In this document: positions 1 through 64,000 of the stretch, piece by piece | Position numbering within the stretch: the stretch's first letter is position 1 | Layout of the letters: each line of letters starts with the position of its first letter | Source of the DNA: Paludisphaera rhizosphaerae | Lineage (GTDB): Bacteria; Planctomycetota; Planctomycetia; Isosphaerales; Isosphaeraceae | Direction: 5' to 3' | Assembly (NCBI RefSeq): GCF_011065895.1 | Contig: NZ_JAALCR010000011.1 | Location: 1-64,000 of the forward strand | Length of the DNA stretch: 64,000 bases | Notes under the pieces: generated by a model | What the model saw: only the letters and a program-made list of their open reading frames with translations | Databases searched by the model: none | What the model was told of the DNA's origin: nothing | Program-made: the position numbers and the translations under genes

Positions 1-58
1 GCCGTTGCGGCTTCACGCCAACCCTGATGAGACGCACTTGGAAGGAAGGGGACGCATC

Positions 59-1528
59 ATGGGCGACCTCCGCGAACTCCTGCACAACCCCGGCCTGATG
101 CAGACCCGCCGCCATTTCTTCTCGAGGTCCAGCCTGGGCCTGGGGGGAGCGGCGTTAGCGACGCTCCTGGGTGGGGCGGCCCCGCCCTCGCCGACGGCCT
201 CGCCCGATGCGGCCCGAGGCGCGCTGGGCGGCCCACACTTCGCCCCCAAGGCGAAGAGGATCATCTATCTGTTCATGAGCGGCGGTCCGTCGCAGCTTGA
301 CCTGTTCGATCACAAACCGCTCCTCAACCGCATGAACGGCCAGAACCTGCCCGACTCGGTCCGGCAGGGGCAACGGCTCACGGGAATGTCCAGCAATCAG
401 GCTTCGCTGCCACTGGCCGGATCGTTGTTCTCGTTCGCCCGCCGCGGTGAATCGGGGGCGTGGGTCAGCGACCTCCTGCCGCACACGGCGGGCGTGGCGG
501 ACGAGCTTTGCTTCATCCGGTCGCTCCACACCGAGGCGATCAACCACGACCCGGCCATCACGTTCTTCCAGACCGGCTCGCAGATCGCAGGCCGCCCTTC
601 GATGGGTGCCTGGCTCAGCTACGGCCTGGGCTCCATGAACGAGAACCTGCCGACGTTCTGCGTCCTGATCAGCCGACGCCCCGTCGACCAGCCGCTCTAT
701 TCGCGGCTCTGGGGCAACGGCTTCCTGCCGTCCGTCCATCAGGGAGTCCAGTTCCGCGCGGGGGCTGAGCCGGTCCTGTATCTCGACAACCCGCCGGGGA
801 CGAGCGTCGAAGGCCGCCGGAAGATGCTCGACCGTCTCCGCGAGCTGCATCAACACGAGTACGACGCCAACCTCGACCCGGCCGTCGCCGCGCGGATCGC
901 CCAGTACGAGATGGCCTACCGGATGCAGACGAGCGTCCCCGAGGCCGCGGGCCTCGAAGACGAGCCGGAACATATCTATGACCTTTACGGACCGGACGCC
1001 CGCAAGCCGGGAACGTTCGCGGCCAACTGCCTGCTCGCCCGCCGCCTGGCCGAACGCGGGGTCCGTTTCATCCAGCTTTATCACCCGGGCTGGGACCACC
1101 ACGGCGGCCTTCCCGCCGGCATCCGTCAACTCACGAGGGAGACCGATCAGGGCTGCGCGGCGCTCATCCGCGACCTCAAGCAGCGCGGGATGCTGGACGA
1201 CACCCTGGTCCTCTGGGGCGGCGAGTTCGGCCGCACCAATTACAGCCAGGGGAAGCTGACCGCGACCGACTACGGCCGCGACCATCACCCTCGCTGCTTC
1301 ACCGCCTGGGCCGCCGGAGGCGGTGTGAAGCCCGGCGTGACCTTCGGCGAGACCGACGACTTCGGCTACAACATCGTCGCCGATCCGGTCCACGTCCACG
1401 ACTTCCATGCCACGGTCCTGCACCTGCTCGGCATCGACCACGAGCGGCTGACGTACAAGTTTCAGGGCCGCTACTTCCGGCTGACCGACGTGGCCGGGAA
1501 GGTGGTGAAGGACATCCTTGCAGGATGA
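59..1528 (+). CDS. DUF1501 (sulfatase-like) Tat-exported protein
   Basis: The 489-residue product is a DUF1501 protein, an alkaline-phosphatase/sulfatase-superfamily fold that is strongly expanded in planctomycetes and has no proven substrate. The start at 59 is chosen because GGAAGGAAGGGG lies just upstream; an upstream TTG at 5 would add 18 unlikely residues. A Tat-type leader (TRRHFFSRSSLGLGG) is followed by family blocks: FMSGGPSQLDLFDHK, INHDPAI, RPSMGAWLSYGLGS, then LVLWGGEFGRT and GRDHHPRCF, which carry the putative metal ligands. In this family the gene normally follows a PSCyt1/DUF1549/DUF1553 gene. The window starts only 58 bases upstream, so that partner is probably just outside. 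Family assignment is confident; the reaction is unknown. Confidence 0.9.
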   Translation: MGDLRELLHNPGLMQTRRHFFSRSSLGLGGAALATLLGGAAPPSPTASPDAARGALGGPHFAPKAKRIIYLFMSGGPSQLDLFDHKPLLNRMNGQNLPDSVRQGQRLTGMSSNQASLPLAGSLFSFARRGESGAWVSDLLPHTAGVADELCFIRSLHTEAINHDPAITFFQTGSQIAGRPSMGAWLSYGLGSMNENLPTFCVLISRRPVDQPLYSRLWGNGFLPSVHQGVQFRAGAEPVLYLDNPPGTSVEGRRKMLDRLRELHQHEYDANLDPAVAARIAQYEMAYRMQTSVPEAAGLEDEPEHIYDLYGPDARKPGTFAANCLLARRLAERGVRFIQLYHPGWDHHGGLPAGIRQLTRETDQGCAALIRDLKQRGMLDDTLVLWGGEFGRTNYSQGKLTATDYGRDHHPRCFTAWAAGGGVKPGVTFGETDDFGYNIVADPVHVHDFHATVLHLLGIDHERLTYKFQGRYFRLTDVAGKVVKDILAG

Positions 1529-1670
1529 CATCGCGCCGCGAGACGCCCCTCCCCCCCTCGTCGATGAGGGAGCACGGCGAGGCTCCCCCCTGGACTTCGT
1601 CGGCTCAAACCCCTAGATTTCGCTGCCTCTGACTCGACTCCTTTCCCATTCACGCTCGATGAGGTGGACC

Positions 1671-2630
1671 ATGCGTCGGCGATCCGTACTCGCCCTGGGT
1701 TTGACGGGCTGCGTCCTCGGCGGCCGCACAACGCAGGCCCAGGACTTCCCGAAGGAGTCCGACCCTCGCGAAGGCATCCTCAAGGCCAAGACCTTCTTCG
1801 CCGGCCCGGCGAAAACGGAGCCGTTCGGCGCCGGATTGACGCTGCTGACCGGCCCCGGCGGGAGCATGCTCATCCTGAACGGCCAGGACGGCCCGCTGAT
1901 GATCGACGCCGGCCTCGCCGACCGGGCCGACGAGATCCGCGCCGCCGCCGAGAAGGCTGCGGGCGGCCCGATCGCAGTCCTGATCAATACCCACTGGCAC
2001 GGCGACCATACCGGTGGCAACCTCGCCTTCGCCCGCGCAGGGGCGAAGATCCTCGCCACGGCTGCCTGTAAGCAACGACTCTCCGAGGATCATCAGAACC
2101 CGCTTTTCCGGATGTCGTACCCGGCCAAGCCGCCCGAGGCTCGGCCCGGGCTGACGTTGAGCGTCGCCGAGATCCAGCACAACGGCGAGGAAATCCGGCT
2201 GGAGGCCGTCGCCCCGGCGCACACCGACGGCGACCTGATCGTCCATTTCCGCAAGGCGGACGTGATCCACGTCGGCGACCTCGTCAACAACGGGGCCTAT
2301 CCCAACATCGACGCTTCCTGCGGCGGCTGGATCGGCGGCATGATCGCGGGGGTCGACCGGATTCTGCAACTCGCCGGGCCGAAGACCCGAATCGTCCCCG
2401 GCCACGGCCCGGTCGCGACCGTCGACGACGTCCGCGCATTTCGGGCCATGCTGGCGACCGTCAACGACCGCATCGCGCCGATGGTCGCCTCCAGTCGCCC
2501 CATCGACGAGATCCTGGCGGCCAAGCCGACCGCCGACTTCGACGCCAAATGGAGCGGCGGCCTTTTCAACGGTCCCATGTTCACGCGGATCGTCGTCGCG
2601 GGGCTCGTCGAAAAACACTCGCGCACATGA
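1671..2630 (+). CDS. Secreted metallo-beta-lactamase-fold hydrolase
   Basis: About 319 residues. An N-terminal signal peptide (RRRSVLALGLTGCVLGG, then AQA-like cleavage sequence) suggests export. The MBL zinc motif HWHGDH lies near residues 108-113, followed by TGGN. Downstream is H-DGD (AHTDGDL), then HVGDLV and PGHGP, as in cyclase/glyoxalase-like MBL hydrolases. The start at 1671 has GAGG six bases upstream; an in-frame ATG at 1659 would add four residues. It precedes an SDR gene on the same strand with a 30-base gap and may be co-transcribed. Fold and zinc binding are well supported; the substrate (lactone, thioester, beta-lactam or other) cannot be told. Confidence 0.88.
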   Translation: MRRRSVLALGLTGCVLGGRTTQAQDFPKESDPREGILKAKTFFAGPAKTEPFGAGLTLLTGPGGSMLILNGQDGPLMIDAGLADRADEIRAAAEKAAGGPIAVLINTHWHGDHTGGNLAFARAGAKILATAACKQRLSEDHQNPLFRMSYPAKPPEARPGLTLSVAEIQHNGEEIRLEAVAPAHTDGDLIVHFRKADVIHVGDLVNNGAYPNIDASCGGWIGGMIAGVDRILQLAGPKTRIVPGHGPVATVDDVRAFRAMLATVNDRIAPMVASSRPIDEILAAKPTADFDAKWSGGLFNGPMFTRIVVAGLVEKHSRT

Positions 2631-2660
2631 CCGACCGTCGATGAACAACCAGGAGTCGAT

Positions 2661-3449
2661 ATGGACCTGCAACTGAAAGGCAAGCTCGCCCTCGTGACGG
2701 CCTCGACGGGGGGTATCGGCCAGGCGATCGCGAAGTCGCTGGCCGCCGAGGGGGCCCGGGTGATCGTCAACGGCCGGTCGTCGTCGACCGTTGAGAAGAC
2801 CGTTGCGGCGATCCGAGCCGACGTCCCCGATGCAGACCTTGCACCGCTGGCCGCCGACGCCGCCACGGCCGAAGGATGTGAGGCGATCATCCGCGCCTTC
2901 CCCGCAGTCGACGTTCTCGTGAACAACCTGGGGATCTACGAGGCCGTCGGCTTCCTCGACGAGACCGACGAGGCCTGGCTGCGCTTGTTCGAGGTCAACA
3001 TCCTCAGCGGCGTCCGCCTGGCACGCGCTTACCTCCCTGGCATGCTCAAAACGGGAAGCGGGCGGATCGTCTTCATCTCCAGCGAGTCGGCCGTCAGCCC
3101 GGCTCCCGAGATGGCCCACTACAGCGCGACCAAGACGATGCAACTGTCGATCTCGCGCAGCCTGGCCGAGATGACCAAGGGGACGGCGGTCACCGTCAAC
3201 ACCGTGCTGCCGGGTTCGACCAAGACGGAGGGGGTCGACAAGTTCGTCCAGGACCTCTTCCCCGACCTCTCGCCGGCCGACGCCGAACGTCGGTTCATGG
3301 CTGAGAACCGGCCGACCTCCCTGATCGCCCGGCTCATCGTCCCCGCCGAGATCGGCGACGCCGTTGCCTTCGTGTGCAGCCCCCGGGCCTCGGCGATCAA
3401 TGGGGCGGCGATCCGCGTGGACGGCGGACTGGTGCGAAGCGTCGTCTGA
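2661..3449 (+). CDS. SDR family oxidoreductase
   Basis: 262-residue short-chain dehydrogenase/reductase, close to the classical length of about 250. The nucleotide-binding TGxxxGIG motif appears as [12 protein letters not shown] near residue 15, NNLGIYE is the NNAG-type motif, and the catalytic Ser and YxxxK are seen as SSESAVS and HYSATK. The C-terminus [17 protein letters not shown] is typical of FabG-like family members. AGGAG stands about six bases before the ATG. It follows the MBL-fold gene by 30 bases. The substrate cannot be predicted; a FabG-type 3-oxoacyl reductase or a sugar or alcohol dehydrogenase are both possible. Confidence 0.9.
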
Positions 3450-3553
3450 AAATCGTCGACGACGATGGCACTGAATCTGCTAGTTGGACATGGATCACCG
3501 ACGAAGGAACGGGATCACGCATCGAGGCGTCCCCCCGCGATGGAGTCGACACG

Positions 3554-6500
3554 ATGCCGCAAGACGACGAACTCTGGTACAAGGACGCGGTCCTTTACGA
3601 GGCCCACGTCCGCGCCTTCTACGACAGCAACAACGACGGCATCGGCGACTTCCGCGGCCTGACGCTCAAGCTCCCGTACCTCCGCGACCTGGGAATCACG
3701 GCGATCTGGCTCTTGCCGTTCTACCCGTCGCCCCTGCGGGACGACGGCTACGATATCGCCGATTACACGTCGGTCAACAAGCAGTACGGCCGGCTCTCCG
3801 ACTTCCGCGAGTTCCTCGACCGCGCCCATGATCTGGGACTGAAAGTCATCACCGAGCTGGTCCTCAATCACACGTCCGACCAGCATCCGTGGTTCCAGCG
3901 AGCGCGCAACGCACCGGCGGGAAGCCCCGAGCGCGACTTCTACGTCTGGAGCGACGACCCGCAGAAGTACTCGGACGCCCGCATCATCTTCAAGGATTTC
4001 GAGCTCTCCAACTGGACATGGGACCCAATCGCCGACGCCTATTACTGGCACCGGTTCTATTCCCACCAGCCCGATTTGAACTACGACAACCCGGCCGTCT
4101 GGGAAGCCGTCTTCCCGCTGCTCGATTTCTGGTTCAACATGGGCGTCGACGGTCTCCGGCTCGACGCCATCCCTTACCTCTACGAGCGCGAGGGGACCAA
4201 CTGCGAGAATCTGCCGGAGACGCACGACTTCCTGAAGGCGCTTCGGAAACGGGTCGATGAGAAGTTCCCGACGCCGCCGCGGATGTTCCTCGCCGAGGCC
4301 AACCAGTGGCCCGAGGACGCCGTGGCTTACTTCGGCGACGGCGACGAATGCCACATGGCGTTCCACTTCCCCGTCATGCCTCGCCTCTACATGGCGCTCC
4401 ACCAGGAAGACCGCCACCCGATCCTCGACATCCTCGCCCAGACGCCGGCCATTCCTGAGAACTGCCAGTGGTGCATGTTCCTGCGGAACCACGACGAGTT
4501 GACGCTCGAAATGGTCACCGACGAGGAACGCGACTCGATGTATCGAGCGTACGCCCACGACCCCGAAGCCCGAATCAACCTGGGCATCCGCCACCGGCTT
4601 GCGCCGCTGCTCAACAACGACCGGCGACGGATCGAGTTGATGACCGCCCTGCTCTTCTCGCTGCCGGGGACGCCCGTCCTCTATTACGGCGACGAGATCG
4701 GCATGGGGGACAACATCTACCTGGGCGACCGCAACGGCGTCCGCACGCCCATGCAGTGGTCGCCCGACCGCAACGCGGGATTCTCCGACTGCAACCCGCA
4801 GAAGCTGTATTTCCCGGTCGTCATTGACCCCGAGTACCACTACGAGGCCGTCAACGTCGAGGCCCAACAGCAGAACCCCAGTTCGCTCCTCTGGTGGGTC
4901 AAGCGGATGATCGCCCTACGCAAGCGGTACCGGGCGTTCGGCCGGGGGACGATCGAGTTCCTCCGTCCCGAGAATTCGCGAATCCTTGCGTTCATACGCA
5001 AGTATGATGACGAGTCGATTCTCGTAATCGCGAACCTCTCGCGGTTCATGCAGTTCGTCGACCTGGATCTCCGCGAGTTCCAGGGCTTCGCGCCTGAGGA
5101 ATTGCAAGGCCACACCCTGATGCCGCCCGTGGAGGATCGGCCCTATCGGCTGACGCTCTCCCCCTACGGTTTCTTCTGGTTCCTGCTCAAGCCTCCCGAG
5201 GTCGGCGCCCAGACGACGGAGATTGAACCACTGAGGATGGCTCACCTCCCTGTCGTGACCGTCGCTCAGGACTGGCGTACCGAACTCACGAGCCTGGATT
5301 CCGAAAGACTCGACCCGCTACTCCCGGCCTTCCTGGAGCGGAGACGGCCCGCCGGCCTGCCGAAGGTCGTGGGGATGGACGTGACTCGGTCGTTCGCCGA
5401 CCCGATGGGCTCCGGCGACATCCAGTGGCTGGTCGCCCGCGCCGACCTGGCCACGGGCGACGTCGAGGCGAACATCCTCCCCCTCACTCTTGTCCCCGAG
5501 CCGAGCCTCGTCCGTTTGCTGGACGTCAGTGCGACGACGATCCTGGCGAGGGTCGCCGGAGGCCAGTCGGGGATCGTCTGCGACGCCCTCGCCGATCCCG
5601 CCTGCGGCGCGGCGATGGTGCGGGCGATCCGCTCCGGCATGACGGCCCCGCTGGCGGACGGCGAACTGGTGGCCGTGCCGCTTCGCGGCCTGGCTGAACT
5701 GGACCTGGGCGAAACCGACCTCGTTCCCGCCCAGCTCATCCGCAGCGAGCGGTTCAACACGACGCTCATCTTCGACGAACGTCTGACGCTCAAGACGTTC
5801 CGCACCATCGACGCCGAGATCAACCCGGACTTCGAGATGAGGTCGTTCCTCGCCGCTCGTCAGGACTCGCTCATCGTGGCTCCGGTGCTGGGCTACCTGG
5901 AGTATCGCCGCGTCCATGGACCGCCGGTGACTCTGGCGGTTCTGAACCAGTACATCCCCAATCAGGGGAGCGCCTGGACGTTGACGCTCAATCAACTCAG
6001 CCAGTTCTACGAGCGGATCGCCGCCGGCCTCCACAAACGCGAGGTCGAGCCTCCTCCGCCCGACGAGACGAACGGAAACGGCAACGTATCAAGCGACGAG
6101 ATGATCCTGGACGCTGCGATGGCTGGCTTCGACGTCCACGCTCGGAAGCTCGGCGCCCATACGGCCGCGATGCATCGAACCCTCGCCTCGGCCCGCATCG
6201 AGACCGACTTCAAGCCCGAGCCGTTCGGCCGGCTCTACCAGCGTTCGATCTATCAATCGATGCGGAACCTGACGCATCACGTCTTCACGCGACTCGCCGC
6301 TGAACGGAAGCATCTCCAGGACGCGACGGCCGCCGACGCCGAGCGTCTCCTGGGATTGCGCGAGACTCTGCTGGAACGCTTCCAGAAGGTTTCGAGCCGC
6401 GGCTACGGCGGATCTCGGATCCGGATCCACGGCGACTACGAACTGGATCAGATCCTCTATACCGGGTCGGACTTCGTCGTCTACGACTTCGAGGCCGACG

Positions 6501-6913
6501 CCGACGATTCCACGGGCGAACGCCGCGTGAAGCGGTCCCCTCTTCGCGACCTGGCCTCGATGATCCGCTCGTTCGACTACGCCGCGCATGCCGCGCTCTA
6601 CGACCTGCACGATAAACAGACGCGACCGCCGGGGATGGTTCGTGAAGACGACCGCGAGGCTCTGGAGCCCTGGGCGCGTCGCTGGCGGGATCGCGTGTCC
6701 CAGCAATTCATCGACGCTTACCTGGAAAACCTCGACGCCCCCGGACTGCTGCCCGACGATCGGGCGGACCTCGATACGTTGCTCAGGATCTTCCTCCTGG
6801 AACGCGCGCTCGACGACGTCGGCCGAGACCTCGCCCGTCGCCCGGCCTGGGTGGGGATCCCGATCCGGGCCCTCCTCCGCGAGTTGGAGGGCGCGGAGGT
6901 CGCGGCTCCCTGA
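3554..6913 (+). CDS. treS: Trehalose synthase / maltokinase fusion protein
   Basis: 1119 residues joining two enzymes. The N-terminal GH13 domain (about 1-540) begins LWYKDAVLYEAHVRAFYDSN and interconverts maltose and trehalose; its catalytic triad is at Asp204 (DGLRLDAIPY), Glu248 (AEANQWP) and Asp314 (RNHDE). The C-terminal half (about 590-1110) resembles maltokinase, which makes maltose-1-phosphate with ATP; HGDYELDQIL (about 959) and VVYDFE (about 978) match the kinase catalytic and metal-binding loops. The start at 3554 is the conserved MPQDDELWYKD; the open frame reaches back to 3374 but overlaps the SDR gene. In other bacteria the fusion feeds GlgE-dependent alpha-glucan synthesis; glgE is not in this window, though glgC lies 16 kb away. 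Confidence 0.93.
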   Translation: MPQDDELWYKDAVLYEAHVRAFYDSNNDGIGDFRGLTLKLPYLRDLGITAIWLLPFYPSPLRDDGYDIADYTSVNKQYGRLSDFREFLDRAHDLGLKVITELVLNHTSDQHPWFQRARNAPAGSPERDFYVWSDDPQKYSDARIIFKDFELSNWTWDPIADAYYWHRFYSHQPDLNYDNPAVWEAVFPLLDFWFNMGVDGLRLDAIPYLYEREGTNCENLPETHDFLKALRKRVDEKFPTPPRMFLAEANQWPEDAVAYFGDGDECHMAFHFPVMPRLYMALHQEDRHPILDILAQTPAIPENCQWCMFLRNHDELTLEMVTDEERDSMYRAYAHDPEARINLGIRHRLAPLLNNDRRRIELMTALLFSLPGTPVLYYGDEIGMGDNIYLGDRNGVRTPMQWSPDRNAGFSDCNPQKLYFPVVIDPEYHYEAVNVEAQQQNPSSLLWWVKRMIALRKRYRAFGRGTIEFLRPENSRILAFIRKYDDESILVIANLSRFMQFVDLDLREFQGFAPEELQGHTLMPPVEDRPYRLTLSPYGFFWFLLKPPEVGAQTTEIEPLRMAHLPVVTVAQDWRTELTSLDSERLDPLLPAFLERRRPAGLPKVVGMDVTRSFADPMGSGDIQWLVARADLATGDVEANILPLTLVPEPSLVRLLDVSATTILARVAGGQSGIVCDALADPACGAAMVRAIRSGMTAPLADGELVAVPLRGLAELDLGETDLVPAQLIRSERFNTTLIFDERLTLKTFRTIDAEINPDFEMRSFLAARQDSLIVAPVLGYLEYRRVHGPPVTLAVLNQYIPNQGSAWTLTLNQLSQFYERIAAGLHKREVEPPPPDETNGNGNVSSDEMILDAAMAGFDVHARKLGAHTAAMHRTLASARIETDFKPEPFGRLYQRSIYQSMRNLTHHVFTRLAAERKHLQDATAADAERLLGLRETLLERFQKVSSRGYGGSRIRIHGDYELDQILYTGSDFVVYDFEADADDSTGERRVKRSPLRDLASMIRSFDYAAHAALYDLHDKQTRPPGMVREDDREALEPWARRWRDRVSQQFIDAYLENLDAPGLLPDDRADLDTLLRIFLLERALDDVGRDLARRPAWVGIPIRALLRELEGAEVAAP

Positions 6914-6920
6914 GCCGGTC

Positions 6921-8375
6921 TCAGGCCAGGATTTCCTTCACAACCCTCGCCGGCTCGACGCCCGTCAGGCGGACGTCGAGGCCCTGGTACTTGAACGAGA
7001 GCCGCGCATGATCCACGCCGCAGAGGGCGAGGATCGTGGCGTGGAGGTCGCGGACGTGGACGACGTTCTCGACCGCCTTGTAGCCGAGTTCGTCGGTCGC
7101 GCCATAGGTCACGCCGCCCTTGATTCCACCGCCGGCCATCCAGAGCGAGAAGCCCAGGATGTGATGATCGCGTCCCGTCCCCTGTCCCATAGGCGTGCGG
7201 CCGAACTCGCCTCCCCAGATGACCAGGGTGTCGTCCAGCATCCCGCGCTGCTCCAGGTCTTTCACCAGTGCGGCGCAGGGCTGGTCGACGTCCTTGGCGG
7301 CCAGGGTCATGCCGCGTTCGATGTCGCCGTGGTGGTCCCAGGCGCGGTGGTAGAGCTGGATCATGCGAACCCCGCGCTCGGCCAGGCGGCGGGCCATCAG
7401 GCAGTTGGAGGCGAAGCTGCCGTCGCCGGGGTTCTTGACCCCGTACATCTCCAGCGTCGATCGCGGCTCGCTGGCGAAATCGGTTAGCTCGGGGACGCTG
7501 GTCTGCATCCGGAAGGCCAGTTCGTACTGGGCGATCCGGGTCTGGATCTCCGGGTCAAGGCGGTCGGCCGAAAGCATCCCGTTGAGCCGGTTAATTTCAG
7601 CGATCGCCCCGCGCTGGGCGTCGACGTCGACCCCCGGCGGGTTGCTGATGTAGTGGACGGCGTCCCCCTTGGACTGGAACTGGATCCCCTGGAATTTGCT
7701 GGGGAGGAACCCGGCCGACCACTGCCGGGCCGAGACCGGTTGCAGGCCGGTCGCGCCGGCAGAGGTCAGGACGACGAAGCCCGGCAGGTCGTCGGTCTCG
7801 GCGCCAAGCCCGTAGAGGAGCCACGAGCCCATGCTCGGCCTCCCCTTGATGATCGACCCGCTGTTCATGAACGCGTGCGCCGGGTCGTGGTTGATCTGCT
7901 CGGTGGTCATCGAGCGGACGATGGCGATCCGGTCGGCGAGCGTGGCGATGTTCGGGAAGAGGTCGGAGATCTCCTGCCCGGACTGGCCGTATTTCTTGAA
8001 TCCGCAGAACGGCCCTCGCGCGATGAGGGTCTTGTTCTGGAGTTGAGCAAGCTGCTGGCCCTTCGTGAACGACTCCGGGAAGGGTTTGCCGTGGAGTTCC
8101 TGGAGCCGCGGCTTGTAGTCGAGGCTCTCAAACTGCGACGGCCCGCCCGCCATGCAGAGGTGGATCACCCGTTTGGCTTTCACGGGCAGATGCGTGGGCC
8201 GGACGACGCCTCGCCAGCGAGCGTCGGGCTTCACTGCATCGACGCCCCCCGCGAACACGCGCGGGTCAAGCAACCCGGCCAGGGCCAGCGAGCCGATCCC
8301 GTAGGCCGAGTTCCGCAGAAAAACCCGCCTCTGAAGGTTTGTCCGCCAGGCGTCGAAATCATTGGGCGTGTTCAT
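6921..8375 (-). CDS. DUF1501 (sulfatase-like) protein
   Basis: 484-residue DUF1501 protein, clearly paralogous to the one at 59-1528. The leader LQRRVFLRNSAYGIGSLALA is Tat-like. Conserved blocks: HLCMAGGPSQFESLDYKP, INHDPAHAFMNSG, RPSMGSWLLYGLG, VIWGGEFGRTPMGQGTGRDHH. It begins five bases after the stop of the PSCyt1/DUF1549/DUF1553 gene at 8380-11508, so the two are almost certainly one transcript, the usual planctomycetal arrangement. It converges on treS with only 7 bases between stops. The biochemical role is unknown; the pairing suggests that a periplasmic haem protein and a hydrolase-like protein act together. Confidence 0.92.
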   Translation of the reverse strand: MNTPNDFDAWRTNLQRRVFLRNSAYGIGSLALAGLLDPRVFAGGVDAVKPDARWRGVVRPTHLPVKAKRVIHLCMAGGPSQFESLDYKPRLQELHGKPFPESFTKGQQLAQLQNKTLIARGPFCGFKKYGQSGQEISDLFPNIATLADRIAIVRSMTTEQINHDPAHAFMNSGSIIKGRPSMGSWLLYGLGAETDDLPGFVVLTSAGATGLQPVSARQWSAGFLPSKFQGIQFQSKGDAVHYISNPPGVDVDAQRGAIAEINRLNGMLSADRLDPEIQTRIAQYELAFRMQTSVPELTDFASEPRSTLEMYGVKNPGDGSFASNCLMARRLAERGVRMIQLYHRAWDHHGDIERGMTLAAKDVDQPCAALVKDLEQRGMLDDTLVIWGGEFGRTPMGQGTGRDHHILGFSLWMAGGGIKGGVTYGATDELGYKAVENVVHVRDLHATILALCGVDHARLSFKYQGLDVRLTGVEPARVVKEILA

Positions 8376-8379
8376 GGTT

Positions 8380-11300
8380 TCAATACCTGGTGATCGTCTC
8401 GTGGAGGTTCAGCAGGATGCGGCAGGTCATGGCCCAGGCAGCGGCCTCGACTGGATCGATCGCACCCGAGAGCGGCGCCTGGCCGACGTGCAGCAGCTTC
8501 TCGGCCTCGTCGCGGTGGTCGCGGTAGAACGTTCGGCGGCCCGCCAGGTATTCGAGGAGCGATGCACGTTCGGCCGGCTCGATTGGACGGACGAGCGCCC
8601 GATGGAAAAGGCGATCGAGGCGGGCGGCGTCGTCGGTCGAGCCCTCGTTGCCGAGAAGCTCGACGGCCAGCGAGCGAGCCGCCTCGACGAACGTCGGGTC
8701 GTTTAGCAGAGTGAGCGCCTGCTGGGGCGTGTTGGCGACGGTCCGCGAGGCGGTGCATTCTTCTCGCGCGGGGGCGTCGAAGTTCGCCAGCATCGGTTGC
8801 AGGAACGTCCGCTGCCAGTGCGAATAGAGGCCGCGGCGATACTGCAGCGGTCCCGGGCTGGCTTTGTAGTCGCGGTCCGGGAACTGGAGGTTGGCGTAAT
8901 AACCGGCCGGCTGATACGGGAACGCGCTGGGGCCGCCGAGGTCGAGGTTGATGAGCCCGGCGATGCTCAACGCGTTGTCACGGACGAACTCCGCCTCCAG
9001 GCGCCTCGGCGACAGGAAGGCAACGAGGCGGTTGCCGGGGTCGGCGTCCTTCAGCTCGGGGCGGGTCCGCGAGTCCTGCCGATAGGCGGACGACGTGACC
9101 ATCAGCCGGACCATTCGTTTGACGTCCCAGCCCGACTCGCGGAATTCGACGGCCAGCCAGTCGAGCAACTCGGGATGCGTCGGCCATTCGCCCTGCGCGC
9201 CGACGTCTTCCATGACGCCGCTGATCCCGACGCCGAAGATCTGCTTCCAGAGCCGATTCACGAACACGCGGGCTGTGAGCGGGTTCTCCTCGGCGGTGAT
9301 CCAGCGAGCCAGGTCGAGCCGGTTGAGCCGGCGGCCCGTGGCGACGGTGGCGTGCGGGAGGAACCGAGGCACCTCGGGCTCGACGATCTCGCCGGTTCGG
9401 TTCAGCCAATCGCCCCGGGGTAAGACGCGGGTCTCCATCGGCGGCATGGCGCGGACGATCGTGCAGAAGGCGCGACCGTCGCGGCAGGACTGGATCTCGC
9501 GGCCGAGGTCGCGGACGCGAGCCCAGGTCTCGGCGTCGGCCCCTATGCTACGGTGGTAGACGCCGCGCAGGATCGCAGCGCGGTCCGACACGCATTCGTC
9601 GCAGCAGGCGGTGATCGCGGCTTGGGCGTCAGCGGACAGATCGCCGAGGGCCTTGCCGTCCTCACCGACGCCGAACGGCGAGAGCGAGACGCGGACGCGG
9701 ACGGCTTGCGGACTCTTCACCTCTACGACCAGCTTCTGGGCGTCCTTCAACTCGAGGGGCGTCTCCAGGCACCAGACGGCGGTCTGCGTCTTCTCGGCGT
9801 CGTCCTTCGAAGTCCGCCAGCCGCTCAGGATTCCCGGGATCTCGTCGCCGTTGAAGTAGCGAGGCGTCTTGTGGTCGGCGTCGGCGAGATAGAAGCTCAA
9901 CCCCTTCGCCTTCTCCCCACCCCCTTCAACCTTCGCGCTCAGGGCCACGGCCGCGGTTTCGGCTCCTTCGCGGACGATCTTGCCGCCATGGTGGGAGTCG
10001 GGGATCAACTCAACGCGGATGCGAGAGACCCAGCCAGCTCCCGAGGCGGATTCGAACCGGAAGGCCGGCTCTTTCGCGGCGGCTTTGCCCTGGGTTTTGG
10101 GTCGGGCGGCGGCTTGCTTCGGGTCCATCTTCGCGGAGTCGATGACCAGCAGACTGCCGTCGGGAAGGGCCTCGACCTTTTCCTCATCCTCGGCCTGGGG
10201 TTTCAGATTGAGCCAGCCCGTCTCGGACGATTCCAGGAACTCGCGAGCGCGATCGACCCAACCGGTGATGGCCGCATCGTCGGAGTTCCGGGAGACGACC
10301 TTCCGGAGTTCCTCCGCCAGGCGCTTCTGGCGTTCCTTGAGGTAAGAGTTCTCGACCTCGACCTCGGGCGGGAAGGGATGGTCGTTGCTCCAGCCCTTCA
10401 ATTCGGGGTTGGGCGTGTAGTCGTAATCGTTGTAGACGCCCCACTGCTTCACGTCGGCGAAGAAGGCGGAAAGCGTGTAGAAGTCGCGTTGGGTGATCGG
10501 GTCGTACTTGTGGTCGTGGCACTCGGCGCAGCCGAAGGTCGAGCCGAGGAACGTCTGGCCGACGGTCCGCACGCGATCGGCCGCGTACTTGGCGAGGTAC
10601 TCGCCGGGCTGGGCTCCCCCCTCGCGGGTCATCATGTTGAGGCGGTTGAAGCAGGTGGCGACGAGTTGCTCGGGCGTTGGGTTGGGCAGCAGGTCGCCGG
10701 CGAGTTGCTCGGTGACGAAGACGTCGAACGGCTTGTTGGCGTTGAAGGCGTTCACGACGTAGTCGCGATAGGGAAACACGCGCTGGCCCTGGTCGCCGTG
10801 ATAGCCGACGCTGTCCGTGAATCGCGCCATGTCAAGCCAGGGAACCGCCATCCGCTCGCCGTAGTGCGGGGATTCGAGCAGCCGGTCGACGAGCTTCTCG
10901 TACGCTTCCGGATCGGTGGATTCCTCGAACGCGCGGGCCTCCTCGGCCGTGGGCGGCAGCCCAAGAAGATCCAGGTAAAGACGCCGGACGAGCCGGCGCT
11001 TCGGGGCCTCGGGAGATGGTTCGATCCCCTTCGCCGCCAGCGCCGCGAGCAGGAAGGCGTCGACAGGGTTCCGGACCCATTCCTGGCGATGGACGCTCGG
11101 TGCGGGGCGACGGACCGGCGGGACGTAAGCCCAGTGGGCCTGGTATTCGGCCCCCTGGGCGATCCAGTCCTGAAGGATCTTCTTCTGGGCGGTGGAGAGC
11201 GTCTTGTGGGCCTCGGCGGGCGGCATCGCGTCCTCGTCCGTGCTGAGGATCCGGACGACCAACTCGCTATCGTCGGGCTTCCCCGGAACGACCGCTCCGT

Positions 11301-11508
11301 GCTTGAGGGCGGATTCGCGCTCGTCGAGCCTCAGTTGAGCCTTGCGCTGGTTCTTGTCCGGCCCGTGGCAAAAGTAGCAGTTCTCAGAGAGGATCGGCCG
11401 GACGTCGCGATTGAATTCGATTCGGGGCGGCTCATCGGCGCGGGTAAGACCGGAAACCGAAAGCGACAGGCAGGCGGCGGAAATCCCGGTCAGGAGGCAG
11501 AGACGCAC
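8380..11508 (-). CDS. PSCyt1/DUF1549/DUF1553 secreted cytochrome-like protein
   Basis: 1042 residues. A GTG start at 11508 (GGAGGG upstream) opens a signal peptide (CLLTGISAACLSLSVSGLT). A planctomycete-type cytochrome c domain follows (about 28-130) with the haem motif CYFCH and a later MPP segment. DUF1549 spans about 150-370 (PVDAFLLAALAAKG...), a variable middle about 370-650 contains a beta-rich, CBM-like stretch, and DUF1553 covers about 690-1000 (LTARVFVNRLWKQIFGVG, TPQQALTLLNDP). The architecture is diagnostic of planctomycetes. A downstream DUF1501 gene follows after 4 bases. Function is not established; polymer or sulfated glycan breakdown linked to redox chemistry is a common guess, not proven. 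Confidence 0.93.
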   Translation of the reverse strand: MRLCLLTGISAACLSLSVSGLTRADEPPRIEFNRDVRPILSENCYFCHGPDKNQRKAQLRLDERESALKHGAVVPGKPDDSELVVRILSTDEDAMPPAEAHKTLSTAQKKILQDWIAQGAEYQAHWAYVPPVRRPAPSVHRQEWVRNPVDAFLLAALAAKGIEPSPEAPKRRLVRRLYLDLLGLPPTAEEARAFEESTDPEAYEKLVDRLLESPHYGERMAVPWLDMARFTDSVGYHGDQGQRVFPYRDYVVNAFNANKPFDVFVTEQLAGDLLPNPTPEQLVATCFNRLNMMTREGGAQPGEYLAKYAADRVRTVGQTFLGSTFGCAECHDHKYDPITQRDFYTLSAFFADVKQWGVYNDYDYTPNPELKGWSNDHPFPPEVEVENSYLKERQKRLAEELRKVVSRNSDDAAITGWVDRAREFLESSETGWLNLKPQAEDEEKVEALPDGSLLVIDSAKMDPKQAAARPKTQGKAAAKEPAFRFESASGAGWVSRIRVELIPDSHHGGKIVREGAETAAVALSAKVEGGGEKAKGLSFYLADADHKTPRYFNGDEIPGILSGWRTSKDDAEKTQTAVWCLETPLELKDAQKLVVEVKSPQAVRVRVSLSPFGVGEDGKALGDLSADAQAAITACCDECVSDRAAILRGVYHRSIGADAETWARVRDLGREIQSCRDGRAFCTIVRAMPPMETRVLPRGDWLNRTGEIVEPEVPRFLPHATVATGRRLNRLDLARWITAEENPLTARVFVNRLWKQIFGVGISGVMEDVGAQGEWPTHPELLDWLAVEFRESGWDVKRMVRLMVTSSAYRQDSRTRPELKDADPGNRLVAFLSPRRLEAEFVRDNALSIAGLINLDLGGPSAFPYQPAGYYANLQFPDRDYKASPGPLQYRRGLYSHWQRTFLQPMLANFDAPAREECTASRTVANTPQQALTLLNDPTFVEAARSLAVELLGNEGSTDDAARLDRLFHRALVRPIEPAERASLLEYLAGRRTFYRDHRDEAEKLLHVGQAPLSGAIDPVEAAAWAMTCRILLNLHETITRY

Positions 11509-11688
11509 GGGCGGGCCCTCCGCGGTCGATCATTGGGGTTCGGCACGACGCGATTCCCGCGTGTGGAATCGAAGGCTTCAAGCATGCGTTTGGGAAGACC
11601 CTGAATATACCCGATCCATGGCCGAGAGAAACAGATTCAAGGCGTCCCCTGATGAGCCGGAGGATCGGGAACCGCGAAGACCCCTCGG

Positions 11689-12066
11689 CTACTTCGTCAG
11701 CTTCGACACGAACCACCCTTTCCCCAGGTTGACGATCGGCGAGACGACTCCGTCCGAGTTGTGGAGCGATACGAAGCCGTCGACGGAGTAACGCTCGCCG
11801 TCGCCGCAGAGGTCGAAGGCCACCTGATCGCCGTCGGACGCCGGTTCCATCCGGAGCAACTCGACCTGGGCCCGATGGACGACAAACGCCCCCCCGTCCG
11901 GGAGTTGGATGGGTTGGCCTTCGACGAATTCGTAGAACGCCTCGTCGGAGGAGAAGACAGGCTCATGCTTCGGAGCGACGGGCCACGGCGACAGACTGAC
12001 CGTCAGATAGCAGACGGAAAGCAGAACCAGCACACACAACAGGAAGAAGGGGGGCCGGCTCCTCAT
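11689..12066 (-). CDS. Hypothetical membrane-anchored small protein
   Basis: About 125 residues. One N-terminal hydrophobic segment (PFFLLCVLVLLSVCYLTVSL) is followed by a soluble domain with no motif I recognise. ATG 12066 is preferred, with AGGA about eight bases upstream; a GTG at 12081 would lengthen it by five residues. It stands alone between clpB and the cytochrome gene, all on the minus strand. Codon use fits the neighbours, so it is probably a real lineage-restricted gene. Confidence 0.55.
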   Translation of the reverse strand: MRSRPPFFLLCVLVLLSVCYLTVSLSPWPVAPKHEPVFSSDEAFYEFVEGQPIQLPDGGAFVVHRAQVELLRMEPASDGDQVAFDLCGDGERYSVDGFVSLHNSDGVVSPIVNLGKGWFVSKLTK

Positions 12067-12191
12067 CACAGGAGTCCTCACTCCAACGGTCCGCCTGTCT
12101 TACATTCGTCTTACCGTCTTTCTCATCATAGCAGGGTTCAAGTCGGAGAAAGCCATGCTGATCGGGTTGCTCCATGCAGACCGTTCGAAAT

Positions 12192-12228
12192 GCCAGGGGC
12201 CGTCGGTACAACACCGACGGCCCCTGGC
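12192..12228 (-). terminator. Strong hairpin, probable clpB terminator
   Basis: A perfect 16-bp stem (12192-12207 with 12213-12228) closes a five-base loop, starting eight bases after the clpB stop. On the minus strand only a short T-rich tract (GCATTTCG) follows, so termination could be intrinsic or the hairpin may mainly stabilise the 3' end. Confidence 0.75.
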
Positions 12229-12236
12229 TGACTCGG

Positions 12237-14873
12237 TCACGCCTTGGTCGGCGTGAAGGTGAAATTCTTGCCGTCGTAGTCGATTTCGACGACGTCGGCC
12301 GGGTTGACGCGCTGGTCGAGCAGGGCTTTCGCCAGTGGGTTGGCCAGGCGCTGCTGGATCACGCGCTTGAGCGGGCGGGCACCGTAGGTTGGGTCGAAGC
12401 CCTCCTCGGCCAGCCGCTCGCGGGCCTTGTCGGTGATCCGGATCGAGAGGTTCGCCTCGGCCAGTTGCTTCTCCAGCCGCTTGAGCTGGATGCCGACGAT
12501 CTGGCCCAGTTCCTTCCGTCCCAGAGGGTGGAAGATGATCGTCTCGTCGATTCGGTTGAGGAACTCGGGCAGGAACTCGCGCCGGAGGACTTCCTGGACC
12601 TGGTTCCGCATCGTCGATTCGTCGGCCCCCTTGGCGGAGAGGTCGGCGATGACGTGGCTCCCCAGGTTCGAGGTCATGATGATGACCGTGTTCCGGAAGT
12701 CGACCGTGCGGCCCTGACCGTCGGTCAGGCGACCGTCGTCAAGCACCTGCAAGAGCACGTTGAAGACGTCGCGGTGGGCCTTCTCGACCTCGTCGAGCAA
12801 GACCACCGAGTACGGCCGCCGCCGGACGGCCTCGGTGAGCCGACCGCCTTCCTCGTAGCCAACGTACCCCGGAGGAGCGCCGATCAGCCGGGCGACGTTG
12901 TGCCGCTCGCCGTACTCGCTCATGTCGATGCGAACCATCGCGGCCTCGCTGTCGAACAGGAACTCGGCGAGGGCCTTGGCCAGCTCCGTCTTGCCGACGC
13001 CCGTGGGGCCCAGGAAGAGGAACGAGCCAATCGGCCGGTTCGGATCCTGGAGCCCCGCGCGGCTGCGGCGGACGGCGTCGGCCACGGCGCGCACGGCGTC
13101 GTCCTGGTCGACCATCCGGAGGTGGATCTGGTCCTCCAGCTTCAAGAGCTTCTCGCGCTCGGTGGCCAGCATCCGCGAGACCGGCACGCCGGTCCACTGG
13201 CTGACGACCTCGGCGATCTCCTCGGAGTCGACCTCGCGCTTGAGGAGTTGGCGGCCCTTCTCCTTCGGCTGCTCGTCGGCGGCCGGCTCGGCCTCGGCGA
13301 TCCGCTTCTCCAGGGCCTTGCGCTCAGAGTCGAGCGCGGCGAGCTTCTGGTAGCTGGCCTCGTCGGGACGTTCGCCGTGCTGCTGCTTCTGGCGGATGTC
13401 GTCCATGAGCCGGCTGAACTCGGACTTCACCAATTCCAGGTGCTCGCGGACCTTCTGCACGTCTCCCAGCCCGGACTTCTCCATCTCCCACTGGCGACGG
13501 AGATCCTGGAGCTGCTTCTCAACCTGCTCAATGTCGGCCTCGACCTCGGCGAGCCGTTCGAGGGCGTGCTCCTCCTCCTCCTTCTGGAGCATCCGCTGCG
13601 CGAGCTGAAGCTGCAACAGCCGACGCTGAAGAACGTCGATCTCGGTGGGGACGGACTGCAACTCCATCGAGAGCCGGCTGGCGGCCTCGTCGACGAGGTC
13701 GATGGCCTTGTCGGGGAGGAAGCGGTCGGTGATGTACCGCGACGCCAGCTTGGCGGCCGAGACCAGGGCGGAGTCCTTGATCTTGACCTTGTGGTGAACC
13801 TCGTACCGCTCCTTGATGCCGCGGAGGATCGCGATCGTGTCGTCGATCGAGGGCTCGCCGACGAAGACCGGCTGGAACCGCCGCTCCAGGGCGGGGTCCT
13901 TCTCGATGTGCTCGCGGTACTCGTCAAGCGTCGTGGCGCCGATGCAGCGCAGCTCGCCACGGGCCAGCGCCGGCTTGAGCAGGTTGGCGGCGTCCATCGC
14001 GCCGTCCCCCTTGCCCGCGCCGACGACCAGGTGCAGCTCGTCGATGAACAGGATGATCCGGCCTTCGGACTCGCTGACTTCCTTGAGGACCGCCTTGAGC
14101 CGCTCCTCGAACTCGCCGCGGTACTTGGCGCCGGCGACGAGCGCGCCCATGTCGAGCGCGATGAGCTTGCGATTCTGGAGGCTCTCGGGGACGTCGCCGG
14201 AGACGATGCGCTGGGCGAGGCCCTCGGCGATGGCCGTCTTGCCAACGCCCGGCTCGCCGATCAGCACCGGGTTGTTCTTGGTGCGACGGCTGAGCACCTG
14301 GACGACCCGGCGGATCTCCGAATCGCGGCCGATGACCGGATCCATCTTCCCCTTACGGACGGCTTCGACGAGGTCGCGGCCGTAGCGCTCCAGGGCCTGG
14401 TACTTGTCGTCGGGGTTCTGGTCGGTGACCGTCTGGCCGCCTCGGACCTTCTGCAAAGCCTTGAGGATCTCGGGCGCGGAGACGCCCAGCGAATCCAGCA
14501 GAGCCTGGGTCTTGCTCTTGACCTTGGCCAGGCCCAGCAAGAGGTGCTCGACCGAGACGTACTGGTCCTTCATCCGGTCGGCTTCGGCCTGCGCGGACTC
14601 CAGCACGGCCGCCAGGTCGGGGCCGATGGAGATCTCGCCGCCCGTGACGCGCGGCAGGGCGTCGAGCCCGGACTGCGCGGCCTTCAACACCTGCGCCGGG
14701 TTGACGCCAAGCTGCGTGAAGAGAGCCCGAACGACCTGCTGATTAGGATCGAGCAACGCAGCGAGCAGGTGCATGGGCTCCAGCCGCTGATGGCTGCGCT
14801 CACTGGCCAAGGCCTGGGCCGCTTGAAGGGCCTCCTGGCTCTTCAGCGTGAGTTTATCGAATCGAAAAGCCAT
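12237..14873 (-). CDS. clpB: ATP-dependent disaggregase ClpB
   Basis: 878 residues, normal for ClpB. Hsp100 hexamer that threads aggregated proteins through its pore and works with DnaK. Order seen: N-terminal Clp repeat domain (1-150), first AAA+ module with Walker [14 protein letters not shown] and Walker B ILFIDELH, a long coiled-coil middle domain (about 400-540, rich in [15 protein letters not shown]-type heptads) that marks ClpB rather than ClpA/ClpC, and a second AAA+ module with [13 protein letters not shown], pore loop GYVGYEEGG and [18 protein letters not shown] run just before the ATG serves as the ribosome site. dnaK lies 320 bases upstream on the same strand, beyond a strong hairpin and a REP-like repeat, so it probably has its own transcript. 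Confidence 0.98.
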
Positions 14874-14892
14874 AACATCCCCCCCTTACATA

Positions 14893-14993
14893 TTGGGTGC
14901 CATGGCCACGCTTGCGTGGCCATGAACTGGCGAGGACGGCGGAAACGAATGTCGCCGATCGCATGGCCACGCGAGCGTGGCCATGGCACCCAA
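14893..14993. repeat. REP-like palindromic element, copy 1
   Basis: A 101-bp element between clpB and dnaK. Its ends are perfect 19-bp inverted repeats (14893-14911 and 14975-14993). Each arm is itself a perfect 11-bp hairpin: CATGGCCACGC/GCGTGGCCATG with two-base loops at 14901-14924 and 14962-14985. A second diverged copy lies at 21676-21771. No coding capacity. This nested layout resembles bacterial BIME/REP units or a very short MITE. Confidence 0.85.
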
Positions 14994-15122
14994 TCCCGTC
15001 CCTTGGAGGGCCTTGGGTAAACGCTCTCACCTTTTCATCTATCCTACGCACCTATGCGACACCTGGTTCGCGGGAAAACGTCAAGGGGCGGTCGATTTCA
15101 ATTCATCGACCCGCGCGTGAGA

Positions 15123-15162
15123 ACGGGACGAGGCCGGCGACGGGGTCGCAGCCTCGTCCCGT
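15123..15162 (-). terminator. Probable dnaK terminator hairpin
   Basis: ACGGGACGAGGC (15123-15134) pairs perfectly with GCCTCGTCCCGT (15151-15162). A second stem GCGAC/GTCGC fills the loop, giving an almost continuous hairpin 31 bases after the dnaK stop. No T-run follows on the minus strand. Confidence 0.7.
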
Positions 15163-15193
15163 AATCGTGGGGACGGTTACCGAGGGCCGGTAC

Positions 15194-17113
15194 TTACTTG
15201 CCCTCTTCGAACTCCACGTCGATCACGTCGTCGGGCTTGGAGCCGCCAGAGGACGCCTCCGAAGGTCCGCCGGCCGAGGGGCCGCCAGGACCGCCCGCGC
15301 CGGCGCCGGCCGCGGCGTAAAGGTGCTCGGACATCGCCTGAGCCGCGCGAGAGAGTTCATCGACGGCCCGGTTGATGGCCGCCGCGTCGTCCCCCTTCTT
15401 GGCCTCGTTGACCTTCTCGATGGCCGCCTGGAGGGCCGAGCGGTCCGCCTCGCCGAGCTTGTCCTTGTTCTCCTCGAGAAGCTTCTCGAGCGAGTAGACG
15501 CGCTGTTCGGCGGCGTTGCGGGCTTCGGCCAGCTCACGGCGCTTCTTGTCGTCGGCGGCGTGCGACTCGGCGTCGCGGTTCATCCGCTCGATCTCCTCCT
15601 TGGACAGGCCGCCGGAGGACTCGATGCGGATGGTGTGCTCCTTGCCAGTCGCCTTGTCACGGGCGGTGACGTTGAGCAAACCGTTGGCGTCGATGTTGAA
15701 CGTGACCTCGATCTGGGGGGTGCCCATCCGCGCCGGGGGGATCCCTTCGAGATTGAACTCGCCGAGCGGCCGGTTGTCCTGAGCCATCGGCCGCTCACCC
15801 TGGAAGACCTTGATCGTCACGGCCGACTGGTTGTCCTCGGCGGTCGTGAAGGTCTCCTTCTTCTCGGTCGGGATCGTGGTGTTGCGGGGGACCAGGACGG
15901 TCATGACGCCCCCCTTGGTCTCCAGCCCCAGCGACAGCGGGGTGACGTCCAGGAGCAGGACTTCCTTCACGTCGCCCGTGAGGACGGCGCCCTGGATAGC
16001 CGCACCGATGGCGACGACCTCGTCCGGGTTGACGCCCTTGTGGGGGTCTTTGCCGAAGATGTCCTTGACGATCTGCTGGACCCGCGGCATGCGGGTGGAA
16101 CCGCCGACCATCACGATCTCGTCGATCTGACCCGGCTTCAGCTTGGCGTCGTCCAGCGCCTTCAGGACGGGGCCGCGGCAACGCTCGAAGAGGTTGTCGG
16201 TCAGCTTCTCGAACTGGGCGCGGGTGATCGTCATCGTCAGGTGCTTGGGCCCCGACGCGTCGGCCGTGATGAACGGCAGGTTGATGTCGGCCTGGGTCTG
16301 GAAGGAGAGGTCCTTCTTGGCCTTCTCGGCAGCCTCCTTGAGGCGCTGAAGGGCCATGGCGTCCTTCCGCAGGTCGATCCCCTGCTCCTTCTTGAAGTCG
16401 TCGGCGATGTAGTTGATGAGGGCCTCGTCCCAGTCGTCGCCGCCCAGGTGGGTGTCGCCGTTGGTGGAGAGGACCTCGAAGACGCCGTCGGCCACGTCGA
16501 GGATCGAGATGTCGAACGTACCGCCGCCCAGGTCGAAGACCGCGATCTTCTCGTTCTTCTTCTTTTCGAGCCCGTACGCCAGCGCGGCGGCCGTCGGCTC
16601 GTTGATGATCCGCGCGACTTCCAGGCCGGCGATCTGGCCGGCGTCCTTGGTCGCCTGCCGCTGGCTGTCGTTGAAGTAGGCGGGGACCGTGATGACGGCC
16701 TTCTTGACCTTGTGGCCGAGGTAGCTCTCAGCCGCTTCCTTCAACTTGCGCAGGATGAGCGCGGAGATCTCCGGGGGCGTGTAGTCCTTGTTGTTGACGT
16801 GGACCTTCACGAAGTCGGACGACCCACCCACGACCTTGTAGGGGACCATCTTCTCTTCACCGCCGACCTCCTCGTGGCGACGGCCCATGAACCGCTTGAT
16901 CGAATAGATCGTCCCGGCCGGGTTGGTGATCGCCTGGCGCTTGGCCGGGTCGCCGACGAGGATCTCCCCCTTCGACGAGAACGCGACCACCGAGGGGGTC
17001 AGGCGACTCCCTTCCTGGTTGGGGATGACGGTGACGTCGCCGCCTTCCATGACCGCAACCACGCTGTTGGTCGTCCCCAGGTCGATGCCGATGATCTTCT
17101 CACCTTCCGCCAC
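15194..17113 (-). CDS. dnaK: Molecular chaperone DnaK (Hsp70)
   Basis: 639 residues. Hsp70 ATPase that binds unfolded peptides with DnaJ/GrpE help. The GTG start at 17113 is chosen because it gives [17 protein letters not shown], the canonical N-terminus, and has GAAGGGAG upstream; the open frame continues to 17569 but that extension has no Hsp70 similarity. Seen: phosphate loop GIDLGTTNS (8-16), [13 protein letters not shown] (about 195), [11 protein letters not shown] (about 340), substrate domain with [15 protein letters not shown], and a Gly/Ser-rich tail ending [12 protein letters not shown]. No grpE or dnaJ is adjacent. A consensus-like sigma-54 site lies 170 bases upstream; no CIRCE element was found. 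Confidence 0.98.
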
Positions 17114-17282
17114 GTCCGATCTCCCTTCTTCCACGTTGAGCGGTGACGAGGAAACCCGCGCGCCACAAGGTTGCGCGAAGCGACCAGACCGGGAACGATG
17201 CAACCGTTCCGAATCGGATTCGCCGGCCCACGGCCGTTCTTCAAGAGATCCACCCACACTCAACCGACGTCGAGAATGGAAA

Positions 17283-17298
17283 AGCAAGCGTTGTGCCA
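17283..17298 (-). promoter_or_regulatory. Sigma-54-type -24/-12 promoter upstream of dnaK
   Basis: Read on the minus strand the sequence is TGGCAC-N5-TTGCT, matching the RpoN consensus TGGCAC-N5-TTGCW at every defined base. A start about 12 bases past the GC would give a leader near 160 nt before the dnaK GTG. No other convincing promoter or CIRCE operator was seen in 17114-17554. No cognate activator gene is in the window. Confidence 0.6.
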
Positions 17299-17554
17299 GA
17301 CGCTTTTTTTCTCCAGCACCACGACGTAACCCCAAATACACAGGCTTGTTATAAATCCATGTGAACCTCAATGCCAGTTCCGACCCGGACAAATCGACTG
17401 CCGATATGACACTCGCCTCAAAACGCCTTCGGCACAGATGCCATTTTGACAGCACCTCAGGGGCGGCCGACTCTCGGGAGAAGGACCGGGCGGCTCCCCT
17501 TCCGGGGAATCCGCCAGGCCGCGAGAAACCCACTTCATCGCCCGGGGAAAAACC

Positions 17555-17583
17555 TTGACAGGGTCTCACCTTTCATTTAAGAC
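17555..17583 (+). promoter_or_regulatory. pheA: Sigma-70-like promoter for pheA
   Basis: A perfect TTGACA at 17555-17560, a 17-base spacer and TAAGAC at 17578-17583 (three of six -10 matches) point towards pheA, whose likely ATG lies 140 bases downstream. The leader contains a small hairpin near GAGCGTCC/GGACGTTC but no obvious Phe-rich leader peptide. The rest of the 609-base dnaK-pheA gap holds no recognisable gene. Confidence 0.5.
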
Positions 17584-17722
17584 CTTATTCACGTGAATGT
17601 TGCGTCCACCCGGCCGCGACGCCGAGCGTCCTCTGGACGTTCTCTCCTCGGGGCATGAGAGGGGCTCTCCTCCTCGGGGACTGCCTCTTCCATTCGGATC
17701 GATCGTCTCTCAGAGTCAACCG

Positions 17723-18892
17723 ATGGCCCGCAAGTCTCCCACGCCCGCCCGACCTGCATCCTCAGCCGCCGGCGCGGCGGAGTCCCCGGACGCCAAGAAA
17801 GCCCCCACGCTGAGCTCGCTTCGGAGCGAGATCGACCGGATCGACAAGGAGTTGGTGTCGATCCTGAACCGTCGGGCCGAGATCGCCGTTCAGATCGGTA
17901 AAGTGAAGAGCTCCAACGGCATGGAGGTCTTCTCCGCGGCCCGCGAAGAAGAGGTTCTGGCGAAGGTTCTAGGAGCCAGCCACGGACCGCTCCCCGCCGA
18001 TACGCTCCGGCTGATCTTCCGCGAGCTGATGAGCGGCACCCGAGCCCTCCAGCGGACGCTCCGCGTGGCCTGCCTGGGTCCGAAGTACAGCTACAGCCAC
18101 CTGGCCTCGGTCGCCAAATTCGGCGAGGCCGTGGAACACGTCCCGCTCGGCTCGATCGCCGCGGTCTTCGAGGAGTTGAACCGCCGGCACGTCCAGTTCG
18201 GCATCGTTCCGCTGGAGAACTCCACCGACGGTCGGATCGCCGACACGCTGGACATGTTCACCAAACTCCCCAACCTCAAGATCCGCGCTGAGGTCCGCCT
18301 GCGGATCCACCACTGCCTCCTCGGCCGTTGCGAGTGGAGCCAGGTCCGTCGGGTCTACTCCAAGAGCCAGGCCCTCTCACAGTGCCGCAACTGGCTGGGC
18401 AAGAATCTGCCGCAGGCGGCCAAGATCGAGGTCGTCTCGACGGCCGCCGCCGCTGAGCTTGCCCAGCGCGAGGAGTTCGCCGCCGCCGTGGCGAGCCGGC
18501 CGGCCGCCCAGGCCTACAAGCTCAACCTGCTGGCCGAGAACATCGAGGACCAGGTCAACAACGTCACGCGGTTCGCCGTCATCGCCGAGACGCCCGAAGC
18601 CCGCACCGGCCGCGACAAGACGACCCTCATGGCCCGCATCCCTAACGATCCGGGCTCGCTCGCCAAGGTAATCGCCCCGCTCGAGAAGCTGGGCGTGAAC
18701 ATGACCTGGATCGAGTCGTTCCCCATCCCCGGATCCGCCGGCGACAAGAACCCCGCCTACCTCTTCTTCCTCGACATCGAGGGCCATATCGACGATCCCC
18801 TCGTCCAGAAGGCCATCGATTCCATCAAGCGTCGCTGCGAGCGCCTGGACGTCCTGGGCTCCTACCCCCGCAGCGAGGTCGTCGAGAGCTGA
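17723..18892 (+). CDS. pheA: Bifunctional chorismate mutase / prephenate dehydratase
   Basis: 389-residue P-protein of phenylalanine biosynthesis: chorismate to prephenate to phenylpyruvate. An Ala/Pro-rich start is followed by an AroQ-type chorismate mutase (about 37-120; LRSEIDRIDKELVSILNRRA). Prephenate dehydratase covers about 125-300, with GPKYSYSHLAS, PLENSTDGRI and the NNVTRFAVIA motif around the catalytic Thr. A C-terminal ACT domain (about 315-385; NDPGSLAKVI, WIESFPI) normally gives feedback inhibition by phenylalanine. ATG 17723 (MARKSPTP) is preferred; 17597 would add 42 low-complexity residues. A D-amino-acid aminotransferase-like gene follows 93 bases later. Confidence 0.95.
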   Translation: MARKSPTPARPASSAAGAAESPDAKKAPTLSSLRSEIDRIDKELVSILNRRAEIAVQIGKVKSSNGMEVFSAAREEEVLAKVLGASHGPLPADTLRLIFRELMSGTRALQRTLRVACLGPKYSYSHLASVAKFGEAVEHVPLGSIAAVFEELNRRHVQFGIVPLENSTDGRIADTLDMFTKLPNLKIRAEVRLRIHHCLLGRCEWSQVRRVYSKSQALSQCRNWLGKNLPQAAKIEVVSTAAAAELAQREEFAAAVASRPAAQAYKLNLLAENIEDQVNNVTRFAVIAETPEARTGRDKTTLMARIPNDPGSLAKVIAPLEKLGVNMTWIESFPIPGSAGDKNPAYLFFLDIEGHIDDPLVQKAIDSIKRRCERLDVLGSYPRSEVVES

Positions 18893-18985
18893 CCAGCCGC
18901 CGTTGCCCCGCTCGACCTTCGAGGGGTATCCTGGCGTCTGGGAGAGCGACTGAAGACGAATCGCGTTGCGAAAGGACCGAGTGGG

Positions 18986-19888
18986 ATGGCCGACCTGGCT
19001 TGCGTGAACGGCGAACTCATGGCCCCCGAACAGGCGACGGTGCCGATCTACGACCGCGGATTTCTGTTCGGCGACTCCGTTTATGAGGTCTGTCGGATCT
19101 ACGACGGCCGCTGCTGGCTGGAAGCCGACCACCTGGTGAGGCTCAAGCGGAGCCTCAAGGAACTGGAATTCCCCCCCTACGACCTCGACCGCCTCGTGGC
19201 GCGGATCTACCGGACGATCCGGGCGAGCTACGTCAAGGAGGGGCTGGTCTACGTGCAGGTCACGCGCGGAGTCGCCCCCCGCACGCACGCCTTCCCGAAC
19301 CCGCCGGTCGAGCCGACCGAGGTCATCATCGTCCGTCCTTACGACGACGCCTCATCGGCCGCCCTTCGCGAGACCGGCGTCCCCGTCGTCACCCGGCCGG
19401 ACATCCGCTGGAAGCGCTGCGACATCAAAACGACCAACCTGCTGGGGAACGTCCTGGCCAACGAATCGGCCCATCGCGAGGGCGCCTATGAGGCCGTCCT
19501 GATCGACGCCGACGGCAAGGTCACGGAAGCGACCCACACGTCGCTGCTGTGGGTCCGCGACGGCCGGATCGAGGGGACTCCCGAAGGGCCCGAGATCCTC
19601 ATCGGCATGACCCGTCACCTGACCCAGCGGCTGGCGAAGAAGGTCGGGATCCCGTTCGTCGAGGCTCAGGTCACGCTTCCCGAACTGCTCGCCGCCGACG
19701 AGGCGTTCCTGGTGGGAACCTCGACCGAGGTCATGCCCGTCGCCACGGTTGACGGCAAGTCGATCGGCGCTGGCAAGCCCGGCCCGATCACCCGCCGGCT
19801 CCAGCAGGCGTACAAGGACGAACTCGCCGCCTGGCTGGCCGAGGGAGCCTCGTACGAATCGAAGAAAGCCCCCGCGAGCGTCTCATGA
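18986..19888 (+). CDS. dat: Class IV PLP aminotransferase, D-amino-acid type
   Basis: 300 residues, fold-type IV aminotransferase. Conserved features are VPIYDRGFLFGDSVYEV at the N-terminus, the PLP lysine in RCDIKTTNLLGNVLA (about residue 148) and the phosphate-binding VTEATHTSLLWV/GMTR region. The DIKTTNLLGNVLA block and short length resemble D-alanine/D-amino-acid transaminase more than the branched-chain enzyme IlvE, but IlvE or 4-amino-4-deoxychorismate lyase cannot be excluded. AAAGGA is upstream. The stop overlaps the next gene's start by four bases (ATGA), implying translational coupling with the glycosyltransferase-like gene. Confidence 0.85.
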   Translation: MADLACVNGELMAPEQATVPIYDRGFLFGDSVYEVCRIYDGRCWLEADHLVRLKRSLKELEFPPYDLDRLVARIYRTIRASYVKEGLVYVQVTRGVAPRTHAFPNPPVEPTEVIIVRPYDDASSAALRETGVPVVTRPDIRWKRCDIKTTNLLGNVLANESAHREGAYEAVLIDADGKVTEATHTSLLWVRDGRIEGTPEGPEILIGMTRHLTQRLAKKVGIPFVEAQVTLPELLAADEAFLVGTSTEVMPVATVDGKSIGAGKPGPITRRLQQAYKDELAAWLAEGASYESKKAPASVS

Positions 19889-20652
19889 CGTCGCCCGAGC
19901 CGTTCGATCCCGACGACCCGTTCGCCGTCCACTTCCATCGCGAGCCGATGGGAACCGTCGGCGTCGGGGTCGTCGTTCTCTCGAACGCCCCGATCGACCC
20001 CGAGGCGTCGTCCATTTGGGATGAGAGTCTCTCCTGGCTGCGGTCGCAGGGCCGACCGGTCGACGTGGTTTTTCAGGCCGTCGATCCAACCCGGCCGCAG
20101 CTCGGCGTTCTCATCCGAGAGGCGCTCATCGCGCTGCCGCACCCGATCATCGCCCTCGCGGCCTCGGCGACTCCCCCGTCGCAGACCCATTGGGCTCCCC
20201 TGCTGAAGGCGCTCGACCAGGCCGACCACGTCGTCGGCGGTCGGCCGGCAGGAGGGGGAACGGCGGTGGCGCGGAGCCTCGCTCGAATCGTCCGTCGCCT
20301 CGTTTTCGGGGTTCCGGTCGCCGACGTGTACTCCCCGCTACGCCTGCATCGCGCCGAGAAGTTGTGGGAGATCCCGCTCCAGTCGGGCTCGTCGTTCGTG
20401 AACGTGGAGGTTCTCGCGAAGGCAACGTTCCTCGGGCACATCCTCGACGAGCCGAAGATCCCCGCGCTGGCGGGAACGACCTGGCGAAAAGGGTCGTTCC
20501 ACGACCTGAACGTCGTCTTTAAGAAGCCGACGTTCCGTCGCCCGCCGGAGTATCAATCAGGTCCATTTGAAGAGTCGGAGAGCAAGCCAGAAGGTCCCGA
20601 CCGCCCAGGCGGCGAGGATCGCCAGGGCCATGAGCACTCCGGTGTGAGTTAG
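19885..20652 (+). CDS. Glycosyltransferase-2-like protein
   Basis: 255 residues. The middle resembles GT-A family 2 enzymes of the dolichol-phosphate mannosyltransferase type: LIALPHPIIALAAS, a run ending DHVVGGRP, RIVRRLVFGVPVADVYSPLRLHR, and SSFVNVEVLAKATFLGHILDEPKIP. The classical N-terminal DxD strand is hard to see, so catalysis is uncertain. The ATG overlaps the aminotransferase stop by four bases. The last 32 codons (rich in E, G and P) run over the 3' end of the convergent ABC permease gene for 96 bp, which suggests the original stop was lost or moved. Confidence 0.65.
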   Translation: MTSPEPFDPDDPFAVHFHREPMGTVGVGVVVLSNAPIDPEASSIWDESLSWLRSQGRPVDVVFQAVDPTRPQLGVLIREALIALPHPIIALAASATPPSQTHWAPLLKALDQADHVVGGRPAGGGTAVARSLARIVRRLVFGVPVADVYSPLRLHRAEKLWEIPLQSGSSFVNVEVLAKATFLGHILDEPKIPALAGTTWRKGSFHDLNVVFKKPTFRRPPEYQSGPFEESESKPEGPDRPGGEDRQGHEHSGVS

Positions 20653-21648
20653 ACCCGCCCCCTCCAGAATGACCAGCCGCAGCCCACTGACCAACTGAGT
20701 CAGGGGCAACGCCCTGATCAACGGCTGGACGACGGCCGGAAACCGCTCCGAGGAAAAGAAGACGCCGGAGAGCAGCCACATCGGCAGCATGACCAGGTTC
20801 ATGAGGCCGCTGACGGTCTCTGTCGTCGCCGCCCGGCTGGCGATCAGCAGGCCGATCCCCGCAAAGGCCATGGCGCCGACGACGTCGATGAGCACCACCA
20901 GCCAGATCGGCCCACGGATCGGCATGTGGAAGGCCAGCACGCCCAGGAGCAAGAGCACGGCCAGGTCGGGGATCAGGAAAGTCAGCCGCCCCGCGAGGAT
21001 CGCCCCCAGGAAGTCGCGCCGGGGCATGGGCGTGGCGACGTAGCACTTCAGCAGTTTGCCGATCCGCAGGTTGACCAAAAAGAAGCCCACGCCCCACAAC
21101 CCGCCCCCCATGGCGTTCAGGCCGATGAGGCCGGGGATGAGGAAGTCGATGTAGCGCGAGCCAGGCTCGGTGACAAGGACGTCCTTGGTCGCGATCGGGT
21201 CCGAGCGTCCGGCCGCCTTCTGGAGAACGTCGTCGATCGCCTCGCGCGCCGCGGCGGATTCGGGGCGGGTCGGATCGTAACGATACGTTACGAGAGCCCC
21301 ATCGCCGGGAACGACGACGACCGGCGTGCGCCCGGTCCGCAAGCGGTTGAGGGCCTCAGCCTCGGGATGCACGTCGAGAATGATCGGAGGGATCGGCCCG
21401 GCGGGCTCGCCGTCGGCCGGCTTGACCTTCGCGTTGTGGGCCTCGACGGCCTCGCGGACCTTCGCCGTCCCCGGTCCGTCCACGACGTCCACAGCAACCG
21501 GCGCGGGGGGGCGGCTCTGGAACGCGTACCCTAGCACGATCGCCATCAGCGTTGGGAAGCCGTAAACCCAGAAGATGCGCGCAGGCTGGCGAAAGAACTC
21601 GCGGAGCCGCGCGAGATACAGTTGGAAGAAGGGCGAATTCGGAAACAT
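20557..21648 (-). CDS. ABC-2 type transporter permease
   Basis: 363 residues. One N-terminal transmembrane segment (IFWVYGFPTLMAIVLGYAF), a large extracytoplasmic loop (about 45-180), then five or so further segments including LIGLNAMGGGLWGVGFFLV and LVMLPMWLLSGVFFSSERFP, the latter typical of the ABC2_membrane family. The ATG at 21648 has AAGGATC upstream. The matching ATPase gene lies upstream on the same strand, separated by a REP-like repeat and a short remnant that copies this gene's ribosome-site region. The 3' end overlaps the convergent glycosyltransferase-like gene. The exported substrate is unknown. Confidence 0.85.
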   Translation of the reverse strand: MFPNSPFFQLYLARLREFFRQPARIFWVYGFPTLMAIVLGYAFQSRPPAPVAVDVVDGPGTAKVREAVEAHNAKVKPADGEPAGPIPPIILDVHPEAEALNRLRTGRTPVVVVPGDGALVTYRYDPTRPESAAAREAIDDVLQKAAGRSDPIATKDVLVTEPGSRYIDFLIPGLIGLNAMGGGLWGVGFFLVNLRIGKLLKCYVATPMPRRDFLGAILAGRLTFLIPDLAVLLLLGVLAFHMPIRGPIWLVVLIDVVGAMAFAGIGLLIASRAATTETVSGLMNLVMLPMWLLSGVFFSSERFPAVVQPLIRALPLTQLVSGLRLVILEGAGLTHTGVLMALAILAAWAVGTFWLALRLFKWT

Positions 21649-21675
21649 TCACGATCCTTGTTGCGAGTCTTCGGC

Positions 21676-21771
21676 GGGTGCCATGGCCGCGCTCGCGTGG
21701 CCCTGCGATCGCCGACGGTCGTATCATTAGGCCTCGCCGGTCATGGCCACGCAAGCGCGGCCATGGCACCC
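21676..21771. repeat. REP-like palindromic element, copy 2
   Basis: A 96-bp element with perfect 18-bp terminal inverted repeats (21676-21693 and 21754-21771), beginning GGGTGCCATGGCC. It matches the arms of the element at 14893-14993. Relative to that copy, A-to-G at 21689 is balanced by T-to-C at 21758, so outer pairing is kept while the small inner hairpins are broken. It separates the two halves of the ABC exporter operon. Confidence 0.85.
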
Positions 21772-21775
21772 AGGT

Positions 21776-21838
21776 TCAGCTCCGACTCAGCAACTCGTTG
21801 AGCCGGCCCTCGGCGATGTTGAGGAGCGAAGCGTTCAC
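21776..21838 (-). pseudogene. Twenty-codon remnant resembling an ABC permease N-terminus
   Basis: A GTG-initiated frame of 20 codons (VNASLLNIAEGRLNELLSRS) starts 18 bases after the ATPase stop, with AAGGATC as its ribosome site. The 18-base stretch covering that site (21834-21851) is identical to the one before the real permease (21648-21665). The peptide looks like the first amphipathic segment of an ABC-2 permease. The likeliest reading is the decayed start of a second or duplicated permease gene, but it is very short. Confidence 0.4.
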
Positions 21839-21851
21839 GATCCTTGTTGCG
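21834..21851 (-). repeat. 18-bp direct repeat of the permease ribosome-site region
   Basis: TTCACGATCCTTGTTGCG occurs here and at 21648-21665, 186 bases apart and flanking the REP-like copy 2. Read on the minus strand both copies contain AAGGATCGTGAA, the ribosome site plus start region of the permease or its remnant. Confidence 0.8.
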
Positions 21852-21856
21852 GGGCT

Positions 21857-22858
21857 TCAACGGGCGCGGGAGCGTCGTCTGCGGCGGCGGCCGTTGGAGG
21901 CTTCGGCGGCGGGTTCGTCCTCGCGCAGATGGCGGCCGGTGAGGGCGACGAAGACGTCCTCCAGGCTGACGTGGCGGGTCGTCAGCCGGGCGAGCGGCCT
22001 GTCGAGATTCTCCAACGCGTCGAGCAGTGCCGGGAGGGCGCGGTGGGGCTCGCCCACGGTCAGCGAGTAACCGTCGGCCTCAGCGCGGGCGGCGAGGACC
22101 GAATCGAGCGTCGCGAACGCCGACGGGTCGAGGCGGTCGCCGTCGTTCAGCGCAAACTCGACGACGTGCTCGCCGCCGAGCTTGGCGATCAGTTCGGCCG
22201 GCGAGCCCAGGGCGATGATCTTGCCATGGTCGATGACGGCCACGCGATCACAGAGGCGCTCGGCCTCGTCCATGTAGTGCGTGGTCAGCAGGACGGTCCG
22301 CCCCCGGCTCTTGAGGTCGAGGATCACGTCCCAGAGCTGCCGCCTCGATTGCGGGTCGAGTCCCGTCGTCGGTTCGTCGAGGAACAGGATCTCAGGGTCG
22401 CCGATCAGACTGACGGCGACCGCCAGCCGCTGCCGTTGCCCTCCGGACAGCTCCTCCACCAGGGCGTTCGCCTTGGATTCGAGCGAGACTCGCGCGATGG
22501 CGTCGTCGACGGTCAGTCCCTGGCGATAGAAGCTGCGAAAGACCGTGACCAGCTCGCGAACCGTCTCCTTATCGGGGAATCGCGTCTCCTGAAGGGTGAC
22601 GCCGATCCGCTCTCGGATCGAGGTCGGGTCCTCGCTCCAGCGCAGGCCAAGCACCTGCATCTCGCCCGACGTTGGAGAGTTGAGCCCCTCCAGGATCTCG
22701 ACGGTGGTCGTCTTGCCGGCTCCGTTGGGGCCGAGAAGACCGAAGCACTCGCCCCGGCGGATTTCCAAATCCAGGCCGGCGACGGCGTGCACCACGCCGT
22801 CGCCGGAAGGGTAATCCTTGCGCAGGTCCTTTACGCGGATGGCCGGCTCCGTCGTCAC
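21857..22858 (-). CDS. ABC transporter ATP-binding protein
   Basis: 333 residues. Walker A GPNGAGKTTTVEI (about 45), Q-loop region, signature LSGGQRQRLAVA (about 140), Walker B ILFLDEPTTGLD (about 162) and the switch histidine in LLTTHYMDEAERL. After about residue 230 there is a DUF4162-like C-terminal domain, typical of exporters paired with ABC-2 permeases. The tail is basic (RRRRRRSRAR). The GTG start has AGGAGG five bases upstream. It precedes its likely permease (20557-21648) and follows glgC by 69 bases. Substrate unknown. Confidence 0.92.
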   Translation of the reverse strand: MTTEPAIRVKDLRKDYPSGDGVVHAVAGLDLEIRRGECFGLLGPNGAGKTTTVEILEGLNSPTSGEMQVLGLRWSEDPTSIRERIGVTLQETRFPDKETVRELVTVFRSFYRQGLTVDDAIARVSLESKANALVEELSGGQRQRLAVAVSLIGDPEILFLDEPTTGLDPQSRRQLWDVILDLKSRGRTVLLTTHYMDEAERLCDRVAVIDHGKIIALGSPAELIAKLGGEHVVEFALNDGDRLDPSAFATLDSVLAARAEADGYSLTVGEPHRALPALLDALENLDRPLARLTTRHVSLEDVFVALTGRHLREDEPAAEASNGRRRRRRSRAR

Positions 22859-22927
22859 GCAGTCCTCCTGGGTCGAGTCGCCGATCCGTTCCGGACACCG
22901 CGGTCCGGCCGGGGTTGGCGGCGGCGG

Positions 22928-24214
22928 TCAGATGACGGTCCCCTCTCGGAGAACCGTAAGCTTGGGAACGACCACGACGCCGTCGCGGATGACGTGCGTG
23001 GGGCACTCCTCGGAATCGACGACGCCCGTCTCGTTGACGACCCGAACGCCCTTCGCGATCCGAGCGTTCTTGTCGACGATCGCCCGCTCGACGACGGAGC
23101 CCGCGGCGACGCCCAGGTTCACGATCCCTTCTTCCTGATTCCGGCGAAGTTCGTGGGGCTGTTCGTACCAGTCCGCCCCCATCAGATAGGAGTCGCGGAT
23201 CGTGACGTTGTCGCCGATGACGGATCGGACGCCGATGACGGAGTTCTCGATCACCGAGTTCCGGCCGATGATGCAGCCGTCGCAGATCAAGCTGTTGCGG
23301 ATCGTGGAGCCGAGGATCCGCGAACTGGGGAGAAAGCGCGGTCGGGTGTAGATCGGCTGCTCGCCGTGGGTGAAATCGAACGGGGGGTTGTCGAGCGTCA
23401 GGTCGATGTTGGCCTGATGGAAGGCGCCGACCGTTCCAATGTCCTCCCAGTAGCCGTCGAACAGGTGAGCCTGCACTCGCTGCTTGGCGATCGTCTGGGG
23501 GAGCAGTTCGTGGCCGAAATCGGTCGCCGTGCTGCCGTTGAGGATCTCGACCAGCGTCTTGGTGTTGAAGACGTAGATCCCCATGCTGGCCAGGTAGGGC
23601 CGGCCGTGGGCGTTGAGCCCCAGCTTGTCCAGCCAGGCGGGATCGGTGCGAACGCGGTTGAGCTTCTCCTGGGTCTTCGGCTTCTCCTCGAAGTCGATGA
23701 CGCGGCCGTCGGCCTGGATCCGCATGATCCCGCAGGACCGAGCCTCGGACTCAGCCACCGGCAGGGCGGCGATGGTCACGACCGCCTTGTTCTCGATGTG
23801 GGTCTTGATCATCTCCTGGAAGTTCATCCGGTAGAGCTGATCGCCGGAGAGGATCAGGACGAGGTCGTAGTCCTTCTCCGTGAAGTAGGGGATGTTGCGA
23901 CGCACGGCGTCGGCGGTCCCCTGGTACCAGGTCTCGCTCTGCATCGTCTGCTGCGCGGCGAGGATCTCGACGAAGCCCCCCTCGAAGGGGTCGAATTTGT
24001 ACGTGTTGTAGATGTGGCGGTGGAGGCTCACTGAGTTGAACTGAGTGACGACGAAGATGCGGTGCAGCCCGGAGTGGATGCAGTTCGACACGGGGATGTC
24101 GATGAGGCGATACTTTCCGGCGATGGGCACCGCGGGCTTGCTCCGCGACTTGGTCAGCGGGTAGAGCCGGGTGCCCCGCCCTCCTCCCAAGATCAACGAG
24201 ATGACCCGAGGCAT
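22928..24214 (-). CDS. glgC: Glucose-1-phosphate adenylyltransferase
   Basis: 428 residues, usual GlgC length. Makes ADP-glucose from glucose-1-phosphate and ATP for glycogen synthesis. The nucleotide-binding start LILGGGRGTRLYPLTKSRSK (residues 6-25) is followed by PAVPIAGKYRLIDIPVSNC, the GTADAV loop, VLILSGDQLYRM, DFEEKPKT and the GYWEDIGT motif near the sugar phosphate site. The C-terminal left-handed beta-helix (about 300-428) has the repeating I-N-S pattern (ENSVIGVRSVIGDNVTI). With treS it points to alpha-glucan storage or trehalose metabolism; glgA and glgE are not here. Confidence 0.96.
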   Translation of the reverse strand: MPRVISLILGGGRGTRLYPLTKSRSKPAVPIAGKYRLIDIPVSNCIHSGLHRIFVVTQFNSVSLHRHIYNTYKFDPFEGGFVEILAAQQTMQSETWYQGTADAVRRNIPYFTEKDYDLVLILSGDQLYRMNFQEMIKTHIENKAVVTIAALPVAESEARSCGIMRIQADGRVIDFEEKPKTQEKLNRVRTDPAWLDKLGLNAHGRPYLASMGIYVFNTKTLVEILNGSTATDFGHELLPQTIAKQRVQAHLFDGYWEDIGTVGAFHQANIDLTLDNPPFDFTHGEQPIYTRPRFLPSSRILGSTIRNSLICDGCIIGRNSVIENSVIGVRSVIGDNVTIRDSYLMGADWYEQPHELRRNQEEGIVNLGVAAGSVVERAIVDKNARIAKGVRVVNETGVVDSEECPTHVIRDGVVVVPKLTVLREGTVI

Positions 24215-24388
24215 GAGACCCCTCCTTCAGGGCGAGACGGGCGGCGGCCTTCACTTGAGCGACGCCCGCGAATAAGGCTGCTAACTTCGTGCCACTCGAG
24301 AATCACGGGGGCGTCTCGCGCGGCGGCGCGAGGAGTCGATCGATCCGACTCGACCCGCGCCGTCGCGCGACGACGTCCATTGCATCGG

Positions 24389-24712
24389 TCACCAGCCGCG
24401 CGACATGTTCGACTCGACGACCTTGCGGGCCTGCTCCAGGTCCACCCCGGTCTTCTGCATGTAGAGTCGAACCGCGTGGAGCTTGTCCCCTGCTGCGCTG
24501 GCGAGACACTCACGGGCCGTCGAACAGACGTCGACGTCCGAATTCACGCCCAGCAGGTTCTTGGAAATCACCCAGGCGTCGCGCGGACGATGGGCCACCC
24601 GGATGATCTCCTCGGCCGGATAGTTCGACTGAGCGAACGAACGGGCCGTGGCCTCATCGTCGGCCGATGCAATCATGATATGCGACGTCGTTTCGACCTC
24701 GAAGAGAGGCAT
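24389..24712 (-). CDS. Small protein with L7/L12 C-terminal-like segment
   Basis: 107 residues starting at MPLFEVETTSHIMI, with GGGGGTGG just upstream of ATG 24712; the open frame reaches back to 25294 but that part is not protein-like. Residues about 25-65 form a beta-alpha region (YPAEEIIRVAHRPRDAWVIS). The end, KLHAVRLYMQKTGVDLEQAR followed by KVVES, closely follows the ribosomal L7/L12 C-terminal helix pattern (K--V---R--TGL-L-EAK--VE). It lacks the L12 dimerisation domain and is not the ribosomal gene. Function unknown. A 174-base gap separates it from glgC, same strand. Confidence 0.7.
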   Translation of the reverse strand: MPLFEVETTSHIMIASADDEATARSFAQSNYPAEEIIRVAHRPRDAWVISKNLLGVNSDVDVCSTARECLASAAGDKLHAVRLYMQKTGVDLEQARKVVESNMSRGW

Positions 24713-25119
24713 GTTCCACCCCCTTTTCGCACGAGGGAATTGAGAAAGGAGCGGCGACGTGATCGACCCGACCGCATCGCCGCCATCGCGTCGACACCAT
24801 GGATCGTACTCCCCCCGTGCATGCCGGTCAAAGGGGCTGACCGCCCGCTTTCGCCGGCCGTATCGGAAAGACAGCGCAGGCCCGATCGTGTTAGGCGAGG
24901 CTCGTGGAACGCCCCCGAATTCTGGTCCAATCCTCACGTGGGACTTCCCAGCAGGCCGACGATCGATCGTATCGCTCGGACTGGCGTCCCTCCTGCTCCG
25001 GCCGCCAGTCCCCGGACGGCTCACGGATAACTTGCAATCGAATGGGCGCCGGGATCGACCGTCGCTGCCTTTCGTGATGGAAATCCCGGAAAGCGCCGCC
25101 CGATCCTGTGGCCCGATTC

Positions 25120-25198
25120 GTAGGGGCGCCCCTTGTGGGTGCCCGTACGCCTCGGTCAGATGGCACGGGACGGGAAGCAGATAAGACGATGCCATCTG
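25120..25198. repeat. Two adjacent inverted repeats in a 582-base intergenic region
   Basis: The gap 24713-25294 between divergent genes has no supportable gene. It contains a hairpin at 25120-25148 (GTAGGGGCGCCC, loop CTTGT, GGGTGCCCGTAC; one mismatch and one G-T pair). Directly after it is a perfect 9-bp inverted repeat, CAGATGGCA at 25157-25165 and TGCCATCTG at 25190-25198. The first hairpin has the look of short dispersed GTAGGGGC-type repeats known from several bacterial phyla. No promoter could be assigned to either flanking gene with confidence. Confidence 0.6.
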
Positions 25199-25294
25199 GG
25201 GCCGCCCCTGCTCGGGGTGCCAGACGATGAGGTGTCCGCAATCGTCCGGTCGGGCCGGCCCGTCGACTCGTCGCTCGTTGGGAGATGTGCGCAC

Positions 25295-25882
25295 ATGGGG
25301 TCCACGTATCGCTTCCTCGCAATCGGCGACGAGGTCAACGCGGTAAGTGACTGGTTCCTCGGCCAGCCTAACCCTCCCGAGGTCATCGATGAGCCAAGCG
25401 GCCAGCTTCTGTACTTCCGCGGCATGGGCCCCCTGGCCCAGATGCCCGACGGGTCGGGCATCGACGTCCGGCGATCACCGCTCGTTAGCCTGTTCCGCCC
25501 TGTGCTCAGGCGCGGGGTGCTCTGGACGACCGGCGAGGTCCACTTTCTCCCCATGCCTTTGCGTCGGAATTGTCCACCGCTGTACGCGCTGAGCCTGCAG
25601 TTCAAGAAATGGCTGTCGAGCTTCGACCTGGTCTTCACCAACGAACCGTCCTGGCCCGGTGAGTGGAACTATTACCTCGAAGGCAGCATCAAGAACTTCG
25701 ACCCGCCGGTCCTCGCCCTGCCGAGGGCGGCGCAGGCTCTCAGGAAGGGGCAATACTTCGTGGACCTGTCCGACAACGACTACATCCTCGACAAGCTCTG
25801 TCGATCGCTGCGCCACCGTGGGGTGGAATGCATCCTTGACGCCGAATCCGATTGCGCCGAGCGTGGGATTCCAAAGGTATGA
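25295..25882 (+). CDS. Hypothetical protein
   Basis: 195 residues beginning MGSTYRFLAIGDEVNAVSDW, with GGGAG ten bases before ATG 25295; an upstream frame from 25133 is not preferred because it runs through repeats. Soluble, no signal peptide. It has a conserved-looking aromatic core (LYFRGMGPLAQMPDG, GVLWTTGEVHFLPMP, WPGEWNYYLEG) and a C-terminal helix pair (NDYILDKLCRSLRHRG). I do not recognise the family. It stands alone between two non-coding stretches. Confidence 0.6.
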   Translation: MGSTYRFLAIGDEVNAVSDWFLGQPNPPEVIDEPSGQLLYFRGMGPLAQMPDGSGIDVRRSPLVSLFRPVLRRGVLWTTGEVHFLPMPLRRNCPPLYALSLQFKKWLSSFDLVFTNEPSWPGEWNYYLEGSIKNFDPPVLALPRAAQALRKGQYFVDLSDNDYILDKLCRSLRHRGVECILDAESDCAERGIPKV

Positions 25883-26572
25883 AGTCGCGGAAAGTGCAGC
25901 GCATTCCAAAATGTCCGGTGCTCTCGGCATCAAGAGGGTCGCCCCCGCGCCAAATTCGTGCCGGCCCGCGAACAGCAAAGCAAGTTGGGAGTAAGTTCTC
26001 TATCGAGAGGCTCGCGATGTGATGCTCTTTGGCAACTCGATTGGATTGCGGAGAAGCTTCGCGCAGTGGTTGAAAACCCGCGCGAACGAAGCCAACGCGC
26101 GCGATCGAGCGCATGGCCGATCGCACGCCCGGTCAGGCTCTAAACAGAGGAGCCGGCCGGAAGTTCTTTCCCGTCGGGTTCCGTGCGACGCTTCAATGTC
26201 TCGCCGAACGAAGCCACTGACGGATTCGACGCAAGTCACCTTTCAGTCAAGCATTGCACTCACCACGGAAGCCCGAAGCGCTAGCAAACGAACCCGAAAC
26301 CGAAGCCGAGCTTGGGCGAGCGGCGTCAGGACAACGCGACAAGGGGAGGACGACCCAGCCGGTCGAACCTCCTCTCGTCGCTCGTCGAGTGACTCGCCAA
26401 AAGCGCGCGAGCGAAGCCGCCGAGTCCTCGGGCGCGGAGACTCCGACGATGCGTTACATCCTGATTTCTTGATAGGACCCGACGATCCCGCCCCTGTCGA
26501 TACAAGCCGCGTCAGCGGTCCTCCTCTCACGACCGAGGTTCCTCGGACTTGCGGCGGGCGGTCGGGAGGCCG
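25883..26572. other. 690-base region without a supportable gene
   Basis: Frames here are short, basic and low in complexity. Loosely repeated GCGAACGAAGCC-like words occur near 26082, 26203 and 26404, but spacing and flanks differ and no inverted repeats or target duplications were found. Possible decayed gene or repeat debris. No clear promoter for the downstream permease was identified. Confidence 0.5.
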
Positions 26573-27799
26573 ATGATGGAATTGCCGGTCCTCGCGACCG
26601 CGCCCGTCGTTGGGATTTTCCGTTGTGGGAGAGTCGTCTTGGATCGAGCGGCGAAGTATGCGGCGTCTTCTCAGGTGGTGCTGGCCGTCCTTGGGGTCAT
26701 CGCAGCGCTCTACCTGTTGAAGCCGATCGTCGCGCCGATCGTCTTCGCCCTGGTGCTGGCCAGCATCTTCTCGCCGATGACCTCGTTCTTCCGGCGAAGG
26801 CTGTCATACGGGCCTGTCGGGGTTTTGGCGGTTGTTCTGCTCCTGATCCTGGGAGGGCTCTACCTGGCCAGCCTCACCGCCGAGGGACTGGTGCACGCGG
26901 CCAACACCCTGCCAGGCGACATCGAGCGGCTCGCCGGCCGGATCAGCGGCAGGATCACGGACCTGATCCGCGATCAGCCCTCGCTCCGCGCCGTGCTCCC
27001 CGAGCCCGGCACCATCGACCGCCTGGGCGACACCAACCGGGCGCTGATGATCGAGAAGCTGAGCCTGGGCCTGACCGACTTCACCGCCTGGGTCGTTCAG
27101 GGGTTCATCGTCCTGGTCCTGATGATCTTCCTGCTGGTCGAAAGCGAGATGCTCACGACCAAGGTGCTCCGCTTCTTCGCCCGCACCCCCGAGTCGTCCC
27201 GCCACGCCCGCGCGATCCTCGATCAGGTGACCCGAAAGGTCCGCGCCTATCTCGTCGCCCGGACGCTCATCAACCTGGGGGTCGGTCTGGTGATCGCCGC
27301 CGGGCTCTGGTTTCTGGGAGTCAACTTCGCCCTGCCACTGGGCCTGTTCGCAGCGGTGACGAACTACATCCCGTACATCGGGCAACTGGCCGGCGGCGCG
27401 CTGCCGACGGCCATCGCGCTGGGGCAGACGGGATCGATCGGAGACGCTCTGATCGTGGCCGCGATGTACCTGGCGGTGCTCGGCGTGGAAGGCTATGTGG
27501 TGACGCCGATGGTGATGGGCCGCTCGCTCGACCTCAACGGCACGACGGTCCTGATCGCCTGCCTTTTCTGGGGGTTCCTCTGGGGCCTCGTCGGACTCGT
27601 GCTGGCGATGCCGATCACCGCCACGCTCAAGATCGTCTGCCAGACGATCCCCGAACTGAACCGCTGGGCCGAGTTGATGAGCGTCGACTGGCAGTCGCCG
27701 CCGTACCCGGAGCCTGCCCAAACGGCTCGCGAGAACGCCGTGGGTCTGACAGGTTCAAACGCGGGAGAGCCCGAGAGCGTCGGCTCGGGGCGTCATTGA
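26573..27799 (+). CDS. AI-2E family transporter (PerM-like permease)
   Basis: 408 residues. Transmembrane segments at about 30-75 (VVLAVLGVIAALYLLKPIVA, IVFALVLASIFSPM), 85-105, 180-200 (FIVLVLMIFLLVESEML) and a C-terminal cluster of four. Family hallmarks near the C-terminus are ALPLGLFAAVTNYIPYIGQL and the LVGLVLAMPITATLKI helix. ATG 26573 has GGGAGG four bases upstream; TTG 26549 is an alternative. Family members include autoinducer-2 exporters, sodium/proton antiporters and many of unknown role, so the substrate should not be inferred. The downstream Tat protein begins 22 bases after the stop. Confidence 0.9.
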   Translation: MMELPVLATAPVVGIFRCGRVVLDRAAKYAASSQVVLAVLGVIAALYLLKPIVAPIVFALVLASIFSPMTSFFRRRLSYGPVGVLAVVLLLILGGLYLASLTAEGLVHAANTLPGDIERLAGRISGRITDLIRDQPSLRAVLPEPGTIDRLGDTNRALMIEKLSLGLTDFTAWVVQGFIVLVLMIFLLVESEMLTTKVLRFFARTPESSRHARAILDQVTRKVRAYLVARTLINLGVGLVIAAGLWFLGVNFALPLGLFAAVTNYIPYIGQLAGGALPTAIALGQTGSIGDALIVAAMYLAVLGVEGYVVTPMVMGRSLDLNGTTVLIACLFWGFLWGLVGLVLAMPITATLKIVCQTIPELNRWAELMSVDWQSPPYPEPAQTARENAVGLTGSNAGEPESVGSGRH

Positions 27800-27821
27800 C
27801 GAGGGACGAGGAGAGACGATC

Positions 27822-29189
27822 GTGAAGTCGGACCAGTCTCGACGAGCGTTTCTGGAATCCGTGGGCCTGGCGGCGGGCGCAGGCGCGGCGTTGGGAACTG
27901 GGCGCGCGGCCGCCTCCGAGGAAGCCCCGAGGCGACCGAAGATCGCCGCATTAACATCCACATACTTCTATCTATCGCACGGCTACCACATCGTCGGCCG
28001 ATTCCTGGACGGCTTCCCCGTCTACGACGGCGGACCGGGGCGGACGCCCGAGCAGAACCTGCACCGACCGCCGTTCGACGTCGCCAGCCTCTACATCGAG
28101 CAGGTCGCCGACGATTCGGACCTGGGTCGCGCCAAGGCCGCTCGCCACGGCGTCCGTCTCAGCCCCACCATCGCCGACGCCCTGACGCTTGGCACGGGCA
28201 AGCTGGCCGTCGACGGCGTGCTGCTGATCGCCGAGCACGGCGAGTATCCGCTCAACGAGAAGCTCCAGAAGCTCTACCCCCGTCACGCCTACTTCCAGAA
28301 GGTGCTGGAGGTCTTCCGGGCCTCGGGGAAGGTCGCTCCGATCTTTGTCGACAAGCACCTTTCCTACAGCCGGGCCGAGGCCGCCGAGATGGTCTCGCAG
28401 GCTGAAGCGATGGGCGTCCCGCTCATGGCCGGCTCGAGCTTGCCCGTCACCTGGCGGCTCCCCGAAATGGAGATCCCGCTCGGCAGGCCGATGAAGGACG
28501 TGCTCGTCGCCTCAAGGGGGAACCTGGAGATCTTCGGCTTCCACGCGCTGGAGGTCTTGCAGTGCATGGCCGAACGCCGCGACCTACGGGGCCGGCCGCA
28601 GGGCGTCGCCGCCGTGACCTACCTGGAAGGCGACGCCGTCTGGCAGGCCGCGGACAGGGGCGTGTGGTCGTGGGAACTCCTCTCCCACGCCCTGGGACGG
28701 AGCCACACCGTCAACCCGGGCGACGTCCGCCAGAACACTCGCGACTTCAAACGCCCCGGCGTTCGTGATCGCGAGACGATCTTCGACTTCCCGGTGGCCT
28801 TCGTCGTCGAATACGTCGACGGCCTGCGGGGAACGGTCCTCATCCTCAACGGCCACGTCGACGACACGACGGTCGCCGTCCGGACGACGGACGGAGCCGG
28901 CCGCGAGACGATCGCATCAACGCTGACTTACCTTCCCGCCCCTCCGGGCGCGAGCTTCTTCAACCCGCTGGTCCTCCGCATCGAGGACTTCTTCCACGCC
29001 GGCGCCCCACCCTGCCCCGTGCGTCGGACCCAGCTCTCCGGCGGGATTCTCGACGCCGCGCTGGAGAGCCGCATCAAGGGCGGAGCACGCATCGAAACCC
29101 CTGACCTCGCCGCGATCGACTACAAGGCTCCCGCCGACTCGGCCTTCATCCGGTCTCCGCTCACCGACCCGACGCCGAACCGGCTCTGA
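27822..29189 (+). CDS. Tat-exported protein of unknown function
   Basis: 455 residues starting with GTG (GAGGAGA upstream). The leader SRRAFLESVGLAAGAGAALG is a strong twin-arginine signal. The rest is one globular protein: KIAALTSTYFYLSHGYHIVG (strand-rich start), DGVLLIAEHGEYPLN, FVDKHLSYS, PLMAGSSLPVTWRLP, and a C-terminal beta region (FPVAFVVEYVDGLRGTVLIL). The layout recalls secreted Gfo/Idh-like planctomycetal proteins, but no Rossmann GxGxxG motif is visible. It ends three bases from the convergent pccA stop. Function not assigned. Confidence 0.75.
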   Translation: MKSDQSRRAFLESVGLAAGAGAALGTGRAAASEEAPRRPKIAALTSTYFYLSHGYHIVGRFLDGFPVYDGGPGRTPEQNLHRPPFDVASLYIEQVADDSDLGRAKAARHGVRLSPTIADALTLGTGKLAVDGVLLIAEHGEYPLNEKLQKLYPRHAYFQKVLEVFRASGKVAPIFVDKHLSYSRAEAAEMVSQAEAMGVPLMAGSSLPVTWRLPEMEIPLGRPMKDVLVASRGNLEIFGFHALEVLQCMAERRDLRGRPQGVAAVTYLEGDAVWQAADRGVWSWELLSHALGRSHTVNPGDVRQNTRDFKRPGVRDRETIFDFPVAFVVEYVDGLRGTVLILNGHVDDTTVAVRTTDGAGRETIASTLTYLPAPPGASFFNPLVLRIEDFFHAGAPPCPVRRTQLSGGILDAALESRIKGGARIETPDLAAIDYKAPADSAFIRSPLTDPTPNRL

Positions 29190-29192
29190 GGG

Positions 29193-31181
29193 TCACTCGA
29201 ACCGCAGGATCGGCTGGTCGACGGCCAGACTGTCGCCGGGGTTGGCGAGGACCTCGGCGACGACGCCGTCGTGGTCGGCCTTGAGGACGTTCCGCATCTT
29301 CATCGCCTCGACGATGGCGAGGGTCTCGCCGGCTCGGATCGCCTGGCCGGGCTCGGCGAGGAGATCCACCAGCAGGCCGGGCATCGGCGAGAGGAGGAGC
29401 TTCGACAGATCCGGCGGCGGCTTCTGGGGCATCAGGGCCAGCAGTTCGGCGGCGCGGGCGGTCATGACGAAGGCGTCGACCTGCGTCCCCCAGTGCGAGA
29501 TCCGATACCTCAGCCCCATTCGCTCAACCTGAACGCAGACCGGCACGCCGTCCCAAGTCCCCTTGAGGAGCGGCTCACCCAATCGCCAGGCGGTGCAAAG
29601 GTGATGGACCTCCCCCTTGTGGAGAACCTCGCAGCCCTCGTCATTCAGGAAGACGCCCAGCTCAAAGCGGTCCTCGGGCATGAGGACGACCCATTCGGAA
29701 TCGATGCGGCGAGCGTGCCCTTCCAACTGGCCGCTCGTCGACGTCGCCCGCTTGATGTAGCGGCGGCGGGCGTAAGCCGCGACGGCCGCCAGCAACAGCG
29801 GGTCGTCGTGGGCGAGGCTCGACGGATGGAAGCCCTCAGGATAGGTCTCAGCGATCAACGCCGTGTCGATGTCGCCGGCGAGGAACCGCGGATGCCTCGT
29901 GAGGGCCGACTGGAACGCGAGGTTCGACGCCACGCCTCGGATCAGGAAGGCGTTGAGCGCCTCGTGCATCCGGCCGACCGCTTCCTTTCGCGTCCAGCCG
30001 TGGGTGATCAGCTTGGCGATCATGGAGTCGTAGTAGATCGAGATCTCATCCCCCTCGACGACGCCCGTATCGACGCGAACGCCGCCGCGCTCCTCCTCGG
30101 GAGGCCGGTAACGGACGAGTCGTCCCGTGGCGGGGAGGAAGTTGCGGAACGGATCCTCGGCGTTGATCCGACACTCGATCGCCCAGCCGTCGCGGCGGAC
30201 CTGATCCTGGGTCATCCCCAGAGGCTTGCCGGCGGCGATCCGGATCATCTGCTCGACGAGGTCCAGGCCGGTGACCATCTCGGTGACAGGGTGCTCGACC
30301 TGGAGCCGGGTGTTCATCTCCAGGAAGTAGAAGCTGCGATCCGCGCCGACGACGAACTCGACGGTCCCCGCCGATCGGTAGCCGACGGCCTTCGCCAGCG
30401 CCACGGCTTGCGCGCCCATCGCCTGGCGAGTCGCCTCGTCGAGGAACGACGAGGGGGCTTCCTCGACGACCTTCTGATGCCGACGCTGGAGGGAACACTC
30501 GCGCTCGCCCAGGTGGACCGTCGACCCGAACGCATCGGCAAGGACCTGGATCTCGATGTGTCGAGGACGCTCGACGTACTTCTCGATGAAAACGCGGTCG
30601 TCGCCGAAAGCGCCGGCGGCCTCGGCGCGACAGGCTTCAAATCCCTCGGCGACCGAGGCGTCGTCGCGGGCGATTCGCAGTCCCTTGCCGCCGCCGCCGG
30701 CCGATGCCTTGATCATCACCGGATAGCCGATCTCGCGGGCGATCTCGACGGCCCGGCGCGCCGAGGGGATCTCGCCGTCGAAGCCAGGGACGACGTTCAC
30801 GCCGGCCTGGCGGGCAAGCCGCTTGGAGGCGATCTTGTCCCCCATCGCCGCGATGCCGTCGGCCGTCGGCCCGATGAAGACTATCCCCTCAGCGTTCAGG
30901 CGACGGACGAACGCCTCGTTCTCGGAGAGGAAGCCGTAGCCGGGGTGGACGGCCTCCGCGCCGGTCGCCTTGCAGGCGGCGACGATCCGGTCGGGATCGA
31001 GATAAGACTGCCGAGGAGGGGGCGGACCGATCGCCACGGCCTCGTCGGCCATATCCACGTGGAGCGCATCGCGGTCGGCCTCGGAGAAGACGGCCACGGT
31101 GGCAATCCCCATCCGACGGGCGGTGCGGATGATCCGGCAGGCGATCTCGCCCCGGTTCGCGATCAGGATCTTCTGGAACAT
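29193..31181 (-). CDS. pccA: Propionyl-CoA carboxylase alpha (biotin carboxylase + BCCP)
   Basis: 662 residues. Carboxylates its own biotin using ATP and bicarbonate. The biotin carboxylase part (1-450) has FQKILIANRGEIACRIIRTA, KASAGGGGKGLRI (ATP loop), EKYVERPRHIEIQVLAD and EMNTRLQVEHPVTEM. A linker (about 460-590) resembles the BT domain that docks the beta subunit, and a biotinyl domain at the end carries EAMKMRN with the target lysine. Last gene of the operon mcm-meaB-pccB-pccA (gap to pccB 30 bases). Sequence alone does not separate it from methylcrotonyl- or acetyl-CoA carboxylase alpha; the mutase and MeaB neighbours make propionyl-CoA the likely substrate. Confidence 0.9.
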   Translation of the reverse strand: MFQKILIANRGEIACRIIRTARRMGIATVAVFSEADRDALHVDMADEAVAIGPPPPRQSYLDPDRIVAACKATGAEAVHPGYGFLSENEAFVRRLNAEGIVFIGPTADGIAAMGDKIASKRLARQAGVNVVPGFDGEIPSARRAVEIAREIGYPVMIKASAGGGGKGLRIARDDASVAEGFEACRAEAAGAFGDDRVFIEKYVERPRHIEIQVLADAFGSTVHLGERECSLQRRHQKVVEEAPSSFLDEATRQAMGAQAVALAKAVGYRSAGTVEFVVGADRSFYFLEMNTRLQVEHPVTEMVTGLDLVEQMIRIAAGKPLGMTQDQVRRDGWAIECRINAEDPFRNFLPATGRLVRYRPPEEERGGVRVDTGVVEGDEISIYYDSMIAKLITHGWTRKEAVGRMHEALNAFLIRGVASNLAFQSALTRHPRFLAGDIDTALIAETYPEGFHPSSLAHDDPLLLAAVAAYARRRYIKRATSTSGQLEGHARRIDSEWVVLMPEDRFELGVFLNDEGCEVLHKGEVHHLCTAWRLGEPLLKGTWDGVPVCVQVERMGLRYRISHWGTQVDAFVMTARAAELLALMPQKPPPDLSKLLLSPMPGLLVDLLAEPGQAIRAGETLAIVEAMKMRNVLKADHDGVVAEVLANPGDSLAVDQPILRFE

Positions 31182-31211
31182 GCAGGGCTCGCGCGGGGAG
31201 AGGGTTCGTCG

Positions 31212-32744
31212 TCAGAGAGGGATGTTGCCGTGCTTCCGCCAGGGCCGCTCGACCTTCTTCCTCCGGAGCATCTCCAGCGAACGCGCCAACCGGCCGCGCG
31301 TCTCCTGGGGCATGATGACGTCGTCGATGAAACCGCGATGACCGGCGATGAACGGGTTGGCGAACTTCTCGCGATACTCGCGCTCGCGGGCGGCGATCTT
31401 CTCGGGATCCTTCTTCTCGTCTCGGAAGATGATCTCCACCGCGCCCTTCGGCCCCATCACGGCGATCTCCGACGAAGGCCAGGCGAAGTTGACGTCCCCC
31501 TTGAGGTGCTTCGACGACATCACGTCGTACGCCCCGCCGTAAGCCTTGCGGGTGATGACGGTGACCTTGGGAGCCGTGCACTCGGCGTAAGCGTACAGGA
31601 GCTTCGCCCCGTGCTTGATGATGCCGCCGTACTCCTGGGCCGTCCCCGGCATGAAGCCCGGGACGTCCACGAACGTCACCACGGGGATGTTGAATGCGTC
31701 GCAGAACCGGACGAACCGCGCGGCCTTGATCGAGCTCTTGATGTCCAGGCAGCCGGCCAGAACCAGCGGCTGATTCGCCACGAACCCCACGCTCCGGCCG
31801 CCGATTCGCCCGAAGCCGATCACGATGTTCCGCGCGTGGTCGGGCATCAGTTCGAAGAAGTCCCACTCGTCGACGACCTTGAGGATCAGCTCCCTGATGT
31901 CATAGGGCTTGTTCGGGTCGTCGGGAACGAGCGAATCGAGCGACGGCTCGCGACGGTCGACAGGGTCTTCGGTCGGGACGGCGGGAGGGCTCTCACGGTT
32001 GTTGGACGGGATGAACGTGAACAGCCGGCGCGTCATCATGAGCGCCTCGACGTCGTTCTCAAAGGCCAGATCGGCGACGCCCGACTTCGTCGTATGCGTC
32101 ACCGCGCCGCCCAACTCCTCGGCCGAGACCGATTCATGGGTGACCGTCTTCACGACGTCCGGGCCGGTGACGAACATGTACGACGAGTCCTTCACCATGA
32201 AGATGAAGTCGGTCATCGCCGGCGAATAAACAGCGCCCCCCGCGCAAGGCCCCATGACGAGAGAGATCTGCGGGACGACGCCCGAGGCCTCCACGTTGCG
32301 AAGGAAGACGTCCGCATAGCCCCCCAGCGAGGCGACGCCCTCCTGGATACGGGCGCCTCCCGAGTCGTTCAGCCCGATCACGGGGGCGCCGACGTCCGTG
32401 GCCTTGTCCATGATCTTGCAGATCTTCTCGGCGTGAGCCTCCGAGAGCGACCCGCCGAAGACGGTGAAGTCCTGACTGAAGACGAAGACGAGTCGGCCGT
32501 TGATGGTGCCGTAGCCGGTGACCACGCCATCGCCGGGGATCACCTGATCGGCCATGCCGAAGTCGGTGCAACGGTGGCCCTTAAACATGTCCCATTCTTC
32601 AAACGAGCCGGGATCGAGGAGCAGCTCGATGCGCTCTCGGGCCGTGAGCTTCCCCTTCGAATGCTGCGCGGCGATCCGCTTCTCGCCCCCGCCCAGACGC
32701 GCCGCGGCCCGCTTCTCGTCGAGCCGGCGGATGATCTCGTGCAT
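31212..32744 (-). CDS. pccB: Propionyl-CoA carboxylase beta (carboxyltransferase)
   Basis: 510 residues from ATG 32744 ([20 protein letters not shown]); the frame extends to 32879 but that part overlaps meaB. Crotonase-fold carboxyltransferase that moves CO2 from biotin to the acyl-CoA. Family blocks: [95 protein letters not shown], and the KHGNIPL C-terminus. Gaps of 40 bases to meaB and 30 to pccA indicate one operon. It is related to, but distinct from, the 12S subunit at 41059-42618. Confidence 0.93.
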
Positions 32745-32784
32745 GTTCCAGGCTCCGAGGAACGTTGCTTTGAAGGGGGTCGAA

Positions 32785-33816
32785 TCAGTCGCCGTCGGCT
32801 TCCACGAAATCGAGCAGACGATAGGCGGCGGCGGCGGCCGTGGTCCGGCCCTCGGCGACGGACCGACTCGTCGGCTCAAGCTCGCGACGGACGTTGGCGT
32901 TCTCGCGGAACCTCTGGCGGAGGCCCTGGTCGATCAGGCTCCACATCCAGTCGACCGATTGTCGGCGGCGTTTCTCGGTGAAGTCGCCGGACTTCGTCAG
33001 GGTTCGGCGCAACCGCTCGATCTCGTCCCAGAACTTGTCGATCCCCTGACTCTTCGCCGCGCTGAGGGCGACGACGACGGGCTTCCAGTTGGGCGACGGA
33101 TGCCGCAGCAGCGAGAGTGCACCGGCGAGTTGCCGGCGGGCCAACTCAGCAGCGTCGGGATCGATATCCGCCTTGTTGACGACGATGACGTCGGCGATCT
33201 CGACGATCCCTTTCTTGATCGCCTGAAGGTCATCGCCCGCGTTTGGAAGCTGGACGAGCACGAAGGCGTCGACCATGCCGGCGACCGTCGTCTCGGACTG
33301 GCCGACGCCGACGGTCTCGATCAGGATGACGTCAAAGCCGGCGGCCTCGCAGATCAGCATGGCCTCGCGCGTCTTGTCGGCCACGCCGCCGAGCGACCCG
33401 CGTGACGGCGAGGGCCGGATGAATGCGTCGGGGCTGACCGACAGGTGCTCCATCCGGGTCTTGTCCCCCAGGATCGAGCCGCCCGAGATGCTGCTGGAGG
33501 GATCGACCGCGAGGACGGCCACGCGACGCCCGCGCCTGATCAACGCCAGCCCGAGGGCCTCAATGAACGTCGATTTCCCCGCCCCCGGCGACCCGCTGAT
33601 GCCCAGCCGGATCGAATTCCCCGTGTGGGGCAGCAGGGCGTCGAGAACGCCCGCGGCGCGTCGACGGTGATCGGAGCGAGTGGACTCGATCAGCGTGATC
33701 GCCTTGGCCAGCGCCCGAGGTTGACGCTTCAGGACGCCGTCCACGAGAGCCTGGTCGGCCGAGTCGAGGGTCACTCGGCTCTCAGAAGTCGTTGCTGCTT
33801 CTAGATCGCTCGACAT
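32785..33816 (-). CDS. meaB: Methylmalonyl-CoA mutase GTPase chaperone MeaB
   Basis: 343 residues. G3E-family P-loop GTPase that protects B12-dependent methylmalonyl-CoA mutase and gates cofactor loading. Walker A is [19 protein letters not shown] (about 75). [33 protein letters not shown] and the Walker B stretch [12 protein letters not shown] are characteristic of MeaB/ArgK, and VVNKADID supplies the NKxD guanine motif. C-terminal helices (about 280-340) form the dimer arm. It lies 146 bases downstream of the mutase and 40 upstream of pccB. Confidence 0.96.
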
Positions 33817-33962
33817 GAGTTCTCAATCGATCGTGCGGATGCGGACCGGCTCATGCAGCCGCCCAGAACATCATATCCGAATCGCCTGCCACCGAGAGGC
33901 GCGGCCGACCCGCATCCCCCATGAAAGGAGCGTGCGGATCGACCTCGTCCGATGCCCCGAGC

Positions 33963-36119
<2,157 letters not shown>

Positions 36120-36643
36120 CTGCGGACCTCTCATCCCTTTCCGAACGATAGGGGACCGCCGCGGCGTGGGAGGTTGGGCCTGAGGTCGTCGGGGCGGATC
36201 GGCCTGCCGACGGACCGGGCCGGAATCGTCGCCTGGTCCCGGAAAGCGTGCGAGCCGCCCGTCGGAAAAAGGGGCGGCGTCGGCCCAGGCCGCGAACGGG
36301 CCGGGCTCCCGGGGCCGCCGGTCGGCGATCATCCCGGGCCTTCTCAACGTGTGCCAGCATAACCGACCGTCGGCGGTCGAGCCAGCGTGAGAACCACCCG
36401 TCGCGAGTTTCACGTTTTTCACGAATTTCGAACACGACGGCCACATCGTCGCGGCCCACGCCGCGTCTCAAATCAAAACATCCTGTTCCGTCGAAGGCGA
36501 CCATCCCTTGACACGCCCTGGGAATCTGACACGATTGAGGGGGGCGCAGTCGCCTCTCGGGCGAAGGCTTCGCCCCCCCGCCGGCCATGCCCGGCACGGG
36601 GTTCCGTCAAAACAACCTCCGCGGCATCAACGGGAGTTCCGCC
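36120..36643. promoter_or_regulatory. 524-base divergent region between mutase operon and SDR
   Basis: No gene is supportable. On the plus strand there is a perfect TTGACA at 36508-36513 without a good -10. A 7-bp hairpin GGGCGAA/TTCGCCC lies at 36559-36575 and a GCCGG-type palindrome just after, both in the SDR leader. The minus-strand promoter of the mutase operon could not be fixed; TATGCT on the minus strand near 36360 is a weak candidate. Confidence 0.35.
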
Positions 36644-37459
36644 ATGATTATTAAAGGAAAGTCGGCCATCATCACCGGGGCCGGCAGCGGCATCGGCCAG
36701 GCCGTGGCGCTGGAACTCGCCGATCGCGGGATCGCGGCCGTCGGCCTCGTCGACACCAGCGAGAGCGTCCTGAACGTTGCTCGGACGATCAACGATCGTA
36801 TGGAAAAGCCCGTCGCCGAGGCGCTCATCGGTGATGTAACCGACCCAGCTTTCCGCTCCAAGGCTTTCGATCTCATCACCAGCAAGTACGGCGCGCCGAG
36901 CATCTGCATCCCGGCCGCCGGCGTCGGCCACGACCAGCCCGCCGTCAAGGTCGACGCGAAGTCGGGGAAAGCCGCGACCTTCCCTCTCGACAAGTTCCGC
37001 GAAGTCTGCGAGGTCAACCTCATCGCCGCGGCCGCCTGGGCGATGGAGACGATCGCCCGGATCGCCGAGGATCGCCAGAAGAAGGGAAAGACGACCTGGA
37101 ACCCTGACGAGGGAATCCAGGGGACGATCATCTTCCTGGGCGCGGTCACTCCGCACGGCAACTCGGGACAGATCGCCTACGCCGCCTCGAAGTCGGGGCT
37201 GGAAGGGGTGGCCTCCACCCTCTCCAAGGAAGCGATCAACTACGGCGTCCGCTGCGCGGTCATCCACCCCGGATACACCGATACGCCGATGACCCGCGCC
37301 CTGGGCGACGAGTACATCGAGAAGAACATTCTGCCGCACACGCAGCTCCGCCGCCTGATCGCCCCGTCGGAAATCGCCGACGCGATCTACTTCCTGATCT
37401 GCAACTCGGCCGTCAGCGGTCAGCTCTGGGCCGACGCGGGCTGGCATCCCCACGCCTGA
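36644..37459 (+). CDS. SDR family oxidoreductase
   Basis: 271 residues from ATG 36644, with GGGAG eight bases upstream; the frame starts at 36587 without a good site. Cofactor motif [20 protein letters not shown] near residue 8. The catalytic YxxxK is [10 protein letters not shown] and the C-terminal blocks are [15 protein letters not shown] and ISNSAV-like [18 protein letters not shown]. An insertion around residues 95-150 ([15 protein letters not shown]) is longer than in FabG. It lies between the mutase operon and glpX (28-base gap, same strand). A role in acyl-CoA or sugar reduction is possible, but substrate is unknown. Confidence 0.88.
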
Positions 37460-37487
37460 CGCCCTTGGCCTGCACCGGAACCGCCCC

Positions 37488-38549
37488 ATGAGCCGCCACC
37501 GCGTTCACGTCAACCCGGACCACAACCTCGCGCTCGACCTGGTCCGGACCACCGAGGCCGCCGCCCTTGCGGCGGCTCGATGGGTCGGCCGCGGCGACAA
37601 GAACGCCGCCGACGGCGCGGCCGTCGACGCCATGCGGCTGCTGTTCAACTCCATCCAGTTCGACGGCGTGGTCGTCATCGGCGAGGGGGAGAAGGACGAG
37701 GCCCCCATGCTGTTCAACGGCGAACATCTGGGGACCGGAGACGGTCCTCAGGTGGACGTCGCCGTCGACCCGATCGACGGCACGAAGCTCGTCGCCGGGG
37801 GGATGGCCAACGCTGTCGCCGTCGTCGCCGTCTCCGAGCGCGGGACGATGTTCGACCCCGGCCCCTGCTTCTACATGGAGAAGCTGGCTGCCGGTCGCGA
37901 GGCCGCCGACGCCATCGACGTCGCCGCACCGATCGAGGACAACGTTCGGAAGGTCGCCGCCGCGAAGGGGATGGACGTCGAGGACCTGACCGTCGCCATC
38001 CAGGATCGCGAGCGCCACCACGACGCGATGGCGCGCGTCCGCGCGCTGGGCGCTCGCGTCAACCTCTTCACCGACGGCGACGTGGCCGCAGCCATTGCCG
38101 CGGCCACGCGCGGCACGGGGATCGATCTGCTCTACACCATCGGCGGCACTCCCGAAGGCGTCATCACCGCCGCCGCCTTGAAGTGCCTCGGCGGCGCGAT
38201 CCAGGGGCGGCTCCGGCCTCGAAGCGACGCCGAGCGCAAGGCCGTGCTCGACGCCGGCTACGACCTGGAGCGGATCCTGACGACTGAAGACCTCGTTCGA
38301 GGCCAGGACGTCTTCTTCGCGGCCACAGGCATCACCGACGGCTCACTCCTGCGAGGCGTCCGCTACAGCCAGGAGGGCGCCTCTACTGAGTCGGTCGTGA
38401 TGCGTTCCCGATCCGGCACGATCCGCACCATCAAGGCCGAGCATCGCTGGGAATTCCTGGAAGCCAGCGAGACGGCCGACGCCGACCGTCGCCGCGACCG
38501 CCCCGCGCACCCCCTGCCCCCCAATCTCCGTCAGGGCGATCCGGCCTGA
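37488..38549 (+). CDS. glpX: Class II fructose-1,6-bisphosphatase
   Basis: 353 residues. GlpX-type gluconeogenic phosphatase: fructose-1,6-bisphosphate to fructose-6-phosphate. Seen: the N-terminal helix [20 protein letters not shown], metal-binding [14 protein letters not shown], the inositol-monophosphatase-like [13 protein letters not shown], and [21 protein letters not shown] near the active site. A charged tail is longer than in E. coli GlpX. In some phyla GlpX also cleaves sedoheptulose-1,7-bisphosphate. It fits a context in which C3/C4 acids are turned into sugar. Confidence 0.95.
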
Positions 38550-38559
38550 CGACCTCGGT

Positions 38560-38775
38560 TCATTTCGCACCCGGCGAATCCTGGTCGTACGGATCGGCGA
38601 ACCTGGCCGATTCCGGTGGTTCGATCGACATGATCGGGCCGGATGGATCCCAGCGCGGACCTGGGACAGCAGCCGTCCGGGCTGCTCGGAGTGCGGCGGC
38701 GGCGAGAGCAACGATCAAGACCGTCGCCATCAATGAACGCAAGTTCGTCCAGAGGCCGAGTCCGCGCTTGTCCAT
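38560..38775 (-). CDS. Hypothetical single-pass membrane protein
   Basis: 71 residues with one predicted transmembrane helix near the N-terminus (LMATVLIVALAAAALRAA) and a Pro/Asp/Ser-rich tail. ATG 38775 has GAGGAAG upstream; GTG 38793 is an alternative. It lies 25 bases downstream of the thioesterase gene, probably on the same transcript, and converges on glpX with 10 bases between. No recognisable family. Confidence 0.5.
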   Translation of the reverse strand: MDKRGLGLWTNLRSLMATVLIVALAAAALRAARTAAVPGPRWDPSGPIMSIEPPESARFADPYDQDSPGAK

Positions 38776-38800
38776 GACTCGCTGCTTCCTCACGTCGCGA

Positions 38801-39202
38801 TTATGTGGTGAACGCCGCGGCCAGTTCCTCGGGAACGACGCGCGGCTTGCGTGTCTCCGGGTCGACCGTCACCAGCGTCACACTGGCGTCAATGGCGACC
38901 GTGCCGTCCGCCTTGCGGATCTCCTGGTGGAACGTGAAGCTCGTCCGTCCCAGGCGCTCGGGACGCGTAACGATGGTGAGCACTTCCCCCTGGCGGCATT
39001 CGCTGCGATAGTTGACATTCACGTTGACCGTGACGGTCGTCGCCCCCATCGCTTTGAGTCGGTCGTATTGCAGGTCGTTGCGGTCGTACCACTCTTCACG
39101 TCCCCATTCGAGGTACTCGACGAACTTCGCGTTGTTCACATGCGCGTTGACGTCGATCTCCGTCGGTCGGACCACAATGTCGAGCGTGACCTCCTTCATC
39201 AT
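38801..39202 (-). CDS. Acyl-CoA thioesterase, 4HBT hot-dog fold
   Basis: 133 residues from ATG 39202; ATG 39199 is equally possible, and GGAGGA is upstream of both. Hot-dog protein of the 4-hydroxybenzoyl-CoA thioesterase/YbgC type: the active-site region reads IDVNAHVNNAKFVEYLEWGR (about 14-33), with the central helix aspartate of classical YbgC replaced by the DVNAHVNN pattern. Beta strands follow (TVTVNVNVNYRSECRQGEVL, RLGRTSFTFHQEI). It faces the transcarboxylase operon across a 331-base divergent gap; hydrolysis of short acyl-CoAs is plausible but not shown. Confidence 0.85.
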   Translation of the reverse strand: MMKEVTLDIVVRPTEIDVNAHVNNAKFVEYLEWGREEWYDRNDLQYDRLKAMGATTVTVNVNVNYRSECRQGEVLTIVTRPERLGRTSFTFHQEIRKADGTVAIDASVTLVTVDPETRKPRVVPEELAAAFTT

Positions 39203-39320
39203 CGATTCCTCCAACTCCCGTGAATGTCGTCTCACCGCCGGTCGGCGTGGCCGACTGCGCGTTTCATACAGTCCATACTGGAATTTCGATACAAAATCAC
39301 AATAAAGACGCTTCTCCGCA

Positions 39321-39349
39321 TTGGCAGTCGGTTCGAGGTGATCTATGAT
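39321..39349 (+). promoter_or_regulatory. Sigma-70-type promoter of the transcarboxylase operon
   Basis: TTGGCA at 39321-39326, a 17-base spacer and TATGAT at 39344-39349 form the best sigma-70-like promoter in the window (five of six matches in each box). A start near 39356 would leave a leader of about 178 nt before ATG 39534. No riboswitch fold was recognised in the leader. Confidence 0.65.
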
Positions 39350-39533
39350 GGAGTCCTGGCGTCCGGACTCTCCATCAATCTCCGGCCGCCGCCCTTCCCA
39401 CTCAAGCCCGCAGAGTGCGGCCCCGGATCATACCGGCCTTCCCGCCCTCCCGCACTTGACGAATCTTCCGCCCTTCACGTCGGGCCGGACGCGCCCGACA
39501 GCGAGGCGGATTTCTGCAGAGGAGTTCGCGAAG

Positions 39534-41036
39534 ATGTCACGCACGGTTGAGGTCACGGAGCTCGTCCTCCGCGACGCCCACCAGAGCTTGCTGGCCACGC
39601 GCATGACGATGGAGGACATGGTCCCCGCATGCGAGGATATCGACAAGGCCGGCTTTTGGAGCGTCGAGTGCTGGGGCGGCGCCACGTACGACTCGTGCAT
39701 TCGATTCCTGAACGAAGACCCGTGGGAGCGGCTGCGGACGTTCCGCAAGCTCCTGCCGAACTCGCGGCTCCAGATGCTGCTGCGGGGCCAGAACCTTCTT
39801 GGCTATCGCCACTACGAAGACTCGGTCGTCGACCGGTTCGTCGACAAGTCGGCCGAGAACGGCATGGACGTCTTCCGCGTCTTCGACGCGCTCAACGACC
39901 CGCGCAATCTGAAGCGGGCGATGGACGCCGTGAAGCGCACCGGCAAGTGGGCCGAGGGGACGATCTGCTACACGACGTCGCCGCTGCACACGGTTGAAAA
40001 GTTCGTCGACCTGGCCCAGCGGCTGAAGGAAATGGGCGCGTCGTCGATCTGCCTCAAAGACATGGCGGCCCTGCTGCGGCCGCAGCCGGCGTTTGACATC
40101 GTCCGGGGCATTAAGGAGAAGTGCGGCGAGGACACACTCGTCCACGTCCACGTCCATTCGACGACCGGCGTGACCATGGTCAGCCTGATGAAGGCCATCG
40201 AGGCCGGCGCGGACATCGTCGACACGGCCATCTCGTCGCTCTCGCTCGGCCCCGGGCACAACCCGACCGAGGCCCTCGTCGAGATGCTGGCCGGCACCGG
40301 CTACGAAACGAAGCTCGACAAGGACCGACTGCTCAAGATCAAGGAGCACTTCGCCAAGGTCCGCCCCCGCTACGCGGAGTTCGAGTCCAAGATCTACGGC
40401 GTCGAGACCGAGATCTTCGACAGCCAGATCCCCGGCGGCATGATCTCCAACATGGAGAGCCAACTCCGCCAGCAAGGGGCCGGCGACCGACTCAAGGAAG
40501 TGCTGGCCGAGGTCCCCAAGGTCCGCAAGGCGGCCGGCTATCCGCCGCTGGTGACGCCGTCGAGCCAGATCGTCGGCACACAGGCGGTTTTTAATGTATT
40601 GATGGGTGAATACAAGGCGCTCACCGGCGAGTTCGCCGACCTGATGCTGGGCTACTACGGCGAGACGATCGCGGAACGCGACCCGGCGGTCGTTGCGGCG
40701 GCCGAGAAGCACGCCAAGAAGTCCCCGATCACGAACCGGCCCGCCGACCTGCTCAAGCCCGAGTGGGAGACCCTCGACAAGGCCGCCAAGGCGCTGCCGG
40801 GGAACGACGGCACTCCCGAAGACACGCTGACGTACGCGATGTTCCCCCAGGTCGCCCCCAAGTTCTTCGCCAAGCGAGCCGAGGGTCCCAAGGACCCATG
40901 CAAGAGCCCGGCAGCCGCAGCCGCCAAGCCGGCGGCCGGCCCCGGCGCCGACGGCCATGCGTCGATCACAGGCCCGGTCACCTATGACGTCCACATCGGC
41001 GAAAAGACACACAAGGTGACCGTCCAACCGGCCTGA
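39534..41036 (+). CDS. Methylmalonyl-CoA:pyruvate transcarboxylase 5S subunit
   Basis: 500 residues from ATG 39534 (GAGGAG upstream). Metal-dependent TIM-barrel carboxyltransferase that moves CO2 between carboxybiotin and pyruvate/oxaloacetate. The chain follows Propionibacterium 5S almost block for block: LVLRDAHQSLLATRMTMEDM, VECWGGATYDSCIRFLNEDP, FRKLLPNSRLQMLLRGQNLL. Metal ligands known from the Propionibacterium 5S structure (Asp23, Lys184, His215, His217) correspond at a constant offset of nine to Asp14, Lys175 (LKDMAAL), His206 and His208. The C-terminus GPVTYDVHIGEKTHKVTVQP is kept, without its own biotin lysine. Pyruvate carboxylase B or oxaloacetate decarboxylase alpha would normally carry a biotinyl domain. 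Confidence 0.9.
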   Translation: MSRTVEVTELVLRDAHQSLLATRMTMEDMVPACEDIDKAGFWSVECWGGATYDSCIRFLNEDPWERLRTFRKLLPNSRLQMLLRGQNLLGYRHYEDSVVDRFVDKSAENGMDVFRVFDALNDPRNLKRAMDAVKRTGKWAEGTICYTTSPLHTVEKFVDLAQRLKEMGASSICLKDMAALLRPQPAFDIVRGIKEKCGEDTLVHVHVHSTTGVTMVSLMKAIEAGADIVDTAISSLSLGPGHNPTEALVEMLAGTGYETKLDKDRLLKIKEHFAKVRPRYAEFESKIYGVETEIFDSQIPGGMISNMESQLRQQGAGDRLKEVLAEVPKVRKAAGYPPLVTPSSQIVGTQAVFNVLMGEYKALTGEFADLMLGYYGETIAERDPAVVAAAEKHAKKSPITNRPADLLKPEWETLDKAAKALPGNDGTPEDTLTYAMFPQVAPKFFAKRAEGPKDPCKSPAAAAAKPAAGPGADGHASITGPVTYDVHIGEKTHKVTVQPA

Positions 41037-41058
41037 CCCGAGAAAGAGAGACCCGATC

Positions 41059-42618
41059 ATGAGTACGGCGCCGAAGTCGATGGAGCAGCTCGTCGACGAG
41101 CTGCGAGCCGCTCGGGCCCACCTTGCCGAAGGTGGCGGCCCGGCGCGGCTGGAAAAACAGAAGAAAGACGGCAAGCTCACCGCCCGCGAGCGCGTCAAGT
41201 CGCTGGTGGACGACGGTAGCTTCGAGGAGATCGGCCTGTTCGCCCGCCACCGCCAGACTGAGTTCGGCATGGCCGGCAAGGAAGTCCCGGCCGACGGCGT
41301 GGTCACCGGCGCGGCGTCGATCGACGGCCGGCTGGTCCACCTCGCCAGCCAGGACTTCAGCGTCCTCGGAGGCTCGGCCGGCGAGGTCCACTCGCTGAAG
41401 GTCGCCGAGGTGATGGAGATGTCGCTGCACACCGGCAGCCCGTTCGTCTTCATCAACGACTCGGGCGGCGCCCGAGTGCAGGAAGGGATCAACAGCCTCT
41501 CCGGCTACGGCAAGGTGTTCTTCACGAACGTCTCGCTGTCCGGGGCGGTGCCGCAGATCTCCCTGATCTGCGGGCCTTGCGCCGGCGGCGCGGCTTACTC
41601 GCCCGCCCTGACCGACTTCATCATCATGACCCGCAAGGCCCAGATGTTCATCACGGGGCCGCAGGTCATCAAGCAGGTGACCGGCGAGCAGATCACGGGC
41701 GACGCCCTCGGCGGGGCCGACGCCCACATGGCCAACTCCGGCGTCGTCCACTTCGTCGCCGAGAACGATGAGGAAGCCCTCTACCTCTGCCGCCGACTGC
41801 TCAGCTTCCTCCCTTCCAACAACCTGGAAGACCCGCCTCGCATCGAGGCCCAGAACAACGTCGACCCGAACCCTGAACTCAACAAGATCGTCCCGGTCGA
41901 ACCCAAGCAGGCCTACGACGTCCGCCGGGTGATCACGGCGATCGTCGACCAGGGGGACTTCCTGGAGGTTCAGGACGGCTATGCGATGAACCTCGTCGTC
42001 GGCTTCGCCCGGATCCTGGGCCGGCCGGTGGGGATCGTAGCCAACCAGCCGCAGGTGATGTCGGGAGCGCTCGACATCAACGCCTCGGACAAGGGGGCGC
42101 GGTTCATCCGGTTCTGCAACGCGTTCAACATTCCGTTGATCACGTTCGTGGACGTCCCGGGGTTCCTGCCGGGCGTTCAGCAGGAATACGGCGGGATCAT
42201 CCGCCACGGGGCCAAGATGCTCTTCGCCTACTCGGCGACGACGGTCCCCAAGATCCAGGTCATCCTCCGGAAGTCGTTCGGCGGCGCCCACCTGGCGATG
42301 TGCTCAAAGGACCTGGGGGCCGACCGCGTCTTCGCCTGGCCGACGGCCGAGGTCGCCGTGATGGGCGCCGAGGGAGCCGTCGAGATCGTCTTCCGCAAGG
42401 AGATGGATCAGGCCCCCGACAAGGCCGCCAAGCGGGCCGAGCTGATCCAGCAGTACAAGGACGCCTTCTCGACGCCGTACGTCGCCGCCGGCCGCCGGCT
42501 GGTCGACGACATCATCGAGCCGGCCGACACGCGCAAGCATCTCGCACAGGCGCTCGAGTATCTCAGCACCAAGCGCGAGCAGCGACCGCCCAAGAAGCAC
42601 GGCCTGATCCCCCTCTAA
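41059..42618 (+). CDS. mmdA: Transcarboxylase 12S subunit (methylmalonyl-CoA carboxyltransferase)
   Basis: 519 residues. Double-crotonase-fold carboxyltransferase that removes CO2 from (S)-methylmalonyl-CoA onto biotin, giving propionyl-CoA. Blocks: [120 protein letters not shown], and the PPKKHGLIPL end. GVQQEYGGIIRHGAKMLFAY is the MmdA/12S version, whereas the window's PccB has GTAQEYGG. It follows the 5S gene by 22 bases. A Na+-pumping decarboxylase is argued against by the absence of a membrane beta subunit. Confidence 0.92.
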   Translation: MSTAPKSMEQLVDELRAARAHLAEGGGPARLEKQKKDGKLTARERVKSLVDDGSFEEIGLFARHRQTEFGMAGKEVPADGVVTGAASIDGRLVHLASQDFSVLGGSAGEVHSLKVAEVMEMSLHTGSPFVFINDSGGARVQEGINSLSGYGKVFFTNVSLSGAVPQISLICGPCAGGAAYSPALTDFIIMTRKAQMFITGPQVIKQVTGEQITGDALGGADAHMANSGVVHFVAENDEEALYLCRRLLSFLPSNNLEDPPRIEAQNNVDPNPELNKIVPVEPKQAYDVRRVITAIVDQGDFLEVQDGYAMNLVVGFARILGRPVGIVANQPQVMSGALDINASDKGARFIRFCNAFNIPLITFVDVPGFLPGVQQEYGGIIRHGAKMLFAYSATTVPKIQVILRKSFGGAHLAMCSKDLGADRVFAWPTAEVAVMGAEGAVEIVFRKEMDQAPDKAAKRAELIQQYKDAFSTPYVAAGRRLVDDIIEPADTRKHLAQALEYLSTKREQRPPKKHGLIPL

Positions 42619-42639
42619 ACCGCCGGAGCGAGGCCCACG

Positions 42640-42954
42640 ATGAGTAAGGAAAAGCCCGCCCTGGCCGACGTCGTCGAACTCCTGGAGTCGCTCCGGGCCG
42701 ACGTCGCCCGCCTCGGGGAACGGGTCGCAACGCTGGAAGCCGCCCAGGCCCGCCCCGCGGCGGCTCCAGCGCCAGTCGCCGTCTCCCTGAGCGACGAAAC
42801 GCTCATGATCATCTCCGCGGCCATCGCCGCGTTCCTCGGCAAGAAAGCCCACATCCGCCAGATTCAGTTGCTCGGCTCCGACGCCTGGGCCCAGCAAGGC
42901 CGGGTCGCCATCCAGGCGTCGCACGCCCTGAGCACGGCGAGGAGCCAGCCTTGA
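42640..42954 (+). CDS. Small coiled-coil protein with OadG/MmdD-like C-terminus
   Basis: 104 residues. Residues 5-36 predict a short coiled coil (LADVVELLESLRADVARLGE). An Ala/Pro linker (about 37-48) is followed by a compact segment, SDETLMIISAAIAAFLGKKA, then HIRQIQLL and WAQQGRVAIQASH. The last part resembles the C-terminal region of gamma/delta subunits of Na+-pumping decarboxylases, which dock biotin carrier and catalytic subunits, but there is no transmembrane helix. Position between the 12S and 1.3S genes, with a four-base overlap to the latter, suggests a structural subunit of the complex. This role is inference. Confidence 0.6.
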   Translation: MSKEKPALADVVELLESLRADVARLGERVATLEAAQARPAAAPAPVAVSLSDETLMIISAAIAAFLGKKAHIRQIQLLGSDAWAQQGRVAIQASHALSTARSQP

Positions 42955-43337
42955 AACTCAAGATCACCGTGGACGGCAAACTGTATGAGGTGGACGTCGA
43001 GGTCTCGGAGCCGGAGCGGGCCAAGCCCGGCTTCGTCGCGCCGATCGGCCAGGTCCGCGTCCCAGCCGCCCCCGTCGCACCAACGGCGTCGCCGTCGGCC
43101 GCCGTCGAGAAGGTCGCCGATGAATCCAAGGTCTGCCGCAGCCCGTTCGCCGGGACCGTCTCCCGCGTCGAGGCCCAGGTCGGCCAGAAAATCGAACCGA
43201 ACGGGGTCCTCGTCGTCATCGAAGCGATGAAGATGGAAACCTCGATCACCGCCCCCGCCGCCGGCAAGATCGCCAAGATCAACGTCGCCGCCGGCGACGC
43301 CGTGAAGCAGGGGCAGGTTCTCGTCGAATTTGAATGA
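42951..43337 (+). CDS. Transcarboxylase 1.3S biotin carrier subunit
   Basis: 128 residues, TTG start at 42951 within TTGA, overlapping the previous stop, with GGCGAGGAG upstream. The N-terminus MKLKITVDGKLYEVDVEV matches the 1.3S tail that binds the core subunits. An Ala/Pro/Val-rich linker (about 28-55) leads to a biotinyl domain with PFAGTVSRVEAQVG and EAMKMETSI; the lysine is the biotin site. It swings CO2 between 12S and 5S. A biotin ligase (BirA) is needed but not seen here. A strong hairpin follows the stop. Confidence 0.92.
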   Translation: MKLKITVDGKLYEVDVEVSEPERAKPGFVAPIGQVRVPAAPVAPTASPSAAVEKVADESKVCRSPFAGTVSRVEAQVGQKIEPNGVLVVIEAMKMETSITAPAAGKIAKINVAAGDAVKQGQVLVEFE

Positions 43338-43341
43338 CCCT

Positions 43342-43374
43342 CCGTCGCGACGCGCCCCCGGCGCGTCGCGACGG
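43342..43374 (+). terminator. Very strong hairpin between 1.3S gene and mce
   Basis: A perfect 15-bp GC-rich stem (43342-43356 with 43360-43374) around a CCC loop, followed by CTTTCC, begins four bases after the 1.3S stop and ends 36 bases before the epimerase start. It could end most transcripts or stabilise the upstream mRNA, making mce expression lower than that of the transcarboxylase. Confidence 0.7.
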
Positions 43375-43410
43375 CTTTCCGCGCAAGCGAAAAATAAGAA
43401 GGAGACAGAC

Positions 43411-43836
43411 ATGGCCGCCGCCGACGTCAAGGCCGTCAACCACATCGGCATCGCCGTCCGGTCGATCGAGGCCCAGAAGGAATACTACACCGAGGTGCTC
43501 GGCGCTCTCTTCGAGGGAGAGGAAGTCGTCGCCGACCAAAAGGTGAAGGTCGGCTTCTTCCGCGTCGGCCCGGTTCGCTTTGAACTTCTCGAGCCGACCG
43601 ATCCGACCAGCACGGTCGCGACGTTCATCGAGAAAAAGGGCGAAGGACTGCACCACGTCGCGCTTGAGGTCGACGACATCAACGCCCGGATCGCCGACGT
43701 CAAGGCGAAGGGGCTGCGGATGATTGACGAGAAGGCTCGGCCGGGCTCGCATCACCTGCAAATCGCCTTCGTCCACCCCAAGAGCACCTTCGGGGTTCTG
43801 ACCGAGCTTTGCGAAGTCTCGAAGGACGCTCACTGA
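43411..43836 (+). CDS. mce: Methylmalonyl-CoA epimerase
   Basis: 141 residues from ATG 43411 (AAGGAG eight bases upstream). VOC-superfamily metalloenzyme interconverting (R)- and (S)-methylmalonyl-CoA, linking the mutase product to the 12S/PCC isomer. Two beta-alpha-beta-beta-beta modules: VNHIGIAVRSIEAQKEYYTE, LLEPTDPTSTVATFIEKKGE, GLHHVALEVDDI and FGVLTELCE give the metal ligands (two His, one Glu) and the flexible substrate loop. Length is typical. It sits between two strong hairpins, after the transcarboxylase and before sdhC. Confidence 0.95.
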   Translation: MAAADVKAVNHIGIAVRSIEAQKEYYTEVLGALFEGEEVVADQKVKVGFFRVGPVRFELLEPTDPTSTVATFIEKKGEGLHHVALEVDDINARIADVKAKGLRMIDEKARPGSHHLQIAFVHPKSTFGVLTELCEVSKDAH

Positions 43837-43847
43837 TCGTGTTAAAC

Positions 43848-43865
43848 GGCCGCGACGCCGCGGCC
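43848..43865 (+). terminator. Hairpin after mce, before sdhC
   Basis: GGCCGCG (43848-43854) pairs perfectly with CGCGGCC (43859-43865), then TTCTC. It starts 12 bases after the epimerase stop and probably separates the transcarboxylase/epimerase transcript from sdhCAB. A weak TAGAAT (43892-43897) downstream could be the -10 of an sdh promoter. Confidence 0.55.
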
Positions 43866-44015
43866 TTCTCGCCCGAGCGGTTTCGCTCGCATAGAATGGG
43901 ATGGAAATATGGCGCGGAGGAGGCACCCGGCCTTCCCCGCGCCCGCTTCGGTTTCCGGACCTAGGCCGCGCCACTGCGGCCGACCGGTCCCCTCCTTGTG
44001 CTACAGGAAACTGAC

Positions 44016-44717
44016 ATGAGCGCGGTCGCGACGAGTCCCGCCGCCGGGCGGAGACCGGCCCCCCGCAATCGAGTCCAGAGGTTTCTGACCTCCTCGATCG
44101 GGCTGAAGCTGGTCATGGCCTTTTCCGGCGTCTTGCTCTCCTTGTTCGTGCTGGGCCATATGCTCGGCAACCTCCAGGCCTATCAGGGCGCGGAGGCGCT
44201 TGACGACTACGGCCGGCTGCTTCGCAAGGAACCCGCGCTGCTGTGGACAGTCCGATTCGGACTGCTGGGCACGATTGCACTGCACATCTACGCCTACATC
44301 GCGCTCTTGAAGCGGAACGGCGCGGCTCGCCCCAAGGGCTACCGGATGCGCAAATGGCGGGAGTCCAGCTACGCCTCGCGGTCGATGAAGATCACCGGTC
44401 CGCTGCTGCTGGCCTTCATCATCTTCCACATCCTCCACCTGACGACCGGCACGGTCCACCCGCACTTTGAGGAAGGGAAGGTCTATCACAACGTGGTGAC
44501 GGGCCTGACAGGCGTCTACGGCCTGATTTACGTCCTGGCCATGGCGATGCTGGCGTTCCACCTCTGGCACGGCGTCTGGAGCATGATGCTGACGCTGGGC
44601 CTGCCCGAAGGCCGCTACGGCTCGGTCGGGCGAGCCGCCGCCACCATCTTCACCGCGCTGGTGACGGTGGGTTTCGCGACCGTCCCCCTGGCCGTGATGG
44701 CCGGCCTTCTCAAGTGA
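44016..44717 (+). CDS. sdhC: Succinate dehydrogenase/fumarate reductase cytochrome b558 subunit
   Basis: 233 residues from ATG 44016 (AGGAAA upstream); GTG 43998 is less likely. Five transmembrane helices, with likely haem histidines in FVLGHMLGN, ALHIYAY, IIFHILHLTTG and AFHLWHGVWSM. This is the single-anchor, di-haem B-type arrangement of Bacillus Sdh and Wolinella Frd, with no separate SdhD. Enzymes of this type can work as succinate:menaquinone oxidoreductase or fumarate reductase. sdhA follows after 12 bases. Confidence 0.93.
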   Translation: MSAVATSPAAGRRPAPRNRVQRFLTSSIGLKLVMAFSGVLLSLFVLGHMLGNLQAYQGAEALDDYGRLLRKEPALLWTVRFGLLGTIALHIYAYIALLKRNGAARPKGYRMRKWRESSYASRSMKITGPLLLAFIIFHILHLTTGTVHPHFEEGKVYHNVVTGLTGVYGLIYVLAMAMLAFHLWHGVWSMMLTLGLPEGRYGSVGRAAATIFTALVTVGFATVPLAVMAGLLK

Positions 44718-44729
44718 TCGGAGCCTTCC

Positions 44730-46646
<1,917 letters not shown>

Positions 46647-46706
46647 CGGAGCGCCGGTCCGTGGCGACCTCCATTCCCACAGGCGCATTATCCGAGAGGA
46701 TCCGTA

Positions 46707-47516
46707 ATGGCCGGACAAGGTGAAGAGAAGCTCCTGAACCTGACCCTGCACGTCTGGAGACAGAAGAATCGGTCGGCTGAAGGCGAGTTCGTAACCTACC
46801 GCGAGGAAGCCCGCGGCATCAGCACTGACATGTCGTTCCTGGAGATGCTCGACGTCGTCAACGAACGGCTCATCAAGTCGGGCAAGGAGCCGATCGCCTT
46901 CGACCACGACTGTCGCGAGGGGATCTGCGGCCAGTGCGGCGTGGTCATCAACGGCAGCCCCCACGGGCCCCGCCGCGCGACGACGTCGTGCCAGCTCCAC
47001 ATGCGGAGCTTCCAGGACGGCGCCGAGCTGACCATCGAGCCCTGGCGGGCGGCGGCCTTCCCCGTGGTCAAGGACCTCGTGGTCGACCGCGGCGCATTCG
47101 ACCGGATCATCGCGTCCGGAGGGTTCATCTCCGTCCGCACCGGCAACGCCCCCGAGGCCAACGGCCTCCCCGTGCCGAAGCAGGATTCCGACCTGGCCAT
47201 GGACGCCGCCGCCTGCATCGGCTGCGGCGCCTGCGTGGCCGCCTGCCCGAACGCCTCGGCCATGCTGTTCGTCGCCGCCAAGGCGGAGCATCTCAACCTG
47301 CTCCCCCAGGGCGCTCCGGAGAAGGACAACCGAGTCCTGGCGATGGTCGACCAGGCCGACGCCGAGGGCTTCGGCAACTGCACCAACCACGGCGAATGCG
47401 AGGCCGTCTGTCCCAAGGAGATCAGCATGGGCTTCATCGCCCGGCTGAACGGGGACTACCGCCGCGCCAGCCTGAAGCGTCCCCGAGCCGCCGCTCCCGC
47501 CGGCGGCGCCGGCTGA
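46707..47516 (+). CDS. sdhB: Succinate dehydrogenase/fumarate reductase iron-sulfur protein
   Basis: 269 residues, GAGAGGAT upstream. Passes electrons from SdhA FAD to the membrane haems. The [2Fe-2S] ligands lie in [10 protein letters not shown] plus a later TTSC (about 70-95), the [4Fe-4S] in [13 protein letters not shown] (about 172-184) and the [3Fe-4S] in [15 protein letters not shown] (about 228-242). The C-terminal tail is basic and Ala-rich. Last gene of sdhCAB; a 9-bp hairpin follows. Confidence 0.96.
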
Positions 47517-47537
47517 GTTAATACCGCCTTCCATCGC

Positions 47538-47561
47538 CCCCTCGGCCCTCGCGCCGAGGGG
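47538..47561 (+). terminator. Probable terminator of sdhCAB
   Basis: CCCCTCGGC (47538-47546) pairs perfectly with GCCGAGGGG (47553-47561) around a six-base loop, followed by CCTTCATTCCC. It lies 21 bases after the sdhB stop and before a separately led secreted-protein gene. Confidence 0.65.
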
Positions 47562-47612
47562 CCTTCATTCCCCTCCGCTCCTCGCCTTCCTCAAGAACAC
47601 CGGAGGTCCGTC

Positions 47613-49952
47613 ATGCGACCGGCTCCGCGTCTCATCTTCCCCATCGGCCTGGTCTTCATTCTCGTCCCAGCCACATTCGGGCAGTCCTCGCCCGGCGACC
47701 CTCTCAAGGGCTGGAGCGCCTTCTGGTCCCGCACGCAGGGCGCGGGGTCGGCCGTCGCCGATCCGGGCGTCCGTCGCGACGAGCGCCCCTCGATCCGCGT
47801 CGAGCACAAGGGGGACCGCGACTGGAGCCTCGGCCGCGAGAGGTCGGAGGATGTCGTCCCCGGCGCGATCTACAACCTCTCGGCCTGGATCAAGACCGAC
47901 GGCAAGTCGCGGGCCGTCCTCTCGGCCGTCATCCGCGATGCCAAGGGCGACACGATCGACTGGTCGTATGGCGCGGTCACGGCGACCTCCGACGACTGGA
48001 AGCACATCGAGACCCGGTTCATGATCCCCCCCGGGGCTAAGACGATGCAGCCCCGAATCACCGGAGACGGCCCCGCGACCGTCTGGATCGCCGTGTTCTC
48101 GGCCGACCGCAGCCCCGAGTCGATCACGATCGCTCCCACGCCGACCGGCCGCAAGCTGACGTTGGCGAACGATCAGATCCGCCTCGAAGTCGATCCGGCC
48201 GCCGCGACGTTTCGCCTCCACGACGCCCGCAACGGACGCGAGTGGTCGCAGAGCGCTCCGAAGTCGCCCCTACTCGTCGTCGGCAGCGAATCGACGCCCG
48301 ATCACATCCGGCTCGACCTCGTCGACCCCCGGACGATCCTCAGGCTGCACGCGACGTTCACGCTTGACCCCGCACGCCCCGAGATTCTCGTCGAATTGAC
48401 CGGCGAGGGCCCGCTCGCCGGCTCGCTGGCCTATCCCTACGCCTTCGCGACGACCGCCGGCGAGACGCTGATCATGCCGGTCAACGAGGGGATGAGCTAC
48501 CCCGTCGACGACCCCAGACTGCCGCCGATGCACTACATCCTCTACGGCGGCCACGGCCTCTGCATGGGATGGTGGGGCGTCGTCGACGGCCCCAAGGGCA
48601 TGATGGCGATCGTCGAGACGCCCGACGACGCCTCGATCCGCGTCCCTCGCGTCGACGGCCGTCTCCAACTCGCTCCGAATTGGGATCCGCACAAGGGGAC
48701 GTTCGGGCCGGCCCGGAAGATCCGCTACATTCCGGTCGCCGAGGGCGGCTACGTTGCCATGGCCAAGCGCTATCGCGAGCACGCGAAGGCGATCGGCCTC
48801 TTCAAGACCCTGGCTGAAAAGCGAGCGGTGAACCCGAACATCGACAAGCTCGTGGGTGCGGTCAACGTCTGGTGCTGGGACGGCAAACCGGCTCCCATCG
48901 TCCGCGAGTTGAAGGCCGCCGGCATCGACCGCATCCTCTGGTCCAACGCCTCGTCGCCTGAGCAGCTCGCCGAGATGAACGCGATGGGTGTCCTGACCAG
49001 CCGATACGACATCTACCAGGATGTGATGGACCCCGCCGTCTTCCCCAGGCTTCGCTCCATCCATCGCGATTGGCCCACGAAGGCCTGGCCGGCCGACCTG
49101 ATGATCGACTCCCACGGCGACTGGATCAAAGGCTGGGAGGTCGAGACCAAGGACGGCGCGAGGGTCCCCTGCGGAGTCACCTGCGACCGCCAGGCCCCGG
49201 CCTACGCCGTCGAGCGGATCGGCGAGGAGTTGAAGACGCATCCATACCAGTCGCGATTCATCGACACGACGACGGCCTCCCCCTGGCGCGAGTGCTACTC
49301 GCCCAACCACCCCGTCGACCGCTCGGAGAGCCGCAAGTTCAAGATGGACCTCCTCGACGTCGTCCACGGCCGATACAAGCTCGTCACAGGCTGCGAAACC
49401 GGCCACGACGCCTCGGTCCCGTTCGTCGATTACTTTGAAGGCATGATGAGCCTGGGCCCGTACCGCGTCCGCGACGCCGGCCGGCGCATGCAGCAGATCG
49501 TCGAAGAAGTGCCGCCCCAGATCGAGAAGTTCCAGGTCGGGTCGTTCTATCGCCTGCCGCTCTGGGAGTTGGTCTACCACGACTGCGTCGTCGCCCAGTG
49601 GTACTGGGGAGACTATAACAACAAGCTCCCCGCCGTCTGGGATCGTCGCGACCTCATCAACGCCCTCTACGGCACGCCGCCGATGTTCATGTTCACCGCC
49701 GACTCCTGGCGCAAGAACCGCGACCGCTTCATCAAGAGCTATCAGACGGCCGCCCGCGTCGCCCGCGACACGGGCTACAGCGAGATGCTCTCCCACGAAT
49801 GGCTCACCCCCGACCACAACGTCCAGCGCACGACGTTCGCCAATGGAGAGACCGTCGTGGTGAACTTCGGCTCGAAGCCGTATCAGGCTCCCAACGGCGA
49901 AACCATCGCGCCCCTCGGCCTCAGCATCCGACCCGGGACGGCGACTCCCTGA
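47613..49952 (+). CDS. Secreted glycoside-hydrolase-like protein
   Basis: 779 residues with a signal peptide (RLIFPIGLVFILVPATFG). Residues about 30-180 form a jelly-roll domain like carbohydrate-binding module CBM4/9 (YNLSAWIKTDGKSRAVLSAV). A beta-rich galactose-mutarotase-like part follows (about 185-390; NDQIRLEVDPAAATFRLHDA). From about 410 a TIM-barrel-like region has VNVWCWDGKPAPIV, RFIDTTTASPWREC and CETGHDASVPFVDYFEGMM, with acidic residues suited to glycosidase catalysis. This order resembles DUF5696/GH101-GH129-like proteins, but the family is not certain. GGAGG precedes the ATG. Confidence 0.7.
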   Translation: MRPAPRLIFPIGLVFILVPATFGQSSPGDPLKGWSAFWSRTQGAGSAVADPGVRRDERPSIRVEHKGDRDWSLGRERSEDVVPGAIYNLSAWIKTDGKSRAVLSAVIRDAKGDTIDWSYGAVTATSDDWKHIETRFMIPPGAKTMQPRITGDGPATVWIAVFSADRSPESITIAPTPTGRKLTLANDQIRLEVDPAAATFRLHDARNGREWSQSAPKSPLLVVGSESTPDHIRLDLVDPRTILRLHATFTLDPARPEILVELTGEGPLAGSLAYPYAFATTAGETLIMPVNEGMSYPVDDPRLPPMHYILYGGHGLCMGWWGVVDGPKGMMAIVETPDDASIRVPRVDGRLQLAPNWDPHKGTFGPARKIRYIPVAEGGYVAMAKRYREHAKAIGLFKTLAEKRAVNPNIDKLVGAVNVWCWDGKPAPIVRELKAAGIDRILWSNASSPEQLAEMNAMGVLTSRYDIYQDVMDPAVFPRLRSIHRDWPTKAWPADLMIDSHGDWIKGWEVETKDGARVPCGVTCDRQAPAYAVERIGEELKTHPYQSRFIDTTTASPWRECYSPNHPVDRSESRKFKMDLLDVVHGRYKLVTGCETGHDASVPFVDYFEGMMSLGPYRVRDAGRRMQQIVEEVPPQIEKFQVGSFYRLPLWELVYHDCVVAQWYWGDYNNKLPAVWDRRDLINALYGTPPMFMFTADSWRKNRDRFIKSYQTAARVARDTGYSEMLSHEWLTPDHNVQRTTFANGETVVVNFGSKPYQAPNGETIAPLGLSIRPGTATP

Positions 49953-50049
49953 CCCACGTCGACTTGCATCGGCGGCCCCGTTGAACAATAATCCAACGTG
50001 GCCGCCGGGCGATCGAACGCGCCGGCGCCGACGAACCAGGGAGATCGGC

Positions 50050-52599
50050 ATGACGGAGGTCCGGACGACGATCGCCGCGGTCTTGCTGGCCGGCTGCTGC
50101 GGGGCTTCGGCCCTCGCGACCGAGCCGCCGACGTTCGAGAAGGACGTCCGGCCGATCTTCAAGACGTATTGCCTGGATTGCCACGGCGGCGACTCCACCA
50201 AGGGGAAGCTCGACCTCCGCCTCCGTCGCTTCGCCGAGAAGGGGGGGACGAGCGGCCCGGCCCTGAACCCGGGGAACGTCGACGACAGCTATCTCCTGGC
50301 CCGGATCCAGGACGGCGAAATGCCGCCGGGAGAGAAGAAAGTTCCCGCCGAGCAGGTCGCCCTCATCGAGCGCTGGATCGCCGCCGGCGCCCCGACGGCT
50401 CGCCCCGAGCCGGAAACCCTCCCCCCCGGCCTGCCGATCACCGAGGAAGACCGCGCCCACTGGGCCTACCAGCCGATGCGAAAGCCCACGCCGCCGGTCG
50501 TGGAAGGGGCTCACGTCCGGACGCCGATCGATGCATTCGTCGCCTCCCGCCTGCGAGAGAAAGGCCTGGGCCTCTCCCCCGACGCCGACCGTCGCACGCT
50601 GATCCGTCGCGCGACCTTCGACCTGACCGGCCTGTCTCCGACCTGGGAGGAAACCCAGGCGTTTGTGGACGACTCGCGGGAAGACGCCTACGAGCGGCTG
50701 ATCGACCGCCTTCTCGCCAGCCCTCAGTACGGCGAACGATGGGGGAGACACTGGCTGGACGTCGCCGGCTACTCCGATTCCGACGGCGACGGCTCCACCG
50801 ACACAGCGCGGCCCTATGCCTACAAGTACCGCGATTACGTGGTCCGCGCGTTCAACGCCGACAAGCCGCTGGACCGCTTCATCGTCGAGCAACTCGCGGG
50901 CGACGAGTTGGTCGATCGAAAGGACGGGATCTCGCCCGATGAGGCTGAGACGCTGGCGGCGACGGGCTTCCTGCGGATGGTCGTCGACGGAACGGCGTCC
51001 GGGGGCGGCGACCTGCCCCTCGCCTCGAACCAGATGGTGGCGGACGCCATCAAGGTCGTCGGCTCGTCCCTGTACGGCCTGACGGTCGGCTGCGCCCAGT
51101 GCCACGACCACCGCTACGACCCGATCTCTCAGGAAGACTACTACCGCCTCCGCGCCGTGTTCGAGCCGGCCTTCGATCCGTCCCATTGGCGAAGGCCCGG
51201 CCAGCGCCTCATCTCCCTTTACACCGACGCCGACCGCGCCAAGGCCGCCGCCGTCGAGGCCGAGGCCGCCCCCCTCCAGAAGGCCGTCTCCGAGAAGCGG
51301 GAGCGGTTCATCGCCGAGGCGATTGAGATCGAGTTGAAGAAGCACCCGGAGCCCGAGCAATCGAAGCTCCGCGAGGCCCGGGCTGAGGCGGCCGACAAGC
51401 GGACTCCGGAGCAGAAACAACTGCTGGCCGACAACCCCAGCCTGAACATCACCTCGGGCGTCCTCTACCAGTACAACGCCAAGGCCGCCGAGGAACTCAA
51501 GAAGGACGATCAGGCCGTCGCCGCGAAGCGTGCGGAGAAGCCGACCGAGGATTTCGTCGCGGTGCTCGACGAGGCTCCCGGCATCCGCCCCGAGACGAAG
51601 ATCTTCCACCGAGGCGACCATCGCCAGCCAACCCGGGCCGTCGCGCCCGGCGACCTTACGATCACGTCGCCCGAAGGCGGGCGATTCGAGGTCGCCGACG
51701 CCGATCCCAAGGCCGGTTCCAGCGGCCGCCGCCTGGCCTTCGCGAAGCGACTGACCGAAGGCCGCCACCCGCTGGTCGCCCGAGCCCTGGCGAACCGAAT
51801 CTGGATGCACCACTTCGGCCGGGGGATCGTCGAGACCCCCAGCGATTTCGGCGCCCTCGGCGGTCGGCCCTCGAATCCGGAACTGCTCGACTGGCTGGCC
51901 TCCGAGTTGGTCGATTCGGGCTGGAGCCTCAAACAATTCCACCGCCTGATCATGACCTCCACGGTCTACCGCCAGTCGTCGCTCCGCGACTCTCAGCGCG
52001 ACCGCATCGACGGCGACGGAGCGCTCCTAAGTCGGTACCCTGTCCGACGGATCGACGCCGAGTCACTGCGAGACGCGGTGCTCCAGGTCGCCGGCCGGCT
52101 GGATCGAATGCCGTTCGGGCCGTCGGTCGAGGTGGTTGAAGACGCTCTGGGGCTGGTCGGCCCTGTCGGGGATACGCCTCGGCGGAGCGTCTACATCCAG
52201 GTCCGCCGTTCGCGGCCGGTGTCGTTCCTCACCGCGTTCGACGCCCCCGTCATGGCCGTCAACTGCGAACGTCGAGTGGAGGCCACGTCGGCTCCGCAGG
52301 CCCTCATGCTGATGAACGGGTCGTTCCTGCTCAAGCACGCGGAGGCCCTGGCCGGGAGGTTGATCGCGGGCGCCCCGGGAGACGATGAGGCGGCCGTCGA
52401 CCGCCGGATCGTCGAGGCCTGGCGAACGACCTACCTTCGCTCTCCCTCCCCCGAGGAGACGGCCGCCGCACGCGAGTATCTCGCCGCCCAGAAGGCCGTT
52501 CTCGACAAGGATCCCGCCGCCAAGGACCGCGACCGGACCGCCCTGGCCGGTCTCTGTCAGCAACTCCTCAACTCCAACGAGTTCCTGTATGTCGATTGA
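50050..52599 (+). CDS. PSCyt1/DUF1549/DUF1553 secreted cytochrome-like protein
   Basis: 849 residues from ATG 50050 (AGGGAGA upstream); an earlier TTG at 49981 is unlikely. Signal peptide (TIAAVLLAGCCGASALA), then a PSCyt1 domain with haem motif CLDCHGG and the MPPGEKK segment (about 25-115). DUF1549 covers about 155-365 (DAFVASRLREKGLGLSPDAD, CAQCHDHRYDP). The middle section is shorter than in the paralogue at 8380-11508. DUF1553 runs about 570-830 (HPLVARALANRIWMHHFGRG, TSAPQALMLMNGSFLLKHA). The CAQCHD within DUF1549 may be a second haem-type site. The stop overlaps the next DUF1501 gene by 11 bases. Confidence 0.93.
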   Translation: MTEVRTTIAAVLLAGCCGASALATEPPTFEKDVRPIFKTYCLDCHGGDSTKGKLDLRLRRFAEKGGTSGPALNPGNVDDSYLLARIQDGEMPPGEKKVPAEQVALIERWIAAGAPTARPEPETLPPGLPITEEDRAHWAYQPMRKPTPPVVEGAHVRTPIDAFVASRLREKGLGLSPDADRRTLIRRATFDLTGLSPTWEETQAFVDDSREDAYERLIDRLLASPQYGERWGRHWLDVAGYSDSDGDGSTDTARPYAYKYRDYVVRAFNADKPLDRFIVEQLAGDELVDRKDGISPDEAETLAATGFLRMVVDGTASGGGDLPLASNQMVADAIKVVGSSLYGLTVGCAQCHDHRYDPISQEDYYRLRAVFEPAFDPSHWRRPGQRLISLYTDADRAKAAAVEAEAAPLQKAVSEKRERFIAEAIEIELKKHPEPEQSKLREARAEAADKRTPEQKQLLADNPSLNITSGVLYQYNAKAAEELKKDDQAVAAKRAEKPTEDFVAVLDEAPGIRPETKIFHRGDHRQPTRAVAPGDLTITSPEGGRFEVADADPKAGSSGRRLAFAKRLTEGRHPLVARALANRIWMHHFGRGIVETPSDFGALGGRPSNPELLDWLASELVDSGWSLKQFHRLIMTSTVYRQSSLRDSQRDRIDGDGALLSRYPVRRIDAESLRDAVLQVAGRLDRMPFGPSVEVVEDALGLVGPVGDTPRRSVYIQVRRSRPVSFLTAFDAPVMAVNCERRVEATSAPQALMLMNGSFLLKHAEALAGRLIAGAPGDDEAAVDRRIVEAWRTTYLRSPSPEETAAAREYLAAQKAVLDKDPAAKDRDRTALAGLCQQLLNSNEFLYVD

Positions 52600-54046
52600 C
52601 CCGCGATACTCGACCCGGCGCTCGTTTCTGGCGAACACGGCCTTCGGCGTCGGCGCCGTGGCCCTCGCACAGCTTTTGAGCGAGGAGAACCTGCTGGCCG
52701 GCCCGAGCAAGGCCCTCCCCGAAAATCATCCCCTGAGCCTGGAGCCCCGGCCTCCCCTGTTCGCGCCCCGGGCGAACGCGATGATCTCGCTGTTCATGCA
52801 CGGCGGTCCGTCGCACGTCGACCTCTTCGACCCCAAGCCGGAACTCTCACGCCAGCACGGCGTCGATTACCAGGGCGAGGTCGGTTTCAGCTTCGTCAAC
52901 CGGGCGAGCAAGAAACTCTTCGGCAGCCCCTGGAAGTTCGCCAAGCATGGGGAGTGCGGAACCGACGTCTCGGAGCTGCTCCCCGAAATCGCGACCTGCG
53001 TCGACGACCTCTGCGTCATCCGCTCCATGCATACCGGCCACAACGGCCATGAGGTCTCGATCCGCTTCTTCCACGGCGGGATCGCGGCCCAGACAGGACG
53101 GCCGACCCTCGGGAGTTGGTTGGTTTACGGCCTTGGGAGCGAGTCGCGCGAGCTGCCGGCCTACATGGTCCTCTCGGATCCGGGCGGCCCACCCGTCGAC
53201 GGCCCCCACAACTGGTCGAGCGGCTACATGCCGCCGCTCTACCAGGGGACCGTCCTCCGCCCCGAGGAGCCTCGGATCCTCAACCTCGATCCGCCGCCGA
53301 AGCTCAAGGGCACCCTCCAGGAGCAGGGTCTGGCGTTCCTCGACCGCCTGAATCGCAGCCATCTGGAACGCCATCCCGGCGAGGCCGAGTTGGAGTCGCG
53401 AATCCACAGCTTCGAGCTTGCCGCCCGAATGCAGACGGCCGCCAAAGAAGCGCTCGACGTTTCGCAGGAGCCCCGTTACATCCAGGAGATGTACGGGCTC
53501 GACGACGACGCCACCCGCGACTATGGCACACGCTGCCTGATCGCCCGCCGGCTGGTCGAACGCGGAGTGCGGTTCGTCCAGATCTTCCTGGGCGGCCAGC
53601 CGTGGGACAACCACAGCAGCCTCAAGACGGGCCTGCCCAACATCTGCCGGCGGACCGACAAGCCCTCGGCCGCATTGGTCAAGGACCTGAAGCAGCGCGG
53701 GCTGCTGGATACGACGCTCGTCCACTGGGGGGGCGAGATCGGCCGCCTGCCGGTCGTCGAGGGCTCGCTGGAAGCCAAGGACGCCGGCCGCGACCACAAC
53801 GGCCAGGGCTTCACGATCTGGATGGCCGGCGGCGGGATCAAGCCGGGGATGACCTTCGGCGCGACCGACGAGGTCGGCCACCGCGCCGTCGAGAACGTCG
53901 TCACCCCCAACGACTTCCAGGCCACCGTCCTCCACCTGTTCGGCCTCGATCACACTCGCCTGGCGTACCAGTCGAGCGGCCGCGCTCAGCGGCTCGTCGA
54001 GAGCGACAAGGCCCGGATCGTGAAGGAAATCCTCCGCAACGCTTGA
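52589..54046 (+). CDS. DUF1501 (sulfatase-like) Tat-exported protein
   Basis: 485 residues. ATG 52589 lies inside the end of the cytochrome gene (11-base overlap), so translation is probably coupled. The leader has STRRSFLANTAFGVGAVALA, a Tat signal. Blocks: ISLFMHGGPSHVDLFDPKPE, RPTLGSWLVYGLGS, VDGPHNWSSGYMPPLYQGTV, LVHWGGEIGRLP, GRDHNGQGF. Third DUF1501 copy in the window and the most divergent of the three (GHNGHEVSIRFFHGG instead of INHDPA). Function unknown. Confidence 0.92.
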   Translation: MSIDPRYSTRRSFLANTAFGVGAVALAQLLSEENLLAGPSKALPENHPLSLEPRPPLFAPRANAMISLFMHGGPSHVDLFDPKPELSRQHGVDYQGEVGFSFVNRASKKLFGSPWKFAKHGECGTDVSELLPEIATCVDDLCVIRSMHTGHNGHEVSIRFFHGGIAAQTGRPTLGSWLVYGLGSESRELPAYMVLSDPGGPPVDGPHNWSSGYMPPLYQGTVLRPEEPRILNLDPPPKLKGTLQEQGLAFLDRLNRSHLERHPGEAELESRIHSFELAARMQTAAKEALDVSQEPRYIQEMYGLDDDATRDYGTRCLIARRLVERGVRFVQIFLGGQPWDNHSSLKTGLPNICRRTDKPSAALVKDLKQRGLLDTTLVHWGGEIGRLPVVEGSLEAKDAGRDHNGQGFTIWMAGGGIKPGMTFGATDEVGHRAVENVVTPNDFQATVLHLFGLDHTRLAYQSSGRAQRLVESDKARIVKEILRNA

Positions 54047-54068
54047 ATCCACGAAGGAATCGTTAAAC

Positions 54069-55427
54069 ATGCTTCGAAGGCTCGCAGCCCTCGCGATCGC
54101 CATTCTGATCCCCTGCTCCGCCTTCGCGGACGCCCCGGCATTGAAGGCTGGGGTCTTCTCGGTGGACGCATCGCCGCCGGTCGGCAGTCCACTGACCTAT
54201 GACCCAACCCAAGGGACGGCCCATCCGCTGAGTTGCAAGGGCGTCGTCCTGATCGGCGCGGGCGAGCCCGTCGTCCTCTGCGCGCTGGACTGGATCGGCG
54301 TGGCCAACGACGGCCAGCGCGAGTTCCGCCAGGCCCTGGCGAAGGCCGCCGGCACGACGCCCGACCGCGTGGAGATCCACACGCTCCACCAGCACGACGC
54401 CCCCATCTGCGACTTCTCCGCTGACGCGATCCTCGCCGAGCAAGGGATCAATCGCGACTACTTCGACGCCCCCCTGGCCCGCGACATGATCGCCCGCACC
54501 GCAGCGGCCGTCCAGAAGGCCGGCGCCGACGCCCGCCCCATCACCCAGATCGGCCTCGGCGAGGGCGTCGTCGAGAAGGTTGCGTCCAACCGCCGGGTTT
54601 TGGACGCCGCCGGCAAGAAGGTGGAGCACGTCCGCTATTCGGCGACCAAGGACCCCAAGGTCCGCGACAAGCCCGAGGGCCTGATCGATCCGAAGCTGAA
54701 GATGATCAGCCTCTGGGAAGGCGACAAGCCGGTGGCCGTGTTGACGTTCTACGCCACGCATCCCCAGAGCTATTACCGGACGGGACTGGCCAACCCGGAC
54801 TTCCCGGGCATCGCCCGTGACCAGCGCCAGGAGAAGACGGGCGTCTTCCACGTTCACTTCAACGGAGCCGGCGGCAACATCACGGCGGGCAAGTACAACG
54901 ACGGCGCTCACGAGAATCGCCAGATCCTCGCCGACCGCGTCGCGGCCGGAATGGACCGGGCCTGGAACTCGACCGTCAAGTCGACGGTGACCGCCGGCGA
55001 TCTCGGCTGGAAGACGCTTCAGGTCAAGCTCCCCGTCGACCCTGAGCTCGACGAGACGAAGCTCATCGAAATCGTCGCCGACAAGTCCAAGACGGGCCGC
55101 GAACGGTGGAAGGCCGCCTGCGAGCTGGCCTGGGTCCGTCGCTGCAAGGCCGGTGAAACGGTCGACGCCTCGTGCTTGAAGCTCGGCGATTCGAGGACGC
55201 TCTTCATGCCCGGCGAGTTGTTCATCGAGTACCAGCTCGCCGCCCAGAAGCAGCGTCCCGACCTCTTCGTCGCCATGGCCGCCTACGGCGACTACGGCCC
55301 CGGCTACATCGGCGTGGAAAACGCCTACCCCCAGGGGGGCTATGAGACGAGCCACCACGTCTCGCTGGTCGCTCCTGGGGTTGAGGCGGTTTTGATGCAG
55401 GCGATCAAGACGCTGCTGAGCGATTGA
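54069..55427 (+). CDS. Secreted neutral/alkaline ceramidase-like protein
   Basis: 452 residues, AAGGA upstream of ATG 54069. Signal peptide (RLAALAIAILIPCSAFA), then a domain like the N-terminal catalytic part of neutral/alkaline ceramidases: KAGVFSVDASPPVGSPL, IHTLHQHDAPIC (zinc-binding histidines), FYATHPQSYYRTGLANPDFP, HFNGAGGNITAGKYNDGA, FMPGELFIEYQLAAQ, YGPGYIGVENAYPQGGYE. It lacks the C-terminal immunoglobulin-like domain of true ceramidases. Planctomycetes carry many such proteins, and the substrate is not necessarily ceramide. It may share a transcript with the upstream DUF1501 gene (22-base gap) and overlaps the convergent HAD gene by 23 bases. Confidence 0.85.
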   Translation: MLRRLAALAIAILIPCSAFADAPALKAGVFSVDASPPVGSPLTYDPTQGTAHPLSCKGVVLIGAGEPVVLCALDWIGVANDGQREFRQALAKAAGTTPDRVEIHTLHQHDAPICDFSADAILAEQGINRDYFDAPLARDMIARTAAAVQKAGADARPITQIGLGEGVVEKVASNRRVLDAAGKKVEHVRYSATKDPKVRDKPEGLIDPKLKMISLWEGDKPVAVLTFYATHPQSYYRTGLANPDFPGIARDQRQEKTGVFHVHFNGAGGNITAGKYNDGAHENRQILADRVAAGMDRAWNSTVKSTVTAGDLGWKTLQVKLPVDPELDETKLIEIVADKSKTGRERWKAACELAWVRRCKAGETVDASCLKLGDSRTLFMPGELFIEYQLAAQKQRPDLFVAMAAYGDYGPGYIGVENAYPQGGYETSHHVSLVAPGVEAVLMQAIKTLLSD

Positions 55428-56094
55428 CCGCCGCGACGCCCAACGGTGATTCATCGTAATTGTCGAACAGGTCGGCGACGTCGTTATAAACGGCGATCGC
55501 GCCGGCCAGTTCCTCAGCCTCCCAGCCGCCCGATCGGACGGCGATCACCGCCACCCCGGCTCGTGCCGCGGCCTGGACGTCGTAAGGCGTATCACCAAGC
55601 ATGACGACTCGATCCGCCGGCAGGCCGAGCTTCTCCACCGCCGCGACGACGATGTCCGGGTCGGGCTTGGAGTTCTCGGCGTCGTCGGAGGAGGTCTGCG
55701 CCTCGATCAGATCGGCGATTCGGGCGATCTTGAGGAGCGCTTTCAACTCATCGGTCTTGGCTGAACTGGCGACGCCGATTCTAAGCCCGTCCTCCTTCAT
55801 GCGCTGGATGAGATCGCGGGCGGCGGGGAAACCGTGAAGCGTTGGGACGAGTTGTTCGAGGAAGAAATCGGCGCGATCTTCATTGATCGCCATGGCCGTT
55901 GGATCGTCTTCCTTCAAGCCGACGAGTTCCATGACCATCTTGTCCCCGCCTTTGCCGATTCGCTCGCGAATCTCGGGGAAGGTAACCTTGTAGCCGTGGG
56001 CGTCGAACGCGCGCAGCCAGGCCTCGGCGTGGGCGTCGTTACTGTCGATCAGGGTTCCGTCGACGTCGAAAAGGACGCCTTCGAAGGGCAGCAT
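55405..56094 (-). CDS. HAD-superfamily phosphatase (subfamily IA)
   Basis: 229 residues from ATG 56094, GGAG eight bases upstream; the frame starts at 56169. HAD motif I is FDVDGTLIDSNDAH (two nucleophile-region aspartates), motif II VASSAK, motif III lysine near SKPDPD and motif IV MLGDTPYDVQAA. A helical cap lies between about 20 and 85. It resembles phosphoglycolate phosphatase/beta-phosphoglucomutase-like enzymes; the substrate cannot be assigned. The 3' end overlaps the ceramidase-like gene. Confidence 0.9.
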   Translation of the reverse strand: MLPFEGVLFDVDGTLIDSNDAHAEAWLRAFDAHGYKVTFPEIRERIGKGGDKMVMELVGLKEDDPTAMAINEDRADFFLEQLVPTLHGFPAARDLIQRMKEDGLRIGVASSAKTDELKALLKIARIADLIEAQTSSDDAENSKPDPDIVVAAVEKLGLPADRVVMLGDTPYDVQAAARAGVAVIAVRSGGWEAEELAGAIAVYNDVADLFDNYDESPLGVAAVNRSAAS

Positions 56095-56165
56095 GACATC
56101 GACTCCTGAACAAGAAATCAGAACAGATCCCTTGTCAGGAAAGCCAAAGCAAATGCCGCGCCCGT

Positions 56166-56831
56166 TCAACGCCCCCCGGCCAGAAGACTCACGACTTCCA
56201 TTGGCTCGGTGACGATCACCGCGGCACCGTGGGCCTTCAACTCCTCGACGCTACGGAACCCCCAGGCTGCGCCGACGGCCAGCATCCCCGCGCGGACGGC
56301 CGTCGTCATGTCGACGGAGGTATCCCCCAGGTAGAGCACGTCGGCCGCGTCGACGCCCATGAGTTCCGCCGCCTCGAAAGCTCCGGCAGGGTCGGGCTTT
56401 CGGGGAACGCCCTCGCGCTGTCCAAGCACGGCGGCGAACGACCAGGAAGCGAGAAACCGCTCCACGCATTTGCGCGTGAACACATCCGGCTTGTTCGACA
56501 GGACGGCGATCGGGATGGAATGCGCCGTCAGGGCGTCGAGGAGTTCGGCGATCCCCGGATAAGGCCGGCTGGCGACGTCCCAGCCGGCGTCGTAGATCCG
56601 GGCGAAGGCCGCAACGCATCGCGAAACGACCTCGGGGTCGTTCGCGGCGGCGGCCGGCAGGGCCCGCTGAAAGAGGACGGCCACGCCGTCGCCGATGAAC
56701 TGGCGGTAGGCCGAGATGGGCTGTTCGGGAAAGCCCCCCTCCTGGAGCGCCTGGTTGGCGGAGCGACCGATGTCGTCCAGGGTGTCCAGGAGGGTCCCGT
56801 CGAGGTCGAAGAGGACGGCGCGAGGAGGCAT
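56166..56831 (-). CDS. HAD-superfamily phosphatase, phosphoglycolate phosphatase-like
   Basis: 221 residues, GAGGA directly upstream of the ATG. Motif I FDLDGTLLDTLDDIGRSANQ, motif II VLSNKPD, motif III KPDPAGAFEAAE, motif IV LYLGDTSVDMTTAVRAGM. The cap and SNKP motif are those of Gph-type enzymes that clear 2-phosphoglycolate. It lies 71 bases upstream of the other HAD gene on the same strand, but they are not close paralogues. Confidence 0.9.
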   Translation of the reverse strand: MPPRAVLFDLDGTLLDTLDDIGRSANQALQEGGFPEQPISAYRQFIGDGVAVLFQRALPAAAANDPEVVSRCVAAFARIYDAGWDVASRPYPGIAELLDALTAHSIPIAVLSNKPDVFTRKCVERFLASWSFAAVLGQREGVPRKPDPAGAFEAAELMGVDAADVLYLGDTSVDMTTAVRAGMLAVGAAWGFRSVEELKAHGAAVIVTEPMEVVSLLAGGR

Positions 56832-56885
56832 GGCGGCCGGGTGATCCGTGGGTGGGTGGGAGTCGATCGGGCCCGGCCGCGCGAC

Positions 56886-58073
56886 TCACGCGAACTGGGG
56901 CACCTTCAGGGTCTCGCCGTCCTTGAGGGCGGATTGGTGGGCGATCGCGCCGGGGACGGTCATGTTGAGCGCGGCGGCGATGTCGACCATCGGCTTCCGC
57001 TTCTCCAGGATGGCCGTGATGAACTCGTCGGTCAAGTAACCGTGCGAGCCGCCGTGGCCGCCGGGATTCATCTGGGGCGGCAGCGCGGGCCGCGCAAGAT
57101 CCGGCAGCTTCTGCTCTTCGCCATGGTAGTTCATCCCCACCATGAAGCCCCGCTGGCCGTAGACGCGGCCTGTCTCGCTTCCCGGGACGTACGTATCCCA
57201 CGAGACGCCGATCCGCGCCATGCCCCCTTCGCTCGTCCGGAAGAGGCCGATCTCAGTGCCGAAGGGATTGTCGTACTTGTTGCTCTGGAACTTCTTCATG
57301 ATGCTGGGCATCGCCTTGCACGTCACGTCGACAAGGCTCCCGCCCGACACGACGACGTAGTAAGCCGAGGCGTGCGTCGGATACCACTGCGGCGGCAGGC
57401 CGACACGCCACTCGCGGTACGAGGGAATCTGCTCGACGCTGTGGTGGTAGTATTCGCCCTCGGTGTAGACCAGCTTGCCGAAGCCGCCGGCCCGATAGAC
57501 CTGGCGCATGGCGTAGCAGTCCTCGTGGAAGGCCGAGGTCTCAAACATCATGTACGTCCGGCCGCTCGTCTTCACCGCGTCGTACAGTTCGTGGGCCTCG
57601 TCCACCGAGCCGAACACCGCCGGCACCGCCGACGCAACGTGCTTGCCATGCTTCAGGGCCTCGATGGCGTGCTTTGCGTGGCTGGGGGCGTCGGTCGCGA
57701 TGAAGACGGCCTCGATCGTGTCGTCCTTCACCAACTCCTCAAGCGAGGGGTACGTCTTCTCGCAACGGCAGACCTTCGCCAGCTCGGCGCAACGGTCGGG
57801 GAAGAGGTCGCTGACGGCCGCCACGGTCACGTTGGGGTGATCCTGGAACCCGAACGCCGCGCCGAACTTGCAGACCCCGTAGCCGATGATCCCCACCCGG
57901 ATCTTCCGATCCGACACCGGCCTCCACACCTTGGACGAACGGGCCGACGTTTTGACCCCTTCCGCCCCCAGGATCTCCGCCCCCGGCGACTGCTGACCTC
58001 TGGCCGAACCAGCCGCCAGAAGCGCCAACGATCCGGCTCCAACCGACTCCAGAAAACCACGACGCGACGACAT
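56886..58073 (-). CDS. Tat-exported Gfo/Idh/MocA oxidoreductase
   Basis: 395 residues. The leader SSRRGFLESVGAGSLALLAA is a twin-arginine signal, common for planctomycetal members that carry NAD(P) to the periplasm. Rossmann start KIRVGIIGYGVCKFGAAFG (about 58-76), then EAVFIATDAPSHAKHAIEAL and KHVASAVPAVF in place of the usual EKP motif. The C-terminal sheet has GLFRTSEGGMARIGVSWDTY. The typical EKP lysine is missing, so classic dehydrogenase chemistry is doubtful. Confidence 0.88.
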   Translation of the reverse strand: MSSRRGFLESVGAGSLALLAAGSARGQQSPGAEILGAEGVKTSARSSKVWRPVSDRKIRVGIIGYGVCKFGAAFGFQDHPNVTVAAVSDLFPDRCAELAKVCRCEKTYPSLEELVKDDTIEAVFIATDAPSHAKHAIEALKHGKHVASAVPAVFGSVDEAHELYDAVKTSGRTYMMFETSAFHEDCYAMRQVYRAGGFGKLVYTEGEYYHHSVEQIPSYREWRVGLPPQWYPTHASAYYVVVSGGSLVDVTCKAMPSIMKKFQSNKYDNPFGTEIGLFRTSEGGMARIGVSWDTYVPGSETGRVYGQRGFMVGMNYHGEEQKLPDLARPALPPQMNPGGHGGSHGYLTDEFITAILEKRKPMVDIAAALNMTVPGAIAHQSALKDGETLKVPQFA

Positions 58074-58169
58074 CTCAGGCTCCTTTCCCGGGAGAGGACT
58101 GCTTCAGACCGCCTGATGGTAAAACAAGAATTCAACCTACGCCAGGCGGGTCCTAAGCAACCTTGCGGA

Positions 58170-58664
58170 TCAGGCGAGCGGGCGCGAGAAGAAGAGGGCG
58201 TGCGTGCTGTCGTTGTAGGGATCGGTCTCCTCGAAACCGAAGGACCGATAAAGCTCCACGGCTCGGGCCATCTCGGGGGTCGAGTCGAGGACCATGCGGC
58301 GATGGCCGAGGCGCGTCGCGTGCTGGACGATCGCCGCGATGAGGAGCTTCCCCAGGCCGATCGATCGGTAGTCCGGGGCGACGTAGAGCCGCTTCATCTC
58401 GCAGACGCCGTCGCCGAGGTCGCGAACGGCCACGCAGCCGGCGGAAAGGCCCGCGACGGTCGCTAGCAGCAGGCCGCCCGAGGGACCGGCGTAGCGACCG
58501 GGGAGATTGGCCAACTCCTCGTCGAAGCGCTGGATGCGTAGGTTGTCGGCGATCGTCGGGGCGAACTCCTCGGCGTAGTCCTGGAGCAATCGGCGGACGG
58601 CTTCCAGATCGCCTGGTTCGGTGGCTTCCCGGATCTCCACCTGGTCGCGATGCTCAGCGCTCAT
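58170..58664 (-). CDS. GNAT family N-acetyltransferase
   Basis: 164 residues. Acetyl-CoA-dependent GNAT fold: KRLYVAPDYRSIGLGKLLIA carries the R/Q-x-x-G-x-G/A acetyl-CoA loop (here RSIGLGK), followed by GHRRMVLDSTPEMARAVELY and YRSFGFEETDPYN. The ATG overlaps the end of the PPOX gene by 11 bases, so it is the last gene of the five-gene operon 61466 to 58170. Substrate unknown; small-molecule or protein amine acetylation is possible. Confidence 0.9.
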   Translation of the reverse strand: MSAEHRDQVEIREATEPGDLEAVRRLLQDYAEEFAPTIADNLRIQRFDEELANLPGRYAGPSGGLLLATVAGLSAGCVAVRDLGDGVCEMKRLYVAPDYRSIGLGKLLIAAIVQHATRLGHRRMVLDSTPEMARAVELYRSFGFEETDPYNDSTHALFFSRPLA

Positions 58665-59223
58665 CGGCCGTCGCCTCCGATGGTTCGAGGCCCGGGAGAC
58701 CGTCGATGCTCGCGACGTTCTTCTGGCGACGGTAGGCTTCCAGGCCGTCCTCGCCCTTCTTGACGGCGAAGTCGATGAGCTGGGTGCGCTCGCCCTGGTA
58801 GTCGTAGAGCGGTATGGAGAAGCCGCAGGAATCGGCGATCCGCTCCACCTCCAGCACGATCACGGCGCGAGCGCCGGGGGTGTCGGGGAAGCGAGGAGAG
58901 AGCGTCGCCCACTCGTCGTCGCGAGGCTCGACGACTCGTCCTCGGCCCTGGAGCCGGAGGATTAGGGGACGGCCCTCGAAGGCGCAGAACATGATGGTCA
59001 TCCGACCGTTCTCGCGGAGGTGGGCGATCGTCTCCACGCCGCTGCCGGTCAGGTCCAGATAGCCGACCGTCTTCGGCCCCAGGACTCGAAACGTGTCGTG
59101 TCCCTTGGGTGAGACGTTGAGCCGACCGTCCGGGTTGTTGGGCGCGGTCCCCACGAAGAACATGCGCTGGTCGGCGATGAACCGGGCCAGCTTCTCGTCA
59201 ATCTCCTCGTAAACCTTGCCCAT
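58654..59223 (-). CDS. Pyridoxamine 5'-phosphate oxidase family protein
   Basis: 189 residues. Split-barrel flavin-binding protein: FFVGTAPNNPDGRLNVSPKG, TVGYLDLTGSGVETIAHLRE and RMTIMFCAFEGRPLILRLQG are typical of PPOX-class FMN or F420 proteins rather than true PdxH. It sits 25 bases after the DinB-like gene and overlaps the GNAT gene by 11 bases. The substrate is unknown; a role in reducing or sequestering a small molecule is a guess. Confidence 0.88.
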   Translation of the reverse strand: MGKVYEEIDEKLARFIADQRMFFVGTAPNNPDGRLNVSPKGHDTFRVLGPKTVGYLDLTGSGVETIAHLRENGRMTIMFCAFEGRPLILRLQGRGRVVEPRDDEWATLSPRFPDTPGARAVIVLEVERIADSCGFSIPLYDYQGERTQLIDFAVKKGEDGLEAYRRQKNVASIDGLPGLEPSEATADER

Positions 59224-59248
59224 CGTGTCCTCTCGTCGCGTGGTCCGT

Positions 59249-59794
59249 TCAATCCTTCGGCCGCATCTCGGGCGGCACGAGCCCAGGGCTCCGATACTGA
59301 TAACGATCGCCGAGCTGCATGCGCGTCATCGAAACGATCTCCTGCGCGTGGCCCGTGAGATGCGTGAGCGCCTGGAACAGGATCGCCAGCACTGGGACCT
59401 CGATCTCACCCACGCTCCGATTCGTCCGACGCGTCTCGACGAGAGCCGTCGGCGACAGGCCGTCGAGGACGTCTTCAGCCCCAGCTACGGCCTCGTCGAA
59501 GCGCTGGAGCAATTCGGCCTTGGGCAATTCCCGACGCTCCGTGAACTCGCCGAAGCGGTCACGCACGTCGGGCTCGCCGCCGACGTCCGACCGGAACCGC
59601 TGGCGAAGGTTGCCCGCCAGGTGGAGCAGCAGGTTGCCGATGCTGTTCATCCCCTCGCGAGGCCGCCACCAGAGCTGCTGCTCGTCAAGCTGGCCGACGC
59701 AATGCCGGATCAGGCCGACGCTCTCGTCGAGTCTCGTGCGGGCCTCGATCAGAAAGGCCCTGGCGACGGCGTCTTCTCCCTGGATCGGGCTCAT
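59249..59794 (-). CDS. DinB-like four-helix protein (DUF1572 type)
   Basis: 181 residues. Four-helix bundle of the DinB/YfiT superfamily: LRHC-like VGLIRHCVGQLDEQQLWWRP, SIGNLLLHLAGNLRQRF and LTHLTGHAQEIVSMTRMQLG provide the three histidines that bind a metal. Members include bacillithiol or mycothiol S-transferases and many orphans. The ATG overlaps the upstream nucleotidyltransferase stop by four bases (ATGA), showing tight coupling. Confidence 0.85.
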   Translation of the reverse strand: MSPIQGEDAVARAFLIEARTRLDESVGLIRHCVGQLDEQQLWWRPREGMNSIGNLLLHLAGNLRQRFRSDVGGEPDVRDRFGEFTERRELPKAELLQRFDEAVAGAEDVLDGLSPTALVETRRTNRSVGEIEVPVLAILFQALTHLTGHAQEIVSMTRMQLGDRYQYRSPGLVPPEMRPKD

Positions 59795-60564
59795 GCTGGG
59801 AATCCCTCGATGGACCTCATGCGGAGGCGGATGAGCAGGTCGTCGAGCGCCGGACGGGCGTCGGTCCGCTCGGGGAGACTGCTGGATCGGCCGGCGGCCT
59901 CCAGGGCGGCCCGGAGGCGTTCATACTCGCCGCGGTGGAAAGCGACGTCGGCGTCCTCGAGCGTCTCCTTTTCGCGGCCGCCGACCTTGCGGGCGATCAG
60001 GTCGTCGACATGCGAAAGCCGCGCCTCCTCGTTCAGCCGGACGAGGTTCGCCTCGACCTCGCCCGTACGCATCAGATGGATGCCGGTCAGCAGCACGCGA
60101 TAGCAATACAAGAGCGGCTTGATGCGCCGGGGTTGCTCCTTCTCGAAGAGCCGCCATTGGGTCTCGGCGAAGCCCAGGTAATGATAGCCGTGGAAGCAAG
60201 TGACGCAGCGGCCGGCGATCGCCTTCAACTCCTCGTGCTCGGGAGTGGTGACGACGATCAGCGGCGAATGCACCTGCTCCAGCACGTAGCCGTTCTTCTT
60301 CAGCATGAGGTTGAAGAATTTGAGGGCGTCGTGCGTGACCAGGTCGAGTTCGAAGCCGTCGGTGTCCTTGCGATCGACCTGGACGGTCCACGGGCCGGGA
60401 TCCAATCCGAGGACGCGATCCGCCGGCAAGACGTGACAGCCGCGCAGGTCGAAGTCGGAATCTGGCGAGGCGAAGCCGTAGAGGTGCGCTCCGCTGATCG
60501 TGGCGAAGATCAGCGGGAACGGATGTTCGGCGGCGGCGGTTGCAAGGCGTCGATCGGCGTCCAT
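59791..60564 (-). CDS. Predicted nucleotidyltransferase, COG3541-like (copy A)
   Basis: 257 residues from ATG 60564; its A is shared with the TAA stop of the upstream paralogue (TAATG). DNA-polymerase-beta-like fold: ISGAHLYGFASPDSDFDLRG has the GS-like start and the DxD pair, and the third acidic residue is probably in FELDLVTHD. KFFNLMLKKNGYVLEQVHSP is the helix seen in YcgL/COG3541 proteins. Unlike antibiotic nucleotidyltransferases there is no recognition domain I can name. The acceptor is unknown; RNA-end modification is possible but unsupported here. Confidence 0.8.
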   Translation of the reverse strand: MDADRRLATAAAEHPFPLIFATISGAHLYGFASPDSDFDLRGCHVLPADRVLGLDPGPWTVQVDRKDTDGFELDLVTHDALKFFNLMLKKNGYVLEQVHSPLIVVTTPEHEELKAIAGRCVTCFHGYHYLGFAETQWRLFEKEQPRRIKPLLYCYRVLLTGIHLMRTGEVEANLVRLNEEARLSHVDDLIARKVGGREKETLEDADVAFHRGEYERLRAALEAAGRSSSLPERTDARPALDDLLIRLRMRSIEGFPA

Positions 60565-61466
60565 TACAGCAGGTCCTTCACGCGATCCAGCTCCGCCTGG
60601 ACGGCGCGGAGGGCGACGACGACGCGGTCGGGCTCGACGACGCAGGCGTCGAGGCTGCCGTAGTGTTCCTCCAGGCATCGCATCAGCAGGTCCTTAATCC
60701 TCGGCTCGTCGGGGCCGGCCGGCAGCTTGCTCTCGGCGCAGGCGCGTTCGAGTTGCTTCTCCTTGTCGTCGAACCAGGATCGCAGGCGTTCCTCGGTCCA
60801 TTCGCCGCGACGGATGGCCTTGAGGCGTTCGTTGTCGCGCTGGAGGTCGACGTCCCCCTCGGTCAGGATCTGCTCGACCTCGCCGACGAGGCGGACGACG
60901 TGGTAGGCGAACTTGACGTCGTAGCCGTGCTCGGCGACCAGCGCCGCGCGGCGGCCTTCGGGCTGCTTCGTGGCGATCTTGTGCAGTTGCGAGTAGGCGT
61001 ACCCCTTGAACTTCGCCCAGGCCCCCTTGTGCAGGAACACGCGGCGGTTCTCGCGGACCATCTCCCCCACCCGCGTCGAGTGCAGCACGCAGTTGACCGG
61101 CGTGAACAGGGAGTCGAGGACGTTCGGGTTGTTCTGCATCGCCAGGTCGAAGAAGCGGACAATCCCGAAGATCGTCACGTCATAGGTCCGCCCGCGCCCT
61201 CCCAGGGCGTCGCGATCGGCGATGTGGTGCTCCTGGAAGACCTCGAACCGCTTGAACGGCTTGCCGAACCCGGGGATCTCGCCCCGAAGATGCGGGAAGA
61301 CGTCGTCCTTCGGCGGGATCGCCCAGCCGTAGACGTCGACGTCGCTGGTGTCCGACGACACCCCATACGCGACGCTCCCCATGATCGTCTCATACTGCAC
61401 GTTCCCCGCCAGCCACCGCGGAGGACGCAGCAACCCCTGATCGGCCAGCCTTTGAACCGTATTCAC
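60564..61466 (-). CDS. Predicted nucleotidyltransferase, COG3541-like (copy B)
   Basis: 300 residues from GTG 61466, which has GGGAGG about eight bases upstream; the frame continues to 61808 but overlaps the antitoxin gene. IMGSVAYGVSSDTSDVDVYG is a textbook GS...DxD nucleotidyltransferase loop, TYDVTIFGIVRFFDLAMQNN continues the active site, and the C-terminal helices are charged. Homologous to the next gene but longer and diverged. First gene of a five-gene minus-strand operon. A 233-base gap precedes it, with a 16-bp palindrome and a 16-bp direct repeat. Confidence 0.8.
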   Translation of the reverse strand: MNTVQRLADQGLLRPPRWLAGNVQYETIMGSVAYGVSSDTSDVDVYGWAIPPKDDVFPHLRGEIPGFGKPFKRFEVFQEHHIADRDALGGRGRTYDVTIFGIVRFFDLAMQNNPNVLDSLFTPVNCVLHSTRVGEMVRENRRVFLHKGAWAKFKGYAYSQLHKIATKQPEGRRAALVAEHGYDVKFAYHVVRLVGEVEQILTEGDVDLQRDNERLKAIRRGEWTEERLRSWFDDKEKQLERACAESKLPAGPDEPRIKDLLMRCLEEHYGSLDACVVEPDRVVVALRAVQAELDRVKDLL

Positions 61467-61516
61467 GCCGATCGCCCTCCCGATGGACCCCCATCGTAAC
61501 CTCGACGTAATCGGCT

Positions 61517-61559
61517 CTCCGAAGGTTCGCCTTCCGAGTGTTCCTCCGAAGGGTCGCCT
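61517..61559. repeat. 16-bp direct repeat upstream of nucleotidyltransferase operon
   Basis: CTCCGAAGGTTCGCCT (61517-61532) recurs at 61544-61559 with one mismatch, 27 bases apart from start to start. It lies 51 to 93 bases before the GTG at 61466, where an operator could sit. Confidence 0.5.
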
Positions 61560-61652
61560 GTCGCCGGTCGAGTCGGGCTCACTCGAAGAGCTTCGGTATA
61601 CCTCGAGCACCGTGGGTGATGCCGATGCGTATGTTATCGAGTATGTTCCAGC

Positions 61653-61668
61653 TTCATGCGCGCATGAA
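61653..61668. repeat. Perfect 16-bp palindrome TTCATGCGCGCATGAA
   Basis: Located 32 bases downstream of the HigA-like stop and about 190 bases upstream of the nucleotidyltransferase start. The size suits a dimeric helix-turn-helix regulator. It has no loop and no T-run, so it is not an obvious terminator. Confidence 0.55.
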
Positions 61669-61699
61669 AAGACCCGCGACGGTCGGCGCGGCAGGGGGC

Positions 61700-62095
61700 T
61701 CACCCCTTCGCGATCTTGATCCGCCTGGACCAGATCTCTGGAAACTCCTGGAGGTCGTCCAGGTAACGGGCAGCCATTGCGGGGACGGACCGCTGCCCAT
61801 GCTCCCATTTCTGGAGCGTCTGGACGTTGACGCCCAGGAACTGAGCGAAGATTGATTGGCTCGCGCCGAACTTGGCCCTAACCGCCTTCACGTCGTCCGC
61901 CGCGTAGGATCGCGGAGTCAAATCGAGCACGACCGTCCGCACGGTCAGCCGATTCTCCAACGGCTCGCCCGACTGGAGTGCCTCGGCTACCGATTGCAGG
62001 CGCGAGGCCAGGCGAGATCCGAAGGACTCCGCCTTCCCCTTGGCTCTAGGCTTGGCCGCAGCCTTGCCCTTGGTTGTGGTATCGCCTTTCTTCAC
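61700..62095 (-). CDS. HigA-type antitoxin / HTH regulator
   Basis: 131 residues, GTG start at 62095 with AAGGAG nine bases upstream. The Lys-rich N-terminus (KKGDTTTKGKAAAKPRAKGK) and linker probably contact the toxin. The C-terminal HTH (about 75-115) is VRAKFGASQSIFAQFLGVNV, then TLQKWEHGQRSVP, as in HigA/XRE-type antitoxins. It overlaps the toxin gene by 50 bases, with toxin first, the order typical of higBA. Probably autoregulates at the palindrome 62542-62556. Confidence 0.85.
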   Translation of the reverse strand: MKKGDTTTKGKAAAKPRAKGKAESFGSRLASRLQSVAEALQSGEPLENRLTVRTVVLDLTPRSYAADDVKAVRAKFGASQSIFAQFLGVNVQTLQKWEHGQRSVPAMAARYLDDLQEFPEIWSRRIKIAKG

Positions 62096-62504
62096 GATCC
62101 GCGTACTCCTTATCCAATTCCGCCTTGATTGTCGCCGCGAAACCGGCGATCACATTCCGCTCGGCCTTGGTCAGGTTGTCCTTCTCGCCCTTGGCCAGCG
62201 TCATGGCGAGGACCACGACGCCGTATTCAGGAAGGGCGATGTAGAAGACGCGGTAAGAGCCTCTTTTGCCTCGACCCGACCCCGGCGCCGTGAACCGGAC
62301 CTTGCGGACGCCGTTCGTCCCGGCGATCACGTCACCGGCCGTCGGGTGGGCGGCGATTTCCAACTGGAGGATGTGGAGATCGGCCTCGCTGAGGGCTAGG
62401 TCTTCCCCTTCGTCGCGGAACCCAACGGCCTCAATGAAGAGCGGCAGCCGATCCAGGGGGATGAGATGCGAGGCCAGCTTCCTGAAGTGGTGTTCGCTGT
62501 ACAT
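62046..62504 (-). CDS. HigB/RelE-like toxin
   Basis: 152 residues from ATG 62504. The first 55 residues are an unusual extension (HLIPLDRLPLFIEAVGF). The RelE/HigB fold follows: GVRKVRFTAPGSGRGKRGSY, RVFYIALPEYGVVVLAMTLA, KGEKDNLTKAERNVIAGFAA. RelE-family toxins of this kind cut mRNA on the ribosome. ATG 62504 is supported by a promoter that would start RNA near 62531; a start at 62549 would lie upstream of that. Confidence 0.82.
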   Translation of the reverse strand: MYSEHHFRKLASHLIPLDRLPLFIEAVGFRDEGEDLALSEADLHILQLEIAAHPTAGDVIAGTNGVRKVRFTAPGSGRGKRGSYRVFYIALPEYGVVVLAMTLAKGEKDNLTKAERNVIAGFAATIKAELDKEYADREERRYHNQGQGCGQA

Positions 62505-62537
62505 CGCCCATCCCCGCGGCGTCCTACCCACGGCCGC

Positions 62538-62567
62538 ACTATATCCCATTGGGATAGATTAAGTCGA
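62538..62567 (-). promoter_or_regulatory. higBA promoter with internal operator palindrome
   Basis: On the minus strand: -35-like TCGACT (62562-62567), 18-base spacer and -10 TATAGT (62538-62543). The spacer and -10 edge carry a perfect 15-bp palindrome, TATCCCA-T-TGGGATA (62542-62556, plus-strand reading). An additional TATCCC half-site lies near 62586. This is the expected layout for antitoxin autorepression. Confidence 0.7.
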
Positions 62568-62625
62568 GAGGGGAGCAGCAGGGTTTGTATCCCGAGGAAA
62601 CAACTTCCCCAGGACTGCTGGCCAG

Positions 62626-62685
62626 TCACAGGGAAGGCTCTTCCAGATCTTGCTGGGCGAGTGGCATGCGAGTGCCCGTCGCCAT
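62626..62685 (-). pseudogene. Truncated ParE toxin (19 codons)
   Basis: The frame starts at ATG 62685, overlapping the parD stop in ATGA as in intact parDE operons. It reads MATGTRMPLAQQDLEEPSL and then stops. LAQQDLEE is the first helix of ParE toxins; everything after it is gone and replaced by the higBA upstream sequence. The toxin is therefore lost. Confidence 0.7.
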
Positions 62686-62954
62686 CAGGCCCCCTTGCAA
62701 CCGTTCCTTCGGCGGCTCCGGACCTTGGCGAGCGTCCCCGTGACGTCGAGGGCGGCGACCTCGCCCCGGTCTGCCTGGTCGATGCCGAGCTGGATTTCCT
62801 TGCGGATCTCCTCGCACTTTATCGCTTGAGGCTTGTCCCGCTCCTCAAGCAGGCGCAAGGCTTCGCGAACCACCTCGCTCGCCGAAAGGTAAAGTCCGGA
62901 CTCAACCTTCCGGTGGACGAGTTGCTCGAGTTCGGGAGTGAGCGACACGTACAT
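62685..62954 (-). CDS. parD: ParD-type antitoxin (orphan)
   Basis: 89 residues. Ribbon-helix-helix N-terminus (MYVSLTPELEQLVHRKVESG, LYLSASEVVREALRLLEERD), then the toxin-binding tail with IQLGIDQADRGEVAALDV, characteristic of ParD partners of ParE. The C-terminal end is slightly unusual (RSRRRNGCKGA). The paired toxin is only a stub, so ParD may persist as a repressor or protect against another ParE in the cell. Confidence 0.88.
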   Translation of the reverse strand: MYVSLTPELEQLVHRKVESGLYLSASEVVREALRLLEERDKPQAIKCEEIRKEIQLGIDQADRGEVAALDVTGTLAKVRSRRRNGCKGA

Positions 62955-63106
62955 GAGAAGCCCCTGGGCGAAATCGAACTCCTAGCCAAGAGATATCAGG
63001 AGTCGCAAGGATTGTCAGAGCTTGGCATCGACGTGTTCGCGAGCTAGCGCCATGCGCATCGCCTTCCTTCTACCCGGAAGTTAGGACTGACACCGACGGG
63101 CTCTTG

Positions 63107-63808
63107 CTATTCCTCATCCATGACCTTGAATCCGGCTTCTTCGGATCGTCGCTTCGCCCCTGGCTGTAATCCGAATGTCGAGTTGTACGTCCATTCGGCG
63201 CTGTTTGCGACATCCCATCGCTCCAGAATGGTGATCTGGCTGTTCGGGTTTTCCTTCAGGAGACGCGCATAGAGCGGCTCGATCTGCATGAGCTTTCGCA
63301 GTCGATGCTGGCTCAGCGTTCTCAGCTTCGGTTGCTGGGAGGCAGAAGCCCTCACAGGCACTTTGATCGCGAACGACCCTTCTTCCTCGAACGCCGGCTT
63401 TCGGAAGATGTTGAGAAGCAGCACCGCGGTCCAGCCGAAGATCATGGCGATCTTCCAATCGTCGCTGGCTTGATCTTTGAAGAACCGAGGGATCAGGATG
63501 TTGGCGGTGACGACGTCCTCGGTCGCCTGTTTCGACAACAAACACTTCTCGACCGACGGAAGGCATCCAGACCGGATCATCCGTTTGATCTCGTCCACGA
63601 CGCCTGCTTCGTAGCTGTCCTTGCCGGAAAGAGTCCTGAGGACGCTGAGGCTCGGGACCTTGACCGATTTGCCACAGTCGCAATTGAGTTGAGACCCGGC
63701 CTGGGAGGTGGAAATAGGCGTCGTGACGCCGCAGGGACAAGAGTAGCTGTAGCCGTTGCCCGGACCGCTGAACCATTCAGTCAGGGCTTCGTTGGCGGAA
63801 TCTAACAT
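63107..63808 (-). CDS. Planctomycetal CxC-motif protein of unknown function
   Basis: 233 residues from ATG 63808 (AGGGAG six bases upstream); ATG 63814 is an alternative, and the frame reaches 63997. Near residues 24-60 is a zinc-ribbon-like pair of CxC motifs, YSCPCGVTTPISTSQAGSQL and NCDCGKSVKVPSLSVLRTLS, a layout found in many planctomycetal proteins. A hydrophobic segment, WKIAMIFGWTAVLLLNIF (about 130-147), could be a membrane helix, followed by a soluble tail. Role unknown. Transcript source is unclear; the 64 bases after it are empty. Confidence 0.75.
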   Translation of the reverse strand: MLDSANEALTEWFSGPGNGYSYSCPCGVTTPISTSQAGSQLNCDCGKSVKVPSLSVLRTLSGKDSYEAGVVDEIKRMIRSGCLPSVEKCLLSKQATEDVVTANILIPRFFKDQASDDWKIAMIFGWTAVLLLNIFRKPAFEEEGSFAIKVPVRASASQQPKLRTLSQHRLRKLMQIEPLYARLLKENPNSQITILERWDVANSAEWTYNSTFGLQPGAKRRSEEAGFKVMDEE

Positions 63809-64000
63809 CGTCATCTCCCTGGCTATCTCAAGCCTTTGCAGTCGCGCCCGAGTATCCCCTTTCTTTGGAGATGTTTCAATTCTTTCGTTGCGCTCCCCCA
63901 CACTCCGTGATACCACTCTCTTCAGCGGGGGCATAAGAGGGTGGGAGCAAATCCACTCGACGGCCGACGAGGGTGTGGCCACCAGCCGTCTAAGCACGCA

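Follow-up and report, generated by a model that had tools for sequence, protein, structure and literature searches.

Transcarboxylase, best known from cheese bacteria, is a textbook complex that has been under study for decades and that transfers CO2 between two metabolites with no ATP cost. Planctomycetes are mostly regarded as aerobic polymer degraders. Does the planctomycete Paludisphaera rhizosphaerae encode this complex, and in which direction would it run? In the stretch of DNA that we analyzed (the window; 64,000 nucleotides), the genes of 5S, 12S, a 104-amino-acid (aa) protein, the 1.3S biotin carrier, and methylmalonyl-CoA epimerase occupy positions 39534-43836, all on the + strand (Table 1). 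The intergenic gaps are 22, 21, -4, and 73 bases, the last counted to the likely epimerase ATG at 43411; no biotin carboxylase gene is among the genes of this operon. The original prediction, a transcarboxylase operon of these five genes in this order on one strand, had placed each gene correctly, and its functional call was borne out by the 5S profile score, the nearest structures, and the 5S and 12S trees.

Table 1. Genes of the putative transcarboxylase operon and of its surroundings in the window
Feature	Position	Strand	Basis
5S, pyruvate/oxaloacetate-side carboxyltransferase, no fused biotin domain	39534..41036	+	NF008984, PDB matches, tree
12S, methylmalonyl-CoA/propionyl-CoA-side carboxyltransferase	41059..42618	+	PF01039, 1on3, tree
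Small protein, proposed scaffold subunit	42640..42954	+	Locus conservation, MmdD/OadG-like profile match, AF2 helices
1.3S biotin carboxyl carrier, EAMKM	42951..43337	+	PF00364, biotin Lys94
Methylmalonyl-CoA epimerase	43411..43836	+	TIGR03081 146.4 bits vs. cut-off 114.95
SdhC/FrdC cytochrome b558-type membrane subunit	43998..44717	+	TIGR02046 159.7 vs. 96
SdhA/FrdA flavoprotein	44730..46646	+	NF005749 1182 vs. 866
SdhB/FrdB iron-sulfur subunit	46707..47516	+	NF005746 419.7 vs. 243
Methylmalonyl-CoA mutase	33963..36446	-	NF006944 1280.6 vs. 876; longest ORF, homology from ~residue 121
MeaB, mutase-associated GTPase	32785..33816	-	NF006958 482 vs. 329
PccB-like acyl-CoA carboxylase beta	31212..32879	-	PF01039 680.7 bits; longest ORF, homology from ~residue 49
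PccA-like biotin carboxylase subunit, 662 aa	29193..31181	-	NF006367 637.4 vs. 597; PF02785

In a profile search, the 5S protein (500 aa) scored 944.3 bits against NF008984 (cut-off 827; E=1.5e-284); PRK09282, a broad domain model, was passed as well (653.8 vs. 402). Its top PDB matches, at 785.8 bits, were entries for transcarboxylase 5S; the highest score of any other protein was 494.8 bits. Query residues 4-501 (with one extra codon ahead of the ATG) aligned to residues 23-516 of 1rqb, showing that the C terminus is retained, as had been claimed. The metal ligands Asp14, Lys175, His206, and His208 are present, and their predicted offset of nine from the Propionibacterium 5S ligand numbers is constant, because the 1rqb alignment has no gap over that stretch. 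The same ligands occur in OadA and pyruvate carboxylase (PYC). They were thus set aside as proof of 5S, which is singled out by the profile scores and the tree. The NF008984 cut-off alone was also rejected as proof, since genomes G144, G079, and G040 pass it although OadB adjoins the gene (up to three candidates per genome were scored); with three OadA proteins of planctomycete family f14 in OadB operons exceeding it, the cut-off alone is not specific.

The 5S tree covered 85 of 162 sequences and was rooted on long-branched outgroups. In it, 62 transcarboxylase-type rows, including Propionibacteriaceae and the window 5S, form one set (support 100/95), with OadA/PycB-like and PYC rows outside and the f14 OadA proteins as nearest outsiders. 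Grouping with OadA/PycB, which the original prediction had named as the outcome that would count against it, was therefore not seen. The window 5S differs from the 5S of seven Propionibacteriaceae loci, to which it is 71-73% identical. The label "Propionibacterium-type" holds solely as a family name and not in the sense of a recent import from Actinomycetota: the 20 planctomycete 5S rows form their own set.

The 12S protein (519 aa), a PF01039 match, scored 763.2 bits against the mmdA model, under its cut-off of 998.8. Its top PDB match was transcarboxylase 12S, 1on3 (747.8 bits, E=4e-224; next 644.8), and its residues 7-518 align to 11-522 of the 523-residue PDB chain, nearly full length. Chance is excluded as the source of the 5S and 12S matches by their E values. 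In the 12S tree (55 chosen rows, six of them shorter than 450 residues), the protein groups with Propionibacteriaceae transcarboxylases, in agreement with the 5S tree, and is separate from the PccB-like protein of the window. The 1.3S protein (128 aa) has a TTG start that overlaps the small-protein stop by 4 bases, and its EAMKM motif, Lys94 lying 34 residues from the end, is the biotin site predicted from sequence.

Judged by family membership, the operon very probably encodes methylmalonyl-CoA:pyruvate transcarboxylase (EC 2.1.3.1). The 12S subunit would move the carboxyl group of (S)-methylmalonyl-CoA onto 1.3S biotin, and 5S would hand it to pyruvate, yielding oxaloacetate; propionyl-CoA would be released and no ATP used. 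The three catalytic parts are those of the Propionibacterium freudenreichii enzyme (5S 1rqb, 12S 1on3, 1.3S), and Propionibacteriaceae loci have the same gene order as the window, 5S-12S-small-1.3S. The window operon differs from these in being neighbored by mutase, MeaB, PCC-like, epimerase, and SdhCAB genes.

Two membrane systems are related to this set. In comparison with Na+-pumping methylmalonyl-CoA decarboxylase (MmdA-D-C-B, MmdE), the window 12S is MmdA-like, 1.3S is weakly MmdC-like (49.1 vs. 200 bits), and the small protein resembles the MmdD-like C-terminal part and, weakly, MmdE. The window system differs in having no beta subunit, no membrane helix in the small protein, and an added 5S. 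OadA-OadB-OadG shares a 5S-type carboxyltransferase with the window. In oxaloacetate decarboxylase (OAD), the biotin domain is on OadA, according to the parts of PMC7274780 consulted; the window 5S carries no such fused domain, and the biotin site is on the separate 1.3S. That the operon encodes a sodium-pumping methylmalonyl-CoA or oxaloacetate decarboxylase is suggested by the 67% identity of its 12S to MmdA of genome G403 and by the f14 5S relatives in OadG-OadA-OadB operons that exceed the 5S cut-off. However, a search for the OAD beta subunit (PF03977) gave 0 matches in the genome, which is an estimated 99.99% complete, and tblastn gave none at 94 transcarboxylase loci (five places counted twice). 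Thus, no beta partner for 12S, the other outcome that the prediction had set against itself, was found, and a sodium pump is disfavored. In addition, the f14 proteins L161 and L163 have a fused biotin domain, which the window 5S lacks, and no stretch of the small protein looks membrane-like. A pump is already contradicted, would require an unrecognized beta subunit, and is extremely improbable.

An ATP-dependent carboxylase, in which 12S or 5S would partner a PccA-like or AccC-size biotin carboxylase, is also very improbable. A PccA-like gene does lie ~8 kb from the operon, but it has a PccB-like gene at its side. The genome has three biotin carboxylases: the PccA-like one, a fused PYC, and one of AccC size (assigned by size, not by profile scan). 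Tautonia-type genomes keep the operon with just two, of AccC and PYC size.

In all 66 loci that show both 12S and 1.3S, the small protein is encoded by a separate reading frame. The 66 were drawn from 80 loci; the other 14 had no detected 12S or 1.3S, and in 13 of them the contig ends at most ~3.1 kb from 5S. Locus L104 has 5S and a weak small-protein match, with no 12S in 21 kb. In the consulted parts of PMC2909200, the P. freudenreichii operon also holds four coding sequences, three subunits are given for the enzyme, and the ORF that corresponds to the small protein is assigned to the C-terminal part of 12S. That the small protein is only a detached piece of 12S, lacking an independent role, is nevertheless unlikely, in view of the separate frame in every locus, five Armatimonadota loci in which the small gene precedes 12S, the near-complete alignment of the PDB 12S chain with the window 12S, and a match to MmdD/OadG.

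This match was obtained with a profile of 71 distinct sequences (L079, L111, and duplicates excluded). Against the C-terminal part of OAD gamma/delta (MmdD/OadG), hhalign gave 97.7% (E 1.8e-12), compared with 0.7% and 0.6% for controls and at most 0.3% for 20 column shuffles. The profile matched 82 loci at E<1e-5, of which 58 are contained in set A1 and one is a gamma subunit (L194). At two further loci, it matched ORFs that are not beside OadB and are flanked by a carboxyltransferase on one side and a 5S-type gene on the other (L021, E 0.018; L024, E 0.043). Among the 58 members, OAD_gamma was the Pfam family matched most often (25 at E<=0.1) and MmdE topped the NCBIfam list (5 at E<=0.01), all weakly. 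The window protein itself was below the PF04277 cut-off (15.9 vs. 27 bits) and had zero NCBIfam matches at E<=0.01. DUF1484, whose match was barely above the cut-off (21.3 vs. 21.2 bits), was rejected, because just 4 of 58 members matched at E<=0.1. In a PDB search with the profile, most of the 60 matches listed of 149 were coiled coils, and none was a carboxylase subunit.

AF2 predicted helices at residues 8-37, 52-65, and 81-94, the last with low confidence (pLDDT about 51-54 past residue 70; pTM 0.34). The architecture is an N-terminal coiled-coil helix, a linker, and a C-terminal segment like MmdD/OadG. The window protein has no membrane-like stretch, its coiled coil lying where MmdD/OadG have a membrane helix. 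KD exceeded 1.6 in 1 of 66 transcarboxylase small proteins (L069, which is not of the window's type), and the value for L084 depends on start choice. OAD gamma and the small protein weakly share a short helix (24.3%, E 8e-4).

The C-terminal segment carries a W..GR..SH tail, which we surveyed at 64 OadB loci (60 plus L161, L162, L163, and L167). The tail was found in none of 30 operons with OadB and a 5S-type carboxyltransferase only, and was missing from 8 of 20 12S-type operons under an end-distance rule, by which L249 was scored as lacking it despite having the motif. At 14 of the 64 loci neither carboxyltransferase was in view, and 3 of these have the tail. The motif was first noticed in six proteins, all among the 12 tail-positive 12S-type operons; without these and three loci inspected by eye, the counts were 6 of 14 vs. 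0 of 27 (p=0.0007). The cytoplasmic tail of OAD gamma binds alpha, as stated in the consulted parts of PMC7274780.

We propose from these comparisons that the small protein is an overlooked fourth, scaffold subunit of transcarboxylase. It is fairly likely to be a soluble relative of the sodium-pump delta/gamma scaffold: the W..GR..SH tail would hold the acyl-CoA carboxyltransferase (12S), and the 5S/1.3S side would be bound through the short helix or the coiled coil, giving one complex.

The planctomycete transcarboxylase is not unique to this genome. The 5S cut-off was passed in 13 of 45 family genomes, and relatives were found in at least four other phyla. Methylmalonyl-CoA mutase is present in all 13, plus G397. 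By genome, mutase and transcarboxylase are associated (14/14 vs. 11/31, p=3.9e-5, relatedness ignored); by genus, the association was not significant (4/4 vs. 7/17, p=0.09). Within the family, transcarboxylase occurs with PCC (Paludisphaera-type, Aquisphaera-type) or without the PCC gene pair (four Tautonia-type relatives, with a PF02550 CoA transferase inside the same cluster), and in G403 a sodium-pump decarboxylase sits in the equivalent cluster.

Divergent from the window operon lies a PCC-like carboxylase-MeaB-mutase module, the carboxylase substrate being presumed from the neighboring genes, and SdhCAB lies downstream. The original prediction had passed over these neighbors, as well as the fused PYC, the CoA transferase, and the identity of the small protein. 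The Wood-Werkman gene set is thus present (mutase, epimerase, transcarboxylase, succinate/fumarate enzyme), and these genes permit the cycle in either direction, both of which the original prediction had considered. Epimerase, mutase-MeaB, and SdhCAB would link transcarboxylase to succinyl-CoA and succinate/fumarate. We favor a reversible pathway, in which propionate formation, as a low-oxygen electron sink, has somewhat less than an even chance and is slightly likelier than propionyl-CoA consumption. The adjacent ATP-dependent PCC-like enzyme would serve propionyl-CoA assimilation in air. A fermentative role is not obvious, because the genome has three heme-copper oxidase matches.

These matches also fit a tentative alternative: the same enzyme might only consume propionyl-CoA, which oxaloacetate would carboxylate, sparing the ATP of PCC when branched-chain amino acids or odd-chain fatty acids are broken down aerobically. 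The adjoining PCC-like, MeaB, and mutase genes and the fused PYC, which could supply oxaloacetate, are consistent with this. There is also a precedent: in the consulted parts of PMC6046458, the syntroph Pelotomaculum thermopropionicum has its transcarboxylase genes clustered with those of epimerase and mutase (mmc cluster, which includes more enzymes, e.g., Por) and runs the pathway toward propionate oxidation. The CoA transferase of the Paludisphaera genome, on another contig (C4), passes the succinate CoA transferase model TIGR03458 (706.6 vs. 658.7) and also a succinyl-CoA:acetate model (588.2 vs. 500); therefore, its partner need not be propionyl-CoA, and it may serve acetate. Against consumption alone, PF02550 CoA transferases were found in 15 of 15 genomes tested, including inside the Tautonia-type clusters, and all three scanned pass TIGR03458. 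Moreover, the sodium-pump decarboxylase in the equivalent cluster of G403 is an enzyme known for propionate formation. A transcarboxylase with a scaffold small protein and a reversible direction, propionate formation being slightly favored, has as a whole a probability of about 70% in our estimate.

More speculatively, transcarboxylase might have four kinds of subunit, the fourth being a former membrane-pump scaffold that clamps 5S and 12S. Its anchor helix would have been swapped for a coiled coil on leaving the membrane; the short helix would still dock the pyruvate-side enzyme and the tail the acyl-CoA-side enzyme. An MmdA/OadA-type membrane pump would have lost its beta subunit and become a soluble carboxyl exchanger before its acquisition by the five sampled phyla, and it would serve Paludisphaera and Tautonia as a low-oxygen electron sink. 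If this is true, the textbook description of transcarboxylase misses one subunit, and the step from membrane sodium pumps to soluble transcarboxylases becomes readable. For planctomycetes, it would offer a testable route for making or using propionate, and a single family would supply the natural contrast.

By sequence, the window enzyme is a well-placed transcarboxylase with ordinary chemistry, belonging to a family already known. In a profile scan, its 5S chain scored 944.3 bits on the curated 5S profile NF008984 (cut-off, 827 bits), and OadA and PycB models gave at most 655.5 bits, below their cut-offs except for the broad domain model PRK09282 (653.8 versus 402). In a PDB search, the 5S chain matched transcarboxylase 5S entries at 785.8 to 783.9 bits and the best non-5S protein at 494.8 bits. 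The 12S chain matched transcarboxylase 12S at 747.8 bits, followed by the beta chain of ATP-dependent propionyl-CoA carboxylase (PCC) at 644.8 bits. It stayed under the cut-off of the mmdA model (763.2 versus 998.8), as did the PccB-like protein (791.4). The gene layout is summarized in the table.

Coordinates of the features in the window and in other loci
Feature	Sequence	Positions	Strand	Remark
5S (500 aa), 12S (519 aa), 104-aa protein, 1.3S (128 aa), methylmalonyl-CoA epimerase	window	39534-43836	+	close spacing
Small protein (104 aa)	window	42640-42954	+	between 12S and 1.3S
SdhCAB	window	to 47516	+	directly after the epimerase block
Methylmalonyl-CoA mutase, MeaB, PccB-like, PccA-like	window	36446 down to 29193	-	
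SDR, GlpX fructose bisphosphatase, thioesterase	window			between the two blocks (mutase side/5S side)
Short ORF	window	62685-62954	-	N-terminal start presumably like that of a ParD/CopG-type antitoxin
MmdA-MmdD-MmdC-MmdB cluster	L167 (G403)	4379-16186		
Small protein	L069	12614-13063		acidobacterial
Small protein	L084	10371-10823		acidobacterial

Phylogenies concurred with this identification. In the 5S tree (85 rows), the window lies together with Propionibacteriaceae inside a 62-row set (100/95). Rows of family f14 stand immediately outside it and other OadA/PycB-like rows and pyruvate carboxylase (PYC) farther out, the root and deep branching order of the trees hinging on long-branched outgroups. 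The window joins 19 other planctomycete transcarboxylase rows, 9 from outside the family and 10 from inside, in a single set of 20 (100/98), in agreement with the 12S tree (55 rows), where 14 planctomycete rows grouped at 100/100. The original prediction of a Propionibacterium-type transcarboxylase was thus borne out by the profile, PDB, and tree results, including the separation of 5S from OadA/PycB. A membrane partner that would have spoken against it, OadB (the OAD-type beta subunit of sodium-pump decarboxylases), gave no match in the window genome (8.05 Mb; completeness estimate, 99.99%) and none in 94 loci with transcarboxylase genes (a count in which five places appear twice). The window 5S ends without a fused biotin domain.

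The 5S cut-off alone is insufficient proof of a transcarboxylase. It was passed by 5 of 392 genomes of the phylum, the window genome being one; three of the other four carry OadB in an adjoining gene, and G288 carries it at another place. In the three f14 loci L161, L162, and L163 (genomes G144, G079, and G040), the 5S-like proteins, with OadB adjoining, reach 842 to 915 bits; going by nothing but the profile name, they would be wrongly called transcarboxylase 5S. In the two of these loci that were read, L161 and L163, the 5S-type protein carries a fused biotin domain, and a gamma-like gene is present as well.

We next consider the spread of the enzyme. In the same-family sample (45 genomes), 13 passed the 5S cut-off, and in G397 the gene is split across two contigs. 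Methylmalonyl-CoA mutase was found in all 14 genomes with 5S (G397 counted) versus 11 of the remaining 31, an association that is not significant by genus. When named genomes were scanned, 445 relatives were confirmed, and the best 80 of these come from Planctomycetota, Acidobacteriota, Pseudomonadota, Armatimonadota, Actinomycetota, and a few others, the taxon labels of metagenome-assembled genomes among them being possibly wrong. The relatives span several phyla; therefore, by sequence, the family is broad, with Propionibacteriaceae as one branch. No paper on transcarboxylase in planctomycetes was found in the openly licensed literature; in its available text, the nearest match assigns the enzyme to genome "DE," a Desulfobacterota bin (PMC11212195). 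In one armatimonadotal locus (L104), 5S and a weak small-protein match were seen, and 12S and 1.3S were not found within 21 kb. At 10 loci of planctomycete families f17, f30, f37, f54, f65, f86, and f92 (L016, L018-L025, and L036), an acyl-CoA carboxyltransferase gene adjoins a 5S-type gene, the length of which in several cases suggests a fused biotin domain. A small ORF lies between the two genes in several loci (e.g., L036 and L024), L019 and L024 have a mutase match adjoining the pair, and OadB lies at another place in several of the genomes. This arrangement is perhaps a second transcarboxylase architecture.

The 104-aa protein was present in all 66 loci in which both 12S and 1.3S were found, between 12S and 1.3S in 61 and between 5S and 12S in 5, all Armatimonadota. 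It is therefore a gene of its own. The available text of PMC2909200 describes a P. freudenreichii ORF, which from its position would correspond to the small protein, as the C-terminal part of 12S; in the Propionibacteriaceae loci in hand, the small gene is separate from 12S. The protein begins with a predicted helix of coiled-coil character (AF2, residues 8-37; pLDDT 96-97 at residues 11-30), and most of the PDB matches listed for its profile were to coiled coils. After the helix come a variable linker and then the conserved C-terminal end (consensus EE.L..ISAAVAAYLGKRA.IRQ.RL..S.AWAQQGRV.IQASH).

Over the loci in hand, the small-protein profile matched OadG/MmdD-like proteins near OadB in L194 (E 6.9e-12) and L167 (E 1.5e-4), with four further such matches at E 0.014-0.13. 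All six exceed the OAD_gamma Pfam cut-off and carry the segment in common with the small protein C-terminal to the Pfam domain. A profile-profile comparison with these six gave 97.7% (E 1.8e-12, for one comparison with partners picked via the earlier match); unrelated 1.3S and epimerase profiles gave 0.7% and 0.6%, and 20 column shuffles at most 0.3%. An independent look at Pfam and NCBIfam nonetheless agrees: OAD_gamma was the Pfam family with the largest number of matching members, all weak matches (25/58 at E<=0.1; best, 4e-4), and seven NCBIfam models, including MmdE, oadG, and MmdD (5/58, 2/58, and 1/58), were matched, all weakly. Compared directly with plain OAD gamma, the small protein gave a weak 24.3% (E 8e-4); MmdD-like proteins bridge the two (97.5%). 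Two acidobacterial small proteins on a deep branch of the 5S tree, in L069 and, if a longer start is taken, in L084, have an N-terminal membrane-like stretch and might represent an intermediate form.

Among 64 OadB loci, 20 had only a 12S-type carboxyltransferase, 30 only a 5S-type one, and 14 neither in view. A transmembrane protein with a W..GR..SH tail was found in 12/20, 0/30, and 3/14, respectively, and by the rule applied the tail was missing from 8 of the 20; the 12/20 versus 0/30 counts thus point to an association of the tail with the 12S-type enzyme. Candidate gamma proteins, chosen as the most hydrophobic small ORF nearby, turned up in 27 of the 30 operons of 5S type, and most of them end shortly past the short helix. 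According to the available portions of the sources, the OAD gamma tail binds the association domain of alpha, and once the tail is removed alpha is no longer coupled to beta-gamma (PMC7274780; PMC2881705); in Veillonella, the complex reportedly cannot form without the delta subunit (PMC11575231). Because the tail tracks the 12S-type carboxyltransferase, and given this literature, we infer that the small protein may be a clamp joining 12S with the 5S/1.3S side. Its tail would dock on 12S and its helix on the 5S/1.3S side, with the coiled coil taking the place of the membrane anchor. The 5S C-terminus resembles the 1.3S N-terminus (68%, E 5e-5), and both are possible docking places for the helix. 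The conservation, homology, and gene partnership of the small protein are observed, and its binding, its role, and the evolutionary order are proposed.

The genomes of the family differ in the genes that would link propionyl-CoA and methylmalonyl-CoA. A third biotin carboxylase is present in genomes of the Paludisphaera type (g1, the genus code of the window genome, G420, and G422) and of the Aquisphaera type (g268), and each of them also encodes a carboxyltransferase that scores in the PccB-like class. In Tautonia-type G429, G431, and G432, the three carboxyltransferase matches are 12S and two of the AccA and AccD kind, and the two biotin carboxylases have the sizes of AccC and PYC. One extra carboxyltransferase, in a different score class (449 and 458 bits), is found in G430 and G397, which likewise have only two biotin carboxylases (completeness, 94-99% for G429-G432 and 85% for G397). 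In the four Tautonia-type genomes, transcarboxylase is the sole enzyme detected linking the two thioesters. The cluster order in these four is CoA transferase, mutase pair, MeaB, 5S, 12S, small protein, 1.3S, and epimerase. The G432 CoA transferase exceeds TIGR03458 (707.8 versus 658.7) and also the succinyl-CoA:acetate model (580.5 versus 500). The window genome has a single PF02550 CoA transferase, on contig C4 (TIGR03458, 706.6 bits), a fused PYC (1739.6 versus a cut-off of 965 bits), and three COX1 matches (512, 491, and 214 bits).

In G403, no 5S exceeded the cut-off in the same-family scan. Its MmdA-MmdD-MmdC-MmdB genes stand in a cluster equivalent to the transcarboxylase one, with an epimerase, a mutase pair, MeaB, and a CoA transferase of the Tautonia-type kind; its MmdA is among the deepest lines on the 12S side of the 12S tree, PccB being separate. 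This sodium-pump methylmalonyl-CoA decarboxylase cluster is apparently an alternative to transcarboxylase. Pumps of this type are known for propionate formation. Of the two directions of the Wood-Werkman cycle originally envisaged, the argument therefore leans, from this one genome, to propionate formation. Two points are of specialist interest: the small scaffold-like protein and the way in which transcarboxylase, the PCC-like enzyme, and a sodium pump replace one another inside one family.
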